Shown one piece after another: positions 1 to 64,000 of a stretch of 64,000 bases of DNA. A program made the translations under genes and the position numbers. The DNA is from Brucella haematophila (lineage in GTDB: Bacteria > Pseudomonadota > Alphaproteobacteria > Rhizobiales > Rhizobiaceae). The notes beneath the pieces were generated by a model. That model ran no database searches, was not told the origin of the DNA, and saw only the letters and a list, made by a program, of their open reading frames with translations. The number at the start of each line of letters is the position of its first letter. The stretch's first letter is position 1. The stretch spans positions 1 to 64,000 of the forward strand of contig NZ_VCPE01000021.1 in assembly GCF_005938105.1 (NCBI RefSeq), in the 5' to 3' direction.

Positions 1-149
1 CACCTGGAGCGTTGCAACGGTTCGTCTCCATGCACTCAGCGACCCGCAATTGTTTCTCTGTTCCATCTCGTCGCCGAGCCGCACACACAATTCGCTACCA
101 TCGCCTCGAAGCTTTCGATGCATGGAAAATTGCGGCCTGTTTCGCCTGA
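1..149 (+). CDS. IS6-family transposase, C-terminal fragment (5' end outside window)
   Basis: Reading from base 3, the frame gives the last 48 residues of a transposase, ending at TGA 147-149. They match the C-terminus of the transposase at 23663-24364 almost residue for residue (HSATRNCFSVPSRR, then HTIRYHRLEAFD). The catalytic DDE part is outside the window. The final few residues differ between the two copies (KIAACFA against KTAAAIA), so they are related but not identical insertions. Confidence 0.85.
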   Translation, partial: PGALQRFVSMHSATRNCFSVPSRRRAAHTIRYHRLEAFDAWKIAACFA

Positions 150-202
150 ATATCTACGAGCCCCTGGCCTTTCCGGCCAGAGAAACTTAACGTGACAACA
201 CC
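1..202 (+). mobile_element. IS6-family element, right end only (cut by window edge)
   Basis: The terminal repeat reads inward from GGTGTTGTCACGTTAA, here on the right side ending at 202. The same terminus ends the complete IS6 copy at 23601-24417. The last 39 bases also match the right half of the palindrome at 6508-6572. The right end contains its own small hairpin (CTGGCC, TTTCC, GGCCAG). The rest of the element lies outside the window. Confidence 0.85.
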
Positions 203-291
203 ATTTGTAGACTTTGCAAAGGGTTGCCTTCGAAGCCATATGCTCCAAATTCATTATGCTGGTCGCCAAGATAGAAACGTGAGGCAAAACC

Positions 292-504
292 ATGTCAAAA
301 TTTGTCGTTGGAGATCACGTGAGCTGGAACTCGGAAGCCGGTCGTGTGAGTGGACATATCGTTAAGGTCCATGAAGCGGATTTCAATTATAAAGGTCATC
401 GTCATCACGCATCGGAAGAAGATCCTCAATACGAGATCAAGAGCGATAAAACCAAACACATCGCCGCCCATAAGGGAAATGTATTGTCCAGGATTAAAGA
501 ATGA
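292..504 (+). CDS. DUF2945 (HVA1-like Tudor-fold) small protein
   Basis: A 70-residue protein begins at ATG 292 behind a GAGG ribosome-binding site. It shows the DUF2945/HVA family pattern: an N-terminal KFVVGDHVSWNSEAGRVSG stretch, a central charged KGHRHHASEEDPQYEIKS part and a closing HKGNVLSRI. The length is normal for the family, which has a small beta-barrel Tudor-like fold of unknown role. Its last codons overlap the start of the DUF488 gene (ATGA at 501), so the two are translationally coupled. Such pairs are common on Hyphomicrobiales replicons. The family assignment is confident; the function is unknown. Confidence 0.85.
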   Translation: MSKFVVGDHVSWNSEAGRVSGHIVKVHEADFNYKGHRHHASEEDPQYEIKSDKTKHIAAHKGNVLSRIKE

Positions 505-1073
505 TTGCGCAATATACGACCATTGGACACTCGAACCGCGATCTTTCCGAGTTTCTATACATGTTGAACGAGAGCGGCACTGAGGTGCTTGTGGACGTAA
601 GATCATTTCCGCGTTCACGCACAAATCCGGCCTATAATATTGAAACTCTCCCGGGCGATCTGCAAAACATTGATATCGAATATGTCCATTGCGAGGCGTT
701 AGGCGGACGAAGGCCCAAACAAACGAATATCGATAAACAAGTAAACGCGTTTTGGCGGGTGCAAAGCTTTCATAACTATGCTGATTATGCCTTGGGAGAG
801 GAATTTGGATCCGCATTTAAGGTGCTTACTCGTCTCGGTAGTAAACGTCGATTGACATTAATGTGTTCGGAAGCGGTTTGGTGGCGATGTCATCGACGTA
901 TTATTGCTGATTATTTAATCTTGACCGGTCATTCCGTTGACCATTTGATGGCGCCCGGGCATTGGGAACATGCGGTGCCAACGATCGGTGCAACCAGGAA
1001 TTCCTCGGGCAAGGTAATCTATCCTCGAACGCCCGATCCGAATTCCGAAAATTTGGCCAACTGCCTTCTGTAA
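501..1073 (+). CDS. DUF488 family protein
   Basis: A 190-residue protein. DUF488 hallmarks are an N-terminal TIGHSNRDLSEF segment, a DVRSFPRSR strand-loop near residue 33, and a C-terminal MCSE...CHRRIIADYL motif with two cysteines near residues 121 and 130. The family is uncharacterised, and its Cys/His pattern has prompted guesses about metal binding. Translation is coupled to the DUF2945 gene by a 4-base overlap. No transcription terminator is obvious downstream. The codon use and intact frame suggest a functional gene despite the surrounding IS debris. Confidence 0.85.
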   Translation: MIAQYTTIGHSNRDLSEFLYMLNESGTEVLVDVRSFPRSRTNPAYNIETLPGDLQNIDIEYVHCEALGGRRPKQTNIDKQVNAFWRVQSFHNYADYALGEEFGSAFKVLTRLGSKRRLTLMCSEAVWWRCHRRIIADYLILTGHSVDHLMAPGHWEHAVPTIGATRNSSGKVIYPRTPDPNSENLANCLL

Positions 1074-1222
1074 CAATCTGATTCCACCATTCTGACAGTG
1101 TGGGCCAGATGTGAAGATAAACTTTAACTTTTGTTGAATTCCAACCCGTTATAGTTTGTGATTGTTGCGAATATTGCCGAGTTGACGTGTACTATGCAAT
1201 TTTCATTTCGAATGTATATCCG

Positions 1223-1507
1223 ATGTGCTGCGAAACCGTCAACTTCAACGACTGCAGCTCGCGAGAAACAAATCCTAGGGCCGCAAGTTTACTAAACGAC
1301 TGACCTGAAAACGCCCAGGGCAAGGAATATGAGGAGGCCTTGCAAGCTTGCCTTGCCGATCTCGAAGGACTCCCGAACACTGCCCGTAAATCGTTCGTTA
1401 AAGCCGCAAGAGCCGCGGGGATGCCATCCGGCCCTGTCACTGGCTCTGAGATCGTTGATCCAACGTTCGAACTTCCGAGAACGAATGTCCGTCGTCGAAT
1501 GATTTGA
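1223..1507 (+). pseudogene. DUF982 protein gene interrupted by in-frame TGA
   Basis: Reading from ATG 1223, the frame encodes the DUF982 pattern: a REtnpRAASLLND block, then EYEEALQACLADLEG, then ARKSFVKAARAAGM. A TGA at 1301-1303 sits between ND and PENAQGKEYEEAL, which is exactly where DUF982 proteins carry a nearly invariant tryptophan (WP). A TGG-to-TGA change is the simplest explanation. The conserved N-terminal tryptophan is also missing. The terminal stop at 1505-1507 coincides with the first bases of the adjacent IS3 element, so the 3' end may be truncated too. DUF982 genes are multicopy small genes of rhizobial plasmids with unknown function. Confidence 0.65.
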
Positions 1508-1559
1508 GACTATTTTTGCTTTTGAAGATTGGAGTTTCCGGCTCGGTTTGGGGTTTGAT

Positions 1560-2101
1560 TTAAGCGGCTTTGGTTTGGTGGTTCAAGCGGCGTTTTTTGA
1601 TCGTGTCTCTTTTGATCCTTTCGCGTTCGAACAGGATGGTCTGTCCGCGTCCGAAGTAGACGTCGGCGGGAGTGAGATTGTTGAGGCTCTCATGGTAACG
1701 GCGATGATTGTAATGCTCGACGAAAGCCGCGATCTGGGCTTCAAGGTCCTCCTTGAAGAAGTAGTTTTCAAGCAGGATGCGGTTCTTCAGCGTCTGGTGC
1801 CAGCGTTCGATTTTCCCCTGCGTCTGCGGGTGGCCGGGAGCGCCGTGAACCTGGTCGATCTTGTATTTCTCTAGCCATTCGCCGAGATCGGATGCGACGT
1901 AACACGAACCGTTGTCCGACAGCAGACGCGGCCGGTGCTCGACCCTGGCCTTGTCGCAGCCTGAAGCGCTCAGTGCCAGATCGAGCGTGTCAGTGACGTC
2001 GCCCACCTTCATGCTGGTGCACAGCTTCCAGGCGATGATGTAGCGGGAATAGTCGTCGAGAATGGTCGACAGATAAAACCATCCCCAGCCGATGACCTTC
2101 A
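1560..2101 (-). CDS. IS3-family transposase OrfB, 3' exon
   Basis: This encodes the C-terminal two thirds of the rve-type DDE integrase domain. It begins at LKVIGWGWFYLSTILDDYSRYI and includes LLSDNGSCY (second D) and HPQTQGKIERWHQTLK (the E). The frame is open further upstream in the shadow of the intron, but the real exon starts at 2101. Joining 1560-2101 to 4353-4791 gives 981 bases, an exact multiple of three (326 residues). The join restores the expected FTYLKVIGWGW sequence. Confidence 0.85.
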
Positions 2102-4352
2102 GTGGAGTAAGAAGCGCAGATGCGCTTCTCCTCCCCGAACCGTACTTGCACCTTTCAGCGCATACGGCTCTCCATTCAAGCTTGGCCCATGGCCATTGCA
2201 ACATCATGATAGTTCGACGTGACGGTGCTGCGGTTTTCGATCCGGACGATATATGGGTTCTCCTCCGGATTACGCCACAGGAATTGCGCCTTGGGGCTTG
2301 AGACAAGCCGTTGCAGCGCTTTCCCGACGGGATCACCACGTTCATTCCGACCAAACACGAGCCAGGTTTTCGCCTTGCCCGGTTCGGGGGCCCTGAACCA
2401 TTTCCGCATCAAGGGTTTGATGCGGGATCGGTATTTGTGCCCCAGCCAATGCGCCATTTTCCAGAACACGACATGGTCGATGCGCCGGAAGACGTACGCC
2501 GTGAAGTCGGCGAACTTGTAGAACGCCGCCCATCCCACCAATTGGCGGTTCAGGCCAGCGATCATGTCGACCGTACTGACACTATGATTGCCGGAAAGGG
2601 TTTCGGTAAGTCTGTGAACAAACCCCTTGGCCTTTTCCTTGGGTATTGTCGTTACGATGGACATCCGTCCATGCGCCCCTCGCTTGCGGATGATCCGGTG
2701 CCCCAGAAAGACGAAGCCGTCGTTGACGTGGGTGACATGGGTCTTCTCCATGTTCAGCGTCAACTTCAACTCACCTTCTAGAAACGCCCGGCATTCCTCG
2801 CGGATTTCCTCTGCCTGAACCTTGGTTCCTTTTACGATCACGACGAAGTCGTCAGCGTATCGGCAATAGGCAACAGCCGGTTTCCATTGCCGGTTCTCAC
2901 GAACCGTGATGGGGCGGCCTTGCTTGATGCCGAAGTTCCATGCCCATCGGTCCTTGCGGGCCTTCTTGTTCAGGTATTTCGCCTCCAGCCACATATCAAA
3001 CTCGTGGAGCATGATGTTGGACAGGAGCGGTGACAGAACGCCACCTTGCGGAACGCCCTCGCTTGAGGCTGTGAACAAGCCACGGTCGATGTGGCCTGCC
3101 TTCAGGAATCGATAGAGAAGATCGACGAACCGTCCGTCCTGCACCCGTCGCCGCACACATTTCAGAAGCAGCCTGTGATGGACCGTGTCAAAGTAGCTGG
3201 CGAGATCACCTTCGATGATCCAGCGGCCCTTCGTTCCACCTCCATCCTGTAGCTGTATCCTCACGGTGCGGACGGCGTGATGCACGCTGCGTTCCGGCCG
3301 GAAGCCATAGGATAGACGATGGAAATCGCTCTCCCAGATTGGCTCCATGGCCATCAGCATGGCGCGTTGGACAATGCGATCCGTCAGGGTCGGAATACCC
3401 AGTGGTCGTAGCTTGCCGTTCGATTTCGGGATATAGATGCGCTTGACCGGCTGAGGGCGATAACTCTCCTCCAGCAGGCTTGCCCGCAGGTCGTCCAGAT
3501 GCTGATCCAGTCTGACCTGCAGTCTTTGCTTATCCATTCCGTCGATGCCCGGCGTTCGTGCGCCATTTGACGCAAGAACAATCCGGGCGGCCTCGGCAAG
3601 CCATTCCCGATTGGCAATCAGCCGAAGAAGCCGATCAAACCTCCGGTTTGGATCGTTTTCGGCCCATGTTGCGAGCTTGTGCTGCATTTCGCTGATTATC
3701 AAAGGTCTTCACCTCGCTTGGTCAGATAGTTTGCACTTCAAGCAGTTTGAACTGTTCCCCTTCGCCATGTGGCAGGCTTTCCCTGCCGCGGACTACTACG
3801 AGAACTCCGCAAACACGATGGACATCAGGGTCAACTCCCTTGCGACGCAATACTTTGTTGTCATTCCATCATGCCTTCCCTCGTTCATATGCTGGACGTC
3901 AGCGTATTGGTGAGGCTGCCGGTCGCAGTCTTTTTCCTTGCTTTCCGCAAGTCGATGCCGATGCCATGGTCTGGCTGCATTCTCCCCATGACCCACCGCG
4001 AGCATCCTTACATCTGCGCTCGCGTTCGGATGCACGCCGACATACCTGTCCGGCGACATCATCAGCATTCCGCCTGTTAAGCCGTGTAGGCGAAGGCGAC
4101 CTTCCAGCCCTCAGATGCGAGTTAACCGGTTCGTGTTCCTCAACCTTCCAATACTTCAGCCTCGGGAACCATCTTGGCGTAACGGCTTCGCCTCAATCCC
4201 CTTTACCTGCGGGCTACGTCACCCTGCCAGTTGACAGCAGGTCACCGCCGCTTGGGCTCATGTCCCCTCGCAGCAAGGGACAGGCAAATCTTCACATCCT
4301 CCTTTCTCTTTGCATTCCAGTCATATGCCTCCCCGATTGGGGCGAGGCGCAC
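2102..4352 (-). ncRNA. Group II intron, full length (ribozyme plus maturase ORF)
   Basis: On the minus strand the intron begins GTGCG (first base at 4352) and ends ...CCAC (last base at 2102), matching the GUGYG...AY rule. A canonical domain V lies at about 2128-2173: GAGCCGTAT, then a GAAA tetraloop, then GTACGGTTC. It is followed by a short domain VI hairpin (AAGCGCA/TGCGCTT) near 2110-2127. Domains I to III occupy about 3703-4352. The host is the IS3 transposase gene in the same orientation, so splicing would restore an uninterrupted orfB. No defect is visible in the core elements I could check. Confidence 0.9.
2176..3702 (-). CDS. ltrA: Group II intron reverse transcriptase/maturase
   Basis: A 508-residue protein with the reverse-transcriptase blocks in order. 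They are an N-terminal RT0-like helix region, RPQPVKRIYIPKSNGKLRPLGIPTL (block 1), LSYGFRPERSVHHAV (block 2), IEGDLASYFDTVHH (block 3), GVPQGGVLSPLLSNIMLHEFD (block 4) and CRYADDFVV, with the catalytic YADD near residue 283. A maturase domain X follows (FYKFADFTAYVFRRIDHVVF). I see no HNH endonuclease zinc motif at the C-terminus, so mobility would probably use an endonuclease-independent route. It is encoded inside the intron loop, downstream of the ribozyme 5' domains. The frame is intact. Confidence 0.92.
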   Translation of the reverse strand: MIISEMQHKLATWAENDPNRRFDRLLRLIANREWLAEAARIVLASNGARTPGIDGMDKQRLQVRLDQHLDDLRASLLEESYRPQPVKRIYIPKSNGKLRPLGIPTLTDRIVQRAMLMAMEPIWESDFHRLSYGFRPERSVHHAVRTVRIQLQDGGGTKGRWIIEGDLASYFDTVHHRLLLKCVRRRVQDGRFVDLLYRFLKAGHIDRGLFTASSEGVPQGGVLSPLLSNIMLHEFDMWLEAKYLNKKARKDRWAWNFGIKQGRPITVRENRQWKPAVAYCRYADDFVVIVKGTKVQAEEIREECRAFLEGELKLTLNMEKTHVTHVNDGFVFLGHRIIRKRGAHGRMSIVTTIPKEKAKGFVHRLTETLSGNHSVSTVDMIAGLNRQLVGWAAFYKFADFTAYVFRRIDHVVFWKMAHWLGHKYRSRIKPLMRKWFRAPEPGKAKTWLVFGRNERGDPVGKALQRLVSSPKAQFLWRNPEENPYIVRIENRSTVTSNYHDVAMAMGQA

Positions 4353-4791
4353 GATAGGTGAAGTCGGTTTGCCACATCTCGTTCGGCCGCGTGGTCTTGT
4401 CCTTGAACTCGTTGTTGGCCTTGATGAGGATATAGGCTGGCGAGGTGATCAGATCGTGGGCCTTGAGCAGGCGATAGACCGAAGCCTCTGATACAAAATA
4501 GCTTTCCGTGTCGGTGAACTTCACCGCCAGTTCACGCGGCGACAGATCGGCGTGGTCCAGCGCCATTTCGATAATGCGATCCCGGATATCGTCAGGGATG
4601 CGGTTCCACACCCGTGATGGCGCGGGCGTCCGGTCTTTCAGTCCTTCGACGCCATGGGTCAGAAACCGGTCATACCAGCGATAGAATGTCGGCCTTGGAA
4701 TGCCAAGCCGGTCGAGGGTTTGTCTGGCCGACAGGTGCGATTGCTCGACCAACCGAATGATCTCAAGCTTCTCGGTGGCGGGATATCTCAT
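4353..4791 (-). CDS. IS3-family transposase OrfB, 5' exon
   Basis: This gives the first 146 residues of OrfB: a helix-turn-helix region (LSARQTLDRLGIPRPTFYRWYDRF), a linker, then the start of the catalytic domain at NEMWQTDFTY, which carries the first catalytic Asp. The exon ends within the codon after FTY at 4353, where the intron GTGCG begins. If the intron is not removed, translation runs on briefly and stops after RAPRPNRGGI. The ATG at 4791 overlaps the orfA stop (ATGA). Confidence 0.85.
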
Positions 4792-5162
4792 TCGTCGTCG
4801 CCCCCATCCCCGATCATGCTTTTTTTAAGCAGGCGGTTTTCCAGAGTGACGTCGGCCAGCGCCTCCTTCAGGTCACGGCTTTCACGACGCAGCGCTTTTA
4901 CTTCGTCGCTGGTGGCAGAACGGGCGGTGTCGCCTGCAAGGCGCTTCTTGCCTGCCTCGAGGAATTCTTTCGACCAGCTATAATAAAGGCTCTCGGCGAT
5001 CCCCTCACGGCGGCAGATCGCAGCGATGCTGTCTTCCCCGCGCAGACCTTCCAAAACAATACGGATTTTATCCTCGGCCGAATAATGTTTACGCGTGGCA
5101 CGACGGATATCTTTGATCGTCTTCTCCGCAGAAGACGTTTGGGGAACGGGTTTCTGTCTCAT
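4788..5162 (-). CDS. IS3-family transposase OrfA (helix-turn-helix)
   Basis: A 124-residue protein. HYSAEDKIRIVLEGLRGEDS followed by IAAICRREGIAESLYYSWSKEFLEAG is the IS3 OrfA helix-turn-helix. A leucine-zipper-like tail (LRRESRDLKEALADVTLENRLLKKS) is typical for multimerisation. A run of seven A on the minus strand (4820-4826), inside LLKKS and just before the stop, is a plausible slippery site for the -1 frameshift that makes OrfAB in this family. The stop overlaps orfB. Confidence 0.9.
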   Translation of the reverse strand: MRQKPVPQTSSAEKTIKDIRRATRKHYSAEDKIRIVLEGLRGEDSIAAICRREGIAESLYYSWSKEFLEAGKKRLAGDTARSATSDEVKALRRESRDLKEALADVTLENRLLKKSMIGDGGDDE

Positions 5163-5311
5163 CTTTGCGTCCTTTGATAAAGCTATGATGAGCCGAAAAT
5201 CCTCTCTTCTTAATTAAACCAGTTTTGTCTCAAAGGCCCTGATGTCGGACACTCGGTCACCTTTATGGTCTTCAACTTTAACGGTGGAACTGCCCATCAA
5301 CGTGGCTGAAA

Positions 5312-5884
5312 TCATGGCTTGAGAGCGCGGAACAGCTCCAGCAACCCAGCTTTCAATCCAGCGACATCATCGTCTTCCGCGCGCAATGCTATCTCGTTCA
5401 TTGCCCCGTTGAGCAGCACAGCCAATGCTGTGGGGCCAGACGAGAAGCGGATGGCACCTTCGCTGATGGCCTCCTCCACGCCGATCCTTAGAAGATCAAA
5501 AGAAAGCTCGCGATCGAGCGCTTCCCACTGCTCTCGTCCGAGTACACCTGGTGCATCGACAACGAGTATACGGCGGTTTTCGGGTTTAACCATAAAATCG
5601 ATCCAAGCCGTCGAGCCCTTTTCCAACGCCTCAATAGAAGTGACCACATCCCTCGTTGCGATTTGGATCGCCTCTGCCGCCCCGGCGGCCAGGTCGCGGC
5701 ATACAGCTTCAAACAAGTCTGCTTTATCGCGATAATGATGATAGAGTGCGCCGCGTGTTACTCCCGCCTCGTCTATGATCGCATCCGTGCTGGTCATGGC
5801 ATAGCCATTGCGGGCAAATAATGTCCGCGCAGCTGCAACCAATCGCCCTCTTGTTTGGATGGTACGCAGTTCGTTTTTGCTCAT
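5312..5884 (-). CDS. TetR-family transcriptional regulator
   Basis: A 190-residue protein with an N-terminal TetR DNA-binding domain. Its helix-turn-helix is TSTDAIIDEAGVTRGALYHHYRDKADLFEAV, about residues 31-61. A C-terminal ligand/dimerisation domain follows (TetR_C type, with VVDAPGVLGREQWEALDREL). It is transcribed divergently from the VOC-family gene at 5984. The shared 99-base intergenic region carries inverted repeats suitable as operators. The likely role is repression of itself and of the VOC gene. The inducer is unknown. Confidence 0.9.
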   Translation of the reverse strand: MSKNELRTIQTRGRLVAAARTLFARNGYAMTSTDAIIDEAGVTRGALYHHYRDKADLFEAVCRDLAAGAAEAIQIATRDVVTSIEALEKGSTAWIDFMVKPENRRILVVDAPGVLGREQWEALDRELSFDLLRIGVEEAISEGAIRFSSGPTALAVLLNGAMNEIALRAEDDDVAGLKAGLLELFRALKP

Positions 5885-5906
5885 AATCGCCCTTCTATAA
5901 GATATT

Positions 5907-5945
5907 GACAGACAGTCTGTATGTTTATATGATCATAAACATACC
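5907..5945. promoter_or_regulatory. Inverted repeats between tetR-type gene and VOC gene (candidate operator)
   Basis: The divergent intergenic region contains GACAGACAGTCTGT and, next to it, ATGTTTATATGATCATAAACAT, a near-palindrome with one extra base in one arm. TetR-family proteins usually bind such repeats over their own promoter. The location between divergent genes supports an operator. The precise bases contacted cannot be told from sequence. Confidence 0.5.
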
Positions 5946-5983
5946 GATAATCTGTTTGTTTAAATCTGGCAAGGAGTCCTATC

Positions 5984-6394
5984 ATGCGATTTTTCGATCG
6001 CTACCCGATAATCGTCACCGATAAAAAAGACGAAGCGCGCGACTTCTGGCTTAAGTATCTGCAGTTCGATGTGACTTTCGATAGTCAATGGTTCTGCCTG
6101 CTGACTGCAGAAAACAGTACTGCTTCGATTGCTTTCATGACGCCAGATCATCCGTCGTCACCGCCCGGCCCCGAAACCTTCGCCGGAATTGGCCTGTGCT
6201 TCGAGATGGAGGTTGGCGATGCTAAGGCCGCTCACGACGAACTGATAGAAAGGGGATTACCCGTTACTTACCCGCTGACTGATGAGCCGTTCGGCCAACG
6301 CCGTTTTGGATTTAAAGACCCTTCGGGCCTATGGATTGATATTGTCGAGCAAATCGAACCGCGAGACGACTTCTGGGGCAAATACATGATGTGA
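5984..6394 (+). CDS. VOC-superfamily (glyoxalase/bleomycin-resistance-like) protein
   Basis: A 136-residue protein starting at ATG 5984 behind AAGGAG. It shows the vicinal-oxygen-chelate fold pattern: EARDFWLKYLQFDVTFDSQWFCLL in the first module, then the alpha/beta module GLCFEMEVGDAKAAHDELIERGLPV and the closing FGQRRFGFKDPSGLWIDIVEQ. The usual metal-ligand Glu is present in the last motif (VEQ). It is divergent from the TetR gene and likely under its control, a common arrangement for small-molecule resistance or detoxification modules. The substrate is unknown. Confidence 0.85.
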   Translation: MRFFDRYPIIVTDKKDEARDFWLKYLQFDVTFDSQWFCLLTAENSTASIAFMTPDHPSSPPGPETFAGIGLCFEMEVGDAKAAHDELIERGLPVTYPLTDEPFGQRRFGFKDPSGLWIDIVEQIEPRDDFWGKYMM

Positions 6395-6507
6395 TCGATG
6401 TGCCACCACATTACTTCTATATTGTTCTGCCCTCCTTGCTTGTTGACTTTCCACCCCTTCGAGCACAGCAACACAGCTTGAAAGGATATAAACGACTACC
6501 TCTCAGG

Positions 6508-6572
6508 GCGGTGTTGTCACGTTAAGTTTCTCTGGCCTTTCCGGCCAGAGAAACTTAACGTGACAACACCGC
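6508..6572. repeat. Perfect 30-bp-arm palindrome made of two IS6 right ends
   Basis: Arms 6508-6537 and 6543-6572 are exact reverse complements, separated by TTTCC. Each arm carries the IS terminus GGTGTTGTCACGTTAAG plus adjoining IS sequence. The right half is identical over 39 bases to the IS right end at 164-202. No transposase lies between. It is a relic of two IS termini fused head to head, and it could also form a strong cruciform or act as a bidirectional terminator. Confidence 0.9.
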
Positions 6573-6640
6573 GTCAAGACATAAGGTCGTTCTTAATCTT
6601 CTGAAATTTTTGCGACAGAACCCCCATGCGACTACATTGT

Positions 6641-7327
6641 TTACACGTCGTCGGCACTTTCCTCAGCTTCGGTCTGTTCTTCGCGTTCCTGTTCTTCCAC
6701 GGCCTTGGGAAGCCTTGCGAGAGGCCGACCTGCGAAATAATCGCTAACCCGCTGGATGAGAAAATCTACTGTTGCGGGACTATCAGCCAGTTTGCGAGCG
6801 AATGAACGTCCCGGATGTAGAACATCCCAAGGAGACTTGAACTGTGTCTTACGACGGTTACCGGGGTCCTTGTTGCCAAAACCGTCAATCGCGCGGTTCC
6901 ATATCGGCTTGAAGCTCTCGATGAGGATGTTCTCGCCGAGCGGGATCCAGATATCGTCGACGACCAAATGGCGCACGAAGAAGTCGGCGAGGTCGAGATT
7001 TTCGGATTCGTCAATGGACATGGCGTGCTGCTTGAGCCGGTCGGCTAGTGCCTTACCAATTCCTGCATCCTTGGACAAACCGCCCTTACGCCCACCCTTG
7101 GGGATAGCCTTGCCGACGTAAATTGGCTTCCGAAAGGCATCGCCACGATTTTCTACGGCCAGCGCTTCATAGGCGGGATAGGTGCCGGTATAGTAGATAA
7201 CGTAGACACCAGCACCTCTGATGTCATCCACCTCCGCCAGCTGGCTCGGCGGTCGCTGAAGAATTTCCATCTCTATGCTACGAGCGAGATTCAGCTTATC
7301 GAGTGGATTGTAGGGTTTGATGTTCAT
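6641..7327 (-). CDS. Eco29kI-like type II restriction endonuclease (GIY-YIG)
   Basis: A 228-residue protein matching the Eco29kI family in length and layout. A GIY-YIG core is visible as GVYVIYYTGTYPAYEALA followed by KPIYVGKAIPKGGRKGG. Further on are a conserved Arg in the ALADRLKQHAMSI helix and a FGNKDPGNRRKTQFKSPWDVLHPGR segment characteristic of this family. Known Eco29kI cuts CCGCGG; whether this enzyme shares that specificity is inference. The ATG overlaps the stop of the upstream methyltransferase gene by 4 bases, so methylase is made before nuclease. The C-terminal 30 residues are acidic and variable. Confidence 0.85.
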   Translation of the reverse strand: MNIKPYNPLDKLNLARSIEMEILQRPPSQLAEVDDIRGAGVYVIYYTGTYPAYEALAVENRGDAFRKPIYVGKAIPKGGRKGGLSKDAGIGKALADRLKQHAMSIDESENLDLADFFVRHLVVDDIWIPLGENILIESFKPIWNRAIDGFGNKDPGNRRKTQFKSPWDVLHPGRSFARKLADSPATVDFLIQRVSDYFAGRPLARLPKAVEEQEREEQTEAEESADDV

Positions 7328-8520
7328 GCCGTAGCGTCCAGGATATGCCGGGCAATATCCTCCCCCACCGTACGCGCCAGACGAACGGGCACGGCATTAC
7401 CGAGCTGTCGCATCGATTCTGTCCATGTGCCGTGAAATATATACTCGTCTGGAAAAGTTTGAAGCCGGGCGCTTTCGCGCACGGTGAAATAACGCACACT
7501 ACCGTTCGGTCGGCGCATCATGTTCTCGCCGCCGGGCACGCCGTGCACGCCCGCCTTTAGCGTCTTGGCTGGTTCATCGAGAGGGCTGCCAGTGTGTCCG
7601 GTATAGGAACGCGCGCCTGGCTGAAAACGATGATTGAGGATATGAGACGCGGTTTGAGGTGACTTTTCTGGATCCGGCAGATCGGCGATGGCATCGCGAA
7701 CCGTGCGCCATGGCTGGAAACCGACCGGTTTTTCCGATGGCGCGATCATCGATGAAGCTGAAATCCGGTGTCGCTGCGCAACGCGGTGACGATCCCAGTA
7801 ATCGCCATGGACCATGTCCCAGATTAAAGCTTCTCGTGAATGTGTTTCCTTGGGAAAGCTCCACCGAAGACCAAGATCCTCGCGAAACCCGACAAAGAAA
7901 ACGCGTTCGCGCTTCTGGGGAACACCGTAATTCGCGGCATTCGCCAGATGCACGACCACGCGGTAATTCAATCCACTGCGGCTACCGCTCGTATGATGCT
8001 GCTCAAGGCGTGCCAGATGATCAAGCCAAGCCTCCTCCTCGCGCGGGCGTATATCGGGATGTTCGAGTTGAAGTCGGATATATTCGAAATAATTGCGGAA
8101 AGTGGCGCGTGTGAGCCCTTTGACGTTCTCGAAAATAAACGCTCCGGGCCGAGCCTCGCGTACCGCCCTTATCGCTTCAGGGAACATGTCGCGAGCGTCT
8201 GTGTAGGCACCGTGCTTGCCACCAAGCGAAAAGGGCTGGCAGGGCGGCCCACCGGAAATCAGTTTTACCTTGCCGTCGTAGACGGAGAAATCGATCGCGC
8301 GGACATCACCTTCCGTTAGCTTCCATTGTCCAATGACCTTGATGCCACGAGCTTTGTTCTGCCGGATAGTGTCGCAGCAATAGCGATCCCATTCGATCAC
8401 GTTCACGGGACGGAAACCCGCCTCGTGTAATCCAATCGCCAAGCCGCCGGCACCGGCAAATAATTCAATCGACTTCATGAAACCACGAATAAACGGATTC
8501 TCCTGATTAGAAAAGTTCAT
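7324..8520 (-). CDS. DNA C5-cytosine methyltransferase (M.Eco29kI-like)
   Basis: A 398-residue protein with C5-MTase motifs in order: I (ELFAGAGGLAIGLHEAGF), IV (GGPPCQPFSLGGK, with the nucleophilic Cys near residue 94), VI (FENVKG), VIII (QKRERVFFVG) and IX/X (RESARLQTFPDEY, then QLGNAVP). It is partner to the downstream endonuclease and protects the same site. ATG 8520 follows directly on the stop of an 81-residue ORF. An alternative start at 8478 (MKSIELFAG) would give a more usual N-terminus. The order M then R, with a 4-base overlap, is a compact restriction-modification operon. Confidence 0.93.
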   Translation of the reverse strand: MNFSNQENPFIRGFMKSIELFAGAGGLAIGLHEAGFRPVNVIEWDRYCCDTIRQNKARGIKVIGQWKLTEGDVRAIDFSVYDGKVKLISGGPPCQPFSLGGKHGAYTDARDMFPEAIRAVREARPGAFIFENVKGLTRATFRNYFEYIRLQLEHPDIRPREEEAWLDHLARLEQHHTSGSRSGLNYRVVVHLANAANYGVPQKRERVFFVGFREDLGLRWSFPKETHSREALIWDMVHGDYWDRHRVAQRHRISASSMIAPSEKPVGFQPWRTVRDAIADLPDPEKSPQTASHILNHRFQPGARSYTGHTGSPLDEPAKTLKAGVHGVPGGENMMRRPNGSVRYFTVRESARLQTFPDEYIFHGTWTESMRQLGNAVPVRLARTVGEDIARHILDATA

Positions 8521-8766
8521 TTAGATAGCCAAACCGAAACAATGTTTGGTGCGCTCGGAAACGTAGTTTGCGGCAATGAACAGTTCTCGTTCTGAGGGCA
8601 TCTTGTTCCAGAACAGATCCATCCTGTTCTCTACGAGCGGTTGCGCTTGTATCTCGGAATTCGCGGTACTTCTAATCGATTTCGTCTTGCCCGATGGACC
8701 GCGTTTTCTCTGATTTCCATGACGAACAATTTCTTGTCTTGTTTCATCGCATCTGGTCATTTGCAT
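8521..8766 (-). CDS. Hypothetical 81-residue protein upstream of the methyltransferase
   Basis: This ORF ends exactly one base before the methyltransferase start, so the two could be translationally coupled. The product is basic at the N-terminus (KRGPSGKTKSIRS) and ends ELFIAANYVSERTKHCFGLAI. I recognise no family. It does not look like the Xre-type controller proteins found with many restriction systems, since no helix-turn-helix is evident. No clear ribosome-binding site precedes the ATG. It may be a real accessory gene or an open stretch of leader. Confidence 0.4.
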   Translation of the reverse strand: MQMTRCDETRQEIVRHGNQRKRGPSGKTKSIRSTANSEIQAQPLVENRMDLFWNKMPSERELFIAANYVSERTKHCFGLAI

Positions 8767-8932
8767 AGGAAAAGCCGGGCTCGAAAGCTGATCGGTTCAA
8801 TTGGCGTTATTAACCGTCGAGTTCGTCGGTAAAGGGAGAGATATAAAGAGTAGCTTTTTAAATGGTGTGGAAGAAGGCAAATGGCCGATGTGATCCGCTT
8901 TTCTCTGATGTAACGGATATGTCCGTGAGAAT

Positions 8933-10144
8933 ATGGGGCGTGGGGTATTCGGATTGCGGGCGGTTGAGTTGTTTTGCGGGGCAGGGGGTATGTCTCTTGG
9001 GTTGAAACGTGCAGGTATCGAAGTGGTCGGGGCATATGATGCCTGGGATCCCGCCGTTGAGACCTACCGTCATAATGTCGGGCAATATGTTCACAAACAC
9101 GACCTGAAAGATATTTTCGCTGTTGCGCCTGCGATAGCCCGAATGGCCCCGGATCTGATCGCTGGCGGACCGCCATGCCAGGATTACTCGGTTGCGGGCA
9201 AGCGGGTGGAAGGAGAAAACGCGTCGTTGACGCGGGCTTTTGCAATGCTCGTCTGTCTCGCCAGACCACAATGGTTTGTGATGGAAAACGTTCCACAGGC
9301 AGCCCGCTCCGAAGCGTGGGCGGATGGGCGCAAAATGCTAGTGCGGGCCGGATACGGATTGAGCGAGTGCAAGCTGGACGCTTCCTGGTATGGTGTTCCA
9401 CAACTCCGCAAACGTCTGTTCGTTATCGGACGTCTGGGAGAACGGCATGGGTTCCTCGATGCAAGCCTCGTTAAGGCGCGATCGGAACGCCAGACGGTCA
9501 TCCGCGACGTATTGGATATTCCGGAAGGCTGGGTCTATGCGCGGCCTTTTCGCGCCGGACGCGGAGTTCGTGGTATCCACGAACCGTTTCCAACCGTGAC
9601 GCGCACAGCTTGGGAACGGCTGACGGATCGCTATCTGAATAATCCCCATCCTGCAGATCCGGTTCCAGCCTCGCAGGCAGCAATGCTGACGACAACACAT
9701 CTGGCGATGCTACAGGGGTTTCCGGATGACTGGCAGTGGAAAGGCGCGACACGACAGGACATTCATCAAATGATTGCCAACGCCGTGCCCTCCCCACTGG
9801 CCGAAGCGATCGGTTGTGTCATCCTCGCGCGCGAGAACGGTCAAAGCATTCCCGAAGTTGAAGGCCGCTTCATGAACTGGCTGATGGAAACCGGACGCTC
9901 GCCCCAATCGGCACGCAATGTCAGGTCGCAGGTCAACCGGGCGCGCCGTCTTTTAGGAGGACGAACATACTCCGATATAGGGCTGGAATTGGCCCGGCTG
10001 GAACTGAATGCCGAATTCGAAACACTGACGGTTCGCACGAGATCGGATCTGCGTGCCGCTCTTCGTCTTTATGCAGAGTATCTCGATCGCAAAGGCAAAG
10101 CCGCCCATTCTCGCATCGCGAAGATTTCAAGAATGGCTGCTTGA
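8933..10144 (+). CDS. DNA C5-cytosine methyltransferase with C-terminal helical extension
   Basis: A 403-residue protein transcribed away from the Eco29kI-like operon. Motifs are I (VELFCGAGGMSLGLKRAGI), IV (GGPPCQDYSVAGKR, Cys near residue 82), VI (MENVPQAARS), VIII (SWYGVPQLRKRLFVIG) and IX/X (LAMLQGFPDDWQW, then QMIANAVPSPLAEAIG). After the catalytic domain, about residue 305, comes a tail of some 95 residues predicted helical (GRSPQSARNVRSQVNRARRLLGG, then RSDLRAALRLYAEYLDRKG). The tail recalls the SAM-like N-terminal domain of tyrosine recombinases. No partner endonuclease is adjacent, so it may be an orphan methylase. It is clearly different from the neighbouring M gene. Confidence 0.9.
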   Translation: MGRGVFGLRAVELFCGAGGMSLGLKRAGIEVVGAYDAWDPAVETYRHNVGQYVHKHDLKDIFAVAPAIARMAPDLIAGGPPCQDYSVAGKRVEGENASLTRAFAMLVCLARPQWFVMENVPQAARSEAWADGRKMLVRAGYGLSECKLDASWYGVPQLRKRLFVIGRLGERHGFLDASLVKARSERQTVIRDVLDIPEGWVYARPFRAGRGVRGIHEPFPTVTRTAWERLTDRYLNNPHPADPVPASQAAMLTTTHLAMLQGFPDDWQWKGATRQDIHQMIANAVPSPLAEAIGCVILARENGQSIPEVEGRFMNWLMETGRSPQSARNVRSQVNRARRLLGGRTYSDIGLELARLELNAEFETLTVRTRSDLRAALRLYAEYLDRKGKAAHSRIAKISRMAA

Positions 10145-10209
10145 GGATACGTATTCATCGAGCGTCGGTACCGAAGGCTGGAGCAATTCGGTTGTCCGTT
10201 GCAAAGAAG

Positions 10210-10494
10210 TCAGGCGACTTCCTCATAACCGCGTTTGCGACGAACCGCGACAAGTCTACGAAGAAGTGCGTTGGCGGATGCTTCGTCCAGAACTGTTTGT
10301 TGCACGGATTGTCCAAATGTCCCGATCTGCCCCCAGGAACGCATGACGCACCATTCACCGAATAAATTCGGTTGAACCGATAAGGTGTAGAAGCGCTGCA
10401 TGTTGTTGCGTGGATCGATTTTACGAAAGTGTATCGGAAGCGAAGACTGGTTCAACATATCAACAGAATCCGGCATTCCGAGGGGAGCGTCCAA
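10210..10494 (-). CDS. WGR-domain protein
   Basis: A short protein of 94 residues, or 82 if the ATG at 10458 is used. It is a single WGR domain: IHFRKIDPRNNMQRFYTLSVQPNLFG, then WCVMRSWGQIGTFGQ with the signature Trp-Gly, and a closing helix ANALLRRLVAVRRKRGYEEV. WGR domains bind nucleic acid in PARPs and in MolR-like proteins. Standalone versions of this size are frequent on alphaproteobacterial plasmids and have no known role. The second start is preferred because homologues begin just before the HFRKIDP strand. A perfect hairpin lies directly upstream. Confidence 0.85.
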   Translation of the reverse strand: MDAPLGMPDSVDMLNQSSLPIHFRKIDPRNNMQRFYTLSVQPNLFGEWCVMRSWGQIGTFGQSVQQTVLDEASANALLRRLVAVRRKRGYEEVA

Positions 10495-10502
10495 CGCATT
10501 TT

Positions 10503-10530
10503 ATGAATCGATCCGGGCTGATCGATTCAT
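10503..10530. promoter_or_regulatory. Perfect hairpin upstream of the WGR gene
   Basis: ATGAATCGATC (10503-10513) and GATCGATTCAT (10520-10530) are perfect reverse complements around a 6-base loop. They lie 9 bases upstream of the longest WGR reading frame. It could be an operator, an RNA hairpin in the WGR leader, or a terminator without a T-run. Confidence 0.45.
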
Positions 10531-10994
10531 GCCGTTGATGAAATCGCAGCGAGTCCATGGCGATATAATAATCTGGCGCGATTTTAAATGCCAGGATGGC
10601 AGATCTCCCGGAAATGGAGCGATCGGTGCAGAAGCGCTCATTGTCACGCTCCTGCCGCTCGTCTGGCGGTAAAGGTTGGGCATTTCAGGTCGTGATGCCT
10701 TGGGAGACGCTGATATGATTTGCCGGTGTGGCAACTTGATGTGGCGCTACCGTATTTCAGAGTACCCACATAGCGTATCACATCAGGATAATTTGCAGTC
10801 TTGCGATTCCAGCTTTTGGATTATCGTTGCGGGCATCCGGAAAACTGTTACGAAACCGGATATATCCGATTCATCGATAAACGACGGTTGAGAGCCGGGA
10901 ACCGGTGCAGGACGGCCCCACCGTGTTCGAGGGAGCGTCAGGGGCGTAGAGCAAAAGAATCTGGTAGACAGGCGTTTTCCCAGGTAGGTCCTCC
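10531..10994. other. Gene-poor stretch, no feature recognised
   Basis: Six-frame reading shows only short open stretches with no recognisable motif, ribosome-binding site or conserved family. There are no repeats apart from short imperfect ones. It adjoins the palindrome-rich region that starts at 11000. Confidence 0.5.
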
Positions 10995-10999
10995 AGATT

Positions 11000-11012
11000 C
11001 AAACGCCGTTTG
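11000..11012. promoter_or_regulatory. 13-bp palindrome CAAACGCCGTTTG, site 1
   Basis: This is the first of six related palindromes between 11.0 and 13.7 kb. It is a near-perfect dyad around a central base. It lies at the left edge of duplicated block A, 244 bp before site 2. The regular recurrence in a gene-poor stretch suggests binding sites for a dimeric protein. Confidence 0.6.
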
Positions 11013-11243
11013 ACGCCATATTCATTGCTGTAAGGGTAAATGGATTTTATAGAATTGATTTACGTCTTGGGCATGTCGTCATGAGTTGCCCGCAACGTAC
11101 CACAACGTGTCTGCACGTCATCCCAATTTGCCCGCAACGCATTTCAAATCGAGACAATTTGCATTAATCCGATTCAAAACCTCAGAAAAGCGTTGCGCGT
11201 TTCCGCACAAACGTTGCCAAATTCAAGATTTCCGTTTCAGCCA

Positions 11244-11256
11244 CAAACGGCGTTTG
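11244..11256. promoter_or_regulatory. 13-bp palindrome CAAACGGCGTTTG, site 2
   Basis: The dyad extends by one base on each side (A...T). It sits about 90 bp upstream of the degenerate ATG in block A, at the same relative place as site 4 upstream of the intact gene at 13225. Confidence 0.65.
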
Positions 11257-11347
11257 TCCGCTACGCCAAGCGCGGAGACAAGCGTTTTGTGCCAATTGGT
11301 TTGCGGCACACCATGGCTGGTAACAGAGCCAATAGACTGGAGCATCC

Positions 11348-11420
11348 ATGACGACAGGCGGTTAGCAGACGGAATGGTCACGCAAATAGTGGGAGTGTTA
11401 GAGAGAATGTCGACCTGATT
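11348..11420 (+). pseudogene. Decayed start of a paralogue of the gene at 13225
   Basis: The ATG at 11348 follows CTGGAG with the same spacing as CTGGAG before the ATG at 13225. About 60 bases beyond it align to the 5' end of that gene at roughly 60-70 percent identity by eye, including AGCAG.CGGAA and CGCAA..AG.G.GA. A TAG falls at the sixth codon and the frame is not maintained. It was identified only by comparison and is too short for a frame-based call. Confidence 0.5.
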
Positions 11421-11846
11421 GAAACCAGAACGGGAGTTCTGCTGGGATGACATTGCCCGGTCTGTTGCAGGAATAATCTCAAATCAGTCTGACCCGACTT
11501 TTTTGGCAGTCCTCCAACCACACATGTCAAGTCACGGGACCGGGTCGGACCTCGGCGTTACATGTCGTCATTATTTGGTTCGTCCGGGGAATGAGAGCTG
11601 ATTGCGTGGCGACAATCAAGGTGAGACTGATCCTGATCATCGCGCAATTACTGACGTAACTTCACGTCCTGTCCATTCCAGGTTTGACTGCAGGAAAACC
11701 GGTGGGCAGACCCTGATGCACATACGGAATGAGAAACCGCAGACGAGAAACCTGTCCTTTCTGCCTGCGAGTCACGATACGTCGATAGCGCAGGCCTTCT
11801 GCTTTTTCATTTGACAGGATTGAACGCATTCAGCCCATTCTTTGAA
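11421..11846. other. Gene-poor stretch, no feature recognised
   Basis: Only short unconvincing open frames are present. I saw no ribosome-binding site with a sensible frame, no long inverted repeat and no copy of the 13-bp palindrome. Confidence 0.5.
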
Positions 11847-12401
11847 TCAATTGACGCCGGGCGATACCGCCGTCTGAGTGGTGTTTGAACGTGGCATCAT
11901 GGCCGAATCCAGTGCCTGCTGGCAAAATTCATTGTCGCGCAGGATCGCATGTTTATTGTGAGCATCCAGAAGCAATGAATCGAATTGATTACCTCGAGCA
12001 TTGAACCGCTCCTGCACATAAGAGGTCTTAAATTTCATACCAAAATAGACGCATTGCTCCGCGTCTGACCAGGTTGGATCAAAAACCTCACCTTCACTGT
12101 TGACGAGCCAGGCATGGTGCAGCGGGATCGGCAATTCGAGATCGCAAGCATAGCCTTCGACATAGCAGAACTGCTTCTGGCGATGGTTGCGAGGCGAAAT
12201 CACTTCGGCCTGCGCATTCGCAAAGCAGGCCTTAGGGATTGAGAAACGGGCGTTTCCGGATTGTGTCGATACACGCCAGAACTTGCCATGAGACAGGAGA
12301 GTGGTTGCCACTCCCCAACCCGGTTCTGTATTTGCCGAATCCGTTATGTATTTTTTGAGAAGTGTGGCGATAGCCACCAGGTGCCCGCTATAAATCTGCA
12401 T
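11847..12401 (-). CDS. Transglutaminase-like (papain-fold) protein
   Basis: A 184-residue protein. It has the spacing of a transglutaminase core: Cys59 in IPKACFANAQ, an aromatic-Val-x-Gly-Tyr strand (FCYVEGYA, residues 78-85), then His96 in HHAWLVNSEG and Asp108 in EVFDPTW. In transglutaminase-like proteins Cys, His and Asp form the catalytic triad and the VxGY strand precedes HAW. I therefore infer a small cysteine hydrolase or transferase domain, not a full transglutaminase. There is no signal peptide, so it is probably cytoplasmic. It stands alone on the minus strand, flanked by the two duplicated palindrome blocks. Its cellular role is unknown. Confidence 0.6.
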   Translation of the reverse strand: MQIYSGHLVAIATLLKKYITDSANTEPGWGVATTLLSHGKFWRVSTQSGNARFSIPKACFANAQAEVISPRNHRQKQFCYVEGYACDLELPIPLHHAWLVNSEGEVFDPTWSDAEQCVYFGMKFKTSYVQERFNARGNQFDSLLLDAHNKHAILRDNEFCQQALDSAMMPRSNTTQTAVSPGVN

Positions 12402-12889
12402 GCAATAATCCTTTTAAGTAATACAGGCCCGATGAGTAACACGTCATCGTATGTAGAATGACACCACCAAAAGAAAGGGTAGGCAAGCCCCTGATCCAAA
12501 CAAACTGCGATACGGGGTGGGATAGTGGCTGCACCATGTTTATATGAACGGCGATGTGATTGCGTGCCCAGCCATTCGCAGCGCAGCAGGCACTACCCTC
12601 TTTACCGAACGCCCTTGGCGATCAGTTTCGATGCTGTAGTCGGAGGGACTCCAGGCCCGGCTGCTTGTTTGGTTGTTCTTCTGTCGAGGCTCGCCATTTC
12701 CGCATGGCAATGTTCAAGGTTCGCAACCTGCATTGATCACGGCCTGTTGCCTTACAATCGAAGGACAGTAAGCGAGTTTCAGTCGCCGCATCTGTTGTGA
12801 ACAGTGCCATTGCATACCGTGGCTGAAGAATGGCTGCAGAAACAACCACCTGTGTCCCAGAAACATCTGGAGTTCAAATTGATGGTGGT
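12402..12889. other. Gene-poor stretch upstream of the transglutaminase-like gene
   Basis: This presumably holds the promoter of the minus-strand gene ending at 12401. No open frame here has family motifs or a good ribosome-binding site, and no palindrome of the CAAACG type occurs. Confidence 0.45.
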
Positions 12890-12893
12890 GATG

Positions 12894-12906
12894 CAAACGG
12901 CGTTTG
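12894..12906. promoter_or_regulatory. 13-bp palindrome CAAACGGCGTTTG, site 3
   Basis: The dyad extends to 15 bases (G...C). It lies 331 bp upstream of the start at 13225 and matches site 1 in position within the duplicated block. Confidence 0.65.
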
Positions 12907-13123
12907 CGGTGGCCAGCCCTGCAAGCGATACAGATTGCAATGATTTTCCGGCACTGCATCTCGAATTGCGGGGCTGCCAAAACGACGTGCAGACACATCA
13001 ATCCAGATTGCGGGCAAGTCACGTAGATTTTTTCCGATTTGCAGTAACTGGATTCTGAACTCGAGATTTGCGTTGCAGGGTTCCTGACATGTGTTGCCAT
13101 ATCCGGGATTTCCGATTCAATGA

Positions 13124-13136
13124 CAAACGCCGTTTG
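13124..13136. promoter_or_regulatory. 13-bp palindrome CAAACGCCGTTTG, site 4
   Basis: It lies 88 bp upstream of the ATG at 13225, next to a GATTTCCG..TTCA word that is also present beside site 2. It is well placed for an operator of that gene. Confidence 0.65.
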
Positions 13137-13224
13137 CGGACAGGGCGGGGGCGGTGAAAAAACGCTTTGCGCCGACGGTTTTCGGGCTCAAGCTTTGATT
13201 ATGGGCACGTAATCTGGAGTAGCC

Positions 13225-13566
13225 ATGGCATCGAGCAGGCAGCAGTCGGAACGTTTGCGCAAGCAGCGCGAACGGCAGAAGGACTATCGCGATCGTTTGA
13301 GGGTACAGCGCAAACCGACGCGTGACGACATAGCACGAGTGCTGCTGCATTTTATGATCGTCAAAGCGGTGAAGTCTGGCAATCATGACGGGACGGAGAA
13401 GCTGATTGATATGCTTCTTGATGCGCTGGCGGATCAGGGCTTCGATAAAGATGCTTCATTAGAAGTCATTGATGACCTGATTGTCAGATACACAAAAAGC
13501 GGCTGGGATTTCCGTCGCAAGATGCATCTGAGGCCCGGCGGGGTTCTTGACGACACCGAACATTGA
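13225..13566 (+). CDS. Hypothetical small basic protein (113 residues)
   Basis: ATG 13225 follows CTGGAG. The first 35 residues are strongly basic and probably helical (MASSRQQSERLRKQRERQ, ending near RKPTRDD). Two amphipathic helices follow (IARVLLHFMIVKAVKSG and TEKLIDMLLDALADQGF), then a short tail. I do not recognise the family. Because the upstream region is packed with palindromes and a paralogous copy is decaying nearby, a DNA-binding or plasmid-maintenance role is conceivable, but no helix-turn-helix is apparent. Intact frame, ribosome site and partial duplication support it as a real gene. Confidence 0.65.
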   Translation: MASSRQQSERLRKQRERQKDYRDRLRVQRKPTRDDIARVLLHFMIVKAVKSGNHDGTEKLIDMLLDALADQGFDKDASLEVIDDLIVRYTKSGWDFRRKMHLRPGGVLDDTEH

Positions 13567-13614
13567 GGAGCGTTTTCCAAACCATATTGTTTCGATTTCA
13601 ACCTGACAATTTTA

Positions 13615-13674
13615 CAAACGCAGTTTGTGCTTTTTGTCTGTCGTCCCCCCATTACTCCATGAAACGCCGTTTAC
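13615..13674. promoter_or_regulatory. Palindromes CAAACGCAGTTTG and AAACGCCGTTT, sites 5 and 6
   Basis: Site 5 (13615-13627, extended A...T) departs from the consensus at one central base. Site 6 (13662-13672) lacks the outer C and G. They are 47 bp apart, immediately downstream of the gene at 13225 and about 450 bp upstream of the next operon. Confidence 0.5.
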
Positions 13675-13898
13675 AGGGGAATCGGATTGTTCGACGTTGG
13701 CGTTGAAGCGGAATATCGTCGAGGCTTAAGCACGGAGAGGGGAGTTTGTTCAGGATCGTTCGAGGTAGCGTCACTGCTATTCATGCCTCACGTGCAGATC
13801 AGTCCGCTGCTGAAACTGGCTTCAGGACCAGGTCTGTGGATAACTTTCAAGCCCCACATTTCGGCTTCCTCTGGTGTTCATCACAGCGCAAAAGGCTG

Positions 13899-14030
13899 AT
13901 GGCCACTATGTTTTTTTACTATTCTAGTGAAGCGGAAAAAGCCGGTGATATCCGGGACTTAGATAAAAATGCTGCCTGGAGATCTTTTTTCGTTTTGGAT
14001 CCTTGCAGCGCGTTTGAGATCCTGCAATAG
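13899..14030 (+). CDS. Possible small protein (43 residues)
   Basis: ATG 13899 is preceded by AAAGG at close spacing. The product starts MATMFFYYSSEAEKAGDIRD and ends FVLDPCSAFEILQ. I know no family for it. It lies in a 550-bp gap between the gene at 13225 and the structured leader at 14037, and could be chance. Listed at low confidence. Confidence 0.25.
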   Translation: MATMFFYYSSEAEKAGDIRDLDKNAAWRSFFVLDPCSAFEILQ

Positions 14031-14036
14031 TCACTT

Positions 14037-14086
14037 TGTCTGATTGATCAGACGCCTCCATTCCGGTGCTGGAACACCAGAATGGA
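14037..14086 (+). promoter_or_regulatory. Two hairpins in the leader of the protease operon
   Basis: GTCTGAT-TG-ATCAGAC (14037-14052) is a perfect dyad. TCCATTC...GAATGGA (14057-14086) encloses a second stem GGTG/CACC with one mismatch. They lie 36 bases before a 28-codon ORF and 325 bases before the first large gene. They may be an operator plus an RNA hairpin in a leader, or a terminator of whatever precedes. Confidence 0.5.
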
Positions 14087-14121
14087 GACTAACTTAGCCT
14101 GCCAACAACAGGAGCCAAGCT

Positions 14122-14208
14122 ATGCTGAGCATTATCGCTATTCGTTCGCAATTAAAAGATCTGCGCCCTGAATTCCTCGTCGGCATGGCGGCTCGACAGC
14201 GGAAATAA
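14122..14208 (+). CDS. Possible 28-residue leader peptide or small protein
   Basis: The ATG at 14122 follows AGGAGCCAAGCT, a good ribosome-binding site. The frame reads MLSIIAIRSQLKDLRPEFLV, then GMAARQRK, and stops at TAA 14206-14208. It is too short for standard gene callers. Its place after two hairpins and before a 200-base gap leading to the next gene fits either a regulatory upstream ORF or an independent small protein. I know no homologue. Confidence 0.45.
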   Translation: MLSIIAIRSQLKDLRPEFLVGMAARQRK

Positions 14209-14410
14209 TTTCCGCTCTCAACGTGTTCGGCGCTCTTTAACGCCCGAACTCCCAATTTCCCTTTTGACGCTCTGGTCGTGTGCGTTCGCGCGCAACGTCA
14301 CGGTCTTTGCTGTCTTCAAAATCTGACGCTGCTTGCACGGGCAAGCGCGGTCGATCTTTCACACCCATTTTGCTCCGGCGATCAACTATCGCTCCGGGGA
14401 AGGAGGACTT

Positions 14411-15265
14411 ATGTTTGCAGAAACCGTTATTGGCTACATTGATCTTATCGAACACCAACTCCCTGTTCGCAATCTCGGGCGCGAATTAAACGCGTCACTA
14501 CACCTATCATGGCTTTTTCATCAGATTGATCGTGCCGATGATCGGGCCAGACAGAAGCTCGCGGCTCGCGATACGCTGCTGCGGTGGGCGATCTGGAACG
14601 AAGGCGAGAAAATTTTCGGACTGATCGAAGAAGCATCAGCGCGTGCGAGGATTTCCGATAATACTGAACCGGCACGTACAATGCCGATCACTCGTGATAC
14701 GCTTAATCACGTCATCGAATCCGTTGCGTCAAAATCTGCCCCGGCCAGAAACGGCATTGAGATTGCCGCCGCCGCACTTCCGGCGAGACCGTATGCGTTT
14801 GATTTGCTGCATTATGATGCAGAGAAGAAACGGCTGCTGATGTTGAGCATGGCCTATGGCATCAGCGCGCACAAAGACATGTTGGATCAATGGCGTAATG
14901 AGGTGTCGACCATGCCATCTGTGTGGTCTCGTCTAGCACCACAGTACTACGGGATTGACATAGATCAATGCGAATGGGCGCTGATCGATCCGCTACTTAA
15001 TGCAAGTCAAGCCGAAGCCGGGATCTGGTCACTGGCTGATCTTGATCGTCTGATCGGAAAGGTTGGAATTGCGGAGAAAGTTTTACGTGTTCAGGAGGCG
15101 CTCAGAGAAGAACTCATCGTAGGGCTCGGCGACACATTCGCGAAGACCGAAGACGAGCAAGCGCAGTTCATCGATGAGGAGATTATAAGGATTGCACTCG
15201 AAGCGCTCGACAGCGTGGCTGTACCGCAAGTTCAAATCCTGAAGCCCGAAAACGCGTCGCGTTAA
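14411..15265 (+). CDS. Hypothetical protein, first large gene of the FtsH-like operon
   Basis: The start chosen is ATG 14411, directly after AAGGAGGACTT, a near-perfect ribosome site; the frame is open further upstream. The product of 284 residues is soluble, with no membrane segment or signal peptide. It begins MFAETVIGYIDLIEHQLPVR and is largely helical, acidic toward the C-terminus (KTEDEQAQFIDEEIIRIALEALDS). I recognise no family motif. It precedes the AAA+ gene by about 150 bases on the same strand, so it is probably co-transcribed and could be an adaptor, substrate or regulator of the protease. Confidence 0.75.
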   Translation: MFAETVIGYIDLIEHQLPVRNLGRELNASLHLSWLFHQIDRADDRARQKLAARDTLLRWAIWNEGEKIFGLIEEASARARISDNTEPARTMPITRDTLNHVIESVASKSAPARNGIEIAAAALPARPYAFDLLHYDAEKKRLLMLSMAYGISAHKDMLDQWRNEVSTMPSVWSRLAPQYYGIDIDQCEWALIDPLLNASQAEAGIWSLADLDRLIGKVGIAEKVLRVQEALREELIVGLGDTFAKTEDEQAQFIDEEIIRIALEALDSVAVPQVQILKPENASR

Positions 15266-15413
15266 CCAGACGTAGCCCGAGTATTTCCGGATCAGGTTCA
15301 GTCACTGGAAACGCTCTGTCTCTTTATTTTACGCAGATCCTGTTCCAAAATCGGTTCCCGCTTTTCGGGATGCGCTCTGGAATTCACTCTCCTTATATCT
15401 ATGAGGTCACTTC

Positions 15414-17273
15414 ATGACCACTTCACCACCCGGCGCGAGCCGGCTTGGGCAGCATCTGCTTGCCCGCCTGAAACATGCTGCCTATCGCGATTTGCGCCAG
15501 GTGTTCTGCGAACTCGATCTTCTGTCTCACACCGAAGTCGACGTCGATGGATTTTTCGCGATGCGCTTCAATATGCCGGAACAGACTTCTGATCCCGGCG
15601 ACGAAAACCGACCAGTACTCCCTCTGACCGGTCATCCAGTTCATGATCTGCGTGCATTGAACGCTCATCTCGGTGCCGGCTTTGATCTGGACGCTTCTGG
15701 CGTAAAACGCCAGTTCGCTCTCTCGCTGCCGTTTCCAAAGTCCTTGCCTGACATAGATCATCATCCGGTCGAGCGACCATATCTTTTGAAACTCCTACGC
15801 TGCTTTCGTGCCGAGCCGGACATTGGCGATATCGCAGTCTGTCATCTGCTGGCACGGGCTCTGGAGGAGGGGAGTTTCGGGCAAAACCACTTGATGGAGC
15901 TTTTACGCAGACGATCCGGGCTTGTCATTATACGCACCGATATCGAAGGCTTCGAAGATATTCTGCTTCGGATGTTGAGTGAACAGCGGCTTTATCGCGG
16001 GCATGTTGTAGCGCGACCTCTCGAGCATTGGGGAACGACAACAATCCGGCAGTTAAAGCGGACAAGGGGCCGCCTCCGTCCGGCAGATGTCATTATCAAT
16101 ACTATCGATGCTGACGGATTTGAGAAACTGGCACTGATTGACGAAGACAGCATTGGGGATGCACTGTCACGCGGCGAATGGCTTCTTGGTATCGTTGATA
16201 TGCAATACGAGATTCCGGCCGGGCTGAAAGTGGTGGCAGATATTGTCTTCGACACCGGCGCCCTTGACGGCGCACTTCTCAACAGGCTGCTCGATACGGT
16301 GACTGCACACGATGCCGACACCGTTTTTCCAGAGGAGTTCACACTCGGTTCATTACGAGAGTTGAGACACTCGTTCAGGGAGGCGGACACACGGCAGGAA
16401 ACCTTCGCTTATCTGCTGGCCCAGTGGGGGCTGGAGGGGAGAAAGCAGGCACATCCGGTGCAGGAGCAGAAGCAAAAGCAGAAAGAAGCAGATAAAAAGA
16501 AGGATAAGACCGATGACAAAAACCCGTTCTCGACAGGAGAACGCGGTCGACATGGCAGAAAGATTGTTTCCGACAGTCGATTGATTGAACCTGAAGCGCT
16601 CGATGATGACTTCAGTGACGTCGGTTCCGCAGAGAGCGCCATACGTCGAACATCAACTCTATGCGTGGAAAACCTGTCAGGCTATGGCGAGGCGGTGGAT
16701 TGGGCGCTGGCGCTCAAGGAAGACCTTGCATTGTGGACGTCAGGATCGCTCGTCTGGTCTGATATCAGCACTCGGCTGCTTCTGTCTGGCCCACCTGGCA
16801 CCGGCAAGACCACTTTTGCACGGGCGCTGTGTAACAGCCTGCGCATTCCTGTCCTTGCGACTTCTATCGCGACATGGCTTCGGATGGGCCATCTTGGTGA
16901 TGTGTTGCTGCGCATGAAGAGTGCTTTTGAGGAAGCGGCGTCTCATGCCCCGGTCATCCTGTTTATTGACGAGATCGACAGCATCGGGCGACGACAGGAT
17001 CCGTCCCGCGATTATGCGGATTACTGGAATGCTGTCGTCAATCAACTGCTCGAATTGATGGATGGTGCCGTTAGACAGGAAGGCATCGTCATTGTGGGTG
17101 CGACCAATAGGTCTGACGATATTGATGAGGCATTGTTACGGTCTGGACGGCTGGAAACCCATGTCCGGATCCCGAAACCTGACACGGATGCACTGACCGG
17201 CATTCTCGCACATCATCTGGGCGCTGATCTCGATGCTGTGCTGCAAACACGACAGGCGGAGCAACAGCGATGA
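15414..17273 (+). CDS. AAA+ ATPase, FtsH-like, with long soluble N-terminal region
   Basis: A 619-residue protein. Residues 1-350 are a novel soluble region with no membrane helix, unlike FtsH. Residues 358-385 are a highly charged linker (EQKQKQKEADKKKDKTDDKN). The AAA+ module follows: Walker A GPPGTGKTT near 459, Walker B LFIDEID near 517, sensor 1 GATNRSDDIDEAL and an arginine finger in RSGRLETHV near 577. The FtsH pore-loop aromatic (FVG) is not conserved; the region reads LRMGHLGD. The frame stops before the AAA lid, which is encoded by the next gene (ATGA overlap at 17270). It probably forms a hexamer that feeds the M41 peptidase. Confidence 0.85.
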   Translation: MTTSPPGASRLGQHLLARLKHAAYRDLRQVFCELDLLSHTEVDVDGFFAMRFNMPEQTSDPGDENRPVLPLTGHPVHDLRALNAHLGAGFDLDASGVKRQFALSLPFPKSLPDIDHHPVERPYLLKLLRCFRAEPDIGDIAVCHLLARALEEGSFGQNHLMELLRRRSGLVIIRTDIEGFEDILLRMLSEQRLYRGHVVARPLEHWGTTTIRQLKRTRGRLRPADVIINTIDADGFEKLALIDEDSIGDALSRGEWLLGIVDMQYEIPAGLKVVADIVFDTGALDGALLNRLLDTVTAHDADTVFPEEFTLGSLRELRHSFREADTRQETFAYLLAQWGLEGRKQAHPVQEQKQKQKEADKKKDKTDDKNPFSTGERGRHGRKIVSDSRLIEPEALDDDFSDVGSAESAIRRTSTLCVENLSGYGEAVDWALALKEDLALWTSGSLVWSDISTRLLLSGPPGTGKTTFARALCNSLRIPVLATSIATWLRMGHLGDVLLRMKSAFEEAASHAPVILFIDEIDSIGRRQDPSRDYADYWNAVVNQLLELMDGAVRQEGIVIVGATNRSDDIDEALLRSGRLETHVRIPKPDTDALTGILAHHLGADLDAVLQTRQAEQQR

Positions 17274-18088
17274 CGGGTGGCAAACCAGATGAAGGTATCA
17301 GGCGTTCGCGCGACCTGCGTCCTCTGGCGCTGAAGGCACAGGGCATGACCGGGGCCGATATCGAGCGGATTGTCCGTCAGGCTCGCCAGCAGGCACGCCG
17401 CGAGAAGCGTCGGCTTACCTGGACAGATATTGAAAAGGGCATATCCGGCAATCGCAGATCAATTCTGCCGGAGGAACGCTGGCGCATGGCGGTGCATGAG
17501 GCGGGTCATGCCGTCATTCGACATATATTGCAAGTCGGTCATCCACTGACGCTCAGCATTGAAGAACAGGTGGGGGTCGGGTTTGCAACGGAGCGTCGCA
17601 AGCTTGTTCCGCTGGAAAAGGATTGCGAAGATAAACTTGCCGTGATGCTGGCGGGAAGGGCAGCGGAAGAGCTTGTCCTGGGGAATGTCTCTGTCGGCTC
17701 CGGGATGCAGCCGGGTAGCGATCTCGCGAATGCAACCGATCTGGCACTCGCAATGGAAACGACGTACGGCTTTTCCAAAGAACGGTCATTGCTGTTTTGC
17801 GACGGCCTGACACGAGGAGAACTGATCCATGCAAACCATCCCGTAACGAACCGTGTCAATGCGCGGATGCAAAAAGCCTACGACATTGCCCGTCACGGGC
17901 TTATCCGTTACGCGGTGGCACACACGACGCTTTCCAAAATACTACTCGAACATGGCGTTCTAGAAGGCGAAACCGTCACCGCCATTCTTGACGATGCCAT
18001 CCGGCAACAGGATCAGCAGGGTAGTCATGTTTCGGTGAGCGCAGCAGATAACAACTCTAAGGACACGAACGCACCCGGTCCGACCTGA
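17270..18088 (+). CDS. M41-type zinc peptidase subunit with AAA lid
   Basis: A 272-residue protein. Residues 20-60 look like the AAA lid (GMTGADIERIVRQARQQARR). The M41 peptidase domain then has HEAGH at 76-80 and, in SGMQPGSDLANATDLALAME, Asp151 at the position of the third zinc ligand of FtsH. The C-terminal helices (NRVNARMQKAYDIARHGLI) match the FtsH protease fold. It starts inside the stop of the AAA gene in a different frame. Either the protease is naturally split and translationally coupled, or a frameshift separated a formerly single gene. The intact frames and the new ATG favour a functional pair. Confidence 0.85.
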   Translation: MTGGKPDEGIRRSRDLRPLALKAQGMTGADIERIVRQARQQARREKRRLTWTDIEKGISGNRRSILPEERWRMAVHEAGHAVIRHILQVGHPLTLSIEEQVGVGFATERRKLVPLEKDCEDKLAVMLAGRAAEELVLGNVSVGSGMQPGSDLANATDLALAMETTYGFSKERSLLFCDGLTRGELIHANHPVTNRVNARMQKAYDIARHGLIRYAVAHTTLSKILLEHGVLEGETVTAILDDAIRQQDQQGSHVSVSAADNNSKDTNAPGPT

Positions 18089-18201
18089 ACAGCCGTTCCA
18101 GACTGACGCCCAGCCCAACCGACAATCTGAATTCATTCCAAAAACGCGCTCGCAAACGCGGGCACGAACGATCCCGCATATCCAGACGAAAGGAAGATGT
18201 C

Positions 18202-18546
18202 ATGGCTATTGTTCACAACGATGGTAAATTCGACCGGGAAAGACTTGCAGCAGAAATCAAGGCCCTCAAGGCGCTTGTTCATGATCTCGAACGCTTGCTC
18301 AATGGAGAGCATCCAGACCCCAAGGAACTGGCGGAAGCGCCATTGATCAACAACTGGGATTTTGATCGTCGGAACACAACATGCCTTGTGGGCACATTCC
18401 TGGGTCATCCGCGTCTGGGACGTATCGTGCCAAATGGCATTACCTCCGAACTCTGGTACGTAAACCCGGACGCAGGATATGCGCGTACATTCAGTCGCTT
18501 CTACCGTCTCGGTAAACCGGCCCGTTTTCGGGACGGCAATCGTTGA
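18202..18546 (+). CDS. Hypothetical 114-residue protein (short plasmid-type family)
   Basis: ATG 18202 follows AAAGGAAGATGTC. The N-terminal helix (RERLAAEIKALKALVHDLERLL) is followed by GEHPDPKELAEAPLINNWDF and a C-terminal half rich in aromatics (CLVGTFLGHPRLG, TSELWYVNPDAGYARTFSRFYRLG). I recall similar short proteins on other Hyphomicrobiales plasmids (DUF6634-like), but cannot confirm it. It is probably the last gene of the protease operon, 113 bases after the M41 gene. No function is known. Confidence 0.65.
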   Translation: MAIVHNDGKFDRERLAAEIKALKALVHDLERLLNGEHPDPKELAEAPLINNWDFDRRNTTCLVGTFLGHPRLGRIVPNGITSELWYVNPDAGYARTFSRFYRLGKPARFRDGNR

Positions 18547-18893
18547 GGCTGATCTACAAGAACAGAGCGGAAGCCTATCGGGAGAGTGAATAAGGGCAGG
18601 ACTTTGTAGCCGGGCAGGGAGGAACGAACCGACCCGCCTGACGGCCATATTTTTTGCGTCAGTTGGGAACCATGGATTTGAGCTGCCGCTCGCTGAAAAG
18701 CCAGTCATTGTGTTTTCCAGTAACGATGGCTGCACCGTTACGCGTTCTGAAGAAGTCAAATCACCCGGAATGAAATAGTCGGCCAGTTGTGAAAACGCGT
18801 GGCGTACGTTGAACGGCCTTGAGTATCGCCCTGTCAAAGCAGTTGCAAGTGGACCAGGCAACCAGCTGCATCGATCCTGCGGATTTTGTTCAC
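18547..18893. other. Intergenic stretch, no gene supported
   Basis: A long minus-strand open frame covers this stretch and runs through the gene at 18202. It lacks family motifs and a ribosome-binding site and is most likely the antisense shadow. No repeats or RNA genes are recognised. Confidence 0.45.
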
Positions 18894-18922
18894 AATTTGG
18901 GAATTCACGAAATTCCCAAATT
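18894..18922. terminator. Hairpin between convergent genes
   Basis: AATTTGGGAATT (18894-18905) and AATTCCCAAATT (18911-18922) pair perfectly over 12 bases around CACGA. It lies 26 bases beyond the stop of the minus-strand gene at 18949 and in the convergent gap after the protease operon. No T-run follows, so terminator is the likely but not proven role. Confidence 0.5.
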
Positions 18923-18948
18923 GATTATTTGCTGACCTTTGGGGGCTG

Positions 18949-19434
18949 TTAGTGTGAAGTTTTCATCTTGCGAGATGAAGCGAAGCGCTGAGCTTCCCGG
19001 TCGATTGATTTTGCTCCCCGTTTTTCGGCTCGATCGATCTTCCGGGCAACATATGCCTTGGCGCTTTCTGTCATGGATCGGGGGACAGGAATACCGTGTT
19101 CTCTCATTTTGCTATGTGCCCATTTTTCAGCCTGCAATTCTTTTACGTGTACTGGTAATTTTGGCCCATCAAAATGAAGGTGCGCGTGTGCGCATTCATG
19201 TAGAAAGACATAAAGGCTTTTGCGAGTAACAGGCCGGGGAGCTTCTATCCGACGTATCTTACCGCCGTATGCAACCCCGGTCAGACGTTTCCTGAATTTT
19301 ACAGTATAACCTTCAGGAACATAGGACATGCCGATTTGGTAGAACCTGTCGGCGGCAGCGCGACGCGCAGCTTGTAATTCCAGGCCTGTCATAGGTTTCA
19401 TGCCAGCGTGGGTGGGTTTATTATCAATCATCAA
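18949..19434 (-). CDS. Zincin-like protein with HExxH motif
   Basis: A 161-residue protein. LYVFLHECAHAHLHF places an HECAH motif at residues 79-83, and VKELQAEKWAHSKM supplies a Glu near residue 103 as candidate third ligand. This resembles the metallopeptidase core of ImmA/IrrE-like proteins, although I see no helix-turn-helix. The C-terminus is basic (KIDRAEKRGAKSIDREAQRF). No signal peptide is present. ATG is at 19434, just before an AT-rich intergenic region. Its relation to the M41 protease operon nearby, convergent on the other side of a hairpin, is unknown. Confidence 0.65.
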   Translation of the reverse strand: MMIDNKPTHAGMKPMTGLELQAARRAAADRFYQIGMSYVPEGYTVKFRKRLTGVAYGGKIRRIEAPRPVTRKSLYVFLHECAHAHLHFDGPKLPVHVKELQAEKWAHSKMREHGIPVPRSMTESAKAYVARKIDRAEKRGAKSIDREAQRFASSRKMKTSH

Positions 19435-19963
19435 ATACTCCTTGTTTTAAAATGACTGAGCATCAGCTAAAAAATGCTGACTTTTAAATTAAAGCATAAA
19501 AATACAATAATATCAAATGGTTGGATGTTCAAAGGTCGCTGAAATGCCTTAAAACAGATATAAATTGCCCTGTTTTAACCCCCTTAAAATTGAAAATAAA
19601 TGACATATTGTCGCACTTCTTCTGAAGAAGGAATACGAACCGTTCAAAGGTCGAGTTGACGAACAAACTGGATCAACGAGCCAGCAATGGCTCGGCGTGA
19701 CCGTACCAGACGAAGCTTGCGGAAACTGTTACCTCAACCTCAGCCTAAACTTCAGCGACGACAACGGTATATGACCGAACCCCGTGCCATGGACTATTAC
19801 CGTCATCTTTTTCCAGCTAACATCATTGCCAAGCAATGTGGCCGTATTTTTGGTTTCCGCCAAGCTCGGTTTTTCAAATTTTTTATCGGCGGCGCATGAC
19901 ATTGTTTGCGCCGGTGGATTATTGGTCTCACAATATGTCTATTGGCTGGTTGGAGATGATAAA
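19435..19963. other. AT-rich intergenic region
   Basis: This stretch is visibly more AT-rich than its surroundings and should hold the promoter of the minus-strand zincin gene. TTCAAAGGTCG occurs twice (near 19528 and 19643). A 70-codon frame from 19687 (MARRDRTRRSLRKLLPQPQP...) has no support beyond being open. Confidence 0.4.
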
Positions 19964-20518
19964 ATGTTAAAAGAAATTCCATGGAACATGTATGGCGAGA
20001 ACGCTCAGGTTCTTGATGAAGCGGACATTCCAGTTTGTGAAGGCTGCGCCTATTTTTGTATCTTGAAATATGAGGGTATCGATCAGCTGATCTCACGGTT
20101 ACGTATTTTCGATCTCGATATGCGGTTTCACTATATGCTCTACGGTCACTTTTCAAAAACTAATGCGATCATCCTTGCTGGTAGCTTACCGTCCGCGCGC
20201 GAAGAGTTCGATGGCGTGCGCTGCCATGTTGGTCAGCTCGAAGTCAGTAGTGGGAGCTTTTATGGAACCGCCCCCATGACCCCGCCTGCAACCAAATACG
20301 CACTAAAAGTGGTGGATCCAGGTAATACGACGCTCGCTCGAAATGAGATGTACACGGTCTGGGGCTTCGGAATCCGTCCTTGTTCCACGCATGAAACTGA
20401 AATCGCCTTGTTTCCAGAAGAGGAAGCGGTGCGTCGGGCGATAGAAATCGTAGCCGAATACGATTGTTCGATCGACGATGAACGGCGTGAAGAAGATCGA
20501 GGACGTTTGGCACCTTGA
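19964..20518 (+). CDS. Hypothetical protein (184 residues)
   Basis: The start chosen is ATG 19964 behind GGAGATGATAAA; the frame is open 60 codons further upstream, but that part looks non-coding. The product is soluble with a cysteine pair near the N-terminus (PVCEGCAYFCIL) and no membrane segment. It has regular strands (RLRIFDLDMRFHYMLYGHF, NAIILAGSLPS, MYTVWGFGIRPCS) and an acidic, charged C-terminus (DDERREEDRGRLAP). I recognise no family. It is AT-richer than flanking metal-transport genes, suggesting separate acquisition. Confidence 0.55.
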   Translation: MLKEIPWNMYGENAQVLDEADIPVCEGCAYFCILKYEGIDQLISRLRIFDLDMRFHYMLYGHFSKTNAIILAGSLPSAREEFDGVRCHVGQLEVSSGSFYGTAPMTPPATKYALKVVDPGNTTLARNEMYTVWGFGIRPCSTHETEIALFPEEEAVRRAIEIVAEYDCSIDDERREEDRGRLAP

Positions 20519-20553
20519 AAAAGGGATGACCGCAACTGGGTATGAGAAAACAT

Positions 20554-20577
20554 ACATCACGGATAAATCCGTGATGT
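20554..20577. terminator. Perfect 11-bp hairpin downstream of the gene ending at 20518
   Basis: ACATCACGGAT and ATCCGTGATGT pair perfectly with a 2-base gap. The site is 36 bases after the stop. There is no T-run, so it might instead be a protein-binding dyad. Confidence 0.45.
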
Positions 20578-20769
20578 CGAAATCAGCAACAACAAGCGGT
20601 AACGACCACTATGTTGTAGGAATTAACAATATACATAATAAAAACAATGTGTTAGCGAAAATCAGATAATATTAATTATGGAACTTTTAATCATTTCGCG
20701 GTTGGCGAATTGCTGCGCTTCTGAGAGCAAATCATTTTCAAGTGGTATGTTTTTTCGGCTTCAATTGCA

Positions 20770-21864
20770 TCAGCCCCCCGCGACACCTAACAACGAGAGA
20801 GCCAGAAAGGTTGCAAATAAGACAAGATGTGTCATGCCCTCAATGGCGTTGGTCTGACCGTCGTTCAAATTTATGGCTGCAGCAATAAGCGTGATGACAA
20901 TCATCACGGTCTGAATAGGAGTCATCGCCATGATAATCGGTTGATCATTGAAAAGCGCGAAGCCCTCAATGACGGGAACGGTGAGGATAACTGTCGACAA
21001 TGATGCTCCCAGTGCAATATTGATCACCACTTGCATGCGATTGGCAAGCGCGGCGCGAAGCGCGGTTAAAAATTCGGGTGCCGCAGACATAATAGCGACT
21101 ACGAGGGCGGCCAATGCTACCGGGGCCCCGATCGCATGAAGTCCGTGCAACAGAAACGCTGACATCACTTCAGATAAAAAACCTATGAGTACAACGCCGA
21201 TGATTAGTACGGCTATAGACGGCGCCAACGGTTCGTATTCGCGGGGCTTCCCGCCCCTCGCTTTCTTTTCCGGGTAGCTGTAGTTGAAAAAATAGCTAGG
21301 CTGTCCAATTTGGTTTCTGAGAAATACCCAGTAGAGCATAGCCATCGCGCCCACTGTGAAAATCGAATAAACGCGCCATTTCTCATGAGGAATAAACTCG
21401 GGTACAACCATCGATATACTCATTGCCGTCAAGATCATAACGCCGTAAGTCTTCCCGGAATCATCGTTATAAGCCTGCTCTCCAAACTTCCATCCGCCAA
21501 GAAGTGCGGCCAGACCCAGTATTCCGTTAATGTCGAGCATGACAGCGGAAAATATTGTGTCCCGTGCAAGCGTGGGCGAGCCGCTGCTTCCGTTCATAAA
21601 AATGAGAAGAATGAGCACCTCGACGCCAACAGCTGACATCGTCAGGACCATCGTCCCATAAGGATCGCCCACTCTAGAAGCAATCGCTTCCGCCCGATGA
21701 GCGACCCGCACAGAGACCACGACGATAGCGATGATGAGACAGAAGGTTGCTATTAATGCACCGGTGGGTCCAGTTGCCAATATTGTCGTTTCAAAAGCAA
21801 ATGCGACAACACCAGTTCCGAATGCCAGTACCAATAAGATTTCCTGCCAAACAACTGAAAACAT
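20770..21864 (-). CDS. Ca2+/H+ antiporter, ChaA/CAX-like
   Basis: A 364-residue integral membrane protein with about eleven hydrophobic segments. Two alpha-repeat signatures of the CaCA superfamily are visible. The first is VRVAHRAEAIASRVGDPYGTMVLTMSAVGVEV in the N-terminal half. The second is IMSAAPEFLTALRAALANRM with VVINIALGASLSTVILTVP in the C-terminal half. A central hydrophilic loop (YSYPEKKARGGKPREYEP) separates them. This matches ChaA-type proton-driven calcium or sodium exporters of the inner membrane. The divergent NRAMP gene lies about 450 bases away, so this stretch handles divalent cations. Confidence 0.88.
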   Translation of the reverse strand: MFSVVWQEILLVLAFGTGVVAFAFETTILATGPTGALIATFCLIIAIVVVSVRVAHRAEAIASRVGDPYGTMVLTMSAVGVEVLILLIFMNGSSGSPTLARDTIFSAVMLDINGILGLAALLGGWKFGEQAYNDDSGKTYGVMILTAMSISMVVPEFIPHEKWRVYSIFTVGAMAMLYWVFLRNQIGQPSYFFNYSYPEKKARGGKPREYEPLAPSIAVLIIGVVLIGFLSEVMSAFLLHGLHAIGAPVALAALVVAIMSAAPEFLTALRAALANRMQVVINIALGASLSTVILTVPVIEGFALFNDQPIIMAMTPIQTVMIVITLIAAAINLNDGQTNAIEGMTHLVLFATFLALSLLGVAGG

Positions 21865-22085
21865 ACGATCATCCGATGTGAGCTATGACTTCGCTGCTAT
21901 CCTCAATTCTACCGATTGATCTCCTGATCGCGAAGCGGTGGTATTATAAATAAGGTTTTGTGCGTCCATTCGTTCCAAATGCGTTCATGAAACGTTATCG
22001 GAAGTGTTCGCTCCGGTGAGAGGGGCCACGTTGCTGTAGGTGGTTCAATCGGCCGCCATTTGTTCACGAATAGCCGTTACTGATA

Positions 22086-22310
22086 GTGTTTTCCGGGACC
22101 GTCGAGATCACGCACAACGAAGGTAATGACGCGTCGACCCAGACAGTGAACGCGCAGGATCTCTATTCCTTTCCCGCTGATTCGTGGCGGTCAATCCGCA
22201 ACGCCGGCAGCGATACGGCGAAGCATTGCCAAAAAAATATCCCCCCTTCGGCAACATATTCAGTTCTGCGGAGTTATTTTCACCAAGATAACGACATGGC
22301 AAACAGCTAG
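22086..22310 (+). pseudogene. Cupin-like gene fragment
   Basis: The frame begins FSGTVEITHNEGNDASTQTVNAQDLYSFPADSWRSIRNAGSD, a cupin-type beta-barrel segment. Upstream in this frame no further cupin part or proper start is seen, and downstream the sequence (HCQKNIPPSATYSVLR) departs from the pattern. I interpret it as the internal remnant of a cupin protein gene, truncated at both ends, lying just upstream of the NRAMP gene. Confidence 0.45.
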
Positions 22311-22322
22311 AGGGGATTCTTG

Positions 22323-23573
22323 ATGGGGCTAGCAAAAATGCTTAAGCGGCTCGGACCAGGATTGGTAACAGGCGCTGCCGACGACGATCCGAGCGGAATA
22401 GCGACGTATTCCCAGGCAGGGGCACAGTTCGGTCCAACTTTGATGTGGACCATGACACTTTGTTATCCGTTAATGGTAGCAGTGCAGCTTATCAGCGCAC
22501 AAGTGGGCCGTGTCACCGGCCATGGATTAGGAAAAAGCCTTAAAACGGTTCTGCCCAACAGGTTGGTTCTAGGTTTGATTGCTGTCTTATTCATAGCCAA
22601 CACAATTAATATTGGTGCCAATCTGGCAGCAATGGGAGAAGCAGCCACATTGGTCATCGGTGGCTGGTCTCATATTTATACGCTTCTTTTTGCCTTATTC
22701 TCTCTCCTGCTACAGCTGTTCATTCCTTATCATCGCTATGTTCAATTCCTTAAGTGGTTGACGCTCGTCTTGTTTGCCTACATAGCCCTTCTCTTTATGG
22801 TAAAAACCGATTGGCTTGCAGCGGCGCAAGGCCTTATCATTCCCCGAATTCCTGGGAACGAAGCCGTTACTACGATTGTAGCGATTTTTGGTACGACCAT
22901 CAGTCCATATCTATTCTTCTGGCAGGCGGCGCAAGAAGTCGAAGAGCTTGATCAGAAAGAGGAACGTGAACCACTCAAGCAGAAACGAAGTCAAGCTCCC
23001 GATGCATTGAAACGCATCCGCTGGGATACTTTTGTCGGCATGGCTGTTTCGAATATAGTCGGTCTGGCGATAATCCTCGGCACTGCCGCGACCCTCAATG
23101 CAGCAGGAAAAACGGATATTCAAAGTGCTGCAGATGCTGCAGCAGCGCTGAAACCTGTGGCAGGAAATCTAGCTGCTTTAATATTCAGTCTTGGAATCAT
23201 TGGGACCGGTCTACTAGCAATTCCAGTGCTGGCAGGATCTTCTGCCTATGCTGTCTGTGAAATCGGCGGCTGGAGTGCCAGCCTCGAACATAAGCCGATA
23301 AGAGCGAAAGCCTTTTATGCCGTCATTACGCTCGGCATGGTTCTCGGCCTTGCCATTGATTGGTCTCCCACCAATCCAATGAAGGCGCTCTTCTGGAGCG
23401 CGGTTATCAATGGTATTGCGGCAGTTCCCGTTTTAGTGGGGCTTATGATAGTCGTTTCGAAGCGAGAGATCATGGGCGAATTCGTTGCGAGCCCTGCCCT
23501 CAAATTTTTCGGATGGCTGGCAACGGCGGTGATGAGTGCAGCCGCAATTGGCATGTTAGTGTATCCAGGATAG
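22323..23573 (+). CDS. NRAMP-family divalent metal transporter
   Basis: A 416-residue membrane protein. The N-terminal LGPGLVTGAADDDPSGIATYSQAGAQFG segment carries the TM1 metal-binding DPSG motif of NRAMP proteins. TM6 has the cognate region (ISPYLFFWQAAQEVEEL), though the classical Met of MPH is replaced here (SPYLFFW). About ten to eleven membrane segments follow. ATG 22323 is chosen, with AGGGGA upstream; TTG 22320 is an alternative. The altered TM6 motif places it in an outlying NRAMP-related branch whose substrate could be Mg2+ or Mn2+ and not iron. Confidence 0.85.
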   Translation: MGLAKMLKRLGPGLVTGAADDDPSGIATYSQAGAQFGPTLMWTMTLCYPLMVAVQLISAQVGRVTGHGLGKSLKTVLPNRLVLGLIAVLFIANTINIGANLAAMGEAATLVIGGWSHIYTLLFALFSLLLQLFIPYHRYVQFLKWLTLVLFAYIALLFMVKTDWLAAAQGLIIPRIPGNEAVTTIVAIFGTTISPYLFFWQAAQEVEELDQKEEREPLKQKRSQAPDALKRIRWDTFVGMAVSNIVGLAIILGTAATLNAAGKTDIQSAADAAAALKPVAGNLAALIFSLGIIGTGLLAIPVLAGSSAYAVCEIGGWSASLEHKPIRAKAFYAVITLGMVLGLAIDWSPTNPMKALFWSAVINGIAAVPVLVGLMIVVSKREIMGEFVASPALKFFGWLATAVMSAAAIGMLVYPG

Positions 23574-23600
23574 CGACCGTGAAAAACTAAGTATTTCGAT

Positions 23601-24417
23601 GGTGTTGTCACGTTAACTGGGCTACAGTTGCGTGCCTGACGAGTTGGGCGTAAATTTTGGCGATGCAGACATCAGATATCATCTTCAAGCGTCACCGTTT
23701 TCCGCCACAGATTATTGCTCATGCGGTGTGGCTTTATCTGCGGTTCAACCTTAGTCTGCGTGAAGTTGAGGAAATGCTGCTTAAGCGTGGAATCGACGTA
23801 TCATACGAGACAGTTCGTCGTTGGATCGCCAAGTTCGGACCCCAGATCACACGCAACTTGCGGTGGCGTCAGGCGCGCCCCGGCGATATTTGGCATTTGG
23901 ACGAAGTGGTCGTCAAATGCGCTGGAGAGAAATTCTGGCTCTGGCGTGCAGTCGATCAGCATGGCTCCGTTCTCGAAGAAATCTTGCAGAAGCGGCGTGA
24001 TAAAAGGGCGGCAAAGCGATTGCTTGTGGCGTTAATGAAGCGCTATGGCTTTGCTCCTAAACGGATCATCACCGATAAGCTCCGCTCCTACGGTGCAGCA
24101 AAGGCAGAAGTGGCGCCCGGCCTTGAACATTGGTCGCACAAGGGCCTCAATAATCGGGCCGAAAACAGCCATCTGCCGTTTCGAAAACGGGAGCGAACTA
24201 TGCAAGGTCATCGGTCACCCGGAGCGTTGCAACGGTTCGTCTCCATGCACTCAGCGACCCGCAACTGTTTCTCTGTTCCATCTCGTCGCCGCGCCGCACA
24301 CACAATTCGCTACCATCGCCTCGAAGCATTCGACACTTGGAAAACTGCGGCCGCTATCGCGTGAAAACCCCAAACTCAGGGACCTTCTCAAAAGCACAAA
24401 GTTAACGTGACAACACC
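23601..24417 (+). mobile_element. Complete IS6-family element
   Basis: It is bounded by perfect 17-bp inverted repeats (GGTGTTGTCACGTTAAC and its complement). The element is 817 bp with one transposase gene. No 8-bp target duplication flanks it (ATTTCGAT on the left, TTCCGCCT on the right), as expected if it arose by cointegrate resolution or adjacent deletion. On the right it truncates an IS3-type orfA-orfB unit. Confidence 0.93.
23663..24364 (+). CDS. IS6-family transposase
   Basis: A 233-residue DDE transposase: an N-terminal helix-turn-helix region (LREVEEMLLKRGIDVSYETVRRWIAKFG), the first Asp in WHLDEVVVK, the second in RIITDKLRSY, and the Glu in NNRAENSHLPFRKRERTM. The length is standard for IS6/IS26 relatives. 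ATG 23663 is preferred over TTG 23657. The C-terminal part matches the fragment at the left edge of the window. Confidence 0.93.
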   Translation: MQTSDIIFKRHRFPPQIIAHAVWLYLRFNLSLREVEEMLLKRGIDVSYETVRRWIAKFGPQITRNLRWRQARPGDIWHLDEVVVKCAGEKFWLWRAVDQHGSVLEEILQKRRDKRAAKRLLVALMKRYGFAPKRIITDKLRSYGAAKAEVAPGLEHWSHKGLNNRAENSHLPFRKRERTMQGHRSPGALQRFVSMHSATRNCFSVPSRRRAAHTIRYHRLEAFDTWKTAAAIA

Positions 24418-24767
24418 TTCCGCCTTGCTGCGGGCGTCACCACTTCTTTCCCAAAAGGTCTTTCAAAGCGGCGTTGTCGAGCATCGCATCTGCCAGGAGC
24501 CGCTTCAGCTTCGTGTTTTCGTCTTCCAGCGTCTTCAACCGCTTGGCCTCGGATACGTCCATGCCGCCGAACTTGGCTTTCCATTTATAGATACTCGCAT
24601 CGCTGACGCCGTGCTTGCGACAAAGCTCCGCGACAGGCGTGCCCGCCTCGTGCTCCTTCAGAATGCCGATGATCTGTTCGTCTGTAAAACGGTTGCGCTT
24701 CATTCTCTGGTCCTCTCAATGGGCCAGAGCTTACTTCAAAATGGATTATTTCAACGGGGCAACGTCA
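24418..24767 (-). mobile_element. IS3-family (IS407-like) remnant
   Basis: Only orfA and the left terminus remain. The terminus reads TGACGTTGCCCCGTTGAAA on the minus strand, ending at 24767. The orfB half was removed where the IS6 copy ends at 24417. Confidence 0.75.
24437..24703 (-). CDS. IS3-family OrfA, orphaned by loss of orfB
   Basis: An 88-residue protein with the IS407-group OrfA sequence: KRNRFTDEQIIGILKEHEAG followed by VAELCRKHGVSDASIYKWKAKFGGM, the helix-turn-helix, and a leucine-zipper tail (LKTLEDENTKLKRLLADAMLDNAALKDLL). The frame is complete, but its partner orfB has been deleted together with the rest of the element at the IS6 boundary. Confidence 0.88.
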   Translation of the reverse strand: MKRNRFTDEQIIGILKEHEAGTPVAELCRKHGVSDASIYKWKAKFGGMDVSEAKRLKTLEDENTKLKRLLADAMLDNAALKDLLGKKW

Positions 24768-25030
24768 AGGCTCTTAGAGAAGATCAATTGACACGGCTTG
24801 GCGACGCAACCATAAAGTGCTATGATTGTGTTGCGGTGGGACCTAATATTTGATCGCAGACAACGTACAGACGCGTGTGCATCTCAACAGGTTGACAACT
24901 GTTTTGGTGGCGAATTCGTTGTGCGTTCTCCGAGTTGATAGGCGGATCTCACGGGTACAACAATCATGGAATGAACTTCTCGATCACGGGAGGTTTAGTT
25001 TGGTATTGTAGAGCTAGATAGGCGTCGAAA
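24768..25030. other. Upstream region of the giant adhesin
   Basis: This 263-base region should contain the adhesin promoter. A TTGACA hexamer occurs near 24893, with no convincing -10 at the right distance. AAGGAGG-type sites are absent just before ATG 25031; the closest is GGAGG near 24988. Confidence 0.35.
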
Positions 25031-28000
25031 ATGAAAGCAGTCGTGTTTCCTAAGGCCGAGAGTGGAGCGTCGCGAAACTTTGATGGAAACCGTATCAGGC
25101 TTGAGACGCCAAGTGTTGTTCAGCTGCAAATCGGGCCCGAGGAAGTCGCGCGCTTTGAGCGCGATGGAAACAACCTGCTCCTTATTCTTGAAGACGGTTC
25201 TGTCGTAGTCATCGAGAATTTCTTTGTCACAAACGGTGACGCTCGCAATGATCTGGTTTTCGAAGACGGAAACGACGTTACATGGTGGGCGCAGTATGGC
25301 GAGACCTGGTCGGGATTTGATATAGCTGAGATCAATTCAACCACCACGGCCGCACCTTTGCCGATGGCACTTCTGGCAGGCATCGGCCTGGCTGCAGGCG
25401 GAGCGGCGATTGCTCTTGGCTCTGGCGGCGGTAGTGATGATGGCCCGTCCAACAGGGCGCCTGTTGTTTCTGCTGACCCGGTTGAGACTGCAGAGGACAA
25501 CGTTTTCAAGGGCGTGATCACTGCAAAAGACGTTGATGGCGACACGCTGACTTTTGAACTTAGTGGCGAAGGCCCTAAGCACGGTACTGTCACTATTAAT
25601 CCGGACGGAACCTATACCTATACACCTCATGCCGACTATAACGGCCCAGACAGCTTCGATGTCGTCGTATCCGACGGTCGCGGTGGGAAAACGATTGTTA
25701 CCGTTCCAATCACGGTGACGCCAGTCGTTGACATTGCTCCCGATGAGGTTGTCACCCATGCGGGTGAGCCGGTGACCACCGCTGTACTTTCCAACGATAT
25801 ATTCAAGGATCCAGACGCCCGCATCAGCGCCGTAACCCCTGGCGCACACGGATCCGTCGTCGTTAATCCAGATGGAACGATAACTTATACACCAAAGCCT
25901 GGTTTTGTTGGAACTGACACCTACACTTATACGGTTTCAAGCGGCGGTACCGAAGAGACAACGACTGTCACTGTTACTGTGACCAATCAGCCTCCGGTCA
26001 CGGAGCCAGAATCCGTTATTGCGCCTGAAGATACCCCCGTATCGGGCAATCTGCTTGGAAACGATAGCGATCCAGATGGCGATGCGATTTCCATTAGCCG
26101 CTTCGAGGTCGACGGCTCGACCTATCTTCCTGGCGAAAAAGTTAGCATTCCTGACATTGGCATGCTTGTGATCAACGCTGATGGCTCATATTCCTTTGAA
26201 CCAGTTGCCAACTGGAACGGGATGGTTCCGACAATTACCTACACTGTCAGTGACGGCAACGACGGCGGTTCGACGACAAGCACTCTTGATATAGAAATTA
26301 CGCCCGTTGATGACGTGCCGGAGACTGTTGGTACGATTGACGATCAGGCGAGCAATGACGCTGATGCCATCACGTCGCTTGATGTGAGCGATTTCTTCAA
26401 GGATGTTGATGGCGATACGCTTACCTACACTGCAACGGGCCTGCCGAAGGGTCTGACGATTGATCCGAATACGGGCATTATCAGCGGCACCATTGATCCA
26501 TCCGCAAGCCAGGACGGTGTGGGCGGTGCGCATAGTGTGACGATCACGGCGAATGATGGCACCAGCACTGTCGAACAAACCTTCACATGGACTGTTTCCA
26601 ATCCTGCTCCAACCGCCAATGATGATGCTGTAAGCACTGACGAAGATACGCCTGTGAGCGGCAATGTGCTGTTTGACAGCGCAGCAGGCGATGTGACTGA
26701 CACTGATCCAGATGGTGATGAACTCGTCGTTACAAAGTTTGAGATCAATGGAACCAACTACAACGCTGGCGAAGATGCCACAATTGTGGGCGTTGGTACG
26801 TTTAAGCTCGAAAGCGACGGCTCTTACACCTTTACGCCGGACAAAGACTGGAACGGCACGGTTCCGACCATCACTTATACGATCAGCGATGAGGAAGGCG
26901 GCACAGATACTGCCACTCTCACCATCACGGTTGATCCAGTCGATGACGCTCCGGTGATTGCTGGGGGAGACCAGGACGGAACAGTGATTGAGGCAGGTGT
27001 TGTCGATGACAACACACCAGTTCCTGGCAATCCAACCGCGACAGGAAGTTTTGACGCATCCGATGTCGATGGCGATACGCTTAGCTGGAGCGTGCTGGGC
27101 ACTCCTGATGAAACCTACGGCACCTTCACCATCGATGCTGTAACAGGGGCTTGGTCCTATACGCTCGACAATTCGCTGAGTGCTACTCAGGCTCTGAACG
27201 AAGGCGATAAGGTTGAGCTGAGCTTCGATGTCCAGGTGAGTGACGGTAAGGGCGGAAACGAAACCCGAACAGTCGTCATTACAATTAACGGCACCAACGA
27301 TGCACCGGTTGCAAATGCCGACACCGGATCAGTGTCGGAAGCAGGCGTTCAGGACGGTGGTAACGATCCGATAAGTGGGACTGCCACTGCAACCGGCAAT
27401 GTCTTGACGAATGACACTGACGTTGACGATGGCGAAAAGGCCACGCTGGCCGTAAATGAAGTCAAATTCGGTGACACAATCGGCTCGGTTGGATCAAGCA
27501 TTCAGGGAACCTATGGCAAGCTCACGCTGAATAGCGATGGCAGCTACACATACGAACTTGATAACAGTTTGCCACAAACTCAGTCTCTGAAGCAGGGCGA
27601 GCAGGTAACCGAGACTTTCACCTATACAGCGGTTGACGTTAACGGTGCGACAAGCAGCAGTACCTTGACCATCACAGTCACTGGCGCCAATGACCGTCCG
27701 GAGATCACGTCCGGAACGACTGAAGCAAGTGGCGAAGTGACCGAACAGGGAACCGCTAACCCTGATCAAAACAGTGTGGTCAGCGGAACATTGGCAGCAT
27801 CCGATGTTGATAAGGATGCGACACTGACCTGGAGCGTCGTCGCCACCAACGGGACATATGGCACAATCGGCATTGACCCCCAAACAGGTGAGTGGACGTA
27901 TACGCTCGACAACACTCGAGCTGCCACACAAGCCTTGAATGATGGTGAACAAAGAACAGAAACGTTCACAGCAGTGGTGACGGACGAGCACGGAGCTACT

Positions 28001-31000
28001 CGCGAACAGGTCATTACTGTTACTGTCAATGGTAGCAACGACGATATCACGGGTCTTGGCAACGAAACGATAAGTGTCCTCGAGGACGGCGTCGTTAACG
28101 GCTCGCTGCAAGATTTCGTCTCTGATGTTGATAACAACATCATTTTGACCGGCTTCTCGGTGGATGCCGATGGCGACGGTATTGATGAAACGTATACCGC
28201 GGGCCAAACAGTTGAACTGAAAAACGGTGCAGATGTCCTTGGCACTCTGATCATCGGCGAAGACGGGAAATATAGCTTCACACCCGCTCCGAACTACGGC
28301 GGAAATGTTCCAACTGTTACCTATACCATGGCAGAAAGCGGTGGTGGCAAGTCCGTAACGCAGACGCTTGACTTCTCAATCACAAAGGTTGCCGACGCCC
28401 CTGATCTTGAGGCAAATAAGAACCTTAATACTGATGAAGACACCGCAGTTTCGCTCGGTCTGAAGACACCTGTTATCACTGACACCGGCACAGGTACGAC
28501 TAACAATGATAATCCAGAGCGTCTGGGCGAAATCACGCTGACTATCAGCGGCGCGGGCGCTGATGGCGTAACGCTTTCTACGGGTGCGAAAACGCTTACG
28601 CCAGTCGATGGTAAGATCACGATCGTCTTGTCTGATGTGCCTCATGTGAGTGATGTGCCTGCTGCTGACGACGCCCGAGGGATCTATTATCTGACTTCTG
28701 CAGAGTATGCGGCACTTGTGGCAAACCCACGTGCTGAAAGCGGCAATAATTTTACTGTAACCGTTAGCGCGACCAGTTACGAAGTTGATGCCAGCGGCGC
28801 AAAGATCGCTGGCGTGGCGGGAGCGTCAAGCTCGCAGGTCATCAATGTTGATGTTCAGGCAGTCACCGACGGGGCGGAGCTTAAGAGCGATGTCTCAACG
28901 CTTACTTTTGCTGAGGATAGCAAGATCGATTTGTCGAGCCATCTTACTGCGGCTTTGACTAGTACCGATGCGAATGCTGGAAACGACACCGACGGTAGTG
29001 AACGTTATTCGTATACTATCAGCAGCCTGCCTGCGGGATCGATCGTAAGCATCAATGGAACCAATTACACGGTTGGTGCGAGCGGCTCTGTCACTTCGCC
29101 TGAAACCAGCTCGTTCTCGACGGCACCAAATATTTCCATTACGCCACCACGAGATTTCAGCGGTGATATTAATGATGTCAAAATCACGCTGAATACCCGT
29201 GACACCGACAGTGATTCAGCGGGCATTCCGGCGACGGTCGAGAGCAGCGTGACAATCGATCTGCGGGTTACCCCCGTTGCTGGCGATGTCACTGCGACCG
29301 ACAGTACAACAGCGGAAGATACGGCAGTTCACTTCCTTGCAGGTGTGGCCATCACTGATACGGGTACTGCAGCTGGCTCCGAGGTCATCAACGCAGTATC
29401 TTTTGAAGTCCCCACCGGTTGGACTGTTGGGACGCCCGATGCATCGGCAGGCTGGAGCTACAATGTCTCTGGTACCACTGCAACGATCACGTTTGATGGT
29501 TCATTGAGCCAAACTGATCGAGAAGCTGTGCTTGATGCCTTCACGATTACGCCGCCAGTGCATAGCAGCCTGGATGCTACAATCAAACTGTCGATCACAA
29601 GCACCGATACCAATGGTTCGGACAGCGATACCAAGACAGTTGATCGCGACGTGAAAATCACCGTTACCCCTGTGGCCGAGCGAACCGACAGCGACACTGA
29701 TGGCAATGGACAAAACGACGTTACGATGAATGGCGATCACGCCTATTCTGTCGCAGGTCAGGAGGATGCCTGGTTTGCGCTTGGTAATAATTACACGGGC
29801 AGCTCGAACACAAGTGGGGGTTTTGACGCCCTTCAGACAGCTTGGTCGAATGCAGACTCCGATGAATTTACCTATGCCGTATTGACGCCAACGCTCTCGT
29901 CTGACACGGCAACTGATACAGTGATTGGCACTGAATTCCGCTATTCAACAGATAATGGGGTTACCTGGCAGACGCAGACCTTTGTCGGTGAGCCAATCTG
30001 GGTACCATCTATTTACCTCAACACGCTGCAGGTTAAGCTTCCAGCTGATGTTTCAGGCACGCTCACCATTGGAGTGCAGGCGGCAACAGTCGACTATGAT
30101 GATGACCGCGAAGTATCCACGCTCCCGCTCGATCCTCCGCATGAAAGCGGAGACGGTGTCAATGTAGCCATCAGCGGTGAAGCCACGCTTTCTTTGATCA
30201 AGTTCGAACCAGTTGCTGATGAAGTAACCATGGCGCTTAATGGTCGTGCTACGGGTCTTGAAGATACGGCAATTCCGCTTTCGATCAAGACCACAAGTTC
30301 GGATGATTCTGAAACCTTCAACGTCACCATCTCGGGCATCCCTGATGGCGCTGTAATCACCTATAACGGCGAAAAACTGACTGTCAGTGGGGGTACGGTT
30401 ACGATTGTTGGCTTCAACAATAGCTACCCAATGACCGTCACGCCGCCGCTAAATAGCAACGACGATTTCAAATTGACCGTCAGCGCAGTTTCGGTCGACG
30501 GAACGTCAACATCGGCTCCTGTTTCCCGCACGATTGATGTCGCGGTTACCGGTGTCGCCGATAATGCGGTCATCACGCTGCCCAATGTTGGTTATACCAC
30601 AACGGAGGCAGCGCTTGATGGAGGCGATCACAAGGTTCAGTTATCCAACGTGATCACCGCAGTGGCGTCCAGCGATACAGACGGATCGGAAGTCACCACG
30701 CTTCGCATCACCGGCCTTTCGGAGAACTTCTCGCTAACCGGAGCGACAATGGTCGTTTCGGGCACCGGAACAGAACGGGTCTGGATGGTTGCTGCAAGTG
30801 ACATTTCAAAGGTGTCTATTGTCGTTCCTGAAAACTTTAGTGGAACGGTGGATCTGAAGGTTGCTGGTGTTACGACTGAAAACGATGGCGATTCTCGCAC
30901 AGGTGCGCCGACGGATGTGAGCTTTACTGTGACGCCTTCGCCAGAGGCGCTGATCACATCAACTGCCACTCTCATCGAGGATGAAATCACCAAACTCAAT

Positions 31001-34000
31001 CTGGCAATCATCCCCCAAAACGGTGATACAGATGAAAAATTGGGCAGTATTTTCATTCCGCTTGATTACGACACGAGCAAATTTACGCTCTATGTCGGCG
31101 GAACAGAAATTTCGGCAGCTAACCTTGAAACGAAGGAAATCGATGGGGACATCTACTACATTGTCCCGTCTGAACAGATCGGTAGTCTGGGCGCAAAAGG
31201 TGCCACCAATCTCGACGGCGGTCTTGGTGAGTTGAATTTCCTTTATGAAGTGATTGATCCATCCACTGATGACACCTTGACTGCCGTGAAGGAACTGAAG
31301 AATGGCTCGCTTACAATTGACGCGCTGCCGGTAACAGATGCTGTCGTTGCATCGATTACTGCGATCAACATGACTTCAGCCACTGGTACGACTTCTGATA
31401 ATGTTCCCAATGACGATGCTCAGCCTGATACTGCAACCGTTACGACCAGCGGAACGGTGACTGTAAACCTGCATGTGAACTCAGAAGACACGGATGGCAG
31501 TGAGCATCTGGTTCGCGTGGTTATTGAGGGTGTTCCTGATGGTGTCACCGTCAACGGCGCATCCCAGATCGGGGCGGGTTCTTGGCTCCTTATTTATGAT
31601 GGCGCGGATGCACGATCGATAGGCGCAGGCGGCATCGACCTTCCTGTCGAATTCGTGGTCGGAAAGGGTGCGTCTAACATCACATCGCCGATCACAATGA
31701 CTGTGCTTGCACAGGACGAGGGCCAGAACGCCAACTCGCCTGCCAACATCGTTCCTGATTCCGTTAAATGGAACCTCACCGTCAATCTGGGCGACGGCCA
31801 ACCTTATCCCGCTCCAGTTATTGATGAATGGAACTACAATGGCGCGCAGGGCACAGAAGAAAAGGAATTTGGCCTAGACAGTGTTATTGATGCCCAGGTC
31901 ACAACCGGTGATCCGAGTGTGGCTTATAGTTACACTGTCACGCTCACCAATCTGGCACCAGGAACAATCGTCGACGGGATGACCTTCACTACCATCAACG
32001 GCGTGCCGACCTGGTCGGCGACCGTCGTGGTACCTGTAGGCGGCGATAGTCAAGCTGCACTCGATGGCTTGCTTGCTGGTATCAAGATTACGCCACCGCT
32101 TAACAGCAATGAAAACAATGCCGAGTTCAACTTTGATGCCAAGCTGACGGCTGCAGCAGTAGGTGGCACAAGCACTGAAGCAGTCACCAAGCCGGATATG
32201 CCAATCATTCCGGTGACGGACGAGGCGACTGTTACCATCGACGTTCCTGACGTCGCCGAGGGCGAAACCAGCGTCACTGCAACGATTTCGGCGGTCGATG
32301 TAGCAGACGGGACGTTTGGGACGATCGTTGACGGCAAGCTCTACGTTCAGGTTTCGACCAACGGCAATGACAACGGCACATTTACTGACGGTGAAGGCAG
32401 AACGCTGACGCTTACCGACATCAGTGGGGTCGAAGGCGTGCCAAATGGCAAATATTATGTTGTCGAAATCGGCACTGCAGGTGGTTCGGCTGAACTCACC
32501 TATACTGCCCCTGTTGGAACCGTGCTCCAGCCCGGCGACGTAACTTTCAATGCCTGGGTACAGACACAGGAAACAGGTGCAACTAATACCGAGGCAGCTT
32601 CCGCTTCCAGCAACGCTGAAATCTTGATCGTCAACAATGGCGTCACGGTGGAAAGCCAGCCAGTCACCGGCAAGGAAAGCGTCTCTTCAGACAAGACCAA
32701 CGCGATTGAGTTGACTGGTCTGTCGATTACTCTCAAAGACAATGATGGTTCGGAAGCTATCAAGTCCATTCTATTGTCCGGTGTTCCGGTCGGCTTCCTG
32801 CTTTATGTCGGGTCAAGTGCAGGTGATGCGACTGTCGCCTCCCAGGCTTCTAATGCCGGCGGCGACGGCAGCACCAATACCTGGGTACTTTCCTCTGATG
32901 GGACGATGCCGGCTTATGTAGCAATCCTGCCTGCACCGCATTGGAGCGGTACACTTACGGATCTGTCGCTTGTTGTTGAATCGGGCGAGAATAGCCTGCC
33001 GACAACCCGGGTGGACACTGTGCCGCTTGAACCAGTGACCATTGAAGCGGTCGCGGACGGAATAGCAATTGATCCAACCTTGTCGTTTGGCAAGGAAGGT
33101 CGCGTTATCAGCTTGAACCTGAATGCAGCCATGGTTGACGCTGCCGCGGCAGTCGCAGGTGTTGCAGATGCAAGCACTGAAACCACAACCTTGAAGTTGA
33201 CCGGGCTCGGAGCTCACGCAGCCTTTTATATCGGCGGTGAGCTTATCGACGAAAATAACGCTACGATATCGATTCTTTACGATCAGCTCACCAATTCCTA
33301 CACGATCACTGGCTTGTCGCAGGACAATCTCGATAAGCTTGGTTTCGTTCAAGCAGCATCCGCGCTTACCGATCAGGACTCGTCCACGGCGGGTACGCAG
33401 ATCAGAGTCGAGGCATGGACGGTTGAAAGTGCAACAGGGGCAGAATCTCAGCATGTAACCGACACGTTGACGCTTGCTGTTACACCAACAACAGCCACAA
33501 CAGGTAACGACACCTTTATTTGGAGTGGTTCCAACATCAACGGCCGAGCAGGTTCCGACACAGTTGCTCTGCGCTTCGGCGAAGATCTCAGTGGTGATGA
33601 CCTTAAGCAACATCTTAAGAATATCGAGATTATTGATCTGGGAATTCACGGGACGAATGCAATCACGGATCTGACCCCCGATGATGTTCAGGCTATAACC
33701 GATGCAAACCATATCCTGACCATCAAAGGCACATCGGAGGATATGCTGTCGCTTTCAGGCAACTGGGTGCTGCAGTCTGACGGATCGTACACTGGAACAG
33801 GTGAAAGTGGCACGACGGTCACTCTGAAGCTTGACGGCGGCGTGACGATTGAAGGTCATGAGGATGCCGTCGCGTCAAGTTCTGACCATTCGACCCTGTT
33901 CTCCTTTGCACTGGCAGAAGAAACAGAAAGCTTCGGTTTATCCTCGATTGATACGCAGACAGCCACAACGCCTGTCGTTGAGCAACAGGCTGCTCTTTCA

Positions 34001-34189
34001 ATTGATGACGTGCTGTCCTCGGACACAGGTCACGATTCGATTTCAGCCATCCTGCCTGACGAGCACGAAGCCAAACCGTTTTCGTCAGATGTGGGTGGAG
34101 GAGCTTCGGATTTCGTGGATGTCAGCTCGCCGATGACTGCACCTTCGCTCGAAGACGAACTTCGTTCGGCTGTTCACTACGAGGTCTGA
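25031..34189 (+). CDS. Giant repetitive adhesin secreted by type I system (BapA/LapA-like)
   Basis: A 3,052-residue protein. Residues 1 to about 105 match the BapA-type prefix domain (LILEDGSVVVIENFF, then TWWAQYGETWSGFDIAEI). A small-residue hydrophobic stretch follows (LLAGIGLAAGGAAIALGSGGG). Then come some 25-30 tandem cadherin-like, Ig-like and VCBS domains, each of 80-110 residues, with repeated motifs DVDGDTLTY, PDGTYTYTP, NGTNDAPV and TYTLDNSLSATQAL. Near residue 2830 a T1SS C-terminal module begins (TGNDTFIWSGSNINGRAGSD), with weak RTX-like character and the uncleaved secretion signal at the end. I noticed no cysteine, typical for such proteins. It is exported by the ABC-MFP-TolC genes downstream and is probably a biofilm or surface adhesin. 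Confidence 0.92.
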   Translation: MKAVVFPKAESGASRNFDGNRIRLETPSVVQLQIGPEEVARFERDGNNLLLILEDGSVVVIENFFVTNGDARNDLVFEDGNDVTWWAQYGETWSGFDIAEINSTTTAAPLPMALLAGIGLAAGGAAIALGSGGGSDDGPSNRAPVVSADPVETAEDNVFKGVITAKDVDGDTLTFELSGEGPKHGTVTINPDGTYTYTPHADYNGPDSFDVVVSDGRGGKTIVTVPITVTPVVDIAPDEVVTHAGEPVTTAVLSNDIFKDPDARISAVTPGAHGSVVVNPDGTITYTPKPGFVGTDTYTYTVSSGGTEETTTVTVTVTNQPPVTEPESVIAPEDTPVSGNLLGNDSDPDGDAISISRFEVDGSTYLPGEKVSIPDIGMLVINADGSYSFEPVANWNGMVPTITYTVSDGNDGGSTTSTLDIEITPVDDVPETVGTIDDQASNDADAITSLDVSDFFKDVDGDTLTYTATGLPKGLTIDPNTGIISGTIDPSASQDGVGGAHSVTITANDGTSTVEQTFTWTVSNPAPTANDDAVSTDEDTPVSGNVLFDSAAGDVTDTDPDGDELVVTKFEINGTNYNAGEDATIVGVGTFKLESDGSYTFTPDKDWNGTVPTITYTISDEEGGTDTATLTITVDPVDDAPVIAGGDQDGTVIEAGVVDDNTPVPGNPTATGSFDASDVDGDTLSWSVLGTPDETYGTFTIDAVTGAWSYTLDNSLSATQALNEGDKVELSFDVQVSDGKGGNETRTVVITINGTNDAPVANADTGSVSEAGVQDGGNDPISGTATATGNVLTNDTDVDDGEKATLAVNEVKFGDTIGSVGSSIQGTYGKLTLNSDGSYTYELDNSLPQTQSLKQGEQVTETFTYTAVDVNGATSSSTLTITVTGANDRPEITSGTTEASGEVTEQGTANPDQNSVVSGTLAASDVDKDATLTWSVVATNGTYGTIGIDPQTGEWTYTLDNTRAATQALNDGEQRTETFTAVVTDEHGATREQVITVTVNGSNDDITGLGNETISVLEDGVVNGSLQDFVSDVDNNIILTGFSVDADGDGIDETYTAGQTVELKNGADVLGTLIIGEDGKYSFTPAPNYGGNVPTVTYTMAESGGGKSVTQTLDFSITKVADAPDLEANKNLNTDEDTAVSLGLKTPVITDTGTGTTNNDNPERLGEITLTISGAGADGVTLSTGAKTLTPVDGKITIVLSDVPHVSDVPAADDARGIYYLTSAEYAALVANPRAESGNNFTVTVSATSYEVDASGAKIAGVAGASSSQVINVDVQAVTDGAELKSDVSTLTFAEDSKIDLSSHLTAALTSTDANAGNDTDGSERYSYTISSLPAGSIVSINGTNYTVGASGSVTSPETSSFSTAPNISITPPRDFSGDINDVKITLNTRDTDSDSAGIPATVESSVTIDLRVTPVAGDVTATDSTTAEDTAVHFLAGVAITDTGTAAGSEVINAVSFEVPTGWTVGTPDASAGWSYNVSGTTATITFDGSLSQTDREAVLDAFTITPPVHSSLDATIKLSITSTDTNGSDSDTKTVDRDVKITVTPVAERTDSDTDGNGQNDVTMNGDHAYSVAGQEDAWFALGNNYTGSSNTSGGFDALQTAWSNADSDEFTYAVLTPTLSSDTATDTVIGTEFRYSTDNGVTWQTQTFVGEPIWVPSIYLNTLQVKLPADVSGTLTIGVQAATVDYDDDREVSTLPLDPPHESGDGVNVAISGEATLSLIKFEPVADEVTMALNGRATGLEDTAIPLSIKTTSSDDSETFNVTISGIPDGAVITYNGEKLTVSGGTVTIVGFNNSYPMTVTPPLNSNDDFKLTVSAVSVDGTSTSAPVSRTIDVAVTGVADNAVITLPNVGYTTTEAALDGGDHKVQLSNVITAVASSDTDGSEVTTLRITGLSENFSLTGATMVVSGTGTERVWMVAASDISKVSIVVPENFSGTVDLKVAGVTTENDGDSRTGAPTDVSFTVTPSPEALITSTATLIEDEITKLNLAIIPQNGDTDEKLGSIFIPLDYDTSKFTLYVGGTEISAANLETKEIDGDIYYIVPSEQIGSLGAKGATNLDGGLGELNFLYEVIDPSTDDTLTAVKELKNGSLTIDALPVTDAVVASITAINMTSATGTTSDNVPNDDAQPDTATVTTSGTVTVNLHVNSEDTDGSEHLVRVVIEGVPDGVTVNGASQIGAGSWLLIYDGADARSIGAGGIDLPVEFVVGKGASNITSPITMTVLAQDEGQNANSPANIVPDSVKWNLTVNLGDGQPYPAPVIDEWNYNGAQGTEEKEFGLDSVIDAQVTTGDPSVAYSYTVTLTNLAPGTIVDGMTFTTINGVPTWSATVVVPVGGDSQAALDGLLAGIKITPPLNSNENNAEFNFDAKLTAAAVGGTSTEAVTKPDMPIIPVTDEATVTIDVPDVAEGETSVTATISAVDVADGTFGTIVDGKLYVQVSTNGNDNGTFTDGEGRTLTLTDISGVEGVPNGKYYVVEIGTAGGSAELTYTAPVGTVLQPGDVTFNAWVQTQETGATNTEAASASSNAEILIVNNGVTVESQPVTGKESVSSDKTNAIELTGLSITLKDNDGSEAIKSILLSGVPVGFLLYVGSSAGDATVASQASNAGGDGSTNTWVLSSDGTMPAYVAILPAPHWSGTLTDLSLVVESGENSLPTTRVDTVPLEPVTIEAVADGIAIDPTLSFGKEGRVISLNLNAAMVDAAAAVAGVADASTETTTLKLTGLGAHAAFYIGGELIDENNATISILYDQLTNSYTITGLSQDNLDKLGFVQAASALTDQDSSTAGTQIRVEAWTVESATGAESQHVTDTLTLAVTPTTATTGNDTFIWSGSNINGRAGSDTVALRFGEDLSGDDLKQHLKNIEIIDLGIHGTNAITDLTPDDVQAITDANHILTIKGTSEDMLSLSGNWVLQSDGSYTGTGESGTTVTLKLDGGVTIEGHEDAVASSSDHSTLFSFALAEETESFGLSSIDTQTATTPVVEQQAALSIDDVLSSDTGHDSISAILPDEHEAKPFSSDVGGGASDFVDVSSPMTAPSLEDELRSAVHYEV

Positions 34190-34193
34190 TATT

Positions 34194-36332
34194 GTGAACG
34201 CCGCGCCAAACCAATCTGGTCACGCCCCTTCCGGGGCGCGCGCCAACCGAGGATGGATCGAAGCCGTAATGCGCGTCGCAACGCATTACGGCATGGCCAT
34301 CTCGGTCGAGCGCATCAAACTTGATATGGCATGGTCCACAGATGAGGACCGGTTGGCTACACTTGCGCGCTCGGTCAGTCTCTCCATCCGCCAGATTGAT
34401 GAGGGCGCTGCAGCTGTATCGGCTCTAAGACTCCCACTACTTGTCGAGTTCAATAGCGGCGAAGTCGGCGTCATTGAACGGGAAACCGCCGAAGGGTTCG
34501 GGGTAATTCTGGCCGGTGACAAGGGGCTTATGACCCCGCTATCGCGTGAGGACTTGGCCAAGCGCCTGCGGCGACTGTTTGTTCTCCGTCCTGTTTCGTC
34601 GCGGCCCGACCGACGGATCGACGACTATATCGCGCCTTGGCGTCCCGACTGGTTGCGTAGTATAGCACTTGCCGACCTTAAGCCTTACCGCGCGGTCATG
34701 GTTGCATCCCTTGTGACGAACGTGCTGGCGCTTGCTGGCACGATTTTTTCGATGCAAGTCTATGACCGTGTCGTACCCGGACAATCGATGAGCACGCTCT
34801 GGGTCTTGTTCATCGGCGTTATGATGGCGATCCTGTTTGGTATGGGTGTACGTACGGCTCGCAGCCGTATTACCGATATAGCCGGAAAAGCAGCTGACCT
34901 GCGGATATCGGACCGGGTGTTCGGCCACGCGCTTCGTATACGCAATACCGCACGACCACGCTCCACCGGAACTTTTATCTCGCAGATCCGCGAACTGGAA
35001 CATGTCCGCGAAATGCTGACTTCGACGACCGTGGCAGCGATCGCAGATGTTCCATTTTTTCTGCTGTTTTGCGTGTTGTTTTTTTACATCGCCGGCGCCT
35101 TGGTCTGGATTCCTCTTTTGGCGATGGTTTTGCTCATCGTGCCTGGACTATTGGCACAAAAGCGGCTGCGTCGACTGGCTGAAACAAACACCCGAGAATC
35201 TTCGCTGCGTAGTGCGATGCTTGTTGAAGCCATCCAAGGGCTCGACGATATCAAGTCGATGCAGGCGGAGACGCGTTTCCAGAACTTGTGGAACCATTAC
35301 AACGAAACCACTTCCGGCTCATCAATGGAGCTGCGCGATCTTGTTAACCGGTTGTCGTCTTTTGCGCAGACGGTTCAAGGAGGGGTGTTTGCGGTCGTCA
35401 TTTTCTTCGGCGCACCGATGGTTATGGCTGGCGAGCTAAGCACGGGCGTGCTTGTCGCAGCCTCGATGCTGTCTTCAAGGATGCTTGCACCACTCGCGTC
35501 GGTCACCCAAATCCTCAATCGCTGGCAACAGGCCCAGGTTGCGCGCAAGGCACTTGACGGCCTGATGGCTCTTCCCGTCGACGCGCCTCAGGAAGAGCAG
35601 CGAATTCATAAACCTACCATCAGCGGCGCGTTTCGCATCAAGGATGCAATATTCGGGCATAATCCGGAAACTCCCGTTCTTAAAATTGATCAGCTTACGA
35701 TCGCGCCGGGCGAGCGCATCGCTATTTTAGGACGCAATGGCGCGGGTAAATCCACGCTCTTGTCTGGTCTTGCCGGCCTTCTCGAGCCACTGGCTGGGGA
35801 AATCCGTGTCGACGATATCGTTATGGGTCTTATCGATCCGACAGACGTCAGGCGTGACATCGGGGTCATGGGGCAGGGCGCTCGGCTGTTTCACGGTACA
35901 TTGCGTGAAAATCTTACGCTCGGTGCGCCTATGGCAACCGACGAGGATGTCCTTGATACGCTCGAAAAAATGGGACTGGTGGATTTTATCAATAGGCTCC
36001 CTGAAGGTCTCGATTATCTCGTGCAAGAGGGCGGCCTCGGTTTATCGGGTGGGCAAAAACAAGGGCTTTTGCTCGCGAGGCTCCTGCTTAGGAAACCACG
36101 TGTTCTATTGCTCGATGAACCGACAGCTTCCTTTGATGAAGTGTCGGAGGCAGCAGTTATTCAGGTGCTTGGCCAACTGGGCCGTAACATTTCGGTTATT
36201 GTTGCAACACACCGCCCGGCGATGCTGCGGATCGTTGACCGTCTAATCGTGGTCAATAATGGTGTGGTTGCGATGGATGGGCCTAAAGATCAGGTTCTAA
36301 ACCAGTTGCGATCCGGAAAGGCTGCTGCATGA
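34194..36332 (+). CDS. Type I secretion ABC transporter (LapB/HlyB-like)
   Basis: A 712-residue protein starting at GTG 34194, four bases after the adhesin stop. Residues 20-140 are a degenerate C39-like domain without the catalytic Cys, as in LapB and HlyB (CLD-type). A six-helix membrane domain spans about 160-440. The nucleotide-binding domain has Walker A GRNGAGKST near residue 519, the signature LSGGQ near 618, and Walker B LLLDEP. It energises export of the adhesin across the inner membrane. It overlaps the next gene by four bases. Confidence 0.93.
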   Translation: MNAAPNQSGHAPSGARANRGWIEAVMRVATHYGMAISVERIKLDMAWSTDEDRLATLARSVSLSIRQIDEGAAAVSALRLPLLVEFNSGEVGVIERETAEGFGVILAGDKGLMTPLSREDLAKRLRRLFVLRPVSSRPDRRIDDYIAPWRPDWLRSIALADLKPYRAVMVASLVTNVLALAGTIFSMQVYDRVVPGQSMSTLWVLFIGVMMAILFGMGVRTARSRITDIAGKAADLRISDRVFGHALRIRNTARPRSTGTFISQIRELEHVREMLTSTTVAAIADVPFFLLFCVLFFYIAGALVWIPLLAMVLLIVPGLLAQKRLRRLAETNTRESSLRSAMLVEAIQGLDDIKSMQAETRFQNLWNHYNETTSGSSMELRDLVNRLSSFAQTVQGGVFAVVIFFGAPMVMAGELSTGVLVAASMLSSRMLAPLASVTQILNRWQQAQVARKALDGLMALPVDAPQEEQRIHKPTISGAFRIKDAIFGHNPETPVLKIDQLTIAPGERIAILGRNGAGKSTLLSGLAGLLEPLAGEIRVDDIVMGLIDPTDVRRDIGVMGQGARLFHGTLRENLTLGAPMATDEDVLDTLEKMGLVDFINRLPEGLDYLVQEGGLGLSGGQKQGLLLARLLLRKPRVLLLDEPTASFDEVSEAAVIQVLGQLGRNISVIVATHRPAMLRIVDRLIVVNNGVVAMDGPKDQVLNQLRSGKAAA

Positions 36333-37507
36333 GCCTGCCACTTAATACCACAGATGAACGTGTTACCGCGCGCTCGGAAAGTCGATTTGTCTGGCTCGTA
36401 TTCTTATTGCTCACCCTGTTTCTCGCCTGGGCCTGGTTTTTTCCGCTTGTTGAAGTCTCGAGTGGTCAAGGAACTGTTGTTCCGAGTTCAAGAGAACAGG
36501 TTATCCAGTCTCTTGATGGCGGGATCTTGACGCTAATCTCTGTCAAGGAAGGTGATATCGTCGAACGCGGACAGATCCTGGCCCAACTCGATCCGACCCG
36601 CACTGCGTCCAACGTTGAGGAGGCAGCCGCAAAGTTTCACGCCTCTATTGCTGCGGCTGCACGCATGCGTGCTGAGTTGGGTGATCAGGATGAAGTGGTC
36701 TTCCCGGAAGAACTGGCTGGTGATGAGTTTGCACAATTGCGTGCCAACGAACTCGCTCTGTTTAAATCGCGTCGAGAGAGCCTGCGCGAATCCTTGTCCG
36801 GGCTGACCGAAGGTCTAGAACTTACGCGTCAGGAACTCGCAATTGCTGAAAAGCTCCAGTCCACCGGAGCGACCAGCAGGGTTGAAGTGATTAAACTTCG
36901 GCGCGAAGCTGCGCAGACGAAGCTCGAAATTTCGCGATTGCGCGCGGATTTGCGCGTACAGACCGGCGAGGAACTGCAAAAGATAAATGCCGAGGCCGAG
37001 GTGCAGGCATCCATCATGCGCGGTCGGGCGGATCAACTTGATCGCTTGGTGTTTCGCGCACCAATGCGCGGCATCGTTAAAGACATTGCTGTCACCACGA
37101 TCGGCGGTGTCATTCCGGCTGGAGGGCAGCTTATGACGCTGGTTCCGATGGATGACCAGCTCCTCATTGAAGCTCGCATCTCGCCGCGCGATATCGCTTT
37201 CATTCATCCAGGACAGAACGCATTGGTCAAGGTCTCAGCCTATGACTACGCCATTTTTGGTGGTCTCGCTGGTGAAGTTGTCACGATATCGCCAAATACT
37301 GTGCGCGACGAGGTCAAACAAGACTTGGTGTTCTACCGCGCCTATATTCGAACCCATGAAGACTTTCTGACGAACAAGGCCGGAGCTCGGTTTCCAATTG
37401 TTCCAGGCATGATTGCGACGGTTGACATTCGCACCGGTGAGAAAACGGTCTGGCAGTACCTGATCAAACCGTTCAACCGAGCGCAGGAGGCTCTCCGTGA
37501 ACGTTGA
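36329..37507 (+). CDS. Type I secretion membrane-fusion protein (HlyD family)
   Basis: A 392-residue protein. It has one N-terminal membrane helix (WLVFLLLTLFLAWAWFFPLV), then the barrel-sandwich half-motif (GTVVPSSREQVIQSLDGGIL, VKEGDIVERGQILAQLD). Long coiled-coil hairpins span about 95-240, and the second lipoyl half is APMRGIVKDIAVTTIGGVIPAGGQLMTLVP. The C-terminus RTGEKTVWQYLIKPFNRAQEAL RER is typical of LapC/HlyD. It bridges the ABC protein and the outer-membrane channel. ATGA overlap with the ABC gene. Confidence 0.93.
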   Translation: MSLPLNTTDERVTARSESRFVWLVFLLLTLFLAWAWFFPLVEVSSGQGTVVPSSREQVIQSLDGGILTLISVKEGDIVERGQILAQLDPTRTASNVEEAAAKFHASIAAAARMRAELGDQDEVVFPEELAGDEFAQLRANELALFKSRRESLRESLSGLTEGLELTRQELAIAEKLQSTGATSRVEVIKLRREAAQTKLEISRLRADLRVQTGEELQKINAEAEVQASIMRGRADQLDRLVFRAPMRGIVKDIAVTTIGGVIPAGGQLMTLVPMDDQLLIEARISPRDIAFIHPGQNALVKVSAYDYAIFGGLAGEVVTISPNTVRDEVKQDLVFYRAYIRTHEDFLTNKAGARFPIVPGMIATVDIRTGEKTVWQYLIKPFNRAQEALRER

Positions 37508-37573
37508 TGTCGAACCTTGCTCAGCCCTTTCCCGATATATCCAACAAACAAAATCTCCAGTACGAGGTCCGAA

Positions 37574-38005
37574 ATGACAAGATGGTTCAGCGCGCGCGCC
37601 GCTTTCCTTCAACTTTCCATCATCACTCTTGCAACACTTTGTCTTTCGCCCGCCCATGCACGCGATAGCCTCAACGAGGTTAACCCTCACGCCGGCTTTT
37701 CCTCGGTATCAAAAGCATATTCCGACATGGATAAGCGCTATGTTCGGGTCGGTATGCCGCGCGATATAGCTCAAGTTCGCCGCATTTCGGTTGGTCAGTC
37801 CCAAGCGGCCTTGCAGGCAGTATTGGGGCGTGCCGCTCATCGCAACAGTGACGGATCACTCGAGTTCAATCTTTCGCTACCGCTTGTCGGTCGTGATCGT
37901 TTAATTTGTCAATATCGGGTTTACTTTGACGGTGCAGGTAAGGTATCTCACGCGGCGTGGAGGCGTCCACAATGCGCCGATTTGGTCGCAGGCAACCGAA
38001 ACTGA
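37574..38005 (+). CDS. Periplasmic BamE/SmpA-like small protein in the secretion operon
   Basis: A 143-residue protein from ATG 37574, preceded by GAGGTC; the frame is open to 37517, but the signal peptide argues for the later start. Residues 1-28 are a Sec signal ending SPAHA-RD. The mature part has VRVGMPRDIAQVRRISVGQSQAALQAVLGRAAHRN and a strand FNLSLPLVGRDRLICQYRVYFDGAGKVSHAAW, the pattern of the BamE/SmpA fold (G-x-S-x-x-x-V...LG.P, then Y-x-V-x-F). There is no lipobox, so it would be soluble in the periplasm. It sits between the MFP and TolC genes, so a role in assembling the channel or adhesin is inferred. Confidence 0.7.
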   Translation: MTRWFSARAAFLQLSIITLATLCLSPAHARDSLNEVNPHAGFSSVSKAYSDMDKRYVRVGMPRDIAQVRRISVGQSQAALQAVLGRAAHRNSDGSLEFNLSLPLVGRDRLICQYRVYFDGAGKVSHAAWRRPQCADLVAGNRN

Positions 38006-38012
38006 AGACCAA

Positions 38013-39359
38013 ATGATCCCTTTGCGAGCTCACCTGAGAATCTGCCGTCAAGCGGCGCTGTTTATCACTAGCGGTATCCTGCTTTCAGGATGCGTTGGTT
38101 TGCCTGCAGCCGATGGTACGGAAGCGGCGATTATTGAGAAGGCATCTGTCATGCCGACTCTGACGCCCGTCAAGGGCGCGCAGGTGGGTGCGGTTGCTCG
38201 CAATGGTCTCCTCATCAACCCATCTGTGCGGGAAGCTGCGAGCGTGATTTCCGCTAGTGCGGATCAGGTGAGGGTGCAACGAGCTGCACTGTTCCCGGGC
38301 CTTTCTGTTGCTGCTGGAGCTGGTGTTGGTTCCGGCAGCAGTGGCAAACCCGGTGTGGATCTTACAGGTTCACAGCTGCTGTTTGATGGTGGCAACTCCA
38401 AGCGCGCGGTAAAGCTGGCCGATTTTGATCTTCAGATCAACTATATCGCTTTCCAGAAAACTGTCGACGATACGCTGCTGGAAATTCTAAAAACTTATGC
38501 TGACGTTCAGATGAAGAGCGAGTTGCTTGACGTCTACAAAAGTCAGCTCAAAGCTCTTACCGAGCTCGACAAACTTGTTGCAGAGCGCGCCACAAATGGG
38601 GCTGTTTCATCGAGCGATCACCTGGAAACCCGCAAGCGAGTGCAGTCGGCGGCATTTCTTGCCAACGATACCCAGCTCGAACTCGGCGAGGCAAAGGATC
38701 GTCTGACATTGTTGACGGGCCAGTCGCAGGGCGGGCGGGTCTCCCTATCGACCAAGTCATGCAAGGCACAGGGCGAAACCGACCATCTGCGTATGATCCG
38801 TTTGTCACAGGCTCGTGCCCAGGTAGCCCTCGAAAAGGCCGAGAAGGAAGTCACTCCACGCATTGCGTTGCAGCCTGTGGTTGGCGGAGAGCTCGGGGTG
38901 AACAAACTACCACTAGGATTGAACGTCGATGTTCGATCTGACTTCTTGCAGGGTGGCGCACTTACAGCAAGAGCGAATGTCGCGCGAAACAATCTGGCTG
39001 GAACGGAAGCCAAGCTGGCGTCTGTACAACTGCAAGACAGCATAACCGAAAGCGCGCTCGTACGCAGCCTTGCAGCAGGTGATATAAAGACGACGATGCT
39101 CAAGAAGCAGATTGAACTGCTCAAAAAGACCAGAGTGCTTTATCGAGAGCAATACTTTGACATGGGAACCCGCCAACTTTCTGATCTGCTGGATAATGAA
39201 GAAGAGTATTACAGCCGACAGGCTGAGCTCGCAAAACTGCGGTCAGACATGAGCATCACGCAGGTGCAATGCGCCATCCGAAATCGCGGGCTGCGTGAGG
39301 AACTCAAGATCAACGGTAACAGTATTTACGGTTATCCTTTGTCGCCAGACTTGATTTAA
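38013..39359 (+). CDS. TolC-family outer-membrane channel lipoprotein
   Basis: A 448-residue protein from ATG 38013, seven bases after the preceding stop. The lipoprotein signal is TSGILLSGC, with the acylated Cys near residue 27. Two repeats of the TolC pattern follow (VREAASVISASADQVRVQRAALFPGLSVAAGAG; LTARANVARNNLAGTEAKLAS), with long helices and an outer-barrel segment. It is the outer-membrane duct of the adhesin secretion system. The related LapE is not always a lipoprotein, so the lipobox is worth noting. It is the last gene of the operon. Confidence 0.88.
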   Translation: MIPLRAHLRICRQAALFITSGILLSGCVGLPAADGTEAAIIEKASVMPTLTPVKGAQVGAVARNGLLINPSVREAASVISASADQVRVQRAALFPGLSVAAGAGVGSGSSGKPGVDLTGSQLLFDGGNSKRAVKLADFDLQINYIAFQKTVDDTLLEILKTYADVQMKSELLDVYKSQLKALTELDKLVAERATNGAVSSSDHLETRKRVQSAAFLANDTQLELGEAKDRLTLLTGQSQGGRVSLSTKSCKAQGETDHLRMIRLSQARAQVALEKAEKEVTPRIALQPVVGGELGVNKLPLGLNVDVRSDFLQGGALTARANVARNNLAGTEAKLASVQLQDSITESALVRSLAAGDIKTTMLKKQIELLKKTRVLYREQYFDMGTRQLSDLLDNEEEYYSRQAELAKLRSDMSITQVQCAIRNRGLREELKINGNSIYGYPLSPDLI

Positions 39360-39670
39360 GTAATAGATACCGAGCTTGCCACCAGCAACTTTTGATCCGA
39401 TCATAATTCGATGCTCCGACGACCAAGTCGGAGTGGTCGATTGCTACAAGTGCTGCCGCAGAACTAAAATGCTATAGAAGCTTTAATACCGTGTCTTCCG
39501 CGAACTTTGGATGCGTGTTGATAGGTTAGGACGGATCAATCGATACTGGACGTCACTTCAGTCGGAATAGCTGTGCACGTCTATTATAATTCGCAGCGGC
39601 CGCGGTGATTTTCGTAGTTCCATAAGCTATCTTACGTGATCCAACTCGTATAACAGGGTGGGTTCTAGCT
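39360..39670. other. Intergenic region after the secretion operon
   Basis: I see no gene. The region contains several short direct and inverted words (for example CGATCATAATTCG) but no convincing terminator with a T-run. It ends at the left terminus of the IS30 element. Confidence 0.4.
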
Positions 39671-40761
39671 TGAAGTGCGACTTGCAAGCGATAACAATGA
39701 GTTATCCTAAGCAAGGAACCCGTCATGGAACGCACCTACGCGCATATTGATCTGGATGAACGCCGCAAGATCGCCCGCTGGCGCGCTGCAAACCTCTCCG
39801 TTGATATTATTGCCGAGAAACTTGGACGACATCGCTCAACCGTTTTCCGCGAGTTGAAACGCAATCGATTTGTCGACGATCAGATCACGGACCTGACGGG
39901 CTATTACTGCACGGTTGCCGATCAGAAAGCACATGATCGTCGCTCGAAACGACGCAAGCTCATCCGGTTTGATCATTTGCGTCAATCCGTGATCAAGCAC
40001 ATCAGCGATGGATGGTCGCCGCAGCAAATTGCCGGGAGAATGCAACTGGAGCGCCACCCCATTTCTGTCAGTCATGAAACGATCTATCAGTTTGTTTATT
40101 CCGACGACGGTCGAAAAGAAGGGCTTTGGAAGTATCTGCCTGAACGTCGTGCCAGACGGCGTCCACGTCATGCCCGGCGCCACCATGGGCGCCGCTTCCC
40201 GCCGGAACTGAGCATCTTACATCGCCCGGACATGATCGCCAGACGTAAGCAATTTGGCCACTGGGAGTGTGATTTGATCCAGTTTCGCAAGAAGTTCGGC
40301 AAGGCCAATGTAACGTCTCTGGTCGAGCGGGTAAGCCGTTTCACAGTTTAGTTGCGCAACAATGATCGTCAGTCACGTGCGGTGATGGATGGTGTGATTA
40401 GCGTACTGCAACCCCTGCCCCAAATGGCCCGGCGCTCGATCACCTTTGATCGCGGCACTGAGTTCACGGAATGGGCTTATCTGCAGGCCGGTATCGGATC
40501 GCAAACATGGTTCTGTGACCCACAGTCACCTTGGCAGAAAGGAACGGTCGAAAACACCAACAGGCGAACAAGACGATGGCTCCCCAGAGACCTTGATCCG
40601 CTAACGTTGAGTGACCGAGATCTCGTATTCATCTGTCATCGTCTCAACAATACGCCGCGCAAATGTTTGGGGTACAAAACACCAGCAGAAGTCTTCCGAC
40701 AAAAATTCATCGCAAACAGACATCGTGATGCGTAAACTCAAACTATAAAAGTCGCGCTTCA
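39671..40761 (+). mobile_element. IS30-family element
   Basis: Ends TGAAGTGCGACTT (39671) and AAGTCGCGCTTCA (ending 40761) form a 13-bp inverted repeat with one mismatch. The length of about 1.09 kb suits IS30. The single transposase gene inside is broken by a stop codon. I found no clear target duplication. Confidence 0.8.
39725..40735 (+). pseudogene. IS30-family transposase with in-frame TAG
   Basis: The N-terminal part has the IS30 helix-turn-helix domains (TYAHIDLDERRKIARWRAANLS, IAEKLGRHRSTVFRELKRN). The DDE domain follows: FGHWECDLIQF with the first D, a second Asp in SITFDRGTEF, and the Glu in PWQKGTVENTNRRTRRWLP. A TAG at 40349-40351 falls between SRFTV and LRNNDRQSRAVMDG in the same frame, where homologues read on. 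A single base change (for example TTG to TAG) explains it. The two halves are otherwise intact. The transposase is probably inactive unless read through. Confidence 0.88.
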
Positions 40762-40815
40762 GCATGACCTCACAACTTGCATTAAGCGAAATATTCTAGC
40801 AAGAATTGAAACGAA

Positions 40816-40841
40816 AAAAGGCACTCTGAAGAGTGCCTTTT
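40816..40841. terminator. Rho-independent terminator, bidirectional
   Basis: AAAAGGCACTC and GAGTGCCTTTT pair perfectly around TGAA. On the minus strand the stem is followed by six T, and on the plus strand by four T. It separates the IS30 element from the HEPN gene. The transcript it once served on the left may have been displaced by the IS30 insertion. Confidence 0.8.
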
Positions 40842-40908
40842 CATCTGGGAAGTCGAGGATTCGTAAGGCCCAAAGGCCCACTGCCAATCTGATCTCGACT
40901 TTTCAAGT

Positions 40909-41742
40909 GTGAATATATGCAAAAATGACGGGAGCGTCAAGTTGCCAATTGAGGATGACGATCTACCAAAGCTGAGTATCTTGCTATCCGCAGAACGCTT
41001 GGGCAAGCTCCATAAGCTTACTGGAAATATCAAAGCTGCTATCGAACTTCACCAGAAAACTCTACGCCTTGGCGCTGATCTGATGAACATAACGGCAAGC
41101 ATCGAAATAGCATTACGCAATTCCATCTGTGAAAATCTTGGGCAACATTTCGGTGCTGCTGGCTGGCTTTTAAATCCACCGGCACCCTTCAAATGGAGGG
41201 ACAGCGAGAAAAGCAAAATTACTATGGCCATGGATAGCGCTCGTCGTGCGGAGTATTCCAAACTATCGCAGGCTGAAAAACACGCGCTTGATTTATTAGC
41301 CTACCCACTTGGCAAACCAACAAATCTTTCGCATTTGGAGCGTGCTAAAAAACGGCGGTCGCATATCCAAGTCAGCGATGGGAAGATTATAGCCGAACTT
41401 ACCTTTTACGTCTGGAAACGCCTGTGCGGTCCGGACTACGAGCATACCCTATGGAAACCGACTCTAAAAAAGACGTTTCCCAATAAGAGGGTCAAGCGTT
41501 CCGATGTGGCTGACAATCTCGAAATCGTCTATCAAACTCGCAATCGATTGGCTCACCATGAGCCTGTCTTGCATAGTCGATTTACAGATACCGTGAGCGC
41601 AATAAAATATATCGCACAGCACCTAGAGACACCCGTCCCAAGCGACCAGACGCCACTTTACCGTCTCATTGCAGAGGATTTGGCGGCGGTCGAGGATCGG
41701 GCAAATGAATTGCATGCTGAGCTAGACGCATTTCGAACCTAG
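40909..41742 (+). CDS. Abi-like protein with HEPN motif (candidate defence gene)
   Basis: A 277-residue protein. It has the Abi_2/AbiD/F-like layout. An N-terminal helical region (LSAERLGKLHKLTGNIKAAIELHQ) is followed by ITASIEIALRNSICENLG, with Glu and Arg-Asn preceding the fold core. Then come IIAELTFYVWKRLCG and the HEPN signature YQTRNRLAHHEPV (R-N-x-x-A-H), expected to be a metal-independent RNase site. Starts are uncertain: GTG 40909 gives the longest frame, while TTG 40942 has a better GGGAG site. It stands alone on its strand, flanked by a terminator on each side. The role in phage abortive infection is inferred from family. Confidence 0.75.
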   Translation: MNICKNDGSVKLPIEDDDLPKLSILLSAERLGKLHKLTGNIKAAIELHQKTLRLGADLMNITASIEIALRNSICENLGQHFGAAGWLLNPPAPFKWRDSEKSKITMAMDSARRAEYSKLSQAEKHALDLLAYPLGKPTNLSHLERAKKRRSHIQVSDGKIIAELTFYVWKRLCGPDYEHTLWKPTLKKTFPNKRVKRSDVADNLEIVYQTRNRLAHHEPVLHSRFTDTVSAIKYIAQHLETPVPSDQTPLYRLIAEDLAAVEDRANELHAELDAFRT

Positions 41743-41758
41743 GGAAAGCGCATGAAGT

Positions 41759-41795
41759 TAACCCGCACAGGCTTGGTCAGCGTCAGTGCGGGTTA
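41759..41795 (+). terminator. Terminator-like hairpin after the HEPN gene
   Basis: TAACCCGCAC (41759-41768) and GTGCGGGTTA (41786-41795) pair perfectly over 10 bases around a 17-base loop. They lie about 17 bases after the HEPN stop, followed by CATTATTT. The long loop makes termination less certain. Confidence 0.55.
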
Positions 41796-41960
41796 CATTA
41801 TTTAGCTAATTGCCCGGCTGGCAGAGTTGACGCTCTGTCTGCCCCTCCAAGAACATAGCGCTTGCAGGCAAGCTGTCACAGCTATCCTACCGTGAAGATT
41901 GGCTCGCCGATAAAATATATCCTGGATATCTAAAACAGCGATTGACTCTGGAATGGAAGT

Positions 41961-41975
41961 GAACAAAATAGGAAC
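41961..41975 (+). promoter_or_regulatory. LexA (SOS) box, GAAC-N7-GAAC
   Basis: GAAC at 41961-41964 and 41972-41975, separated by exactly seven bases, is the alphaproteobacterial LexA-binding direct repeat (GTTC-N7-GTTC on the other strand). It lies 70 bases upstream of the Y-family polymerase start and gives it DNA-damage control. Confidence 0.75.
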
Positions 41976-42044
41976 ATACTCCCACTGAGAAGAATATGTT
42001 CCTGAGTACCCCTGTACTCGGGAGCGGTTCCGCGCATTCTGATT

Positions 42045-43331
42045 TTGGAGCGTGTCTTGCGCCTTCCTGAGACTATCGAACGCTTATATATTGATTTTGA
42101 TGGCTTTTTCGCGAGCGTCGAACAGCAATGCGACCGCCGCCTACGCGGTCGGCCGATTGGCGTTGTCCCCTTCGAGGGCACAGATCGCACAGCCGTTATT
42201 GCCTGTTCGAGAGAAGCGAAGATCTTTGGCGTGAAGAACGTCATGCCGATCAAGGAAGCAAAGCGGCTCTGCCCAGACCTTATCCTTGTCCCGCAGAAAC
42301 CCGACCTTTACAGGCGCGCTCATAACGCCCTGCTCTGCGAGATCGAGACGGTTATTGCCATCGACACAGCAAAAAGCATCGACGAACTGACGTGTGTGCT
42401 GGACGACAGCGGCAAGCGAGATCCGGAGTTGCTGGCAGCAAGGATCAAGGCGGCGATATCGGAAAACATCGGCCCGTTCATCACCTGCTCTATCGGGTTC
42501 GCGGCCAACCGCCAGCTGGCGAAGATCGCTTGCAAGGCCGGGAAAGAAGAAACTAAGCGCCGAGGCGCTTACGGAAACGGGCTTGCGATCTGGTGGCCTT
42601 CGATCATGCCTGATCCACTTTTGCGCGTTGAGCTGGAGGACATACCCGGCGTCGGATCGAATATGGCAAAACGGCTTTACCGGAATGGCGTGTTCACAAC
42701 GACGCAGCTTTACGCGTTGCAGCCAAAACACATGCGGAAGATCTGGAACAGCGTCAACGGCGAACGCCTTTGGTACGCCCTCCATGGTTTTGATATCCAG
42801 GCGCCTGCACAGCAGCGCGGCATGTTCGGCCACGGCCGCGTTCTGCCACCTGAAGCGCGCTCAATGACGGGCGCTTATGAAATCTCCCGCCTTCTGCTGA
42901 CAAAAGCCGCCCGCCGCCTCCGCCGCGAAAACTTCTATGCAGCAGGCCTGTGGCTTTGGCTATCGGTGCGCGACGGTTCATGGTTCGGCAAACACTATCT
43001 GCCAGTTGTGAATGACGATCAGGCTATTTTGTCAGCTCTACGCTTGCTCTGGCAGCGCGTGCGGGAAGATCATCCGCGAGGTGTAACCATCTTTCGCGTC
43101 GGCGTGACGCTCTATGACCTGTCACCAGCTGGCGAGCGGCAGATGGATATGCTGAACAATGACGATGCCGTCCGCCAGAAATGGGAAAAGGCAAACAACG
43201 CCGTCGATACGCTCAATACGAAATATTCCGGTACGATCGTGAGCATGGGCGAATGGAAACCACCTGCCGGCGGCCATGTTGGTGGCAAGATCAGTTACAC
43301 CCGCATCCCGTCCGCAGAAGATTTCTGGTGA
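42045..43331 (+). CDS. Y-family DNA polymerase (error-prone, DinB/UmuC-like)
   Basis: A 428-residue protein. Catalytic carboxylates lie in the N-terminal IDFDGFFASVEQQ and in the DTAKSIDELTCVLDD region (residues near 107 to 118; the usual SIDE is present as SIDE in KSIDELT). Helix-hairpin-helix LEDIPGVGSNMAKRLYRNGV follows, then the little-finger domain (FGHGRVLPPEARSMTGAYEISRLLLTKAARRLR). The start at 42045 is TTG in this frame; another is possible. It is followed by two small genes, a typical plasmid SOS polymerase operon of Rhizobiales. The upstream LexA box implies induction by DNA damage. Confidence 0.9.
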   Translation: MERVLRLPETIERLYIDFDGFFASVEQQCDRRLRGRPIGVVPFEGTDRTAVIACSREAKIFGVKNVMPIKEAKRLCPDLILVPQKPDLYRRAHNALLCEIETVIAIDTAKSIDELTCVLDDSGKRDPELLAARIKAAISENIGPFITCSIGFAANRQLAKIACKAGKEETKRRGAYGNGLAIWWPSIMPDPLLRVELEDIPGVGSNMAKRLYRNGVFTTTQLYALQPKHMRKIWNSVNGERLWYALHGFDIQAPAQQRGMFGHGRVLPPEARSMTGAYEISRLLLTKAARRLRRENFYAAGLWLWLSVRDGSWFGKHYLPVVNDDQAILSALRLLWQRVREDHPRGVTIFRVGVTLYDLSPAGERQMDMLNNDDAVRQKWEKANNAVDTLNTKYSGTIVSMGEWKPPAGGHVGGKISYTRIPSAEDFW

Positions 43332-43335
43332 GACC

Positions 43336-43590
43336 ATGGGCAACTGGAAAACCACAATCAAGGTCCGCGATCTGGACGAGGAGCAGCGTCTTGAATTGAC
43401 CTGTAAAAAATGCGGCAGGGTGACTTACGCCACCAAACGACTGCTCTGCGAAGATGCCGATCGTTCCCAGAAATATCTGGACGAGATCGAGGCGAAGGTC
43501 CGATGCAAGGCGCGCGGCTGTCGCGGCCATATGCGTATGGCCATGGTCAGGCTTCAGGAAATGAGCGGCTTTGTCGGAGGATTGGCATGA
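43336..43590 (+). CDS. Small zinc-ribbon-like protein in the polymerase operon
   Basis: An 84-residue protein from ATG 43336, four bases after the polymerase stop. It has CKKCGRVTYATKRLLC and a second pair CKARGC, so four to five cysteines are arranged as a possible zinc ribbon. The N-terminus is WKTTIKVRDLDEEQRLEL. It is small, hydrophilic and conserved next to the Y-family polymerase on related plasmids as I recall. The function is unknown. Its stop overlaps the next ATG. Confidence 0.7.
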   Translation: MGNWKTTIKVRDLDEEQRLELTCKKCGRVTYATKRLLCEDADRSQKYLDEIEAKVRCKARGCRGHMRMAMVRLQEMSGFVGGLA

Positions 43591-43692
43591 GCGGATATAA
43601 AAGCGAAAAAGCCGTCGCAACCGAGGGCGGCAAGCTATTTGAGCATTATTGCGATGCGAAGGGCTGCAAGGCCTGGGGCACGTTCGGCTATA
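43587..43692 (+). pseudogene. Small gene truncated by an IS6 element
   Basis: ATG 43587 overlaps the previous gene (ATGA). The product begins MSGYKSEKAVATEGGKLFEH and contains CDAKGCKAWGTFGY, which I associate with a small cysteine-rich protein found after plasmid Y-family polymerases. The next IS begins at 43693, so the original C-terminus is lost and the frame runs into IS sequence to 43748. Confidence 0.7.
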
Positions 43693-44508
43693 GGCTGTGT
43701 CGCAAAATTTTCACTTCTGCTGAGCTATGTGAGCGTCAGTGCGCATAATTGAGTGAGGCGAATGCGAATGACGGTCGCGTTCAAAGGTACCCATTTTCCA
43801 AAAAGTATCATCCTGCATGCAGTCTTCTTTTACGTGCGTTACCCGGTTTCCTATCGTGACCTTCAGGAAATTCTGGCAGAACGCGGCATTGCTGTGGATC
43901 ATGCGACCTTGAACCGATGGGTTGTCCGGTACTCACCGCTGATCGCTGCCCAGGCGCAATCGCGCAAGCGACCCACGGCCCGTTCCTGGCGTGTTGACGA
44001 GACCTATATCAAGGTTCGTGGTCAATGGACCTATCTGTACCGAGCCGTTGACCGAGATGGCCAAACACTGGATTTCATGCTCTCCGAACGCCGGAATCTG
44101 GCTGCAGCACGGCGTTTCTTCAAGAAAGCCATCGCAGCCAACGGTGTTCCAGACAAAATTGTCATTGATAAAAGCGGAGCCAATCTGGCCGGAGCACAAG
44201 CTGTAAACACAATCCTGAAAATCACCGGTCACAGCAAAATGATTGAAATCCTGCAGGTTAAATATCTCAACAACATCCTTGAGCAGGATCACCGGTTTAT
44301 CAAGCGAATTACCAAACCGATGATGGGCTTTAAGGCGTTTCATTCAGCCGCAGCGACAATCGCGGGCATAGAAGTGGCGCATATGATCCGTAAGAAGCAG
44401 TTCGCAAATGACAACCGCTCGCCATTTAAAGTCTTTGCGGAGCTCGCAGCATAATTGCGTCTGAAGATCTGGCCGCTTCTAACATCATGATAAATTTGCG
44501 ACATAACC
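43693..44508 (+). mobile_element. IS6-family element (second type)
   Basis: Terminal repeats GGCTGTGTCGCAAAATTT (left) and GGTTATGTCGCAAATTTA (right, complemented) match at most positions. It is 816 bp with one transposase gene. It differs from the IS6 copies at 1-202 and 23601-24417 in termini and transposase. No clear 8-bp duplication flanks it. Confidence 0.88.
43753..44454 (+). CDS. IS6-family transposase (second type)
   Basis: A 233-residue DDE transposase: helix-turn-helix region (VSYRDLQEILAERGIAVDHATLNRWVVRYSP), the first Asp in SWRVDETYIKV, the second in IVIDKSGAN, and the Glu in NNILEQDHRFIKR. The length is standard. The frame is intact, so the element may still be mobile. Confidence 0.93.
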   Translation: MRRMRMTVAFKGTHFPKSIILHAVFFYVRYPVSYRDLQEILAERGIAVDHATLNRWVVRYSPLIAAQAQSRKRPTARSWRVDETYIKVRGQWTYLYRAVDRDGQTLDFMLSERRNLAAARRFFKKAIAANGVPDKIVIDKSGANLAGAQAVNTILKITGHSKMIEILQVKYLNNILEQDHRFIKRITKPMMGFKAFHSAAATIAGIEVAHMIRKKQFANDNRSPFKVFAELAA

Positions 44509-44634
44509 CGGAATTGGCTTATCGTTTATTGGTCAGGCTCGTCGCACGTCGAGCCGTGGTAACCCAATAACTTGCCGCCTCGGGCCGTGGCCGAATCGAG
44601 AATGTTAGCCGAATTTTGAAACGCATGGGGGGCG

Positions 44635-45012
44635 ATGAGCACGTCCGTATTTGTCAGACACGCCACCAAAGACGCCGATATTGTTGCGGAGATCGTTGAC
44701 TTGATCGAGCAAGGTATTGGAGTTCCCGAAGCTGAGATCTTTTGCTCATCTCTTCATGGTTATGGCATTCCCACCGGAAAGACGTTTGTCACCTTCATGA
44801 AGGAACAGATGCTGGAGCCGAAGGTCGTCATTCTCCTGCTCACCCCCGCCTACTTTGAAAGTAAGTTTTGCCTTAGCGAACTGGGCGCCGCATGGGTGAA
44901 ATCACACTTCATTTTCCCTATCCTGGTCCCTCCCCTCGGCTACGAAGATGTTAGGGATGGCTGCGCTGGGGTGAAGCACAATTCAATGCGTATCAAAATC
45001 ATTGTATGGTGA
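44635..45012 (+). pseudogene. TIR-domain protein, C-terminally truncated
   Basis: ATG 44635 follows GGGGGGCG. The first 107 residues are a TIR domain: SVFVRHATKDADIVAEIVDLI, then EAEIFCSSLHGYG, KTFVTFMKEQMLEPKVVILLLTPAYFESKFCLSELGAAW with the Glu that is catalytic in TIR NADases, and FPILVPPLGYEDVRD. After that the product ends in 17 unrelated residues where homologues continue for another 100 or more. The gene appears cut near 44955, just before the convergent GIY-YIG gene. Such standalone TIR proteins commonly belong to anti-phage systems, but this one is probably inactive. Confidence 0.7.
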
Positions 45013-45453
45013 TCCACACACGACTGAAACGTAGACTTCGAGCAAGCACTGGCGGGTTGGGTCCGCTTCCTCCACAAAACGGAACTCCATGCGTCTGATG
45101 CGCTCGATCGCATCGGCGAATGCCGACGCGAATTCGGTCTTCAAGAGCAACCCGGCGCGCGAGGTATCACCTGGCCGGTAATCCGACCTCAGAAAACCGG
45201 TTGCTTGGCGCGCAAGTTTGAAGGCAAATGGAGCACTGTTGTGGCCACTGGATCGGCGGGTATGCTGGCCGTAGCGCTTGCGCACATCGCGAGTGCGGCC
45301 GACGTAGAGACTGTTTCCGTCTTCCGAAAACATGTAGATTCCGGATCCCTTAAATTCTGGCCGCAAGATTGCGTCTGTGACCGGCGCTTGAGCCATTAGT
45401 GCTTCGAATTTCGGATGCAAGTTTTCAGTAAATGCCCGGAACGTCTCGTGCAT
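44983..45453 (-). CDS. GIY-YIG nuclease-domain protein
   Basis: A 156-residue protein. GIYMFSEDGNSLYVGRTRDVRKRYGQH contains the GIY and YVG strands and catalytic Arg of the fold. Glu in EFRFVEE, near residue 125, is the candidate metal-binding residue. No second domain is recognisable. Its stop lies only 25 bases from the truncated TIR gene, on the opposite strand. Related single-domain proteins occur in mobile-element cargo. It might be part of a defence group with the TIR and HEPN genes, or unrelated. Confidence 0.8.
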   Translation of the reverse strand: MHETFRAFTENLHPKFEALMAQAPVTDAILRPEFKGSGIYMFSEDGNSLYVGRTRDVRKRYGQHTRRSSGHNSAPFAFKLARQATGFLRSDYRPGDTSRAGLLLKTEFASAFADAIERIRRMEFRFVEEADPTRQCLLEVYVSVVCGSPYNDFDTH

Positions 45454-45583
45454 GGTGTCCCCAAATATGGTCTATTGTAATGTCCGCGCTCGTTTAGACA
45501 CGCAGCACCTCCCGAATGGCGGTATCAAGAGCTTGGTCTCCACTGAACCCCGTTTAAACTGTGGAGGCAGATAGAGAGAATGG

Positions 45584-46762
45584 TTATATTATCCCCCATG
45601 CTCGAAACCGCCCCCTGCCAGTTATTTCGCGTAAATTGAGCTCATCGACAAGGCGAAGCGCGGCGCGAGGGGTGATCTCGAGTTCGGCGGCAATCATCCC
45701 GGCCGAAACCAGGGGCCTCGCCAGCACCAGTTCAATGAGCCCCGGCAGATTTGATGAGGCTCGCCTGCCCGTCAGCCGCCGTTCCAGCATCTGCCGCGCC
45801 AGCAGCAGCCGGTCATGTTCCTTGAAGCCGAGCTCGATCCCGGCCATCAAGCCCTCGAGACTGGCGGTGAGCCGGGTTTCAAAATTGCGATGCCGCCGCC
45901 GTTCGATGCGGATAGTTTTCAGGCCGGCATTGAAGGCTAAAAGATGCGCGTGGGTGGTCAGCCCTTCGCGGCGAAGCAACGAGGCTGCCAGCAGGCGGCC
46001 CAGCCACGGTGCCCGCTGCAAAACCGCGAGCTCGTTCCAGGCATCGAGCGCCAGGATGGCCTGCAAAACCGGCGGAAAATCGCTGATCGAACGTAACACC
46101 GTCCGCCATTCGTCGAGCCGTTCCTCTTCATCCCAGTCGGGATCGCGGATCAGCGGATCCACCTCCCTCCTCGGCAACCACTCTGGCTCCTTCGCCCTGG
46201 CCAAAACCGTTTCGGAGCGTGCCAGCACCGCGTCGATGGCGTCGAGATCAACGCCGGGCAGGTCGAGTCCGTCATCCAGACGATGTCTTCTCCCCTCCCC
46301 GTTTCGATGCTGCCGATCGACCGCCGTATCCGGCACGACGGCGCTTTCGCTCTCCGCGAAGATGCCGTAATCCCCAGAAGAGGATGCTGGCCACGCCTGC
46401 CCGCCAACACGAAGACTGCGCAAGCCGTTCGGGCTCAGCGCCCAGTCCGGTGGCTGCACAGCAATGCGCCGCCTTGTCTGCAACACGTCGCGGGCAATGG
46501 TGAGGGCGTGGCTCGGTGAGCGGATATCGCGCGCCGCCTCATGCAGGACCAGATCCTCCATCTCGACCAGTTCGCCGTCGAGCCACAACGAAGCGCAGGC
46601 GTCGGCAAAATGCAGCCGTTCGATCAAGCCTTGGCCGACCGGTGAATGAGCAAGGCGCTCATCGAGACGCGCCAGAGCCGCACTGGCGCGCGCCAACGGC
46701 AGCAACGGGGTATTCAGAGGCAATTGGTCGAGATCGTAACGCATTGAAAACATAGTAAACAA
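45584..46762 (-). CDS. RHE_PE00001 family protein (DUF1612 with C-terminal HTH)
   Basis: A 392-residue protein. It begins MFTMFSMRYDLDQLPLNTPLLPLARASAALARLDERL, typical of the family. An ARDIRSPSHALTIARDVLQTRR stretch follows, then a long helical middle, and ends with a winged-helix-like segment (PLVSAGMIAAELEITPRAALRLVDELNLREITGRGRFRAWGI). The family is found near replication genes on rhizobial plasmids and shows weak likeness to Fic-like regulators. The C-terminal helix-turn-helix suggests DNA binding. The upstream region is shared with the divergent antitoxin operon. Confidence 0.85.
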   Translation of the reverse strand: MFTMFSMRYDLDQLPLNTPLLPLARASAALARLDERLAHSPVGQGLIERLHFADACASLWLDGELVEMEDLVLHEAARDIRSPSHALTIARDVLQTRRRIAVQPPDWALSPNGLRSLRVGGQAWPASSSGDYGIFAESESAVVPDTAVDRQHRNGEGRRHRLDDGLDLPGVDLDAIDAVLARSETVLARAKEPEWLPRREVDPLIRDPDWDEEERLDEWRTVLRSISDFPPVLQAILALDAWNELAVLQRAPWLGRLLAASLLRREGLTTHAHLLAFNAGLKTIRIERRRHRNFETRLTASLEGLMAGIELGFKEHDRLLLARQMLERRLTGRRASSNLPGLIELVLARPLVSAGMIAAELEITPRAALRLVDELNLREITGRGRFRAWGII

Positions 46763-46833
46763 TTTCTCAAACGGACGCCATTCATTATTTAATGTCCGAC
46801 ACTGATGATGCCTTCTGGTTAGTCATATAACAC

Positions 46834-46854
46834 CCGATAAGTATAGGTTATCGG
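46834..46854. promoter_or_regulatory. Dyad CCGATAA-N7-TTATCGG upstream of the antitoxin operon
   Basis: Perfect 7-base arms surround a 7-base spacer, 78 bases before the antitoxin ATG and in the divergent gap with the DUF1612 gene. Antitoxins of the Phd/YefM type usually bind such dyads to repress their own operon. Confidence 0.5.
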
Positions 46855-46931
46855 AGGTGAAATGTACGAGGCACTTGTACGTGCTGTAAAACAATGGTAT
46901 CAATGGCGTACGATCAATTTCGGAGGTCCCG

Positions 46932-47225
46932 ATGCCCCAGACAAGCTACAAGATCAGCGAAGCCCGCAAGAATTTCGCCGAAGTCCTCGATCGCGCCAAC
47001 CAGGGCGAAGAGATCGTCATCATGCGTGGCAACGAAGTTTACGCCCGCATCGGTCCAGCAGCGGACGGTGGCAAGCGCCCTTTTGGCCTGTTGCGCCATC
47101 GTGGCCTGCCCGACAACCTGTTCGATACAGTTGATGCAGAGCAGGCGGCGATCGATGCCGGAGACTGGAATGATGATACCGGCGTCTGGCAAGGCAAATC
47201 CAACAATAGCGAAAACGCGCAATGA
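46932..47225 (+). CDS. Type II antitoxin, Phd/YefM family
   Basis: A 97-residue protein from ATG 46932 behind GGAGGTCCC. YKISEARKNFAEVLDRANQGEEIVIMRGNEVYARIGP is the Phd/YefM DNA-binding half. The C-terminal part (DAEQAAIDAGDWNDDTGVW) is the disordered toxin-neutralising segment. The stop overlaps the VapC ATG. It is expected to neutralise the downstream PIN toxin and repress the operon. Confidence 0.9.
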   Translation: MPQTSYKISEARKNFAEVLDRANQGEEIVIMRGNEVYARIGPAADGGKRPFGLLRHRGLPDNLFDTVDAEQAAIDAGDWNDDTGVWQGKSNNSENAQ

Positions 47226-47599
47226 AAATCCTGCTCGACAGCCACGCCGTCTACTGGTGGACAATCGGTAGTGATCGCCTGTCCACGAAGGCACGATCGC
47301 TGATCGAGGACAAGGCAAATGCTATCCTCGTCAGTGCGGTCACGTTCTATGAGCTGGACAACAAGATGCGCCTGAACAAGCTCGATCTCAAGCCCCAGGA
47401 ACTGCGGGCAGCCGTCACGGAAAGCGGCCTGCAAACACTAGCCATCACCGATCTGCATGCCGAACTTGCAGCAAATTTTGATTGGGAACATCGCGATCCG
47501 TGGGACCGGATTCTTGCCGCTCAGGCGCGGCTTGAGCACTGCACTTTCATCTCGACGGATCTGGCGTTCGACGCGATTCTGCATGAGCGCGTCTGGTAA
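47222..47599 (+). CDS. vapC: Type II toxin, PIN-domain ribonuclease (VapC)
   Basis: A 125-residue PIN protein: Asp6 in ILLDSHAVYWW, Glu in VTFYELDNKMRL, an Asp pair in EHRDPWDRILAAQA, and ISTDLAFDAI. These are the four acidic residues of the metal-binding RNase site. Start ATG 47222 overlaps the antitoxin stop. It is a growth-inhibiting RNase held by the antitoxin, and also a plasmid-stability factor when on a replicon like this. Confidence 0.9.
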   Translation: MKILLDSHAVYWWTIGSDRLSTKARSLIEDKANAILVSAVTFYELDNKMRLNKLDLKPQELRAAVTESGLQTLAITDLHAELAANFDWEHRDPWDRILAAQARLEHCTFISTDLAFDAILHERVW

Positions 47600-47604
47600 G
47601 GGCA

Positions 47605-47859
47605 GTGGCGGTGAAGGTATTCGTGGACATTGCCGAGGCGGCGGAGCGATTTGACGAACTGATTGACTTCGTTTTGCGCGATGACGAGGTTGTCATCTGT
47701 CGAGCTGGCGATCCTATTGCCGCGATCGTGCCAATTTCGCAGAACGGCCAGGGCACATGGGATGAAGTCTGGGCGCTGGCGCTTAAGGGAAGGCCTGCAA
47801 ACACGCACCAGACTTCGAACCACGATGAACTATATGACGAGAACGGACTGCCGAAATGA
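47605..47859 (+). CDS. Second Phd-like antitoxin-type protein, no own toxin
   Basis: A protein of 84 residues beginning at GTG 47605 or GTG 47611, soon after vapC. VDIAEAAERFDELIDFVLRDDEVVICRAGDPIAAIVPI has the Phd/YefM fold pattern, and the C-terminal segment (NHDELYDENGLPK) is again the neutralising tail type. No second toxin follows: the next gene (47856) is a recombinase, overlapped by four bases. It could be an orphan antitoxin or a regulator of the integrase. Confidence 0.7.
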   Translation: MAVKVFVDIAEAAERFDELIDFVLRDDEVVICRAGDPIAAIVPISQNGQGTWDEVWALALKGRPANTHQTSNHDELYDENGLPK

Positions 47860-48998
47860 GCAGCTCGTCGTCAGGTTCGATTGAAAAACGCACCGAGACT
47901 TTAGATACGATTGCTGCTGTCTTGCCGATGAACCGCCGCGACATGCTGGCAGGAATTTTGACCGATGAGGATGTCGAGACATTGCGCCATCTGGTCAATG
48001 AAGGCATGGGCGAAAACACGCTCCGTGCCCTGACCTCGGATCTGGCCTATCTTGAAGCCTGGTCGCTGGCTGCGACCGGCAATCCCCTCCCCTTTCCGGC
48101 GCCGGAAGCCCTGTTGCTGAAATTCATTGCGCATCACTTATGGCGGTCGCAGCAACGCGAGATCGAACCCGATCACGGCATGCCTACCGACGTGGAAGAG
48201 GAATTGCGCCAACAAGGCTTTCTGCGCGTGTCGGGACCGCATGCGCCGGCAACGGTCCGCCGGCGACTTGCCAACTGGTCGACGCTGACCCGCTGGCGCG
48301 GTCTGGAAGGATCGTTTTCATCGCCTTCCGTCAAATCGGCTATCCGGCTTGCGGTGCGCGCCCTGAACCGACCACGCAGCCGCAAGAGTGTCCATGCGAT
48401 TACCGGCGATATTCTGGGCAAGCTGCTGGCAACCTGTTCCGGAGAGGATCTAACGGCTTTGCGGGATCGGGCCATCCTGATGGTGGCCTTTGCCTCGGGC
48501 GGTCGTCGGCGTAGCGAAGTCGCCGGCTTACGTGTAGAACAGCTGGTCAAACAGGCACCGGTCACCGATGAGAACGGCTCTCCCCTCCCCTCGCTCGGCA
48601 TTCATCTCGGTCGCACCAAAACCAGTGGTGCCGATCACGATGAAATCGTCTATCTGACCGGGCGGCCTGTCGAGGCTCTCACCCGCTGGCTGGAAGCAGC
48701 CAGGATCGACAAGGGCAGCGTGTTTCGAAAAGTCGATCGCTGGGGCAATGTGTCCACGCGAGCGCTCGAACCGAGCGCCATCAACCAGATTGTCAAACAG
48801 CGCGCGCAAATGGCAGGTCTCAATGCAAAAGAATTCTCAGCCCACGGCCTGCGCTCTGGCTATCTCACCGAAGCCGCCAATCGCGGCATTCCGCTCCCCG
48901 AAGCCATGGAACAATCGCGCCATCGCTCCGTGCAGCAGGCGTCCGACTATTACAACAATGCCAAACGGCGTAGCGGACGGGCGTCAAGGCTGCTATGA
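47856..48998 (+). CDS. Tyrosine recombinase/integrase
   Basis: A 380-residue protein. The catalytic domain has the first Arg in ASGGRRRSEVAGLRVEQL, then the box HGLRSGYLTEAANRGI and MEQSRHRSVQQASDYYNNAKR with the nucleophilic Tyr near the C-terminus. The N-terminal core-binding domain is about residues 25-190. It overlaps the Phd-like gene by four bases, so toxin, antitoxins and recombinase form one transcription unit. No att site pair is recognisable in the window. It may act on plasmid multimers or mobile cargo. Confidence 0.9.
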   Translation: MSSSSSGSIEKRTETLDTIAAVLPMNRRDMLAGILTDEDVETLRHLVNEGMGENTLRALTSDLAYLEAWSLAATGNPLPFPAPEALLLKFIAHHLWRSQQREIEPDHGMPTDVEEELRQQGFLRVSGPHAPATVRRRLANWSTLTRWRGLEGSFSSPSVKSAIRLAVRALNRPRSRKSVHAITGDILGKLLATCSGEDLTALRDRAILMVAFASGGRRRSEVAGLRVEQLVKQAPVTDENGSPLPSLGIHLGRTKTSGADHDEIVYLTGRPVEALTRWLEAARIDKGSVFRKVDRWGNVSTRALEPSAINQIVKQRAQMAGLNAKEFSAHGLRSGYLTEAANRGIPLPEAMEQSRHRSVQQASDYYNNAKRRSGRASRLL

Positions 48999-49131
48999 TA
49001 CTATTCACGGAGGGACCTCCAACTCTTCGACCGCACTAAGCATGAACTGGATCGCGCTTACTTATAAACTGCCACATGCAGCTTGTTAACAGCGGTCGTT
49101 CATCGTGATGACCGCTCGAGAACGTGCCTGA

Positions 49132-49893
49132 TCAGCTACGCTGGCTTGAAAACAACAGCGTGGGGTTTAGTTCTTCAGTGCCGATATATGGATTGGCATG
49201 GATCGCAAGAATCCACAGGCTGATCGAAGCCGTTGCCGAGTAAAGTAGCAAGGCATGCCTCCCAGCCCGCACCCGATCCGCATGGGTCGAGGCAATAGTG
49301 GCGATAGTCAGGAATGTCAGCGCCAGTACAAGATACCATTTATATTGGTCGATGGACGTATTAGCGATAGCGATGCGATCATTGCGCGCATTCTGAAGCT
49401 CGTTAAAATCATGAATGAGCTGGGATACGATCGGAGAGGGCGTGCCGTCGCTGGCCACCGTCTGGACAACGGAACGAATGGCAAGAAGCGACTTCTCCAC
49501 CTTGGGCGAAGGCACGATATTGTCGTCGGCTCCCCATTCATCTGACACCACCAGATTCCGATAGGTTTCCACTGCGTTCTTAAGTCTCTCATTGTTCAGG
49601 ACCGTGGGATGAGCAGTCCCCAACATTCGAAATATCGCAGACCGTTCGTTGCTGGTCGCGAGATCCGCTCGAGAATTGAGTGTCCATGCATCTGCCGCGA
49701 CGAAGCCGAGAGACAAAGCCCATGCGGTGGATATCGTGCCGACAAAGGCTCCAATGGGCACCGAAGTCGGATCTTTCAACGCCCGCAGGCCCCGCAGCTT
49801 CAGAAGGAGCCAGCCGCAGGCATATAAAAGCGCCCCGAAAAAGCAAAATGCCAAGAATGATACGTAAATCGACATCCCCAGTAATGTTGCCAT
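49132..49893 (-). CDS. DUF4239-like membrane protein (bestrophin-like)
   Basis: The start chosen is ATG 49893 (MATLLGMSIYVSFLAFCFFG); the open frame continues to 49926 without a good site. Two N-terminal membrane helices precede a soluble middle (SNERSAIFRMLGTAHPTVLNNERLKNAVETY), and two C-terminal helices follow (WYLVLALTFLTIATIAST; ALLLYSATASISLWILAIHANPY). The pattern resembles DUF4239 proteins. The function is unknown. It is on the minus strand, divergent from the MFS gene. Confidence 0.65.
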   Translation of the reverse strand: MATLLGMSIYVSFLAFCFFGALLYACGWLLLKLRGLRALKDPTSVPIGAFVGTISTAWALSLGFVAADAWTLNSRADLATSNERSAIFRMLGTAHPTVLNNERLKNAVETYRNLVVSDEWGADDNIVPSPKVEKSLLAIRSVVQTVASDGTPSPIVSQLIHDFNELQNARNDRIAIANTSIDQYKWYLVLALTFLTIATIASTHADRVRAGRHALLLYSATASISLWILAIHANPYIGTEELNPTLLFSSQRS

Positions 49894-50226
49894 GAACGCC
49901 CCCCCCCAAAAAATACGTTGGCGCAACTCATTATATAGAGGGCGTAAATAAACCGTGTTCTCTGGAAGGGAATTGGATATAGGTCCTCTCGTTTATCGCG
50001 GCGTTTATTCGAAGTTACACAGAGTGTGACGACCGATCTGAATGAAATAGATCAATGTTTTAAAATCTCTTTTCAGCACAAGTCTTCTCCGAAAACTGTT
50101 TTACCCTTTTCGGGGAGGCCTCTATGTAGAATTTTTGCAATTTCGGCTTTACTAATTGATTACGAAGAACGGTGTATTGGACAATGGGGTATCATCGATT
50201 CTATCCTTTTGGGTTGGGGCAAAGAA

Positions 50227-51429
50227 TTGAGACTGGAAGCAGAAGTCGACAGCGTTGAAACAAAACGCTCAAGTGAAAAAAGTTCGCTCCTTTCCCTTGC
50301 CATCATAATTGCGACAGCGTCAATTTTCGGGCTCACTTACAGCCTGACGGCTCCGCTGGTGGCGCATATGCTTATCAAAAGCGGGCTGACGGAAACGCTT
50401 GTCGGTGCCAATGCCGCCATGCATGCGCTCGGCGTCCTGTGCATAGCCCCCTTCCTTTCGGGACTGGCTATCCGCTACAAGCCCAAATATCTCATCATGG
50501 CCGCGCTACTTTCATCAGCGTTGCTTCTGATCCTGTTTCCAATGGTGCCTAGTTTCTGGTTCTGGTTTCCGTTGCGTTTCCTGCTGGGAATTTCTGCCGA
50601 AATTCTGTTCGTATTGACGGAAACCTGGGCCAGCGAGCTGAGCGACAATAAAAATCGCGGACGCATCATGGCGACCTATACGGCGTCGCTCTCGCTGGGT
50701 TTTGCCGGCGGCCCGTTGATCCTGTCGTTTACGGGGTTTGAAGGGCTGGTGCCATTTGCAATCGGGGCGGTCGTCGCCCTCCTCGCCTTTGTCATCATGA
50801 GTCTGCCGGGACTTCGACAGATTGAAATGGCCCAGCAAAAACACTCAAATTTCTTGCGTATGATGCGACTGTCGCCCATTGCCATGGGAACAACGGCAAT
50901 CAATTCGGCAGTTGAAACAGCCGGACTGTCTTTCCTTGCCATTTATGCCATGCGGCTCGGCTGGAACGAAACCGAAGGTGCACAACTGATCACGGTTCTC
51001 ATGGTCGGTGCCATTGCGCTGCAGCTTCCCATCGGCTGGCTATCAGACAAGATGAACCGGGTTACACTGATGATCGCCCTAACGGCGGTTTCCGCAATAA
51101 CGGCATTTCTCTGGCCCCTGCTTCTATCGGTGAGCTGGCTGGCCTACCCGGCATTGTTCATCTGGGGCGGAATTTTCGTTGGCATTTATACGACAATGCT
51201 CGCGATAATCGGCTCGCAGTTCCGTGGGGCGGACCTTATCAGCGTCTATGCGGCGATGGGGCTGTTCTGGGGCGGTGGCGCCTTGGTGGGACCGATGCTG
51301 GCAGGCGGTTTTCTGGACGTGATGCAGCACGGCCTACCGACCTTTGTGGGAATGGTCTGCGTCGTTTTCATGGTGTTCGCCCTGATCGTAAAGCGCACGC
51401 TTAAACCCAGTGGAGCCCCCCAGGCATGA
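50227..51429 (+). CDS. MFS transporter (YcaD-like)
   Basis: A protein of about 400 residues with twelve hydrophobic segments. The MFS signature between TM2 and TM3 reads GLAIRYKPKYL. Conserved TM4-5 text RFLLGISAEILFVLTETWASELSDNKNRGRIMATY is typical of the YcaD/YfkF group. The frame is open to 50026, but the first 67 codons look non-coding. The start is therefore placed at TTG 50227, just before EVDSVETKRSSEK and TM1; no better ATG exists. The stop overlaps the next gene's ATG (ATGA), so transport and the following hydrolase are coupled. The substrate is unknown. Confidence 0.82.
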   Translation: MRLEAEVDSVETKRSSEKSSLLSLAIIIATASIFGLTYSLTAPLVAHMLIKSGLTETLVGANAAMHALGVLCIAPFLSGLAIRYKPKYLIMAALLSSALLLILFPMVPSFWFWFPLRFLLGISAEILFVLTETWASELSDNKNRGRIMATYTASLSLGFAGGPLILSFTGFEGLVPFAIGAVVALLAFVIMSLPGLRQIEMAQQKHSNFLRMMRLSPIAMGTTAINSAVETAGLSFLAIYAMRLGWNETEGAQLITVLMVGAIALQLPIGWLSDKMNRVTLMIALTAVSAITAFLWPLLLSVSWLAYPALFIWGGIFVGIYTTMLAIIGSQFRGADLISVYAAMGLFWGGGALVGPMLAGGFLDVMQHGLPTFVGMVCVVFMVFALIVKRTLKPSGAPQA

Positions 51430-52733
51430 TACGCATCGTTCTTATTCTCCTTGGCCGGGAAATTATTCAGCGTCACTGGAAAATACTACTCATTACCGGC
51501 GGCGTCTGGCTTCTGCTCGGCACATTCATCGCTATAGATGCGCTGGACGGAAAGACGATCATTCCGTCGCGCTTTTTTGGCTATTTCCTGCTGCCGGAGG
51601 CGGCTGTCGGCCTCCTGGCTGCCGCGTTCAGTCAGGGAACGGCGAGACGAATGCGTGTCGTGCAGGGTATCGCGTTGTTCGCGGTCGCCTTGCTGATCCT
51701 CAGCGCCACCCCCGCCAGCCACTTCACGCTTGCGATGGTGCTGGGGTTCTGCTTCCTTGTGGATGGCAGTGTGCGCATTGGCAGTGCATGGGTTGTCCGC
51801 TATCCCCGCTGGCGGCTGGGGTTGATGGGCGGCATTGCGGAAGTTTGCATCGCCATTGCAACGCTTCAGCCATGGCCAACATGGTACGCCGGAACAGTTG
51901 CCTTCAATGTCGGCGCCGTCATGATCCTTACCAGCCTTGGCATATTGAACATTGCGACACGGGTGCGACGGCTGGAAGAAGGCGCATCGATCAGCAGTAT
52001 CTTCAACAGAAATCCTTTATGGAACAAGCCGGGTTCCAGCTCCCTCGCCCATTCTGCCAATCGCAGCGAGCTGATCGTCCATGTCTGGACTCCCACAGGT
52101 CAGGTCATGACCCCGCTTCATCAAAGGGCCATCAATCGATATATCGCAGCCGTCGATACAAACGGCGTCATTTCCACGGGCCATGCGGCTCTGGAAATGG
52201 CCCCAAACGTCTATATCAGCCATTATCCGGCAGTCGAGATCGACCGATCGCCGGACGAATTCACCCGGACATTACGCGCCACCGCAGACAACAATGTGCC
52301 CGGACGTTTCCTGCCAAGCTATCAGGAAGAATCCGCCGAATGGTGCCAATCGACAGTGCAGGTGGTGATCAAGAATATCGACGCATCGCGATTGAATGCA
52401 TTCTGGCAAGATTACAGCGCAGACAACACCTATAATCTCACAAACCGCAATTGCTCAAGTGCAGTCGCTGATGCTCTGGATGCAGCGCTGGAAGGTGTTT
52501 ATCGTGACCACAACTGGCCAATAATTACAGCGTTGCGCGCGATCATTTATCCTGAGCTATGGGCAGCGGGACTGATGCGCAAGCGCGCAGAATCCATGGC
52601 GTGGACGCCTGGTCTGGTGCTGGATTATGCGCGCGCATTGTCGGCTCTGGTCGACCCACCAAAATCGTTCTTGACGTTTCCCAAACTTCGCCTGCTAAAA
52701 AAATACGCAAACACGAAGCAGGACATAAACTAG
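51426..52733 (+). CDS. HdeD-like membrane domain fused to a papain-like hydrolase domain
   Basis: A 435-residue protein. Residues 10-190 have about six membrane segments in an HdeD/DUF308 layout (LLLGTFIAIDALDGK; VLGFCFLVDGSVRIGSAW). Residues 205-435 are soluble: GVISTGHAALEMAPNVYISHYP, with a His, then much later NRNCSSAVADALDAAL, with a Cys. A His before the Cys is the order of permuted NlpC/P60-type peptidases and related lipid-modifying papain folds. The soluble domain probably lies outside the inner membrane. The fusion suggests a membrane-bound peptidase or acyl hydrolase. Gene order with MFS, DUF4105 and patatin supports an envelope role. Confidence 0.7.
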   Translation: MIRIVLILLGREIIQRHWKILLITGGVWLLLGTFIAIDALDGKTIIPSRFFGYFLLPEAAVGLLAAAFSQGTARRMRVVQGIALFAVALLILSATPASHFTLAMVLGFCFLVDGSVRIGSAWVVRYPRWRLGLMGGIAEVCIAIATLQPWPTWYAGTVAFNVGAVMILTSLGILNIATRVRRLEEGASISSIFNRNPLWNKPGSSSLAHSANRSELIVHVWTPTGQVMTPLHQRAINRYIAAVDTNGVISTGHAALEMAPNVYISHYPAVEIDRSPDEFTRTLRATADNNVPGRFLPSYQEESAEWCQSTVQVVIKNIDASRLNAFWQDYSADNTYNLTNRNCSSAVADALDAALEGVYRDHNWPIITALRAIIYPELWAAGLMRKRAESMAWTPGLVLDYARALSALVDPPKSFLTFPKLRLLKKYANTKQDIN

Positions 52734-52762
52734 GACACGTCTCGCATATATCCGGCCTAGCT

Positions 52763-52865
52763 AGAGCGGTTCCGGTTAATACGGAATCATCAGAACCGCT
52801 CTAACTATTTGTTTTACCGCATTGTCCTACGCAAAACCGCTTCGCACTTTTGCTGGAAATGCTCT
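52763..52865. repeat. Bru-RS-like palindromic repeat, 103 bp
   Basis: The sequence starts AGAGCGGTTCCGGTTAATACGG and ends TTTGCTGGAAATGCTCT, with internal dyads (AGAGCGGTT.../...AACCGCTCT) and CCGCTTCGCACTTTTGC. I recognise this as the repeat dispersed in Brucella and Ochrobactrum genomes under the name Bru-RS. It lies between convergent genes and contributes two bases of the stop codon of the DUF4105 gene (52864-52866). Confidence 0.75.
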
Positions 52866-53862
52866 AAGTACCGGCAGGCTGCCGGATGACCGTAGAAAAC
52901 TGTTCGCGCTCCATTGAGCGAACCGGCGTCAGCAAGGCGCGCTGCTGGATTTCACTGAACGGCAGGTCGCTGTTCATGAGCAGCTCATTGTCATAGAGAA
53001 ACTCCGGCAGATAGCCGGAGAGCAAAACCCTGTAATCAAATGGAAAACCTGGTTCCAGCAGGCGAACAAGGTCGAAAACGACCGTCGTGCAATTGGACGT
53101 CAGTGTATTGTAGAAGGCCGGGTTTCTGGCAAGATCGTTGGCCTTTTCGATATATTTGAGCAACATCGCCTGCATAAGCTCTTGACCAACATCGACCGGA
53201 TATCGATAGACGCGCTCGTCGCGGACATTGGTTCTCAAATAAACAATGTCCCGTTCTTCCGCCGCTATCATCGCCAATTCGAAACTTCTGAAAAAGCCAC
53301 CCAGCGAAGAAAATTCCTGACCTTTTTTCTTGCGTATTTCGGCAGAGAACACCAGATGGCGACCATCTGCAAAGCCGAATGAAATCAATGTATGTGCAAT
53401 GGCCGGATGCGTCCAGTAAGACAATATGACATCCACCGAATTGAGTTCGCTCAACCTGTACGTCCCGGATTTCCACCCTGGCACAAATATCCGGCTGTCA
53501 TTCCATGTGAAGTCACGAATGTTGTGAAATGTCACCTCGTCGCCCTGAACATCCGCTGTCACCGTGTGCTGGACATCTGCCGCCCAATCCCGCGTAAGCG
53601 AAGGCTTCATCGAAAACCAGGAGACCAGAAAGAGGGAACCGAGGCAGATGAATGCGACGTTACTGAAGCTTATCAACTGGCTGCTCGAACGCGGTGAAAA
53701 CAGGACCGAGATATAAGCTGCAAGAACAAGCGCGGTCAGGGCCATGACACAGATTTTGATCGTCTGCCCCACCTGCAAATGAAACCAGAGCGCCATTGCC
53801 GCCCATAACACAATCATCGAGCATAGCGATGCCCAGGCAAACATAAAAAGCAGTTTGATCAT
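52864..53862 (-). CDS. DUF4105 (Lnb N-terminal periplasmic domain-like) membrane protein
   Basis: A 332-residue protein. Three N-terminal hydrophobic segments (to about residue 85) precede a periplasmic DUF4105 domain. It has NSVDVILSYWTHPAIAHTLISFGFADGRHLVFSAEIRKKKGQ, with a conserved His in the first strand pair, and NPAFYNTLTSNCTTVVFDLVRLL, with a conserved Cys. That His-then-Cys order is a permuted papain-fold hydrolase, as in Lnb, a ligase/N-acyltransferase that forms lyso-form lipoproteins in some bacteria. It starts at ATG 53862. Neighbouring patatin and HdeD-hydrolase genes suggest a lipid-modification group. Confidence 0.85.
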   Translation of the reverse strand: MIKLLFMFAWASLCSMIVLWAAMALWFHLQVGQTIKICVMALTALVLAAYISVLFSPRSSSQLISFSNVAFICLGSLFLVSWFSMKPSLTRDWAADVQHTVTADVQGDEVTFHNIRDFTWNDSRIFVPGWKSGTYRLSELNSVDVILSYWTHPAIAHTLISFGFADGRHLVFSAEIRKKKGQEFSSLGGFFRSFELAMIAAEERDIVYLRTNVRDERVYRYPVDVGQELMQAMLLKYIEKANDLARNPAFYNTLTSNCTTVVFDLVRLLEPGFPFDYRVLLSGYLPEFLYDNELLMNSDLPFSEIQQRALLTPVRSMEREQFSTVIRQPAGT

Positions 53863-53931
53863 GGTATATTCTGTGGCCTCGGATCGGCAGTCATAAATGG
53901 TAATATTGCGAGAACCGGGTTGGTGCTGGCG

Positions 53932-55425
53932 CTAAAATGGCCCCGACGCCAGTGTTTCAGACGATGATAGATTTTGTTGGAGCATATTCGGGCTAACCGG
54001 TTTCTTGACGCCTGCATCGGACTGGACTTCGCGAATGGCGTTCTGGAGGACGGCGTTTCTTTTAAACGCCACGCGACCAGCGGCAATCACCTGATCCACC
54101 TGTTCTGTCGGAAGCACGAAGCGGGTTGGCACTTCATTGAAACTTGCAGCCATGCCAGCGGGCAGATCTTGTATCGACAGGCGTTGTACATGAAACCGGA
54201 CATCGCGGCAGTTCCATCCTTTCAACGAGCCGCGATAGCGCGCTACCGTGGCTGCAGACAGGCCGCACCGATATGCAATGAGTTCGTCGCGCCATTGCGT
54301 TGTCGCCAGCTTCAGCGCATCGAACCCTTCCCTGACCGACGAGGAAATGGCAGTATCCGTAACCGCACCGAGGATTTCAGAAATCCCTGGCCCTTGCAGC
54401 TCCTTTACCCATGGATATTCCATCTCACGGCCAGCATCCACGACAATGTAAAGAAAAGTCTTCAGCTTCACTGCATCGGCAAGCGACAATGGCCCATAGG
54501 GCGTTTGCGCCGAGGCTCTGGCCATCGCAAATGGCGTAAGCCCCAGATTATCCGTCAGCGCGCCATCGAGCAATTTTATGAAATTCACATTGTTCGACCG
54601 GTAAGTGTGCAGTGCGCGCCCATAGGCCTTCAACCTATACGACGCCTCGGGATCGGCCATGACTCGGCTTAGCCAATCGGGCTGGCGATAGGTGCAGGCA
54701 CCATGGTTGGATGCAACCGAAATGGGCTTGAAAACGACCGGAACCGCCGCGGACGCCGCGACTGCGTCAGCAATCCGCACATCCTTCAGATTGCTGCACA
54801 GTGCTGCAAAGGTTTCTACGCTGAAGTGAAATGGAACCCGGTTGTAGATATCCGATGCAGAGATCCAGATCGATGGCGCATTGGACCAGTCAAACTTTGA
54901 ATAGGTCGCACCATGGAAAATATTGTCGTCGAGCCAACGGGCAAGCGAGGATCGGTCATTTGCGCCGCCATTCAGGACGCCAATGGCGACTGCTGGCGAC
55001 AATGCATTGGTGCGCACGCGTTCTTCAGCGTTCCTGACCAGAAACGTTTCGCGGAAATCCCGATAATCATCGCGCCCTTTCATGCCGAAATAGGCTGCAA
55101 GAACCGCGCCTCCAGACACGCCAGATATGATCCTGATATTATCGACCAGGCTTCGCTCATAGGGATATTCGTCCACGATCGTATCATCGAGCGCCCGCAT
55201 GACTCCATAACCAAAAGCTGCCGCCCGCGTGCCGCCGCCAGAAAATGCCAGGCCAATGATCATTGCGCCATCATCCCCGTGATCCGGAACGAAATGATTG
55301 TTAAACGCGAATAATTGAGACGTTGAACGATTGATCGGCCCGACATCGGATACCGCGCAGCCCGTAACAAGAACGCTGACAACAAACCCTGTTATCAAGA
55401 AAAGAAACGATCGATTCTGTATCAT
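53932..55425 (-). CDS. Patatin-like phospholipase, lipoprotein
   Basis: A protein of 497 residues from ATG 55425. The lipobox VLVTGCAV puts an acylated Cys near residue 20. The patatin domain has the oxyanion motif SGGGTRAAAFGYG, the nucleophile elbow GVSGGA, and LDGALTDNLG with the catalytic Asp. The length fits a large outer-envelope patatin. The serine and aspartate form the dyad. It probably acts as a phospholipase or esterase on the periplasmic side of a membrane. Its start lies a short distance from the DUF4105 gene's end, on the same strand. Confidence 0.88.
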   Translation of the reverse strand: MIQNRSFLFLITGFVVSVLVTGCAVSDVGPINRSTSQLFAFNNHFVPDHGDDGAMIIGLAFSGGGTRAAAFGYGVMRALDDTIVDEYPYERSLVDNIRIISGVSGGAVLAAYFGMKGRDDYRDFRETFLVRNAEERVRTNALSPAVAIGVLNGGANDRSSLARWLDDNIFHGATYSKFDWSNAPSIWISASDIYNRVPFHFSVETFAALCSNLKDVRIADAVAASAAVPVVFKPISVASNHGACTYRQPDWLSRVMADPEASYRLKAYGRALHTYRSNNVNFIKLLDGALTDNLGLTPFAMARASAQTPYGPLSLADAVKLKTFLYIVVDAGREMEYPWVKELQGPGISEILGAVTDTAISSSVREGFDALKLATTQWRDELIAYRCGLSAATVARYRGSLKGWNCRDVRFHVQRLSIQDLPAGMAASFNEVPTRFVLPTEQVDQVIAAGRVAFKRNAVLQNAIREVQSDAGVKKPVSPNMLQQNLSSSETLASGPF

Positions 55426-55449
55426 GCCCCCACCCCAATTGAACGACAA

Positions 55450-55952
55450 TTAACACTGCCATTGAAGCAAAAGCAAATGGCAGATCAAGGAACGTATCTC
55501 CCGCCACAATCTAAGGATTTAAAGTATCGTCGAGTTGACATTTTCTCCAATCGGTCGCACCCATTTTAGGAAAACAGTTCTTTTGAAGCCCTTCTCACGG
55601 CACTGTTGTCCGCAAGGGACGCCAAGTGTTCTTACCTTTCATTTTTTCGCCAAGGACGAGCTATCATACTACGGATTGCTCGGTATCTACCGAGGCTCTC
55701 GGCTTATCTCTTTTCGCCGCCTACCGTGATCATTCCAGCCTATCCATCCCTCTCCCTGTTTATAGATTTGGACCTTTTAACTTAGGTAGGCCGCTGGCGC
55801 GCAACGGTTGTTTTGATGAGGGTTTCCTCGTCTACCCATTAAAATCGCTTCTGATGGCGGTTAAATTGCATAGTAAAACTCGCTTGCAACTGACCATTTT
55901 CTAATGCATTCCTTATTTGAACAAAGCCGCTTCAAGCGCGGGAGAAACAGCC
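55450..55952. other. Intergenic region between patatin and recombinase genes
   Basis: The region should hold the promoters of both divergent genes. A TCGTCGAGTTGACA word near 55528-55541 contains a TTGACA hexamer on the plus strand. An open stretch from 55626 has no family motif or ribosome site. Nothing else is recognised. Confidence 0.4.
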
Positions 55953-56870
55953 ATGTCAAAACGTCAGGCCACCAGTGCGTTGCCCCGTCCCGCTCGCCTC
56001 ATCGGTTACGCACGGGTCTCGACCGACGATCCGGTCCATGATGCACAGATGGACGAGTTGCGGGCAGCTGGCTGTGATCGCATCTTTCAGGAGCAGGGTT
56101 CCGGGACTTCACGCGCCCGCCCGGTCCTGACCCGGCTGCTTTCGGAGCTCGTTGCCGGTGACGTTCTCGTCGTGGTCCGGCTGGACCGCCTCGCCCGCTC
56201 GGTCAGTCACCTTCTGCAGGTTATCGAAGATCTCGAACAACGCGGCATCCACTTTCGATCTATCCGTGATCCCATCGACACATCCACGCCGCAAGGCATG
56301 TTTTCTCTGCAGGTGCTGGACGCCGTTGCACAGCTCGAACGCGCGCTGATTGCAGAACGGACCAAAGCGGGGATCAAAGCTGAAAAGGCGCGCGGCAAGC
56401 TTCCTGGAAATCCCGGCTTGAGAGAGCGCAAGCCGGAAGCGATCCGGGCCGTATCTCAAGCGCGCAACAAACGCTATCTCGATGAACTGATCACCTCGGC
56501 ACAGACCTGGTTGCCTCTGGTGCAACAAATGCGCCCGGTCCACAGCTGGGAGAATATCGTACAGGTGCTCAATAGGCGCGGACATGACTGGACGGTCGAG
56601 CGTCTGCGCCGCGCCGTGCATCGTCTCGTCCGCGAAAAAATCGCCGACAAGAAGCTTGTTGCCCGATCCCCTCGCCGCATCCCTTCTGATCACCTGATGA
56701 AACTGGTCGCCGCAATTGCGATTGCCGATCCCGGATTGTCGCTTCGCGATATCGCGGCCCAGCTCGATCAGATGGGAGAGCGGCCGACGCGCGGTGGGAG
56801 GAAATGGCAGCCTTCCTCCGTTCGTCACCTTTTAGATGAAGCCCACCGTTTTGGTCTCATTCGTCGCTAA
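55953..56870 (+). CDS. Serine recombinase (resolvase/invertase family)
   Basis: A 305-residue protein from ATG 55953 behind GGAGAAACAGCC; a TTG at 55917 is an alternative. The catalytic domain is IGYARVSTDDPVHDAQMDELRAAGC, with nucleophile Ser, then GDVLVVVRLDRLARSVSHLLQVIEDL. The helix E region is LDAVAQLERALIAERTKAGIKAEKARGK. The C-terminus is longer than in a minimal resolvase (a region of about 100 residues with RPVHSWENIVQVLNRRGHDWTVERLRRAV), including two putative DNA-binding helices. It may resolve plasmid multimers or cointegrates. Confidence 0.9.
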   Translation: MSKRQATSALPRPARLIGYARVSTDDPVHDAQMDELRAAGCDRIFQEQGSGTSRARPVLTRLLSELVAGDVLVVVRLDRLARSVSHLLQVIEDLEQRGIHFRSIRDPIDTSTPQGMFSLQVLDAVAQLERALIAERTKAGIKAEKARGKLPGNPGLRERKPEAIRAVSQARNKRYLDELITSAQTWLPLVQQMRPVHSWENIVQVLNRRGHDWTVERLRRAVHRLVREKIADKKLVARSPRRIPSDHLMKLVAAIAIADPGLSLRDIAAQLDQMGERPTRGGRKWQPSSVRHLLDEAHRFGLIRR

Positions 56871-56967
56871 GCGCCTGACCGATCATTCGGCCGAGAGGCC
56901 GTCTTTCAATCAATGTGATAGACAATCCTCCGTCATTGGAACTTTCGATAATGCAACACAATATGCG

Positions 56968-57261
56968 TTACATGTGCCGCCCAACATCCATACGCCCGTG
57001 CAAAATACGCACAACAAGCAGCGTGTTCTCGTGCTCCCGGAAATAGATCACATGGGATCCGACGGCATATTTGAGATAACCTGGTCGGATGTCCGTCAAC
57101 CGACCACGCTTGCTCCCTTCCGTTAACCCTTCAAAAGCATCCATGACGTCAGTGATATAGCTGTTTGCTTGCTCCAATGACCATTCGCGTAAGGTGTAAA
57201 CCCAGATATCTTCGAGATCGGCCTCGGCAAGCGGTGTAAGCTGATACCCATCAAAGCGCAT
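56968..57261 (-). CDS. parE: Type II toxin, RelE/ParE family
   Basis: A 97-residue protein: YQLTPLAEADLEDIWVYTLREWSLEQANSYITDVMDAF and the closing strand pair HVIYFREHENTLLVVRILHGRMDVGRHM are typical of ParE. Its ATG overlaps the parD coding end by 11 bases, a standard ParDE layout. ParE toxins usually block DNA gyrase, whereas RelE relatives cleave mRNA; which applies here cannot be told. Confidence 0.9.
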   Translation of the reverse strand: MRFDGYQLTPLAEADLEDIWVYTLREWSLEQANSYITDVMDAFEGLTEGSKRGRLTDIRPGYLKYAVGSHVIYFREHENTLLVVRILHGRMDVGRHM

Positions 57262-57496
57262 GCTTCGTCTTCATTCTCTGCAGGAAGCCCTCACGATCCA
57301 AGGGCTTCGACTGACCAGACTCTTCGCCCGCAATCAGCGCCTCCTGCAAGGACCTAACGCGCGTTTCATGTTCTTCTAAAAGGCGCAATCCTGCACGCAC
57401 AACATCACTGGCAGAGCCATAGCGCCCTCCCCTCACCTGTGAATCGACGAAATTGGCGAAGTGATCACCGAGCGTAACTGATGTGTTTCGTGACAT
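57251..57496 (-). CDS. parD: Type II antitoxin, ParD/CC2985 family
   Basis: An 81-residue protein. SRNTSVTLGDHFANFVDSQVRGGRYGSASDVVRAGLRLLEEHE is the ribbon-helix-helix DNA-binding region. The C-terminal tail (SGQSKPLDREGFLQRMKTK) is the toxin-binding part. It lies upstream of parE on the minus strand. A perfect 17-bp palindrome 22 bases before the ATG is a likely autoregulatory operator. Confidence 0.92.
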   Translation of the reverse strand: MSRNTSVTLGDHFANFVDSQVRGGRYGSASDVVRAGLRLLEEHETRVRSLQEALIAGEESGQSKPLDREGFLQRMKTKHAL

Positions 57497-57518
57497 ATAT
57501 TCACTCCTTTACGCGATT

Positions 57519-57535
57519 GTACCAATAATTGGTAC
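57519..57535. promoter_or_regulatory. Perfect palindrome GTACCAATAATTGGTAC (parDE operator)
   Basis: Arms GTACCAAT and ATTGGTAC surround a single A. Location between the parD start and the upstream promoter region is that of the operator in autoregulated parDE operons. Ribbon-helix-helix antitoxins bind dyads of this size. Confidence 0.7.
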
Positions 57536-57730
57536 CAACGCAAGAGCGATTGCCCAGTTCGTATACGGCGCCAAACAAAACGGGTTCAACGCCAAGCTCA
57601 GTGAGCTTCTAGCTTCCGCTGAGCGACACTGAGGTATTGCAATTGGCAGTTATGAGGCCCAAAGCGAACGCTCGACCGACGACACCTAGTTGCTGTAGGG
57701 TCTAAAAGAAACACTCGGTGGAGGCAATGA

Positions 57731-58252
57731 ATGCCCTATGGAGTCAGCTTGAAAAGCTGCAACGCTACCGCAGTTAAAATCCTGAAGCTTTGGAATGAGG
57801 CGAGCGTATTTGAACCGAAAGGCTCGATGCTGGAATTAGGGTATCCGCCCCATCTGACACTTGCGGTGTTCGAGCAATGGCCAGGCGACGTTAGCGCAAT
57901 CATGGCAGAGGTCTTTTCAGCACAGGGAAAACTTTTAATTACCTTCGACACAGTAAAATATTTTGACAATGAGACTATGATCCTCTGGACAGAGCCGCGT
58001 TCGAACCACGCTCTATCTGGCCTACACAGCAGATTACACGGCCACTTCGATCCCCTGAGCTGTCACGAACATTACCGCGTTGGTCGCTGGGTTCCTCACT
58101 GCTCCTTGGCAACTAACGTACCGCAGTCAGCCAGAGCGGCAGCTATCGGCTGGGCAGAAACCAGAAGACTCGCGTTCGCCGTCGAATTCGACTCGGCAGA
58201 TTTCGTTCAATTCCCGCCGGTCGTGATACATGAAGAACTGCGATTACGCTGA
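57731..58252 (+). CDS. 2'-5' RNA ligase-type (2H) phosphoesterase
   Basis: A 173-residue protein. The two catalytic H-x-T/S motifs are visible: PPHLTLAVFEQWPG near residue 40 and WVPHCSLATNVP near 122. This matches the 2H phosphoesterase superfamily in length and layout. Members process RNA or cyclic phosphate ends. The substrate is unknown. ATG 57731 lies after GGTGGAGGCA. It precedes the broken hydrolase gene on the same strand. Confidence 0.85.
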   Translation: MPYGVSLKSCNATAVKILKLWNEASVFEPKGSMLELGYPPHLTLAVFEQWPGDVSAIMAEVFSAQGKLLITFDTVKYFDNETMILWTEPRSNHALSGLHSRLHGHFDPLSCHEHYRVGRWVPHCSLATNVPQSARAAAIGWAETRRLAFAVEFDSADFVQFPPVVIHEELRLR

Positions 58253-58319
58253 ATGACCGGTTTGGGCGCAGCGGTCTATTCTTCAGTTCGTTACCGCACC
58301 AACGATAGGAACGATTATT

Positions 58320-58997
58320 ATGGCCACTTTCATTCTGATAGCCGGAGGCTGGCAGGGCGGTTGGGTCTACCAGAAAGTAGCGGATATCCTCGCAGGGCAC
58401 GGGCACATAGTTGTGCCAATCACACTTTCGGGGCTCGGTGATACACCTGCCCCATCGGCCAATCCTTAAACTCATGTAAGCGAGGTCGTTGATGTCGTGA
58501 AGTCGCATAGTGACGACTTGATCCTTGTCGGGCAATCCTACGGAGGAATGATCGTGAGCGGCGTAGCGGACGCCGTTCCGTCGCGCATCCGTTCACTGGT
58601 CTATGTTGACGCTTATGTCCCAGAAACCGGCGACTCGGTCTGGTCGCTGACAACACCGCGCTTTCGAGACATGTTCATCGCAGGTGCAAAAGGTGACGGG
58701 CTGAATTGTGCCCCGCCTTCCAATCTGGACCCACGATGCCGCCCACAACCGATCGCGACATTTCTCCAGTCAATCACTTTAACCGGACGCTGGCGTGAAA
58801 TACCTCGTAAGGTCTTCGTTGGCGCACATGGATGGGATGGAAGTCCATTCCTCGACCTTTACCAACGCTTGAGCGAGGAAACGGATTGGTCAACCTTTTC
58901 TCTCGATTGTGGCCACAACGTAGCTCGACTGGAACCAGAGGCATTGGCCCGAATAATGCTGACCCAGGCCCGACCAACCAGAGAAGCCTTCCCGTAG
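58320..58997 (+). pseudogene. Alpha/beta hydrolase gene with in-frame TAA
   Basis: From ATG 58320 the frame reads ATFILIAGGWQGGWVYQKVADIL and GLGDTPAPSANP, reaches TAA at 58467-58469, and resumes with THVSEVVDVVKSHSDDLILVGQSYGGMIVSGVA, the nucleophile elbow GQSYGG. The histidine lies in DCGHNVARLEPEALA. Both parts are in one frame, so a single stop codon interrupts an otherwise intact alpha/beta hydrolase of about 225 residues. The downstream part could restart at GTG 58497. Probably inactive. Confidence 0.85.
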
Positions 58998-59662
58998 ATG
59001 CATAATTATTGCTGCCGTCACTAGCGCCTACGTTCCACAACCGGCGTAAATGGGCATCTTCTCACAGACTACCCAATTTCAAACAAGGACTTCAACGTCA
59101 GCTCACCATTCATTTTAACACGACAACTGAATGGTTGTTCCATTTGCGCTGTCGGTAGAAATCGCGCTCGTGGTATTTCAGACCTCACGGATAACCGGTG
59201 CTGTCGTTCTCCTGGCAGCCACCATCTGGTATCTCGCATGCTTGACACGGTGGTCCACCAACGATGGCGTTTCCAGCACACCGAAGGCGTTCGCAAGGGC
59301 ACTCGGCACCCTCGTCTTTGGGGCGCTAGGCGTTATGACGATAGTCGTTGTAGTCCCACTGGCGATCGTCCAACGTTGAGTACAGTACAGCTCGCCTAAA
59401 GCGCCGTTCGATCGCACAAGAAGTCGTTTTCCTTGTGAAGCACTTGGCCCGTTCACCGAATTCAATGACCGCGATCTACTTCACCAACTGGTTGCCTAAC
59501 TCATTCCCACAGCGCAAGCGCGGGGATCGTCCGTGCTTTCACAGAACTTCTTCGCTGCGAAGCACCACGGGCCGAACTCCATTTGCTTCACGAGACTGGT
59601 GACGCTACGGTCCATATCCATTTACGCGACTGGGTCGCAAAATGTTGCCAAGTTTATCATGG
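58998..59662. other. Region with no confidently called gene
   Basis: An 82-codon plus-strand frame at 59131-59379 encodes two possible membrane helices (ALSVEIALVVFQTSRITGAVVLLAATIWYLA and LGTLVFGALGVMTIVVVVPLAIV) without a clear ribosome-binding site. The rest is unsupported. I leave it unannotated as a gene. Confidence 0.4.
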
Positions 59663-59914
59663 TCATCTCTTTGCACGATATTCCCATTGGATCGCTATTG
59701 CGGGGATCAGGAAAAGGACGACGTTCAGAATCTTCCAGAACCCGATGATATTGGCCATGTACATGTGGGTTTGATCGACGCTAAAGCCAAAAAAGACGGA
59801 CATCATACTTGTTGTAATGCCGCTGAGTGACATCAACCACGCAAAGATGATAAATAGCAGATTGATCAGGAAAGCTTTTAGCAGAACGTTTCTAATTCTA
59901 AGCGGCGTTTCCAT
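59663..59914 (-). CDS. Small membrane protein (83 residues)
   Basis: ATG 59914 is preceded by AAGGGAG at good spacing. Two membrane segments are visible: LLKAFLINLLFIIFAWLMSL and MANIIGFWKILNVVLFLIPAIAIQWEY. I do not recognise the family. Intact frame and ribosome site make it a probable gene. Its position upstream of the replication operon on the opposite strand suggests no direct relation. Confidence 0.55.
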   Translation of the reverse strand: METPLRIRNVLLKAFLINLLFIIFAWLMSLSGITTSMMSVFFGFSVDQTHMYMANIIGFWKILNVVLFLIPAIAIQWEYRAKR

Positions 59915-60516
59915 CGAAATGCTCCCTTGTTAGTAATGCGCCTAGTCTACTTTGCTCAGCACAAACCTTCTCATTGTAACCCATCCGGCGCGATTTTCCG
60001 CGGTCTTTTCCGACAATTCCACAAACGCGACAATCACCCTTGTCTGTTATCGTCCTGATCACAATCTCTGATTATGAGGTTGAGCACGCACCTGAAAGCC
60101 ACTTTCGCCTGTTGTTAAAGCTTATGGATCATCACCATCATCGTAGTCCTACCGATGTGATCACTTATCTTGTTCACTCTAGGAGAGCTTGACGTTGATC
60201 TCGGGCGGAGGCATCCACAAGACAGTCTCGGCAAATGAGTGCCACTCGCGACCCCGTCTCGGCGACGACTAGCCGTTCTTGACTATTCGTCAGATTATAG
60301 ACCTGAGCGCCCCCTGCGCGAACTCATGTTCTCAGCTGAGAACACATCTTGTTTGGCCATTTCGCGCGACAGCGAACAGCTTCCCTTGTTCGTGGGTAAT
60401 TGCCTTTCCTTCCTGGATCGCGTTAACCTATCATTAACTTTAAAGTTGTTGACGACTCACAACGATACGGTCATTCTGACACTCAATCCGATTATTTTCC
60501 TTGTTGAGCGATTTTA
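59915..60516. other. Upstream region of repABC
   Basis: This 600-base region is expected to hold the repA promoter and operator. It includes a parS site (60329-60344). I see no gene with support. Confidence 0.5.
60329..60344. promoter_or_regulatory. parS: parS-type partition site, copy 1
   Basis: GTTCTCAGCTGAGAAC is a perfect 16-bp palindrome with the outer GTT/AAC and central GC expected of repABC parS sites bound by RepB. It lies 173 bases before the repA start. An identical copy occurs inside repB. Confidence 0.85.
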
Positions 60517-61731
60517 ATGATCCACAGCGCCAATGCCACTAATGTCAAACAATCCGTGGAAAAGTCGTTAACTCGGCTTATTGAAGCGGACGCCGACACA
60601 CTGAGCGCCCAGCTTCAACACCTTCGTGCACGCGCATTCCCGCCGACAGCACAGAAAGAATTACGTAAATTTGCCCCGGGCGAGGCAGCCAAGCTCATTG
60701 GGATCAGTGACGTCTATCTTCGCACCCTCGTAAATGACGGTGTTATTGGAGAAGCGGAAAAGAACGCCGCTGGCAGACGCCTCTATTCCTTGGAGCAAAT
60801 CCATGCTATCCGGCATCACTTGAGTAATAATAAAAAGAGCTATGACCAACGCCGTAGGGAAGACGATCGACTTCAAGTAATAGCTGTTACTAATTTCAAA
60901 GGTGGCTCAGGCAAAACCACTACGGCTGCACATTTAGCGCAGTACTTTGCGCTTCGCGGTTATCGTGTTCTAGCCGCAGATCTAGATCCTCAGGCGTCAT
61001 TGTCTGCTTTATTTGGAATACAGCCGGAATTTGATCTCGAGCCTAACGAGACGCTTTACGGTGCAATCAGGTATGATGAAGCTCAACGGTCACTCAAAAG
61101 CATCATTAAGACTACATATTTCAGCGGTCTCGATATCGTACCTGGTAATCTCGAGTTGCAGGAATTCGAACACGAAACTCCTCGCGCCTTAACATCAGCG
61201 TCGCGATCAACTGACAAATTGTTTTTCACACGAGTAGCATCCGCACTGAAAAGTGTTGAAGACGACTATGATATCGTGGTTCTCGATTGCCCCCCTTCGC
61301 TTGGTTACCTAACCCTGTCGGCACTCTGTGCCGCAACTTCGGTGCTTGTAACAATTCATCCCCAAATGCTTGATGTAGCATCAATGAGCCAATTCTTGCA
61401 CATGACCGCTGGCCTTTTTGATGTTGTTGAAAGAGCAGGGGGCAATGCGAATTATGACTGGTTTCGCTATGTGCTTACTCGTTACGAACCAAACGACGGC
61501 TCCCAGTCGCAGATTGCTGGCCTTCTTAAAGGACTATTCGGAGACCGGGTATTAACTAATTCGATGGTCAAGTCCGCCGCGATATCAGACGCGGGAATTA
61601 CGAAGCAGACTCTTTACGAGGTCGGCAGAGAAAACTTTCATCGGCAGACGTATGATCGTGCGATCGAAGCTCTCGACGCCGTCAATCATGAACTCGAAGA
61701 ACTAGTGAGAGATGCGTGGGGTAGAAAATGA
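60517..61731 (+). CDS. repA: Replicon partition ATPase RepA (ParA-like)
   Basis: A 404-residue protein. The N-terminal half has a MerR-like DNA-binding segment (FAPGEAAKLIGISDVYLRTLV). The ParA motifs follow: Walker A KGGSGKTTTAAHLA near residue 131, the A' motif LAADLDPQASL, and Walker B VVLDCPPSLGYL. In repABC it is the partition ATPase and represses its own operon together with RepB. Start ATG 60517. The stop overlaps repB by four bases. Confidence 0.95.
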   Translation: MIHSANATNVKQSVEKSLTRLIEADADTLSAQLQHLRARAFPPTAQKELRKFAPGEAAKLIGISDVYLRTLVNDGVIGEAEKNAAGRRLYSLEQIHAIRHHLSNNKKSYDQRRREDDRLQVIAVTNFKGGSGKTTTAAHLAQYFALRGYRVLAADLDPQASLSALFGIQPEFDLEPNETLYGAIRYDEAQRSLKSIIKTTYFSGLDIVPGNLELQEFEHETPRALTSASRSTDKLFFTRVASALKSVEDDYDIVVLDCPPSLGYLTLSALCAATSVLVTIHPQMLDVASMSQFLHMTAGLFDVVERAGGNANYDWFRYVLTRYEPNDGSQSQIAGLLKGLFGDRVLTNSMVKSAAISDAGITKQTLYEVGRENFHRQTYDRAIEALDAVNHELEELVRDAWGRK

Positions 61732-62723
61732 ACAAGCGCCGTGATGCTTTACGAGATTTTCTAACGCCGATTACGACTAATCATGAGTTCTCAGCTGAGA
61801 ACACACCCAGACGGCCGCAGGTGTCTTCGGGCGCATTGCAAAGCATGAATGATGCAATTACCGGCCTTTCGAATGAAGCTGACGAACTCCGCAAAGCGCT
61901 AACCGATGGCCAAGCCATTGTAGAACTCGATGCAAATCTTATTGACGCGTCCTTTGTCAAGGATCGCCTAGATGAGCATGCAGGCGCGGAGTTTGACGCT
62001 TTATTGAATAGCATTCAGGAGAACGGTCAGGCAGTACCCGTGCTTGTAAGACCAAATCCTGATCAATCCGGTCGTTATCAACTCGCTTACGGACATCGGC
62101 GCGTTGCCGCACTTAAACAGCTTGGTTTAAAGGTCAAATCGTTCATTCGAGACCTGTCCGACGACGAATTGATTATAGCGCAAGGTAACGAAAACCTCGA
62201 ACGCAAAAATCTCACTTTTATTGAGAAGGCATTGTTTGCTCGACGCCTAGAAGATCGGGGAACGACGAGAGCGGTGATCATGGCAACGTTCGGCACCTCA
62301 TCCAGAGGTGTTTTGTCCGAAATGATTGCGTTGGCACGAAAGTTACCTGAAGAGCTCATACAGGCTATTGGCGCAGCGCCAGGTATTGGACGGCCGAAAT
62401 GGGATTCAATGGCTACACTGCTAGCCAATAAGCCAAACGCGTTCGAAACCGTTCTTCGGAATGAAACTCTGCAGACTCTAAATAGCACCGAACGCTTTGA
62501 AGCGATCTTCGCGTCTCTTAAGCAAGCGAACAAAGTATCAACAAACACAGTTGATCATGCCTGGCGTTCTGATGACTCACAGTTAAGAGCAGTTACCAAA
62601 TCCAAGCCTAAAGGATACGCTGTCGAGTTCTCAGAGCCTGAAGGAAAAGCGTTTGGAGCGTGGATATCGGATAATATGAAGCGCTTATATGAAGAATATA
62701 AGGACAGTAAACAGCCAAACTAG
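61728..62723 (+). CDS. repB: Replicon partition protein RepB (ParB-like)
   Basis: A 331-residue protein. The N-terminal ParB nuclease-like domain has VPVLVRPNPDQSGRYQLAYGHRRVAALKQLG with GHRR. A helix-turn-helix region is LSDDELIIAQGNENLERKNLTFIEKALFARRL. It binds parS, and here one parS copy is coded within its own codons 20-25. It overlaps repA by four bases. The C-terminal dimerisation domain ends KSKPKGYAVEFSEPEGKAFGAWISDNMKRL. Confidence 0.95.
   Translation: MNKRRDALRDFLTPITTNHEFSAENTPRRPQVSSGALQSMNDAITGLSNEADELRKALTDGQAIVELDANLIDASFVKDRLDEHAGAEFDALLNSIQENGQAVPVLVRPNPDQSGRYQLAYGHRRVAALKQLGLKVKSFIRDLSDDELIIAQGNENLERKNLTFIEKALFARRLEDRGTTRAVIMATFGTSSRGVLSEMIALARKLPEELIQAIGAAPGIGRPKWDSMATLLANKPNAFETVLRNETLQTLNSTERFEAIFASLKQANKVSTNTVDHAWRSDDSQLRAVTKSKPKGYAVEFSEPEGKAFGAWISDNMKRLYEEYKDSKQPN
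61787..61802. promoter_or_regulatory. parS: parS-type partition site, copy 2 (inside repB)
   Basis: The same 16-bp palindrome as at 60329. It spans the codons for EFSAEN near residues 20-25 of RepB. Confidence 0.8.
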
Positions 62724-62737
62724 GAGACTTAGCAAAA

Positions 62738-62789
62738 GAAAAAGGCCCCCAAACGTTACCGTCGTGGAAGCCTCTCTCAAAGTTCTAGC
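62738..62789 (-). ncRNA. repABC counter-transcribed RNA (incompatibility RNA)
   Basis: The repB-repC gap on the minus strand has a TTGACA -35 (62819-62824), a 17-base spacer and a GATTCT -10 (62796-62801). Transcription would begin near 62789. About 50 bases on, an 8-bp stem with a loop (62743-62773) is followed by a T-run (62738-62742). That is the layout of the repABC antisense RNA that represses RepC synthesis and sets incompatibility. It matches my memory of such rhizobial sequences. Confidence 0.75.
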
Positions 62790-62795
62790 AGACCG

Positions 62796-62824
62796 AGAAT
62801 CGCATTTCCATGAATCAGTGTCAA
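62796..62824 (-). promoter_or_regulatory. Promoter of the repABC antisense RNA
   Basis: TTGACA and GATTCT at a 17-base spacing, reading leftward. The -35 is a perfect consensus. It overlaps the leader of repC, as expected for this element. Confidence 0.65.
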
Positions 62825-62883
62825 GAGTCGTAAGCGTCTTTTTGGCGGGTGGATTTCTTTTGCCTTTTGAAAGGTGAGAGGGA

Positions 62884-64000
62884 ATGCAAATTCTGAAGAC
62901 TGACGCGTCCGCATTGCGTGGGCGAATGAAGATATTTGCCCAGAGTACTGACCGGCAGGAACAGCCGAAGCAGGAGAGGGGTGTAAACAGATGGGCGGTT
63001 TACAAACAGCTTTGCGTCGCTAAGGCTGAATTCGATCTGAACGATCGTTGCCTTGCCGTGCTGAGCTCGCTTCTGTCATTTCTGCCTGATGACGAATTGG
63101 CTGAGAAAAGCGGTCTCATCGTGTTTCCATCCAATCGGCAGCTTTCGCTGCGTGCCCATGGCATGCCGGAGTCTACACTGCGCCGACATCTGGCCTCCCT
63201 GATTGAAGCCGGGATCATTGCGCGCAAAGATAGCCCGACCCGCAAGCGCTATGCTCATAAGGACAGGGAAGGCTGCGTCGAGCTTGCTTTCGGCTTTTCC
63301 TTTGCACCATTGCTCCAGCGCGCCTCTGAAATTGCTGCTATCGCGGATAAGATTCTCGCAGATCAGAAAGCGCTGAAGCGTCTTCGCGACGAAGTGTCGG
63401 TCATGCGCCGAGATATGGCGGCAGCTTTTGCGGATAAGGCCGAAGAAAGAGGTGAGCTTAGTGAGTGTCTCGAAGCTTTGTTCGTTCGCTTCCGCTCCAT
63501 TGTCGACGCAATTCCTCGTCGTGCATCTCTTGATGAACTGTCCGCGATTAGGGCCAATTTTGAAGCCATTCGTGGTGAATTGGCTATCGCTTTGAAAACA
63601 ATAGAGATTGTTCCGGAAATGAGCGTCAGCGTCGCTCAAACTGAGCGGCAGCATAATGAATCCCTGCCAGAATCCCTTTTTGAATCTCAAAATGGCGAAA
63701 AGATTGATTTGAACGCGCCTTCCGCGGAAACACCAGTTTCTGTGAAGCCTGAAGAAGGAACTTCTGGCAACTTAACCCCATCCATTTCCCTCGATCAGGT
63801 GCTTCGATCCTGTCCAGATATTCGCGAGTATGGTGCGAACGGAATTGGTACATGGCGTGAGCTTTTCGATGCCTCGCGGATCGTCTCGGGCTTTCTCGGC
63901 ATCAGTCAATCAGCCTATCAGGAAGCGATCCGTTTCATGGGGCCAGAAACCGCGTCGACGGCCATTGCATGGATTCTGCAGAAACTATCGGCCATCAATT
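62884..64000 (+). CDS. repC: Replication initiator RepC (3' end outside window)
   Basis: The frame from ATG 62884 (MQILKTDASALRGRMKIFAQ) is open to the window edge, giving 372 residues without a stop. It matches the RepC family: VYKQLCVAKAEFDLNDRCLAVLSSLLSFLP, then GLIVFPSNRQLSLRAHGMPESTLRRHLASLIEAGII, the DNA-binding winged-helix region, and SCPDIREYGANGIGTWRELFDASR further on. It initiates replication at an origin inside its own gene in this plasmid class. Expression is limited by the antisense RNA just upstream. Confidence 0.95.
   Translation, partial: MQILKTDASALRGRMKIFAQSTDRQEQPKQERGVNRWAVYKQLCVAKAEFDLNDRCLAVLSSLLSFLPDDELAEKSGLIVFPSNRQLSLRAHGMPESTLRRHLASLIEAGIIARKDSPTRKRYAHKDREGCVELAFGFSFAPLLQRASEIAAIADKILADQKALKRLRDEVSVMRRDMAAAFADKAEERGELSECLEALFVRFRSIVDAIPRRASLDELSAIRANFEAIRGELAIALKTIEIVPEMSVSVAQTERQHNESLPESLFESQNGEKIDLNAPSAETPVSVKPEEGTSGNLTPSISLDQVLRSCPDIREYGANGIGTWRELFDASRIVSGFLGISQSAYQEAIRFMGPETASTAIAWILQKLSAIN

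What the first reader, a model, noticed from the sequence alone, without database searches (positions are those of the whole stretch)
14037..18546. Plasmid-type operon around a two-gene, membrane-anchor-free FtsH-like protease
The AAA+ protein (15414) and M41 peptidase (17270) together correspond to FtsH, but the AAA lid is on the second polypeptide and there are no membrane segments. The N-terminal 350 residues are unlike FtsH and the pore-loop aromatic is missing. Unknown proteins lie on both sides (14411, 18202), with a structured leader. This could be an undescribed proteolytic system, for example regulatory, defensive or for plasmid control, with the 14411 product as adaptor or substrate.
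Basis: partly seen in the sequence, partly recalled or inferred. Interest (0 to 1): 0.75.

Follow-up and report, generated by a model that had tools for sequence, protein, structure and literature searches.

The report
Split FtsH-like protease plus nuclease-fold protein
This is a recurrent gene set of rhizobia and their relatives in which an FtsH-type protein-shredding machine has no membrane anchor, is cut into two genes, and usually sits beside a gene for a nuclease-shaped protein, which suggests an undescribed conflict or maintenance system whose function is not yet tested.

Summary
ORFs 15414-17273 (AAA) and 17270-18088 (AAA lid plus M41 zinc protease) are intact, overlap by ATGA and lack membrane segments. 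The split is conserved: 58 of 82 distinct AAA/M41 junctions overlap by 4 bp and 15 by 8 bp in another frame. Split forms fall in one clade, apart from canonical FtsH. Neighbours recur. Gene A (14411) probably has a PD-(D/E)XK nuclease fold; most relatives keep the catalytic motif, the window's lineage has lost it. In a family-wide search with A alone, 82 of 85 motif-intact A genes are followed by AAA and M41; in the window's genus all 19 A loci read are motif-dead and 12 lack the pair. A small gene (13225) and DUF6634 (18202) also recur. The AAA chain looks like a tandem AAA protein with a degenerate first domain. 'Plasmid-type' is not supported here. Best reading: a soluble two-chain FtsH/Cdc48-like protease that controls, or is guided by, a nuclease-fold partner, carried as an accessory conflict or maintenance module. 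Function is inferred. The open-licence papers searched gave no description.

The parts
13225..13566 (+). gene s, 113 aa protein of no known family; recurrent member of the module
   Evidence: s-family HMM hits in 83 of 118 loci examined (75 distinct sequences); exactly two copies found in the own genome, each beside a gene A
14037..14410 (+). conserved structured leader of gene A with several predicted hairpins (e.g. 14038-14053, 14056-14087)
   Evidence: 73-92% identity where aligned in 16 of 19 genus loci; alignment folding z about -6.9 against column shuffles; no Rfam family near its gathering score
14122..14208 (+). candidate 28-codon leader ORF with AGGAG upstream
   Evidence: comparable ORF of 25-32 codons in 12 genus relatives, absent from L138; translation not shown
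14411..15265 (+). gene A, probable PD-(D/E)XK nuclease-fold protein; catalytic D..DxK columns read D,S,A here
   Evidence: profile convergence with the rhizobial A family; motif table; AF2 model and VIA matches
15414..17273 (+). AAA chain of the two-chain protease (619 aa), soluble
   Evidence: PF00004 E 1.5e-32; Walker A and B residues, sensor-1 Asn and two Arg invariant in the 36 rows of A4
15774..16451 (+). N-terminal domain (residues 121-346), read as a degenerate AAA domain without Walker motifs
   Evidence: AF2 topology; VIA aligns model 139-619 with both AAA domains of p97 and of Rix7; no sequence signal
16647..17225 (+). active AAA domain with the first helix of the small domain
17270..18088 (+). 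M41 chain: rest of the AAA lid (residues 15-56) plus zinc protease with HEAGH (17495-17509)
   Evidence: HExGH in 86 of 94 M41 ORFs and 13 of 13 fused ORFs, 79 of 86 distinct M41 sequences
18202..18546 (+). gene D, DUF6634 protein (114 aa)
   Evidence: PF20339 30.4 bits, cut-off 27; D-family HMM hits in 43 of 118 loci

Best explanation
SUPPORTED BY SEQUENCE: the AAA and M41 ORFs are the two halves of one soluble protease. The break falls inside the AAA small domain, so each chain lacks part of the AAA module, and translation is probably coupled through the ATGA overlap. INFERRED: the chains co-assemble into an FtsH/Cdc48-like ring; the degenerate N-terminal AAA domain forms an upper tier, the active AAA domain unfolds proteins and passes them into the M41 chamber. 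Gene A, a probable PD-(D/E)XK-fold protein, is its dedicated partner. In most relatives A is probably an active nuclease whose level or activity the protease controls, as a toxin-like or abortive effector. In the window's lineage its active site is dead, and A is more likely an adaptor or sensor that presents clients, with s and DUF6634 as accessory subunits or clients. The whole is an accessory conflict or element-maintenance module.
For: Split conserved: 66 of 90 junctions overlap by 4 bp (64 ATGA) and 15 by 8 bp; 58 and 15 of 82 after removing repeats. All 27 split rows of the tree lie in one 100/100 group of 29, with two fused Phyllobacterium copies nested in it. Gene orders in the 80 loci: 36 A-AAA-M41-s, 12 with s divergent upstream, 5 s-A-AAA-M41-D, 5 with D between AAA and M41, 22 others, several cut by contig ends. 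Family-wide search with A alone: motif-intact A followed by AAA+M41 in 82 of 85; genus sample: 19 A loci, all motif-dead, 7 with and 12 without the pair. Presence and absence are interleaved on the A tree, at least 3 changes. Fold of A. In Sulfitobacter a gene annotated as a PD-(D/E)XK endonuclease lies about 20 bp upstream of a fused AAA-M41. Precedent: YqgP, whose cytosolic domain has a type II restriction-endonuclease fold, is an FtsH substrate adaptor (PMC7231995, abstract and passages).
Confidence: 0.45

Rival explanations
1. Plasmid or island addiction system working like IetAS: the protease and A form a toxin-antidote pair that harms cells losing the element.
For: repA is the next annotated gene, divergent, in 4 of 9 annotated plasmid records read around A (L005, L163, L167, L170). 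IetAS is an AAA/protease pair for plasmid stability (PMC8562856 passages). Members of an integrase-like cluster lie in 39 of 118 loci (one member scanned).
Against: 15 of 100 fetched family regions lie on contigs over 3 Mb; no replication gene among the 20 window ORFs searched; three of the four repABC cases look like one plasmid lineage by gene lengths; M41 is not a subtilisin; protease-less A-D loci persist.
Confidence: 0.2
2. Anti-phage defence: A is the effector nuclease, released or activated when AAA-M41 senses infection.
For: Patchy distribution (A in 77 of 394 genomes of the family). Neighbours include type I restriction subunits, mad5-like, HipA and ResIII proteins, an HNH cluster in 18 loci, and nuclease or phosphoesterase genes beside some relatives. 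AAA matches IetA defence models, but only through the AAA domain.
Against: Nuclease motif dead in the window; the neighbour survey covered 61 chosen proteins and had no control; no PADLOC match up to E 1 for A, M41, s or D.
Confidence: 0.25
3. Regulatory protease of host physiology: s, A or D are ordinary regulators turned over by AAA-M41.
For: Structured leader with a small ORF; YqgP-FtsH precedent.
Against: Sporadic distribution and absence of the protease from 12 of 19 genus A loci are unlike a housekeeping regulator.
Confidence: 0.15
4. Frameshift, decay or annotation artefact: a broken ftsH.
For: Single components are broken in some genomes (A in L132 and G006, M41 zinc motif in L014/L136).
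Against: 82 distinct junctions, two different frame relations, one clade, motifs largely intact; two canonical FtsH genes exist besides.
Confidence: 0.02

Closest known systems
FtsH / m-AAA proteases (M41)
   Different: Two polypeptides split within the small domain; no membrane anchor seen; extra N-terminal domain read as degenerate AAA; His in the pore loop here; outside the canonical group of the tree
Cdc48/p97-type tandem AAA proteins
   Same: Two AAA-like tiers in the model; p97 aligns over residues 139-619
   Different: First tier lacks Walker motifs; comes with an M41 protease on a second chain
IetAS (AAA ATPase plus subtilisin, pTiC58)
   Same: Accessory AAA and protease pair, found on alphaproteobacterial plasmids (PMC8562856 passages)
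   Different: Protease of another family; AAA similarity confined to the AAA domain; extra genes A, s, D
YqgP rhomboid, FtsH adaptor of Bacillus subtilis
   Different: A is a separate protein without rhomboid part; the likeness may be fold only

Membership tests
FtsH | AAA and M41 domains on one polypeptide | tested here: not met
FtsH | N-terminal transmembrane anchors | tested here: not met
   hydropathy maxima 1.29 and 1.09 in the window; in relatives 91 of 91 M41, 13 of 13 fused and 84 of 87 AAA ORFs of 150 aa or more are at or below 1.9
FtsH | HExxH zinc site with downstream Asp | tested here: met
   HEAGH at 17495-17509, SDL downstream
FtsH | falls in the canonical FtsH group | tested here: not met
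   7 canonical rows form their own 100/100 group
FtsH | aromatic-hydrophobic-Gly pore loop | tested here: inconclusive
   HLG in the window; YL, FL or HL in most relatives; register by hand
PD-(D/E)XK nuclease fold (gene A) | core fold | tested here: inconclusive
PD-(D/E)XK nuclease (gene A) | D...(D/E)xK catalytic motif in the window copy | tested here: not met
   D, S, A at the three columns
PD-(D/E)XK nuclease (gene A) | motif in relatives outside the genus | tested here: met
   85 of 89 family-sample A genes with more than 4 kb downstream
DUF6634 (gene D) | Pfam PF20339 above cut-off | tested here: met
   30.4 bits against 27
IetAS | partner protease of the subtilisin family | tested here: not met
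   the partner is M41
type II toxin-antitoxin system | toxicity of one part, neutralised by the other | not testable with these tools
   needs an expression assay

The most novel reading that the evidence does not exclude
A new class of conflict system in which a soluble, two-tier, two-chain FtsH-type protease holds a PD-(D/E)XK nuclease in check; when the nuclease dies in evolution the protease becomes dispensable and the pseudo-nuclease is kept as an adaptor or sensor.
Probability: 0.3. Interest if true: 0.85.

Novelty: new variant of a known kind. Interest (0 to 1): 0.62.

Why it matters
FtsH is described as the membrane-anchored AAA+ protease (start of abstract of PMC8943139 in the listing). 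A soluble, split, probably two-tier relative would show how the AAA and protease halves can be uncoupled and would give a natural two-component system for mechanistic work. If A is its client, it adds a protease-controlled nuclease to the accessory gene pool of rhizobia; A was found in 77 of 394 sampled genomes of the family.

Tried and rejected
Rejected: programmed frameshift (two different frame relations at the junction); broken ftsH; plasmid backbone gene for this window (only 20 ORFs searched). Set aside: the plasmid hits L011 and L178 (L178 groups with canonical FtsH; L011 has a strong hydrophobic segment, and was not in the tree) and L010 (no family M41). Led nowhere: PLSDB with the window's A (none) and with the AAA N-terminus (none); phage collection (21 records, the 20 shown at 25-37% identity, those annotated being mostly FtsH or hypothetical); Rfam (two hits far below gathering score); Pfam and PDB searches of the N-terminal domain; hhalign of the two AAA domains; A over the class (2 of 385 genomes, the second weak) and the order (9 of 397); a paper search for Upx, the top fold match (nothing on it in the rows shown). 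Papers: no held paper has the word DUF6634; searches for split, plasmid, anti-phage or repABC-linked FtsH gave no description of this system in the rows shown. PMC9020784, PMC8562856 and PMC7231995 were read as passages only.

Rows dropped or repeated: eight M41 sequences occur twice among the 118 loci, six of them the same genome regions fetched again. The scan used one motif and kept 80 of 126 hits. The tree used 27 of 73 thinned split rows (89 in all) and left out L151, whose genome is incomplete. In one search, L274 (no A ORF over 200 aa) and 10 loci with under 4 kb downstream in the fetched stretch were dropped; of these 10, 2 show the pair and 8 show none or only part of it, as expected if the sequence ends. 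Of 113 places listed, 100 were fetched, 3 were in hand and 10 weaker ones were not read. Broken A pieces in G006 were not read. The neighbour survey used 61 of 132 candidate proteins, chosen by me, without a control; only 25 of the matched families were shown each time.

Full report
WHAT IS THERE. The AAA ORF (15414-17273) holds an AAA core. The downstream ORF (17270-18088) begins with the AAA lid and continues into an M41 zinc protease. The two overlap by four bases, ATGA. No stretch of either is hydrophobic enough for a membrane segment. The own genome has two further M41 genes of canonical size on other contigs, so this is not the housekeeping enzyme.

THE SPLIT IS OLD. PLSDB, a genome-contig scan (80 loci kept of 126) and unnamed relatives gave many relatives. 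Over 90 AAA/M41 pairs, 64 overlap by ATGA, one each by GTGA and TTGA, and 15 by eight bases; 9 do neither, among them the 5 loci with D in between. After removal of repeats the numbers are 58 and 15 of 82. Four- and eight-base overlaps put M41 in different frames relative to AAA, which argues against a conserved programmed frameshift and for translational coupling. The maximum-likelihood tree (53 rows) puts the 7 canonical FtsH rows apart (100/100). The 27 split rows lie in one 100/100 group of 29 that also holds two fused Phyllobacterium copies, nested beside Aminobacter forms (98/93). The other soluble fused forms branch outside. The simplest story is loss of the membrane anchor, then one split, then one re-fusion. 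Several branches are long and the tool warns of false joins.

THE MODULE. Iterated profiles started from the window's A and from rhizobial A converge on the same 94 ORFs in 92 of 118 loci (86 distinct sequences). A small gene s (window 13225) occurs in 83 loci and D (DUF6634) in 43. Most of these loci were found through M41, so AAA and M41 are there by choice; A, s and D are not. In the 80 loci, A was found in 67; several of the others are cut by contig ends. The commonest orders are A-AAA-M41-s (36), s divergent then A-AAA-M41 (12) and s-A-AAA-M41-D (5, as in the window); in 5 D lies between AAA and M41 (L018, L049, L058, L062, L081). Eight fused forms have D just upstream (L079, L090, L152, L154, L156, L157, L159, L160). 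Twelve genus loci, one in the own genome (C13), carry A and D without the protease, 9 of them with s. The own genome has two s genes, each beside an A.

NUCLEASE AND PROTEASE GO TOGETHER. To avoid selecting on the protease I searched with the A profile alone: 77 of 394 genomes of the family have a match. The profile itself came from A genes at M41 loci, a bias that I could not remove. Of 113 listed places, 100 were fetched. Of the 89 with an A ORF over 200 aa and more than 4 kb downstream, 85 have an intact motif and 82 of these have AAA and M41 next; the exceptions are L246, L269 (AAA but no M41) and L272. Of the 4 others, 3 have the pair. In the genus sample all 19 A loci are motif-dead, 7 with and 12 without the pair. 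On the A tree of the genus the two states are interleaved, at least 3 changes. So within the motif-dead lineage the protease came or went repeatedly, while among motif-intact A genes its absence is rare. The pooled Fisher test (2e-8) treats relatives as independent and is only a guide.

CONTEXT. repA is the next annotated gene, divergent, in 4 of 9 annotated plasmid records read around A (the others). Of 100 fetched family regions 15 lie on contigs over 3 Mb. An integrase-like cluster occurs in 39 of 118 loci and an HNH cluster in 18 (one member of each scanned). Chosen neighbours include type I restriction subunits, HipA, ThiF and ResIII proteins, without a control. Metallophosphoesterases recur beside D or fused forms. 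In Sulfitobacter a gene annotated as a PD-(D/E)XK endonuclease lies about 20 bp upstream of a fused AAA-M41.

MECHANISM. The break inside the small domain means that each chain lacks part of the AAA module; co-assembly is the natural inference. FtsH-type action (unfold, thread, cleave) follows from the retained motifs. That A is client or adaptor is inferred from linkage, from the association above and from the YqgP precedent. Whether the purpose is defence, element maintenance or regulation is open; I lean to a conflict role.

NOVELTY. Searches of the held open-licence papers gave nothing on DUF6634 and, in the rows shown, nothing on such a split system.

Noticed in passing
window 14122-14208: Candidate 28-codon leader ORF with a Shine-Dalgarno-like AGGAG in front of gene A, ending at a predicted hairpin; similar ORFs in 12 genus relatives, suggesting attenuation or a small peptide.
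   Followed up: partly
window 18949-19434 (-): 161-aa protein with an ECAHAHLHF stretch, weak hit to PADLOC peptidase_U41 (4e-6); a cluster with 9 loci near A genes (cluster 21).
   Followed up: no
window 19784-20518 (+): Protein resembling a family that recurs near protease-less A loci (cluster 18, 10 loci); no Pfam match over cut-off.
   Followed up: no
L014 7001-7807 / L136 7851-8657 (one genome), L073, L091: M41 copies that lack the HExGH zinc motif although the frame is open; candidates for non-proteolytic forms.
   Followed up: partly
L144:6691-7524, L139, L147, L009, L164, L176, L179: Calcineurin-like metallophosphoesterase genes recur beside DUF6634 or fused AAA-M41 genes.
   Followed up: no
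window 2176-3702 (-): Group II intron reverse transcriptase/maturase.
   Followed up: no
window 25031-34189 (+): 3052-codon ORF (not scanned) followed by ABC transporter and HlyD genes (34194-37507), as in a type I secretion locus.
   Followed up: no
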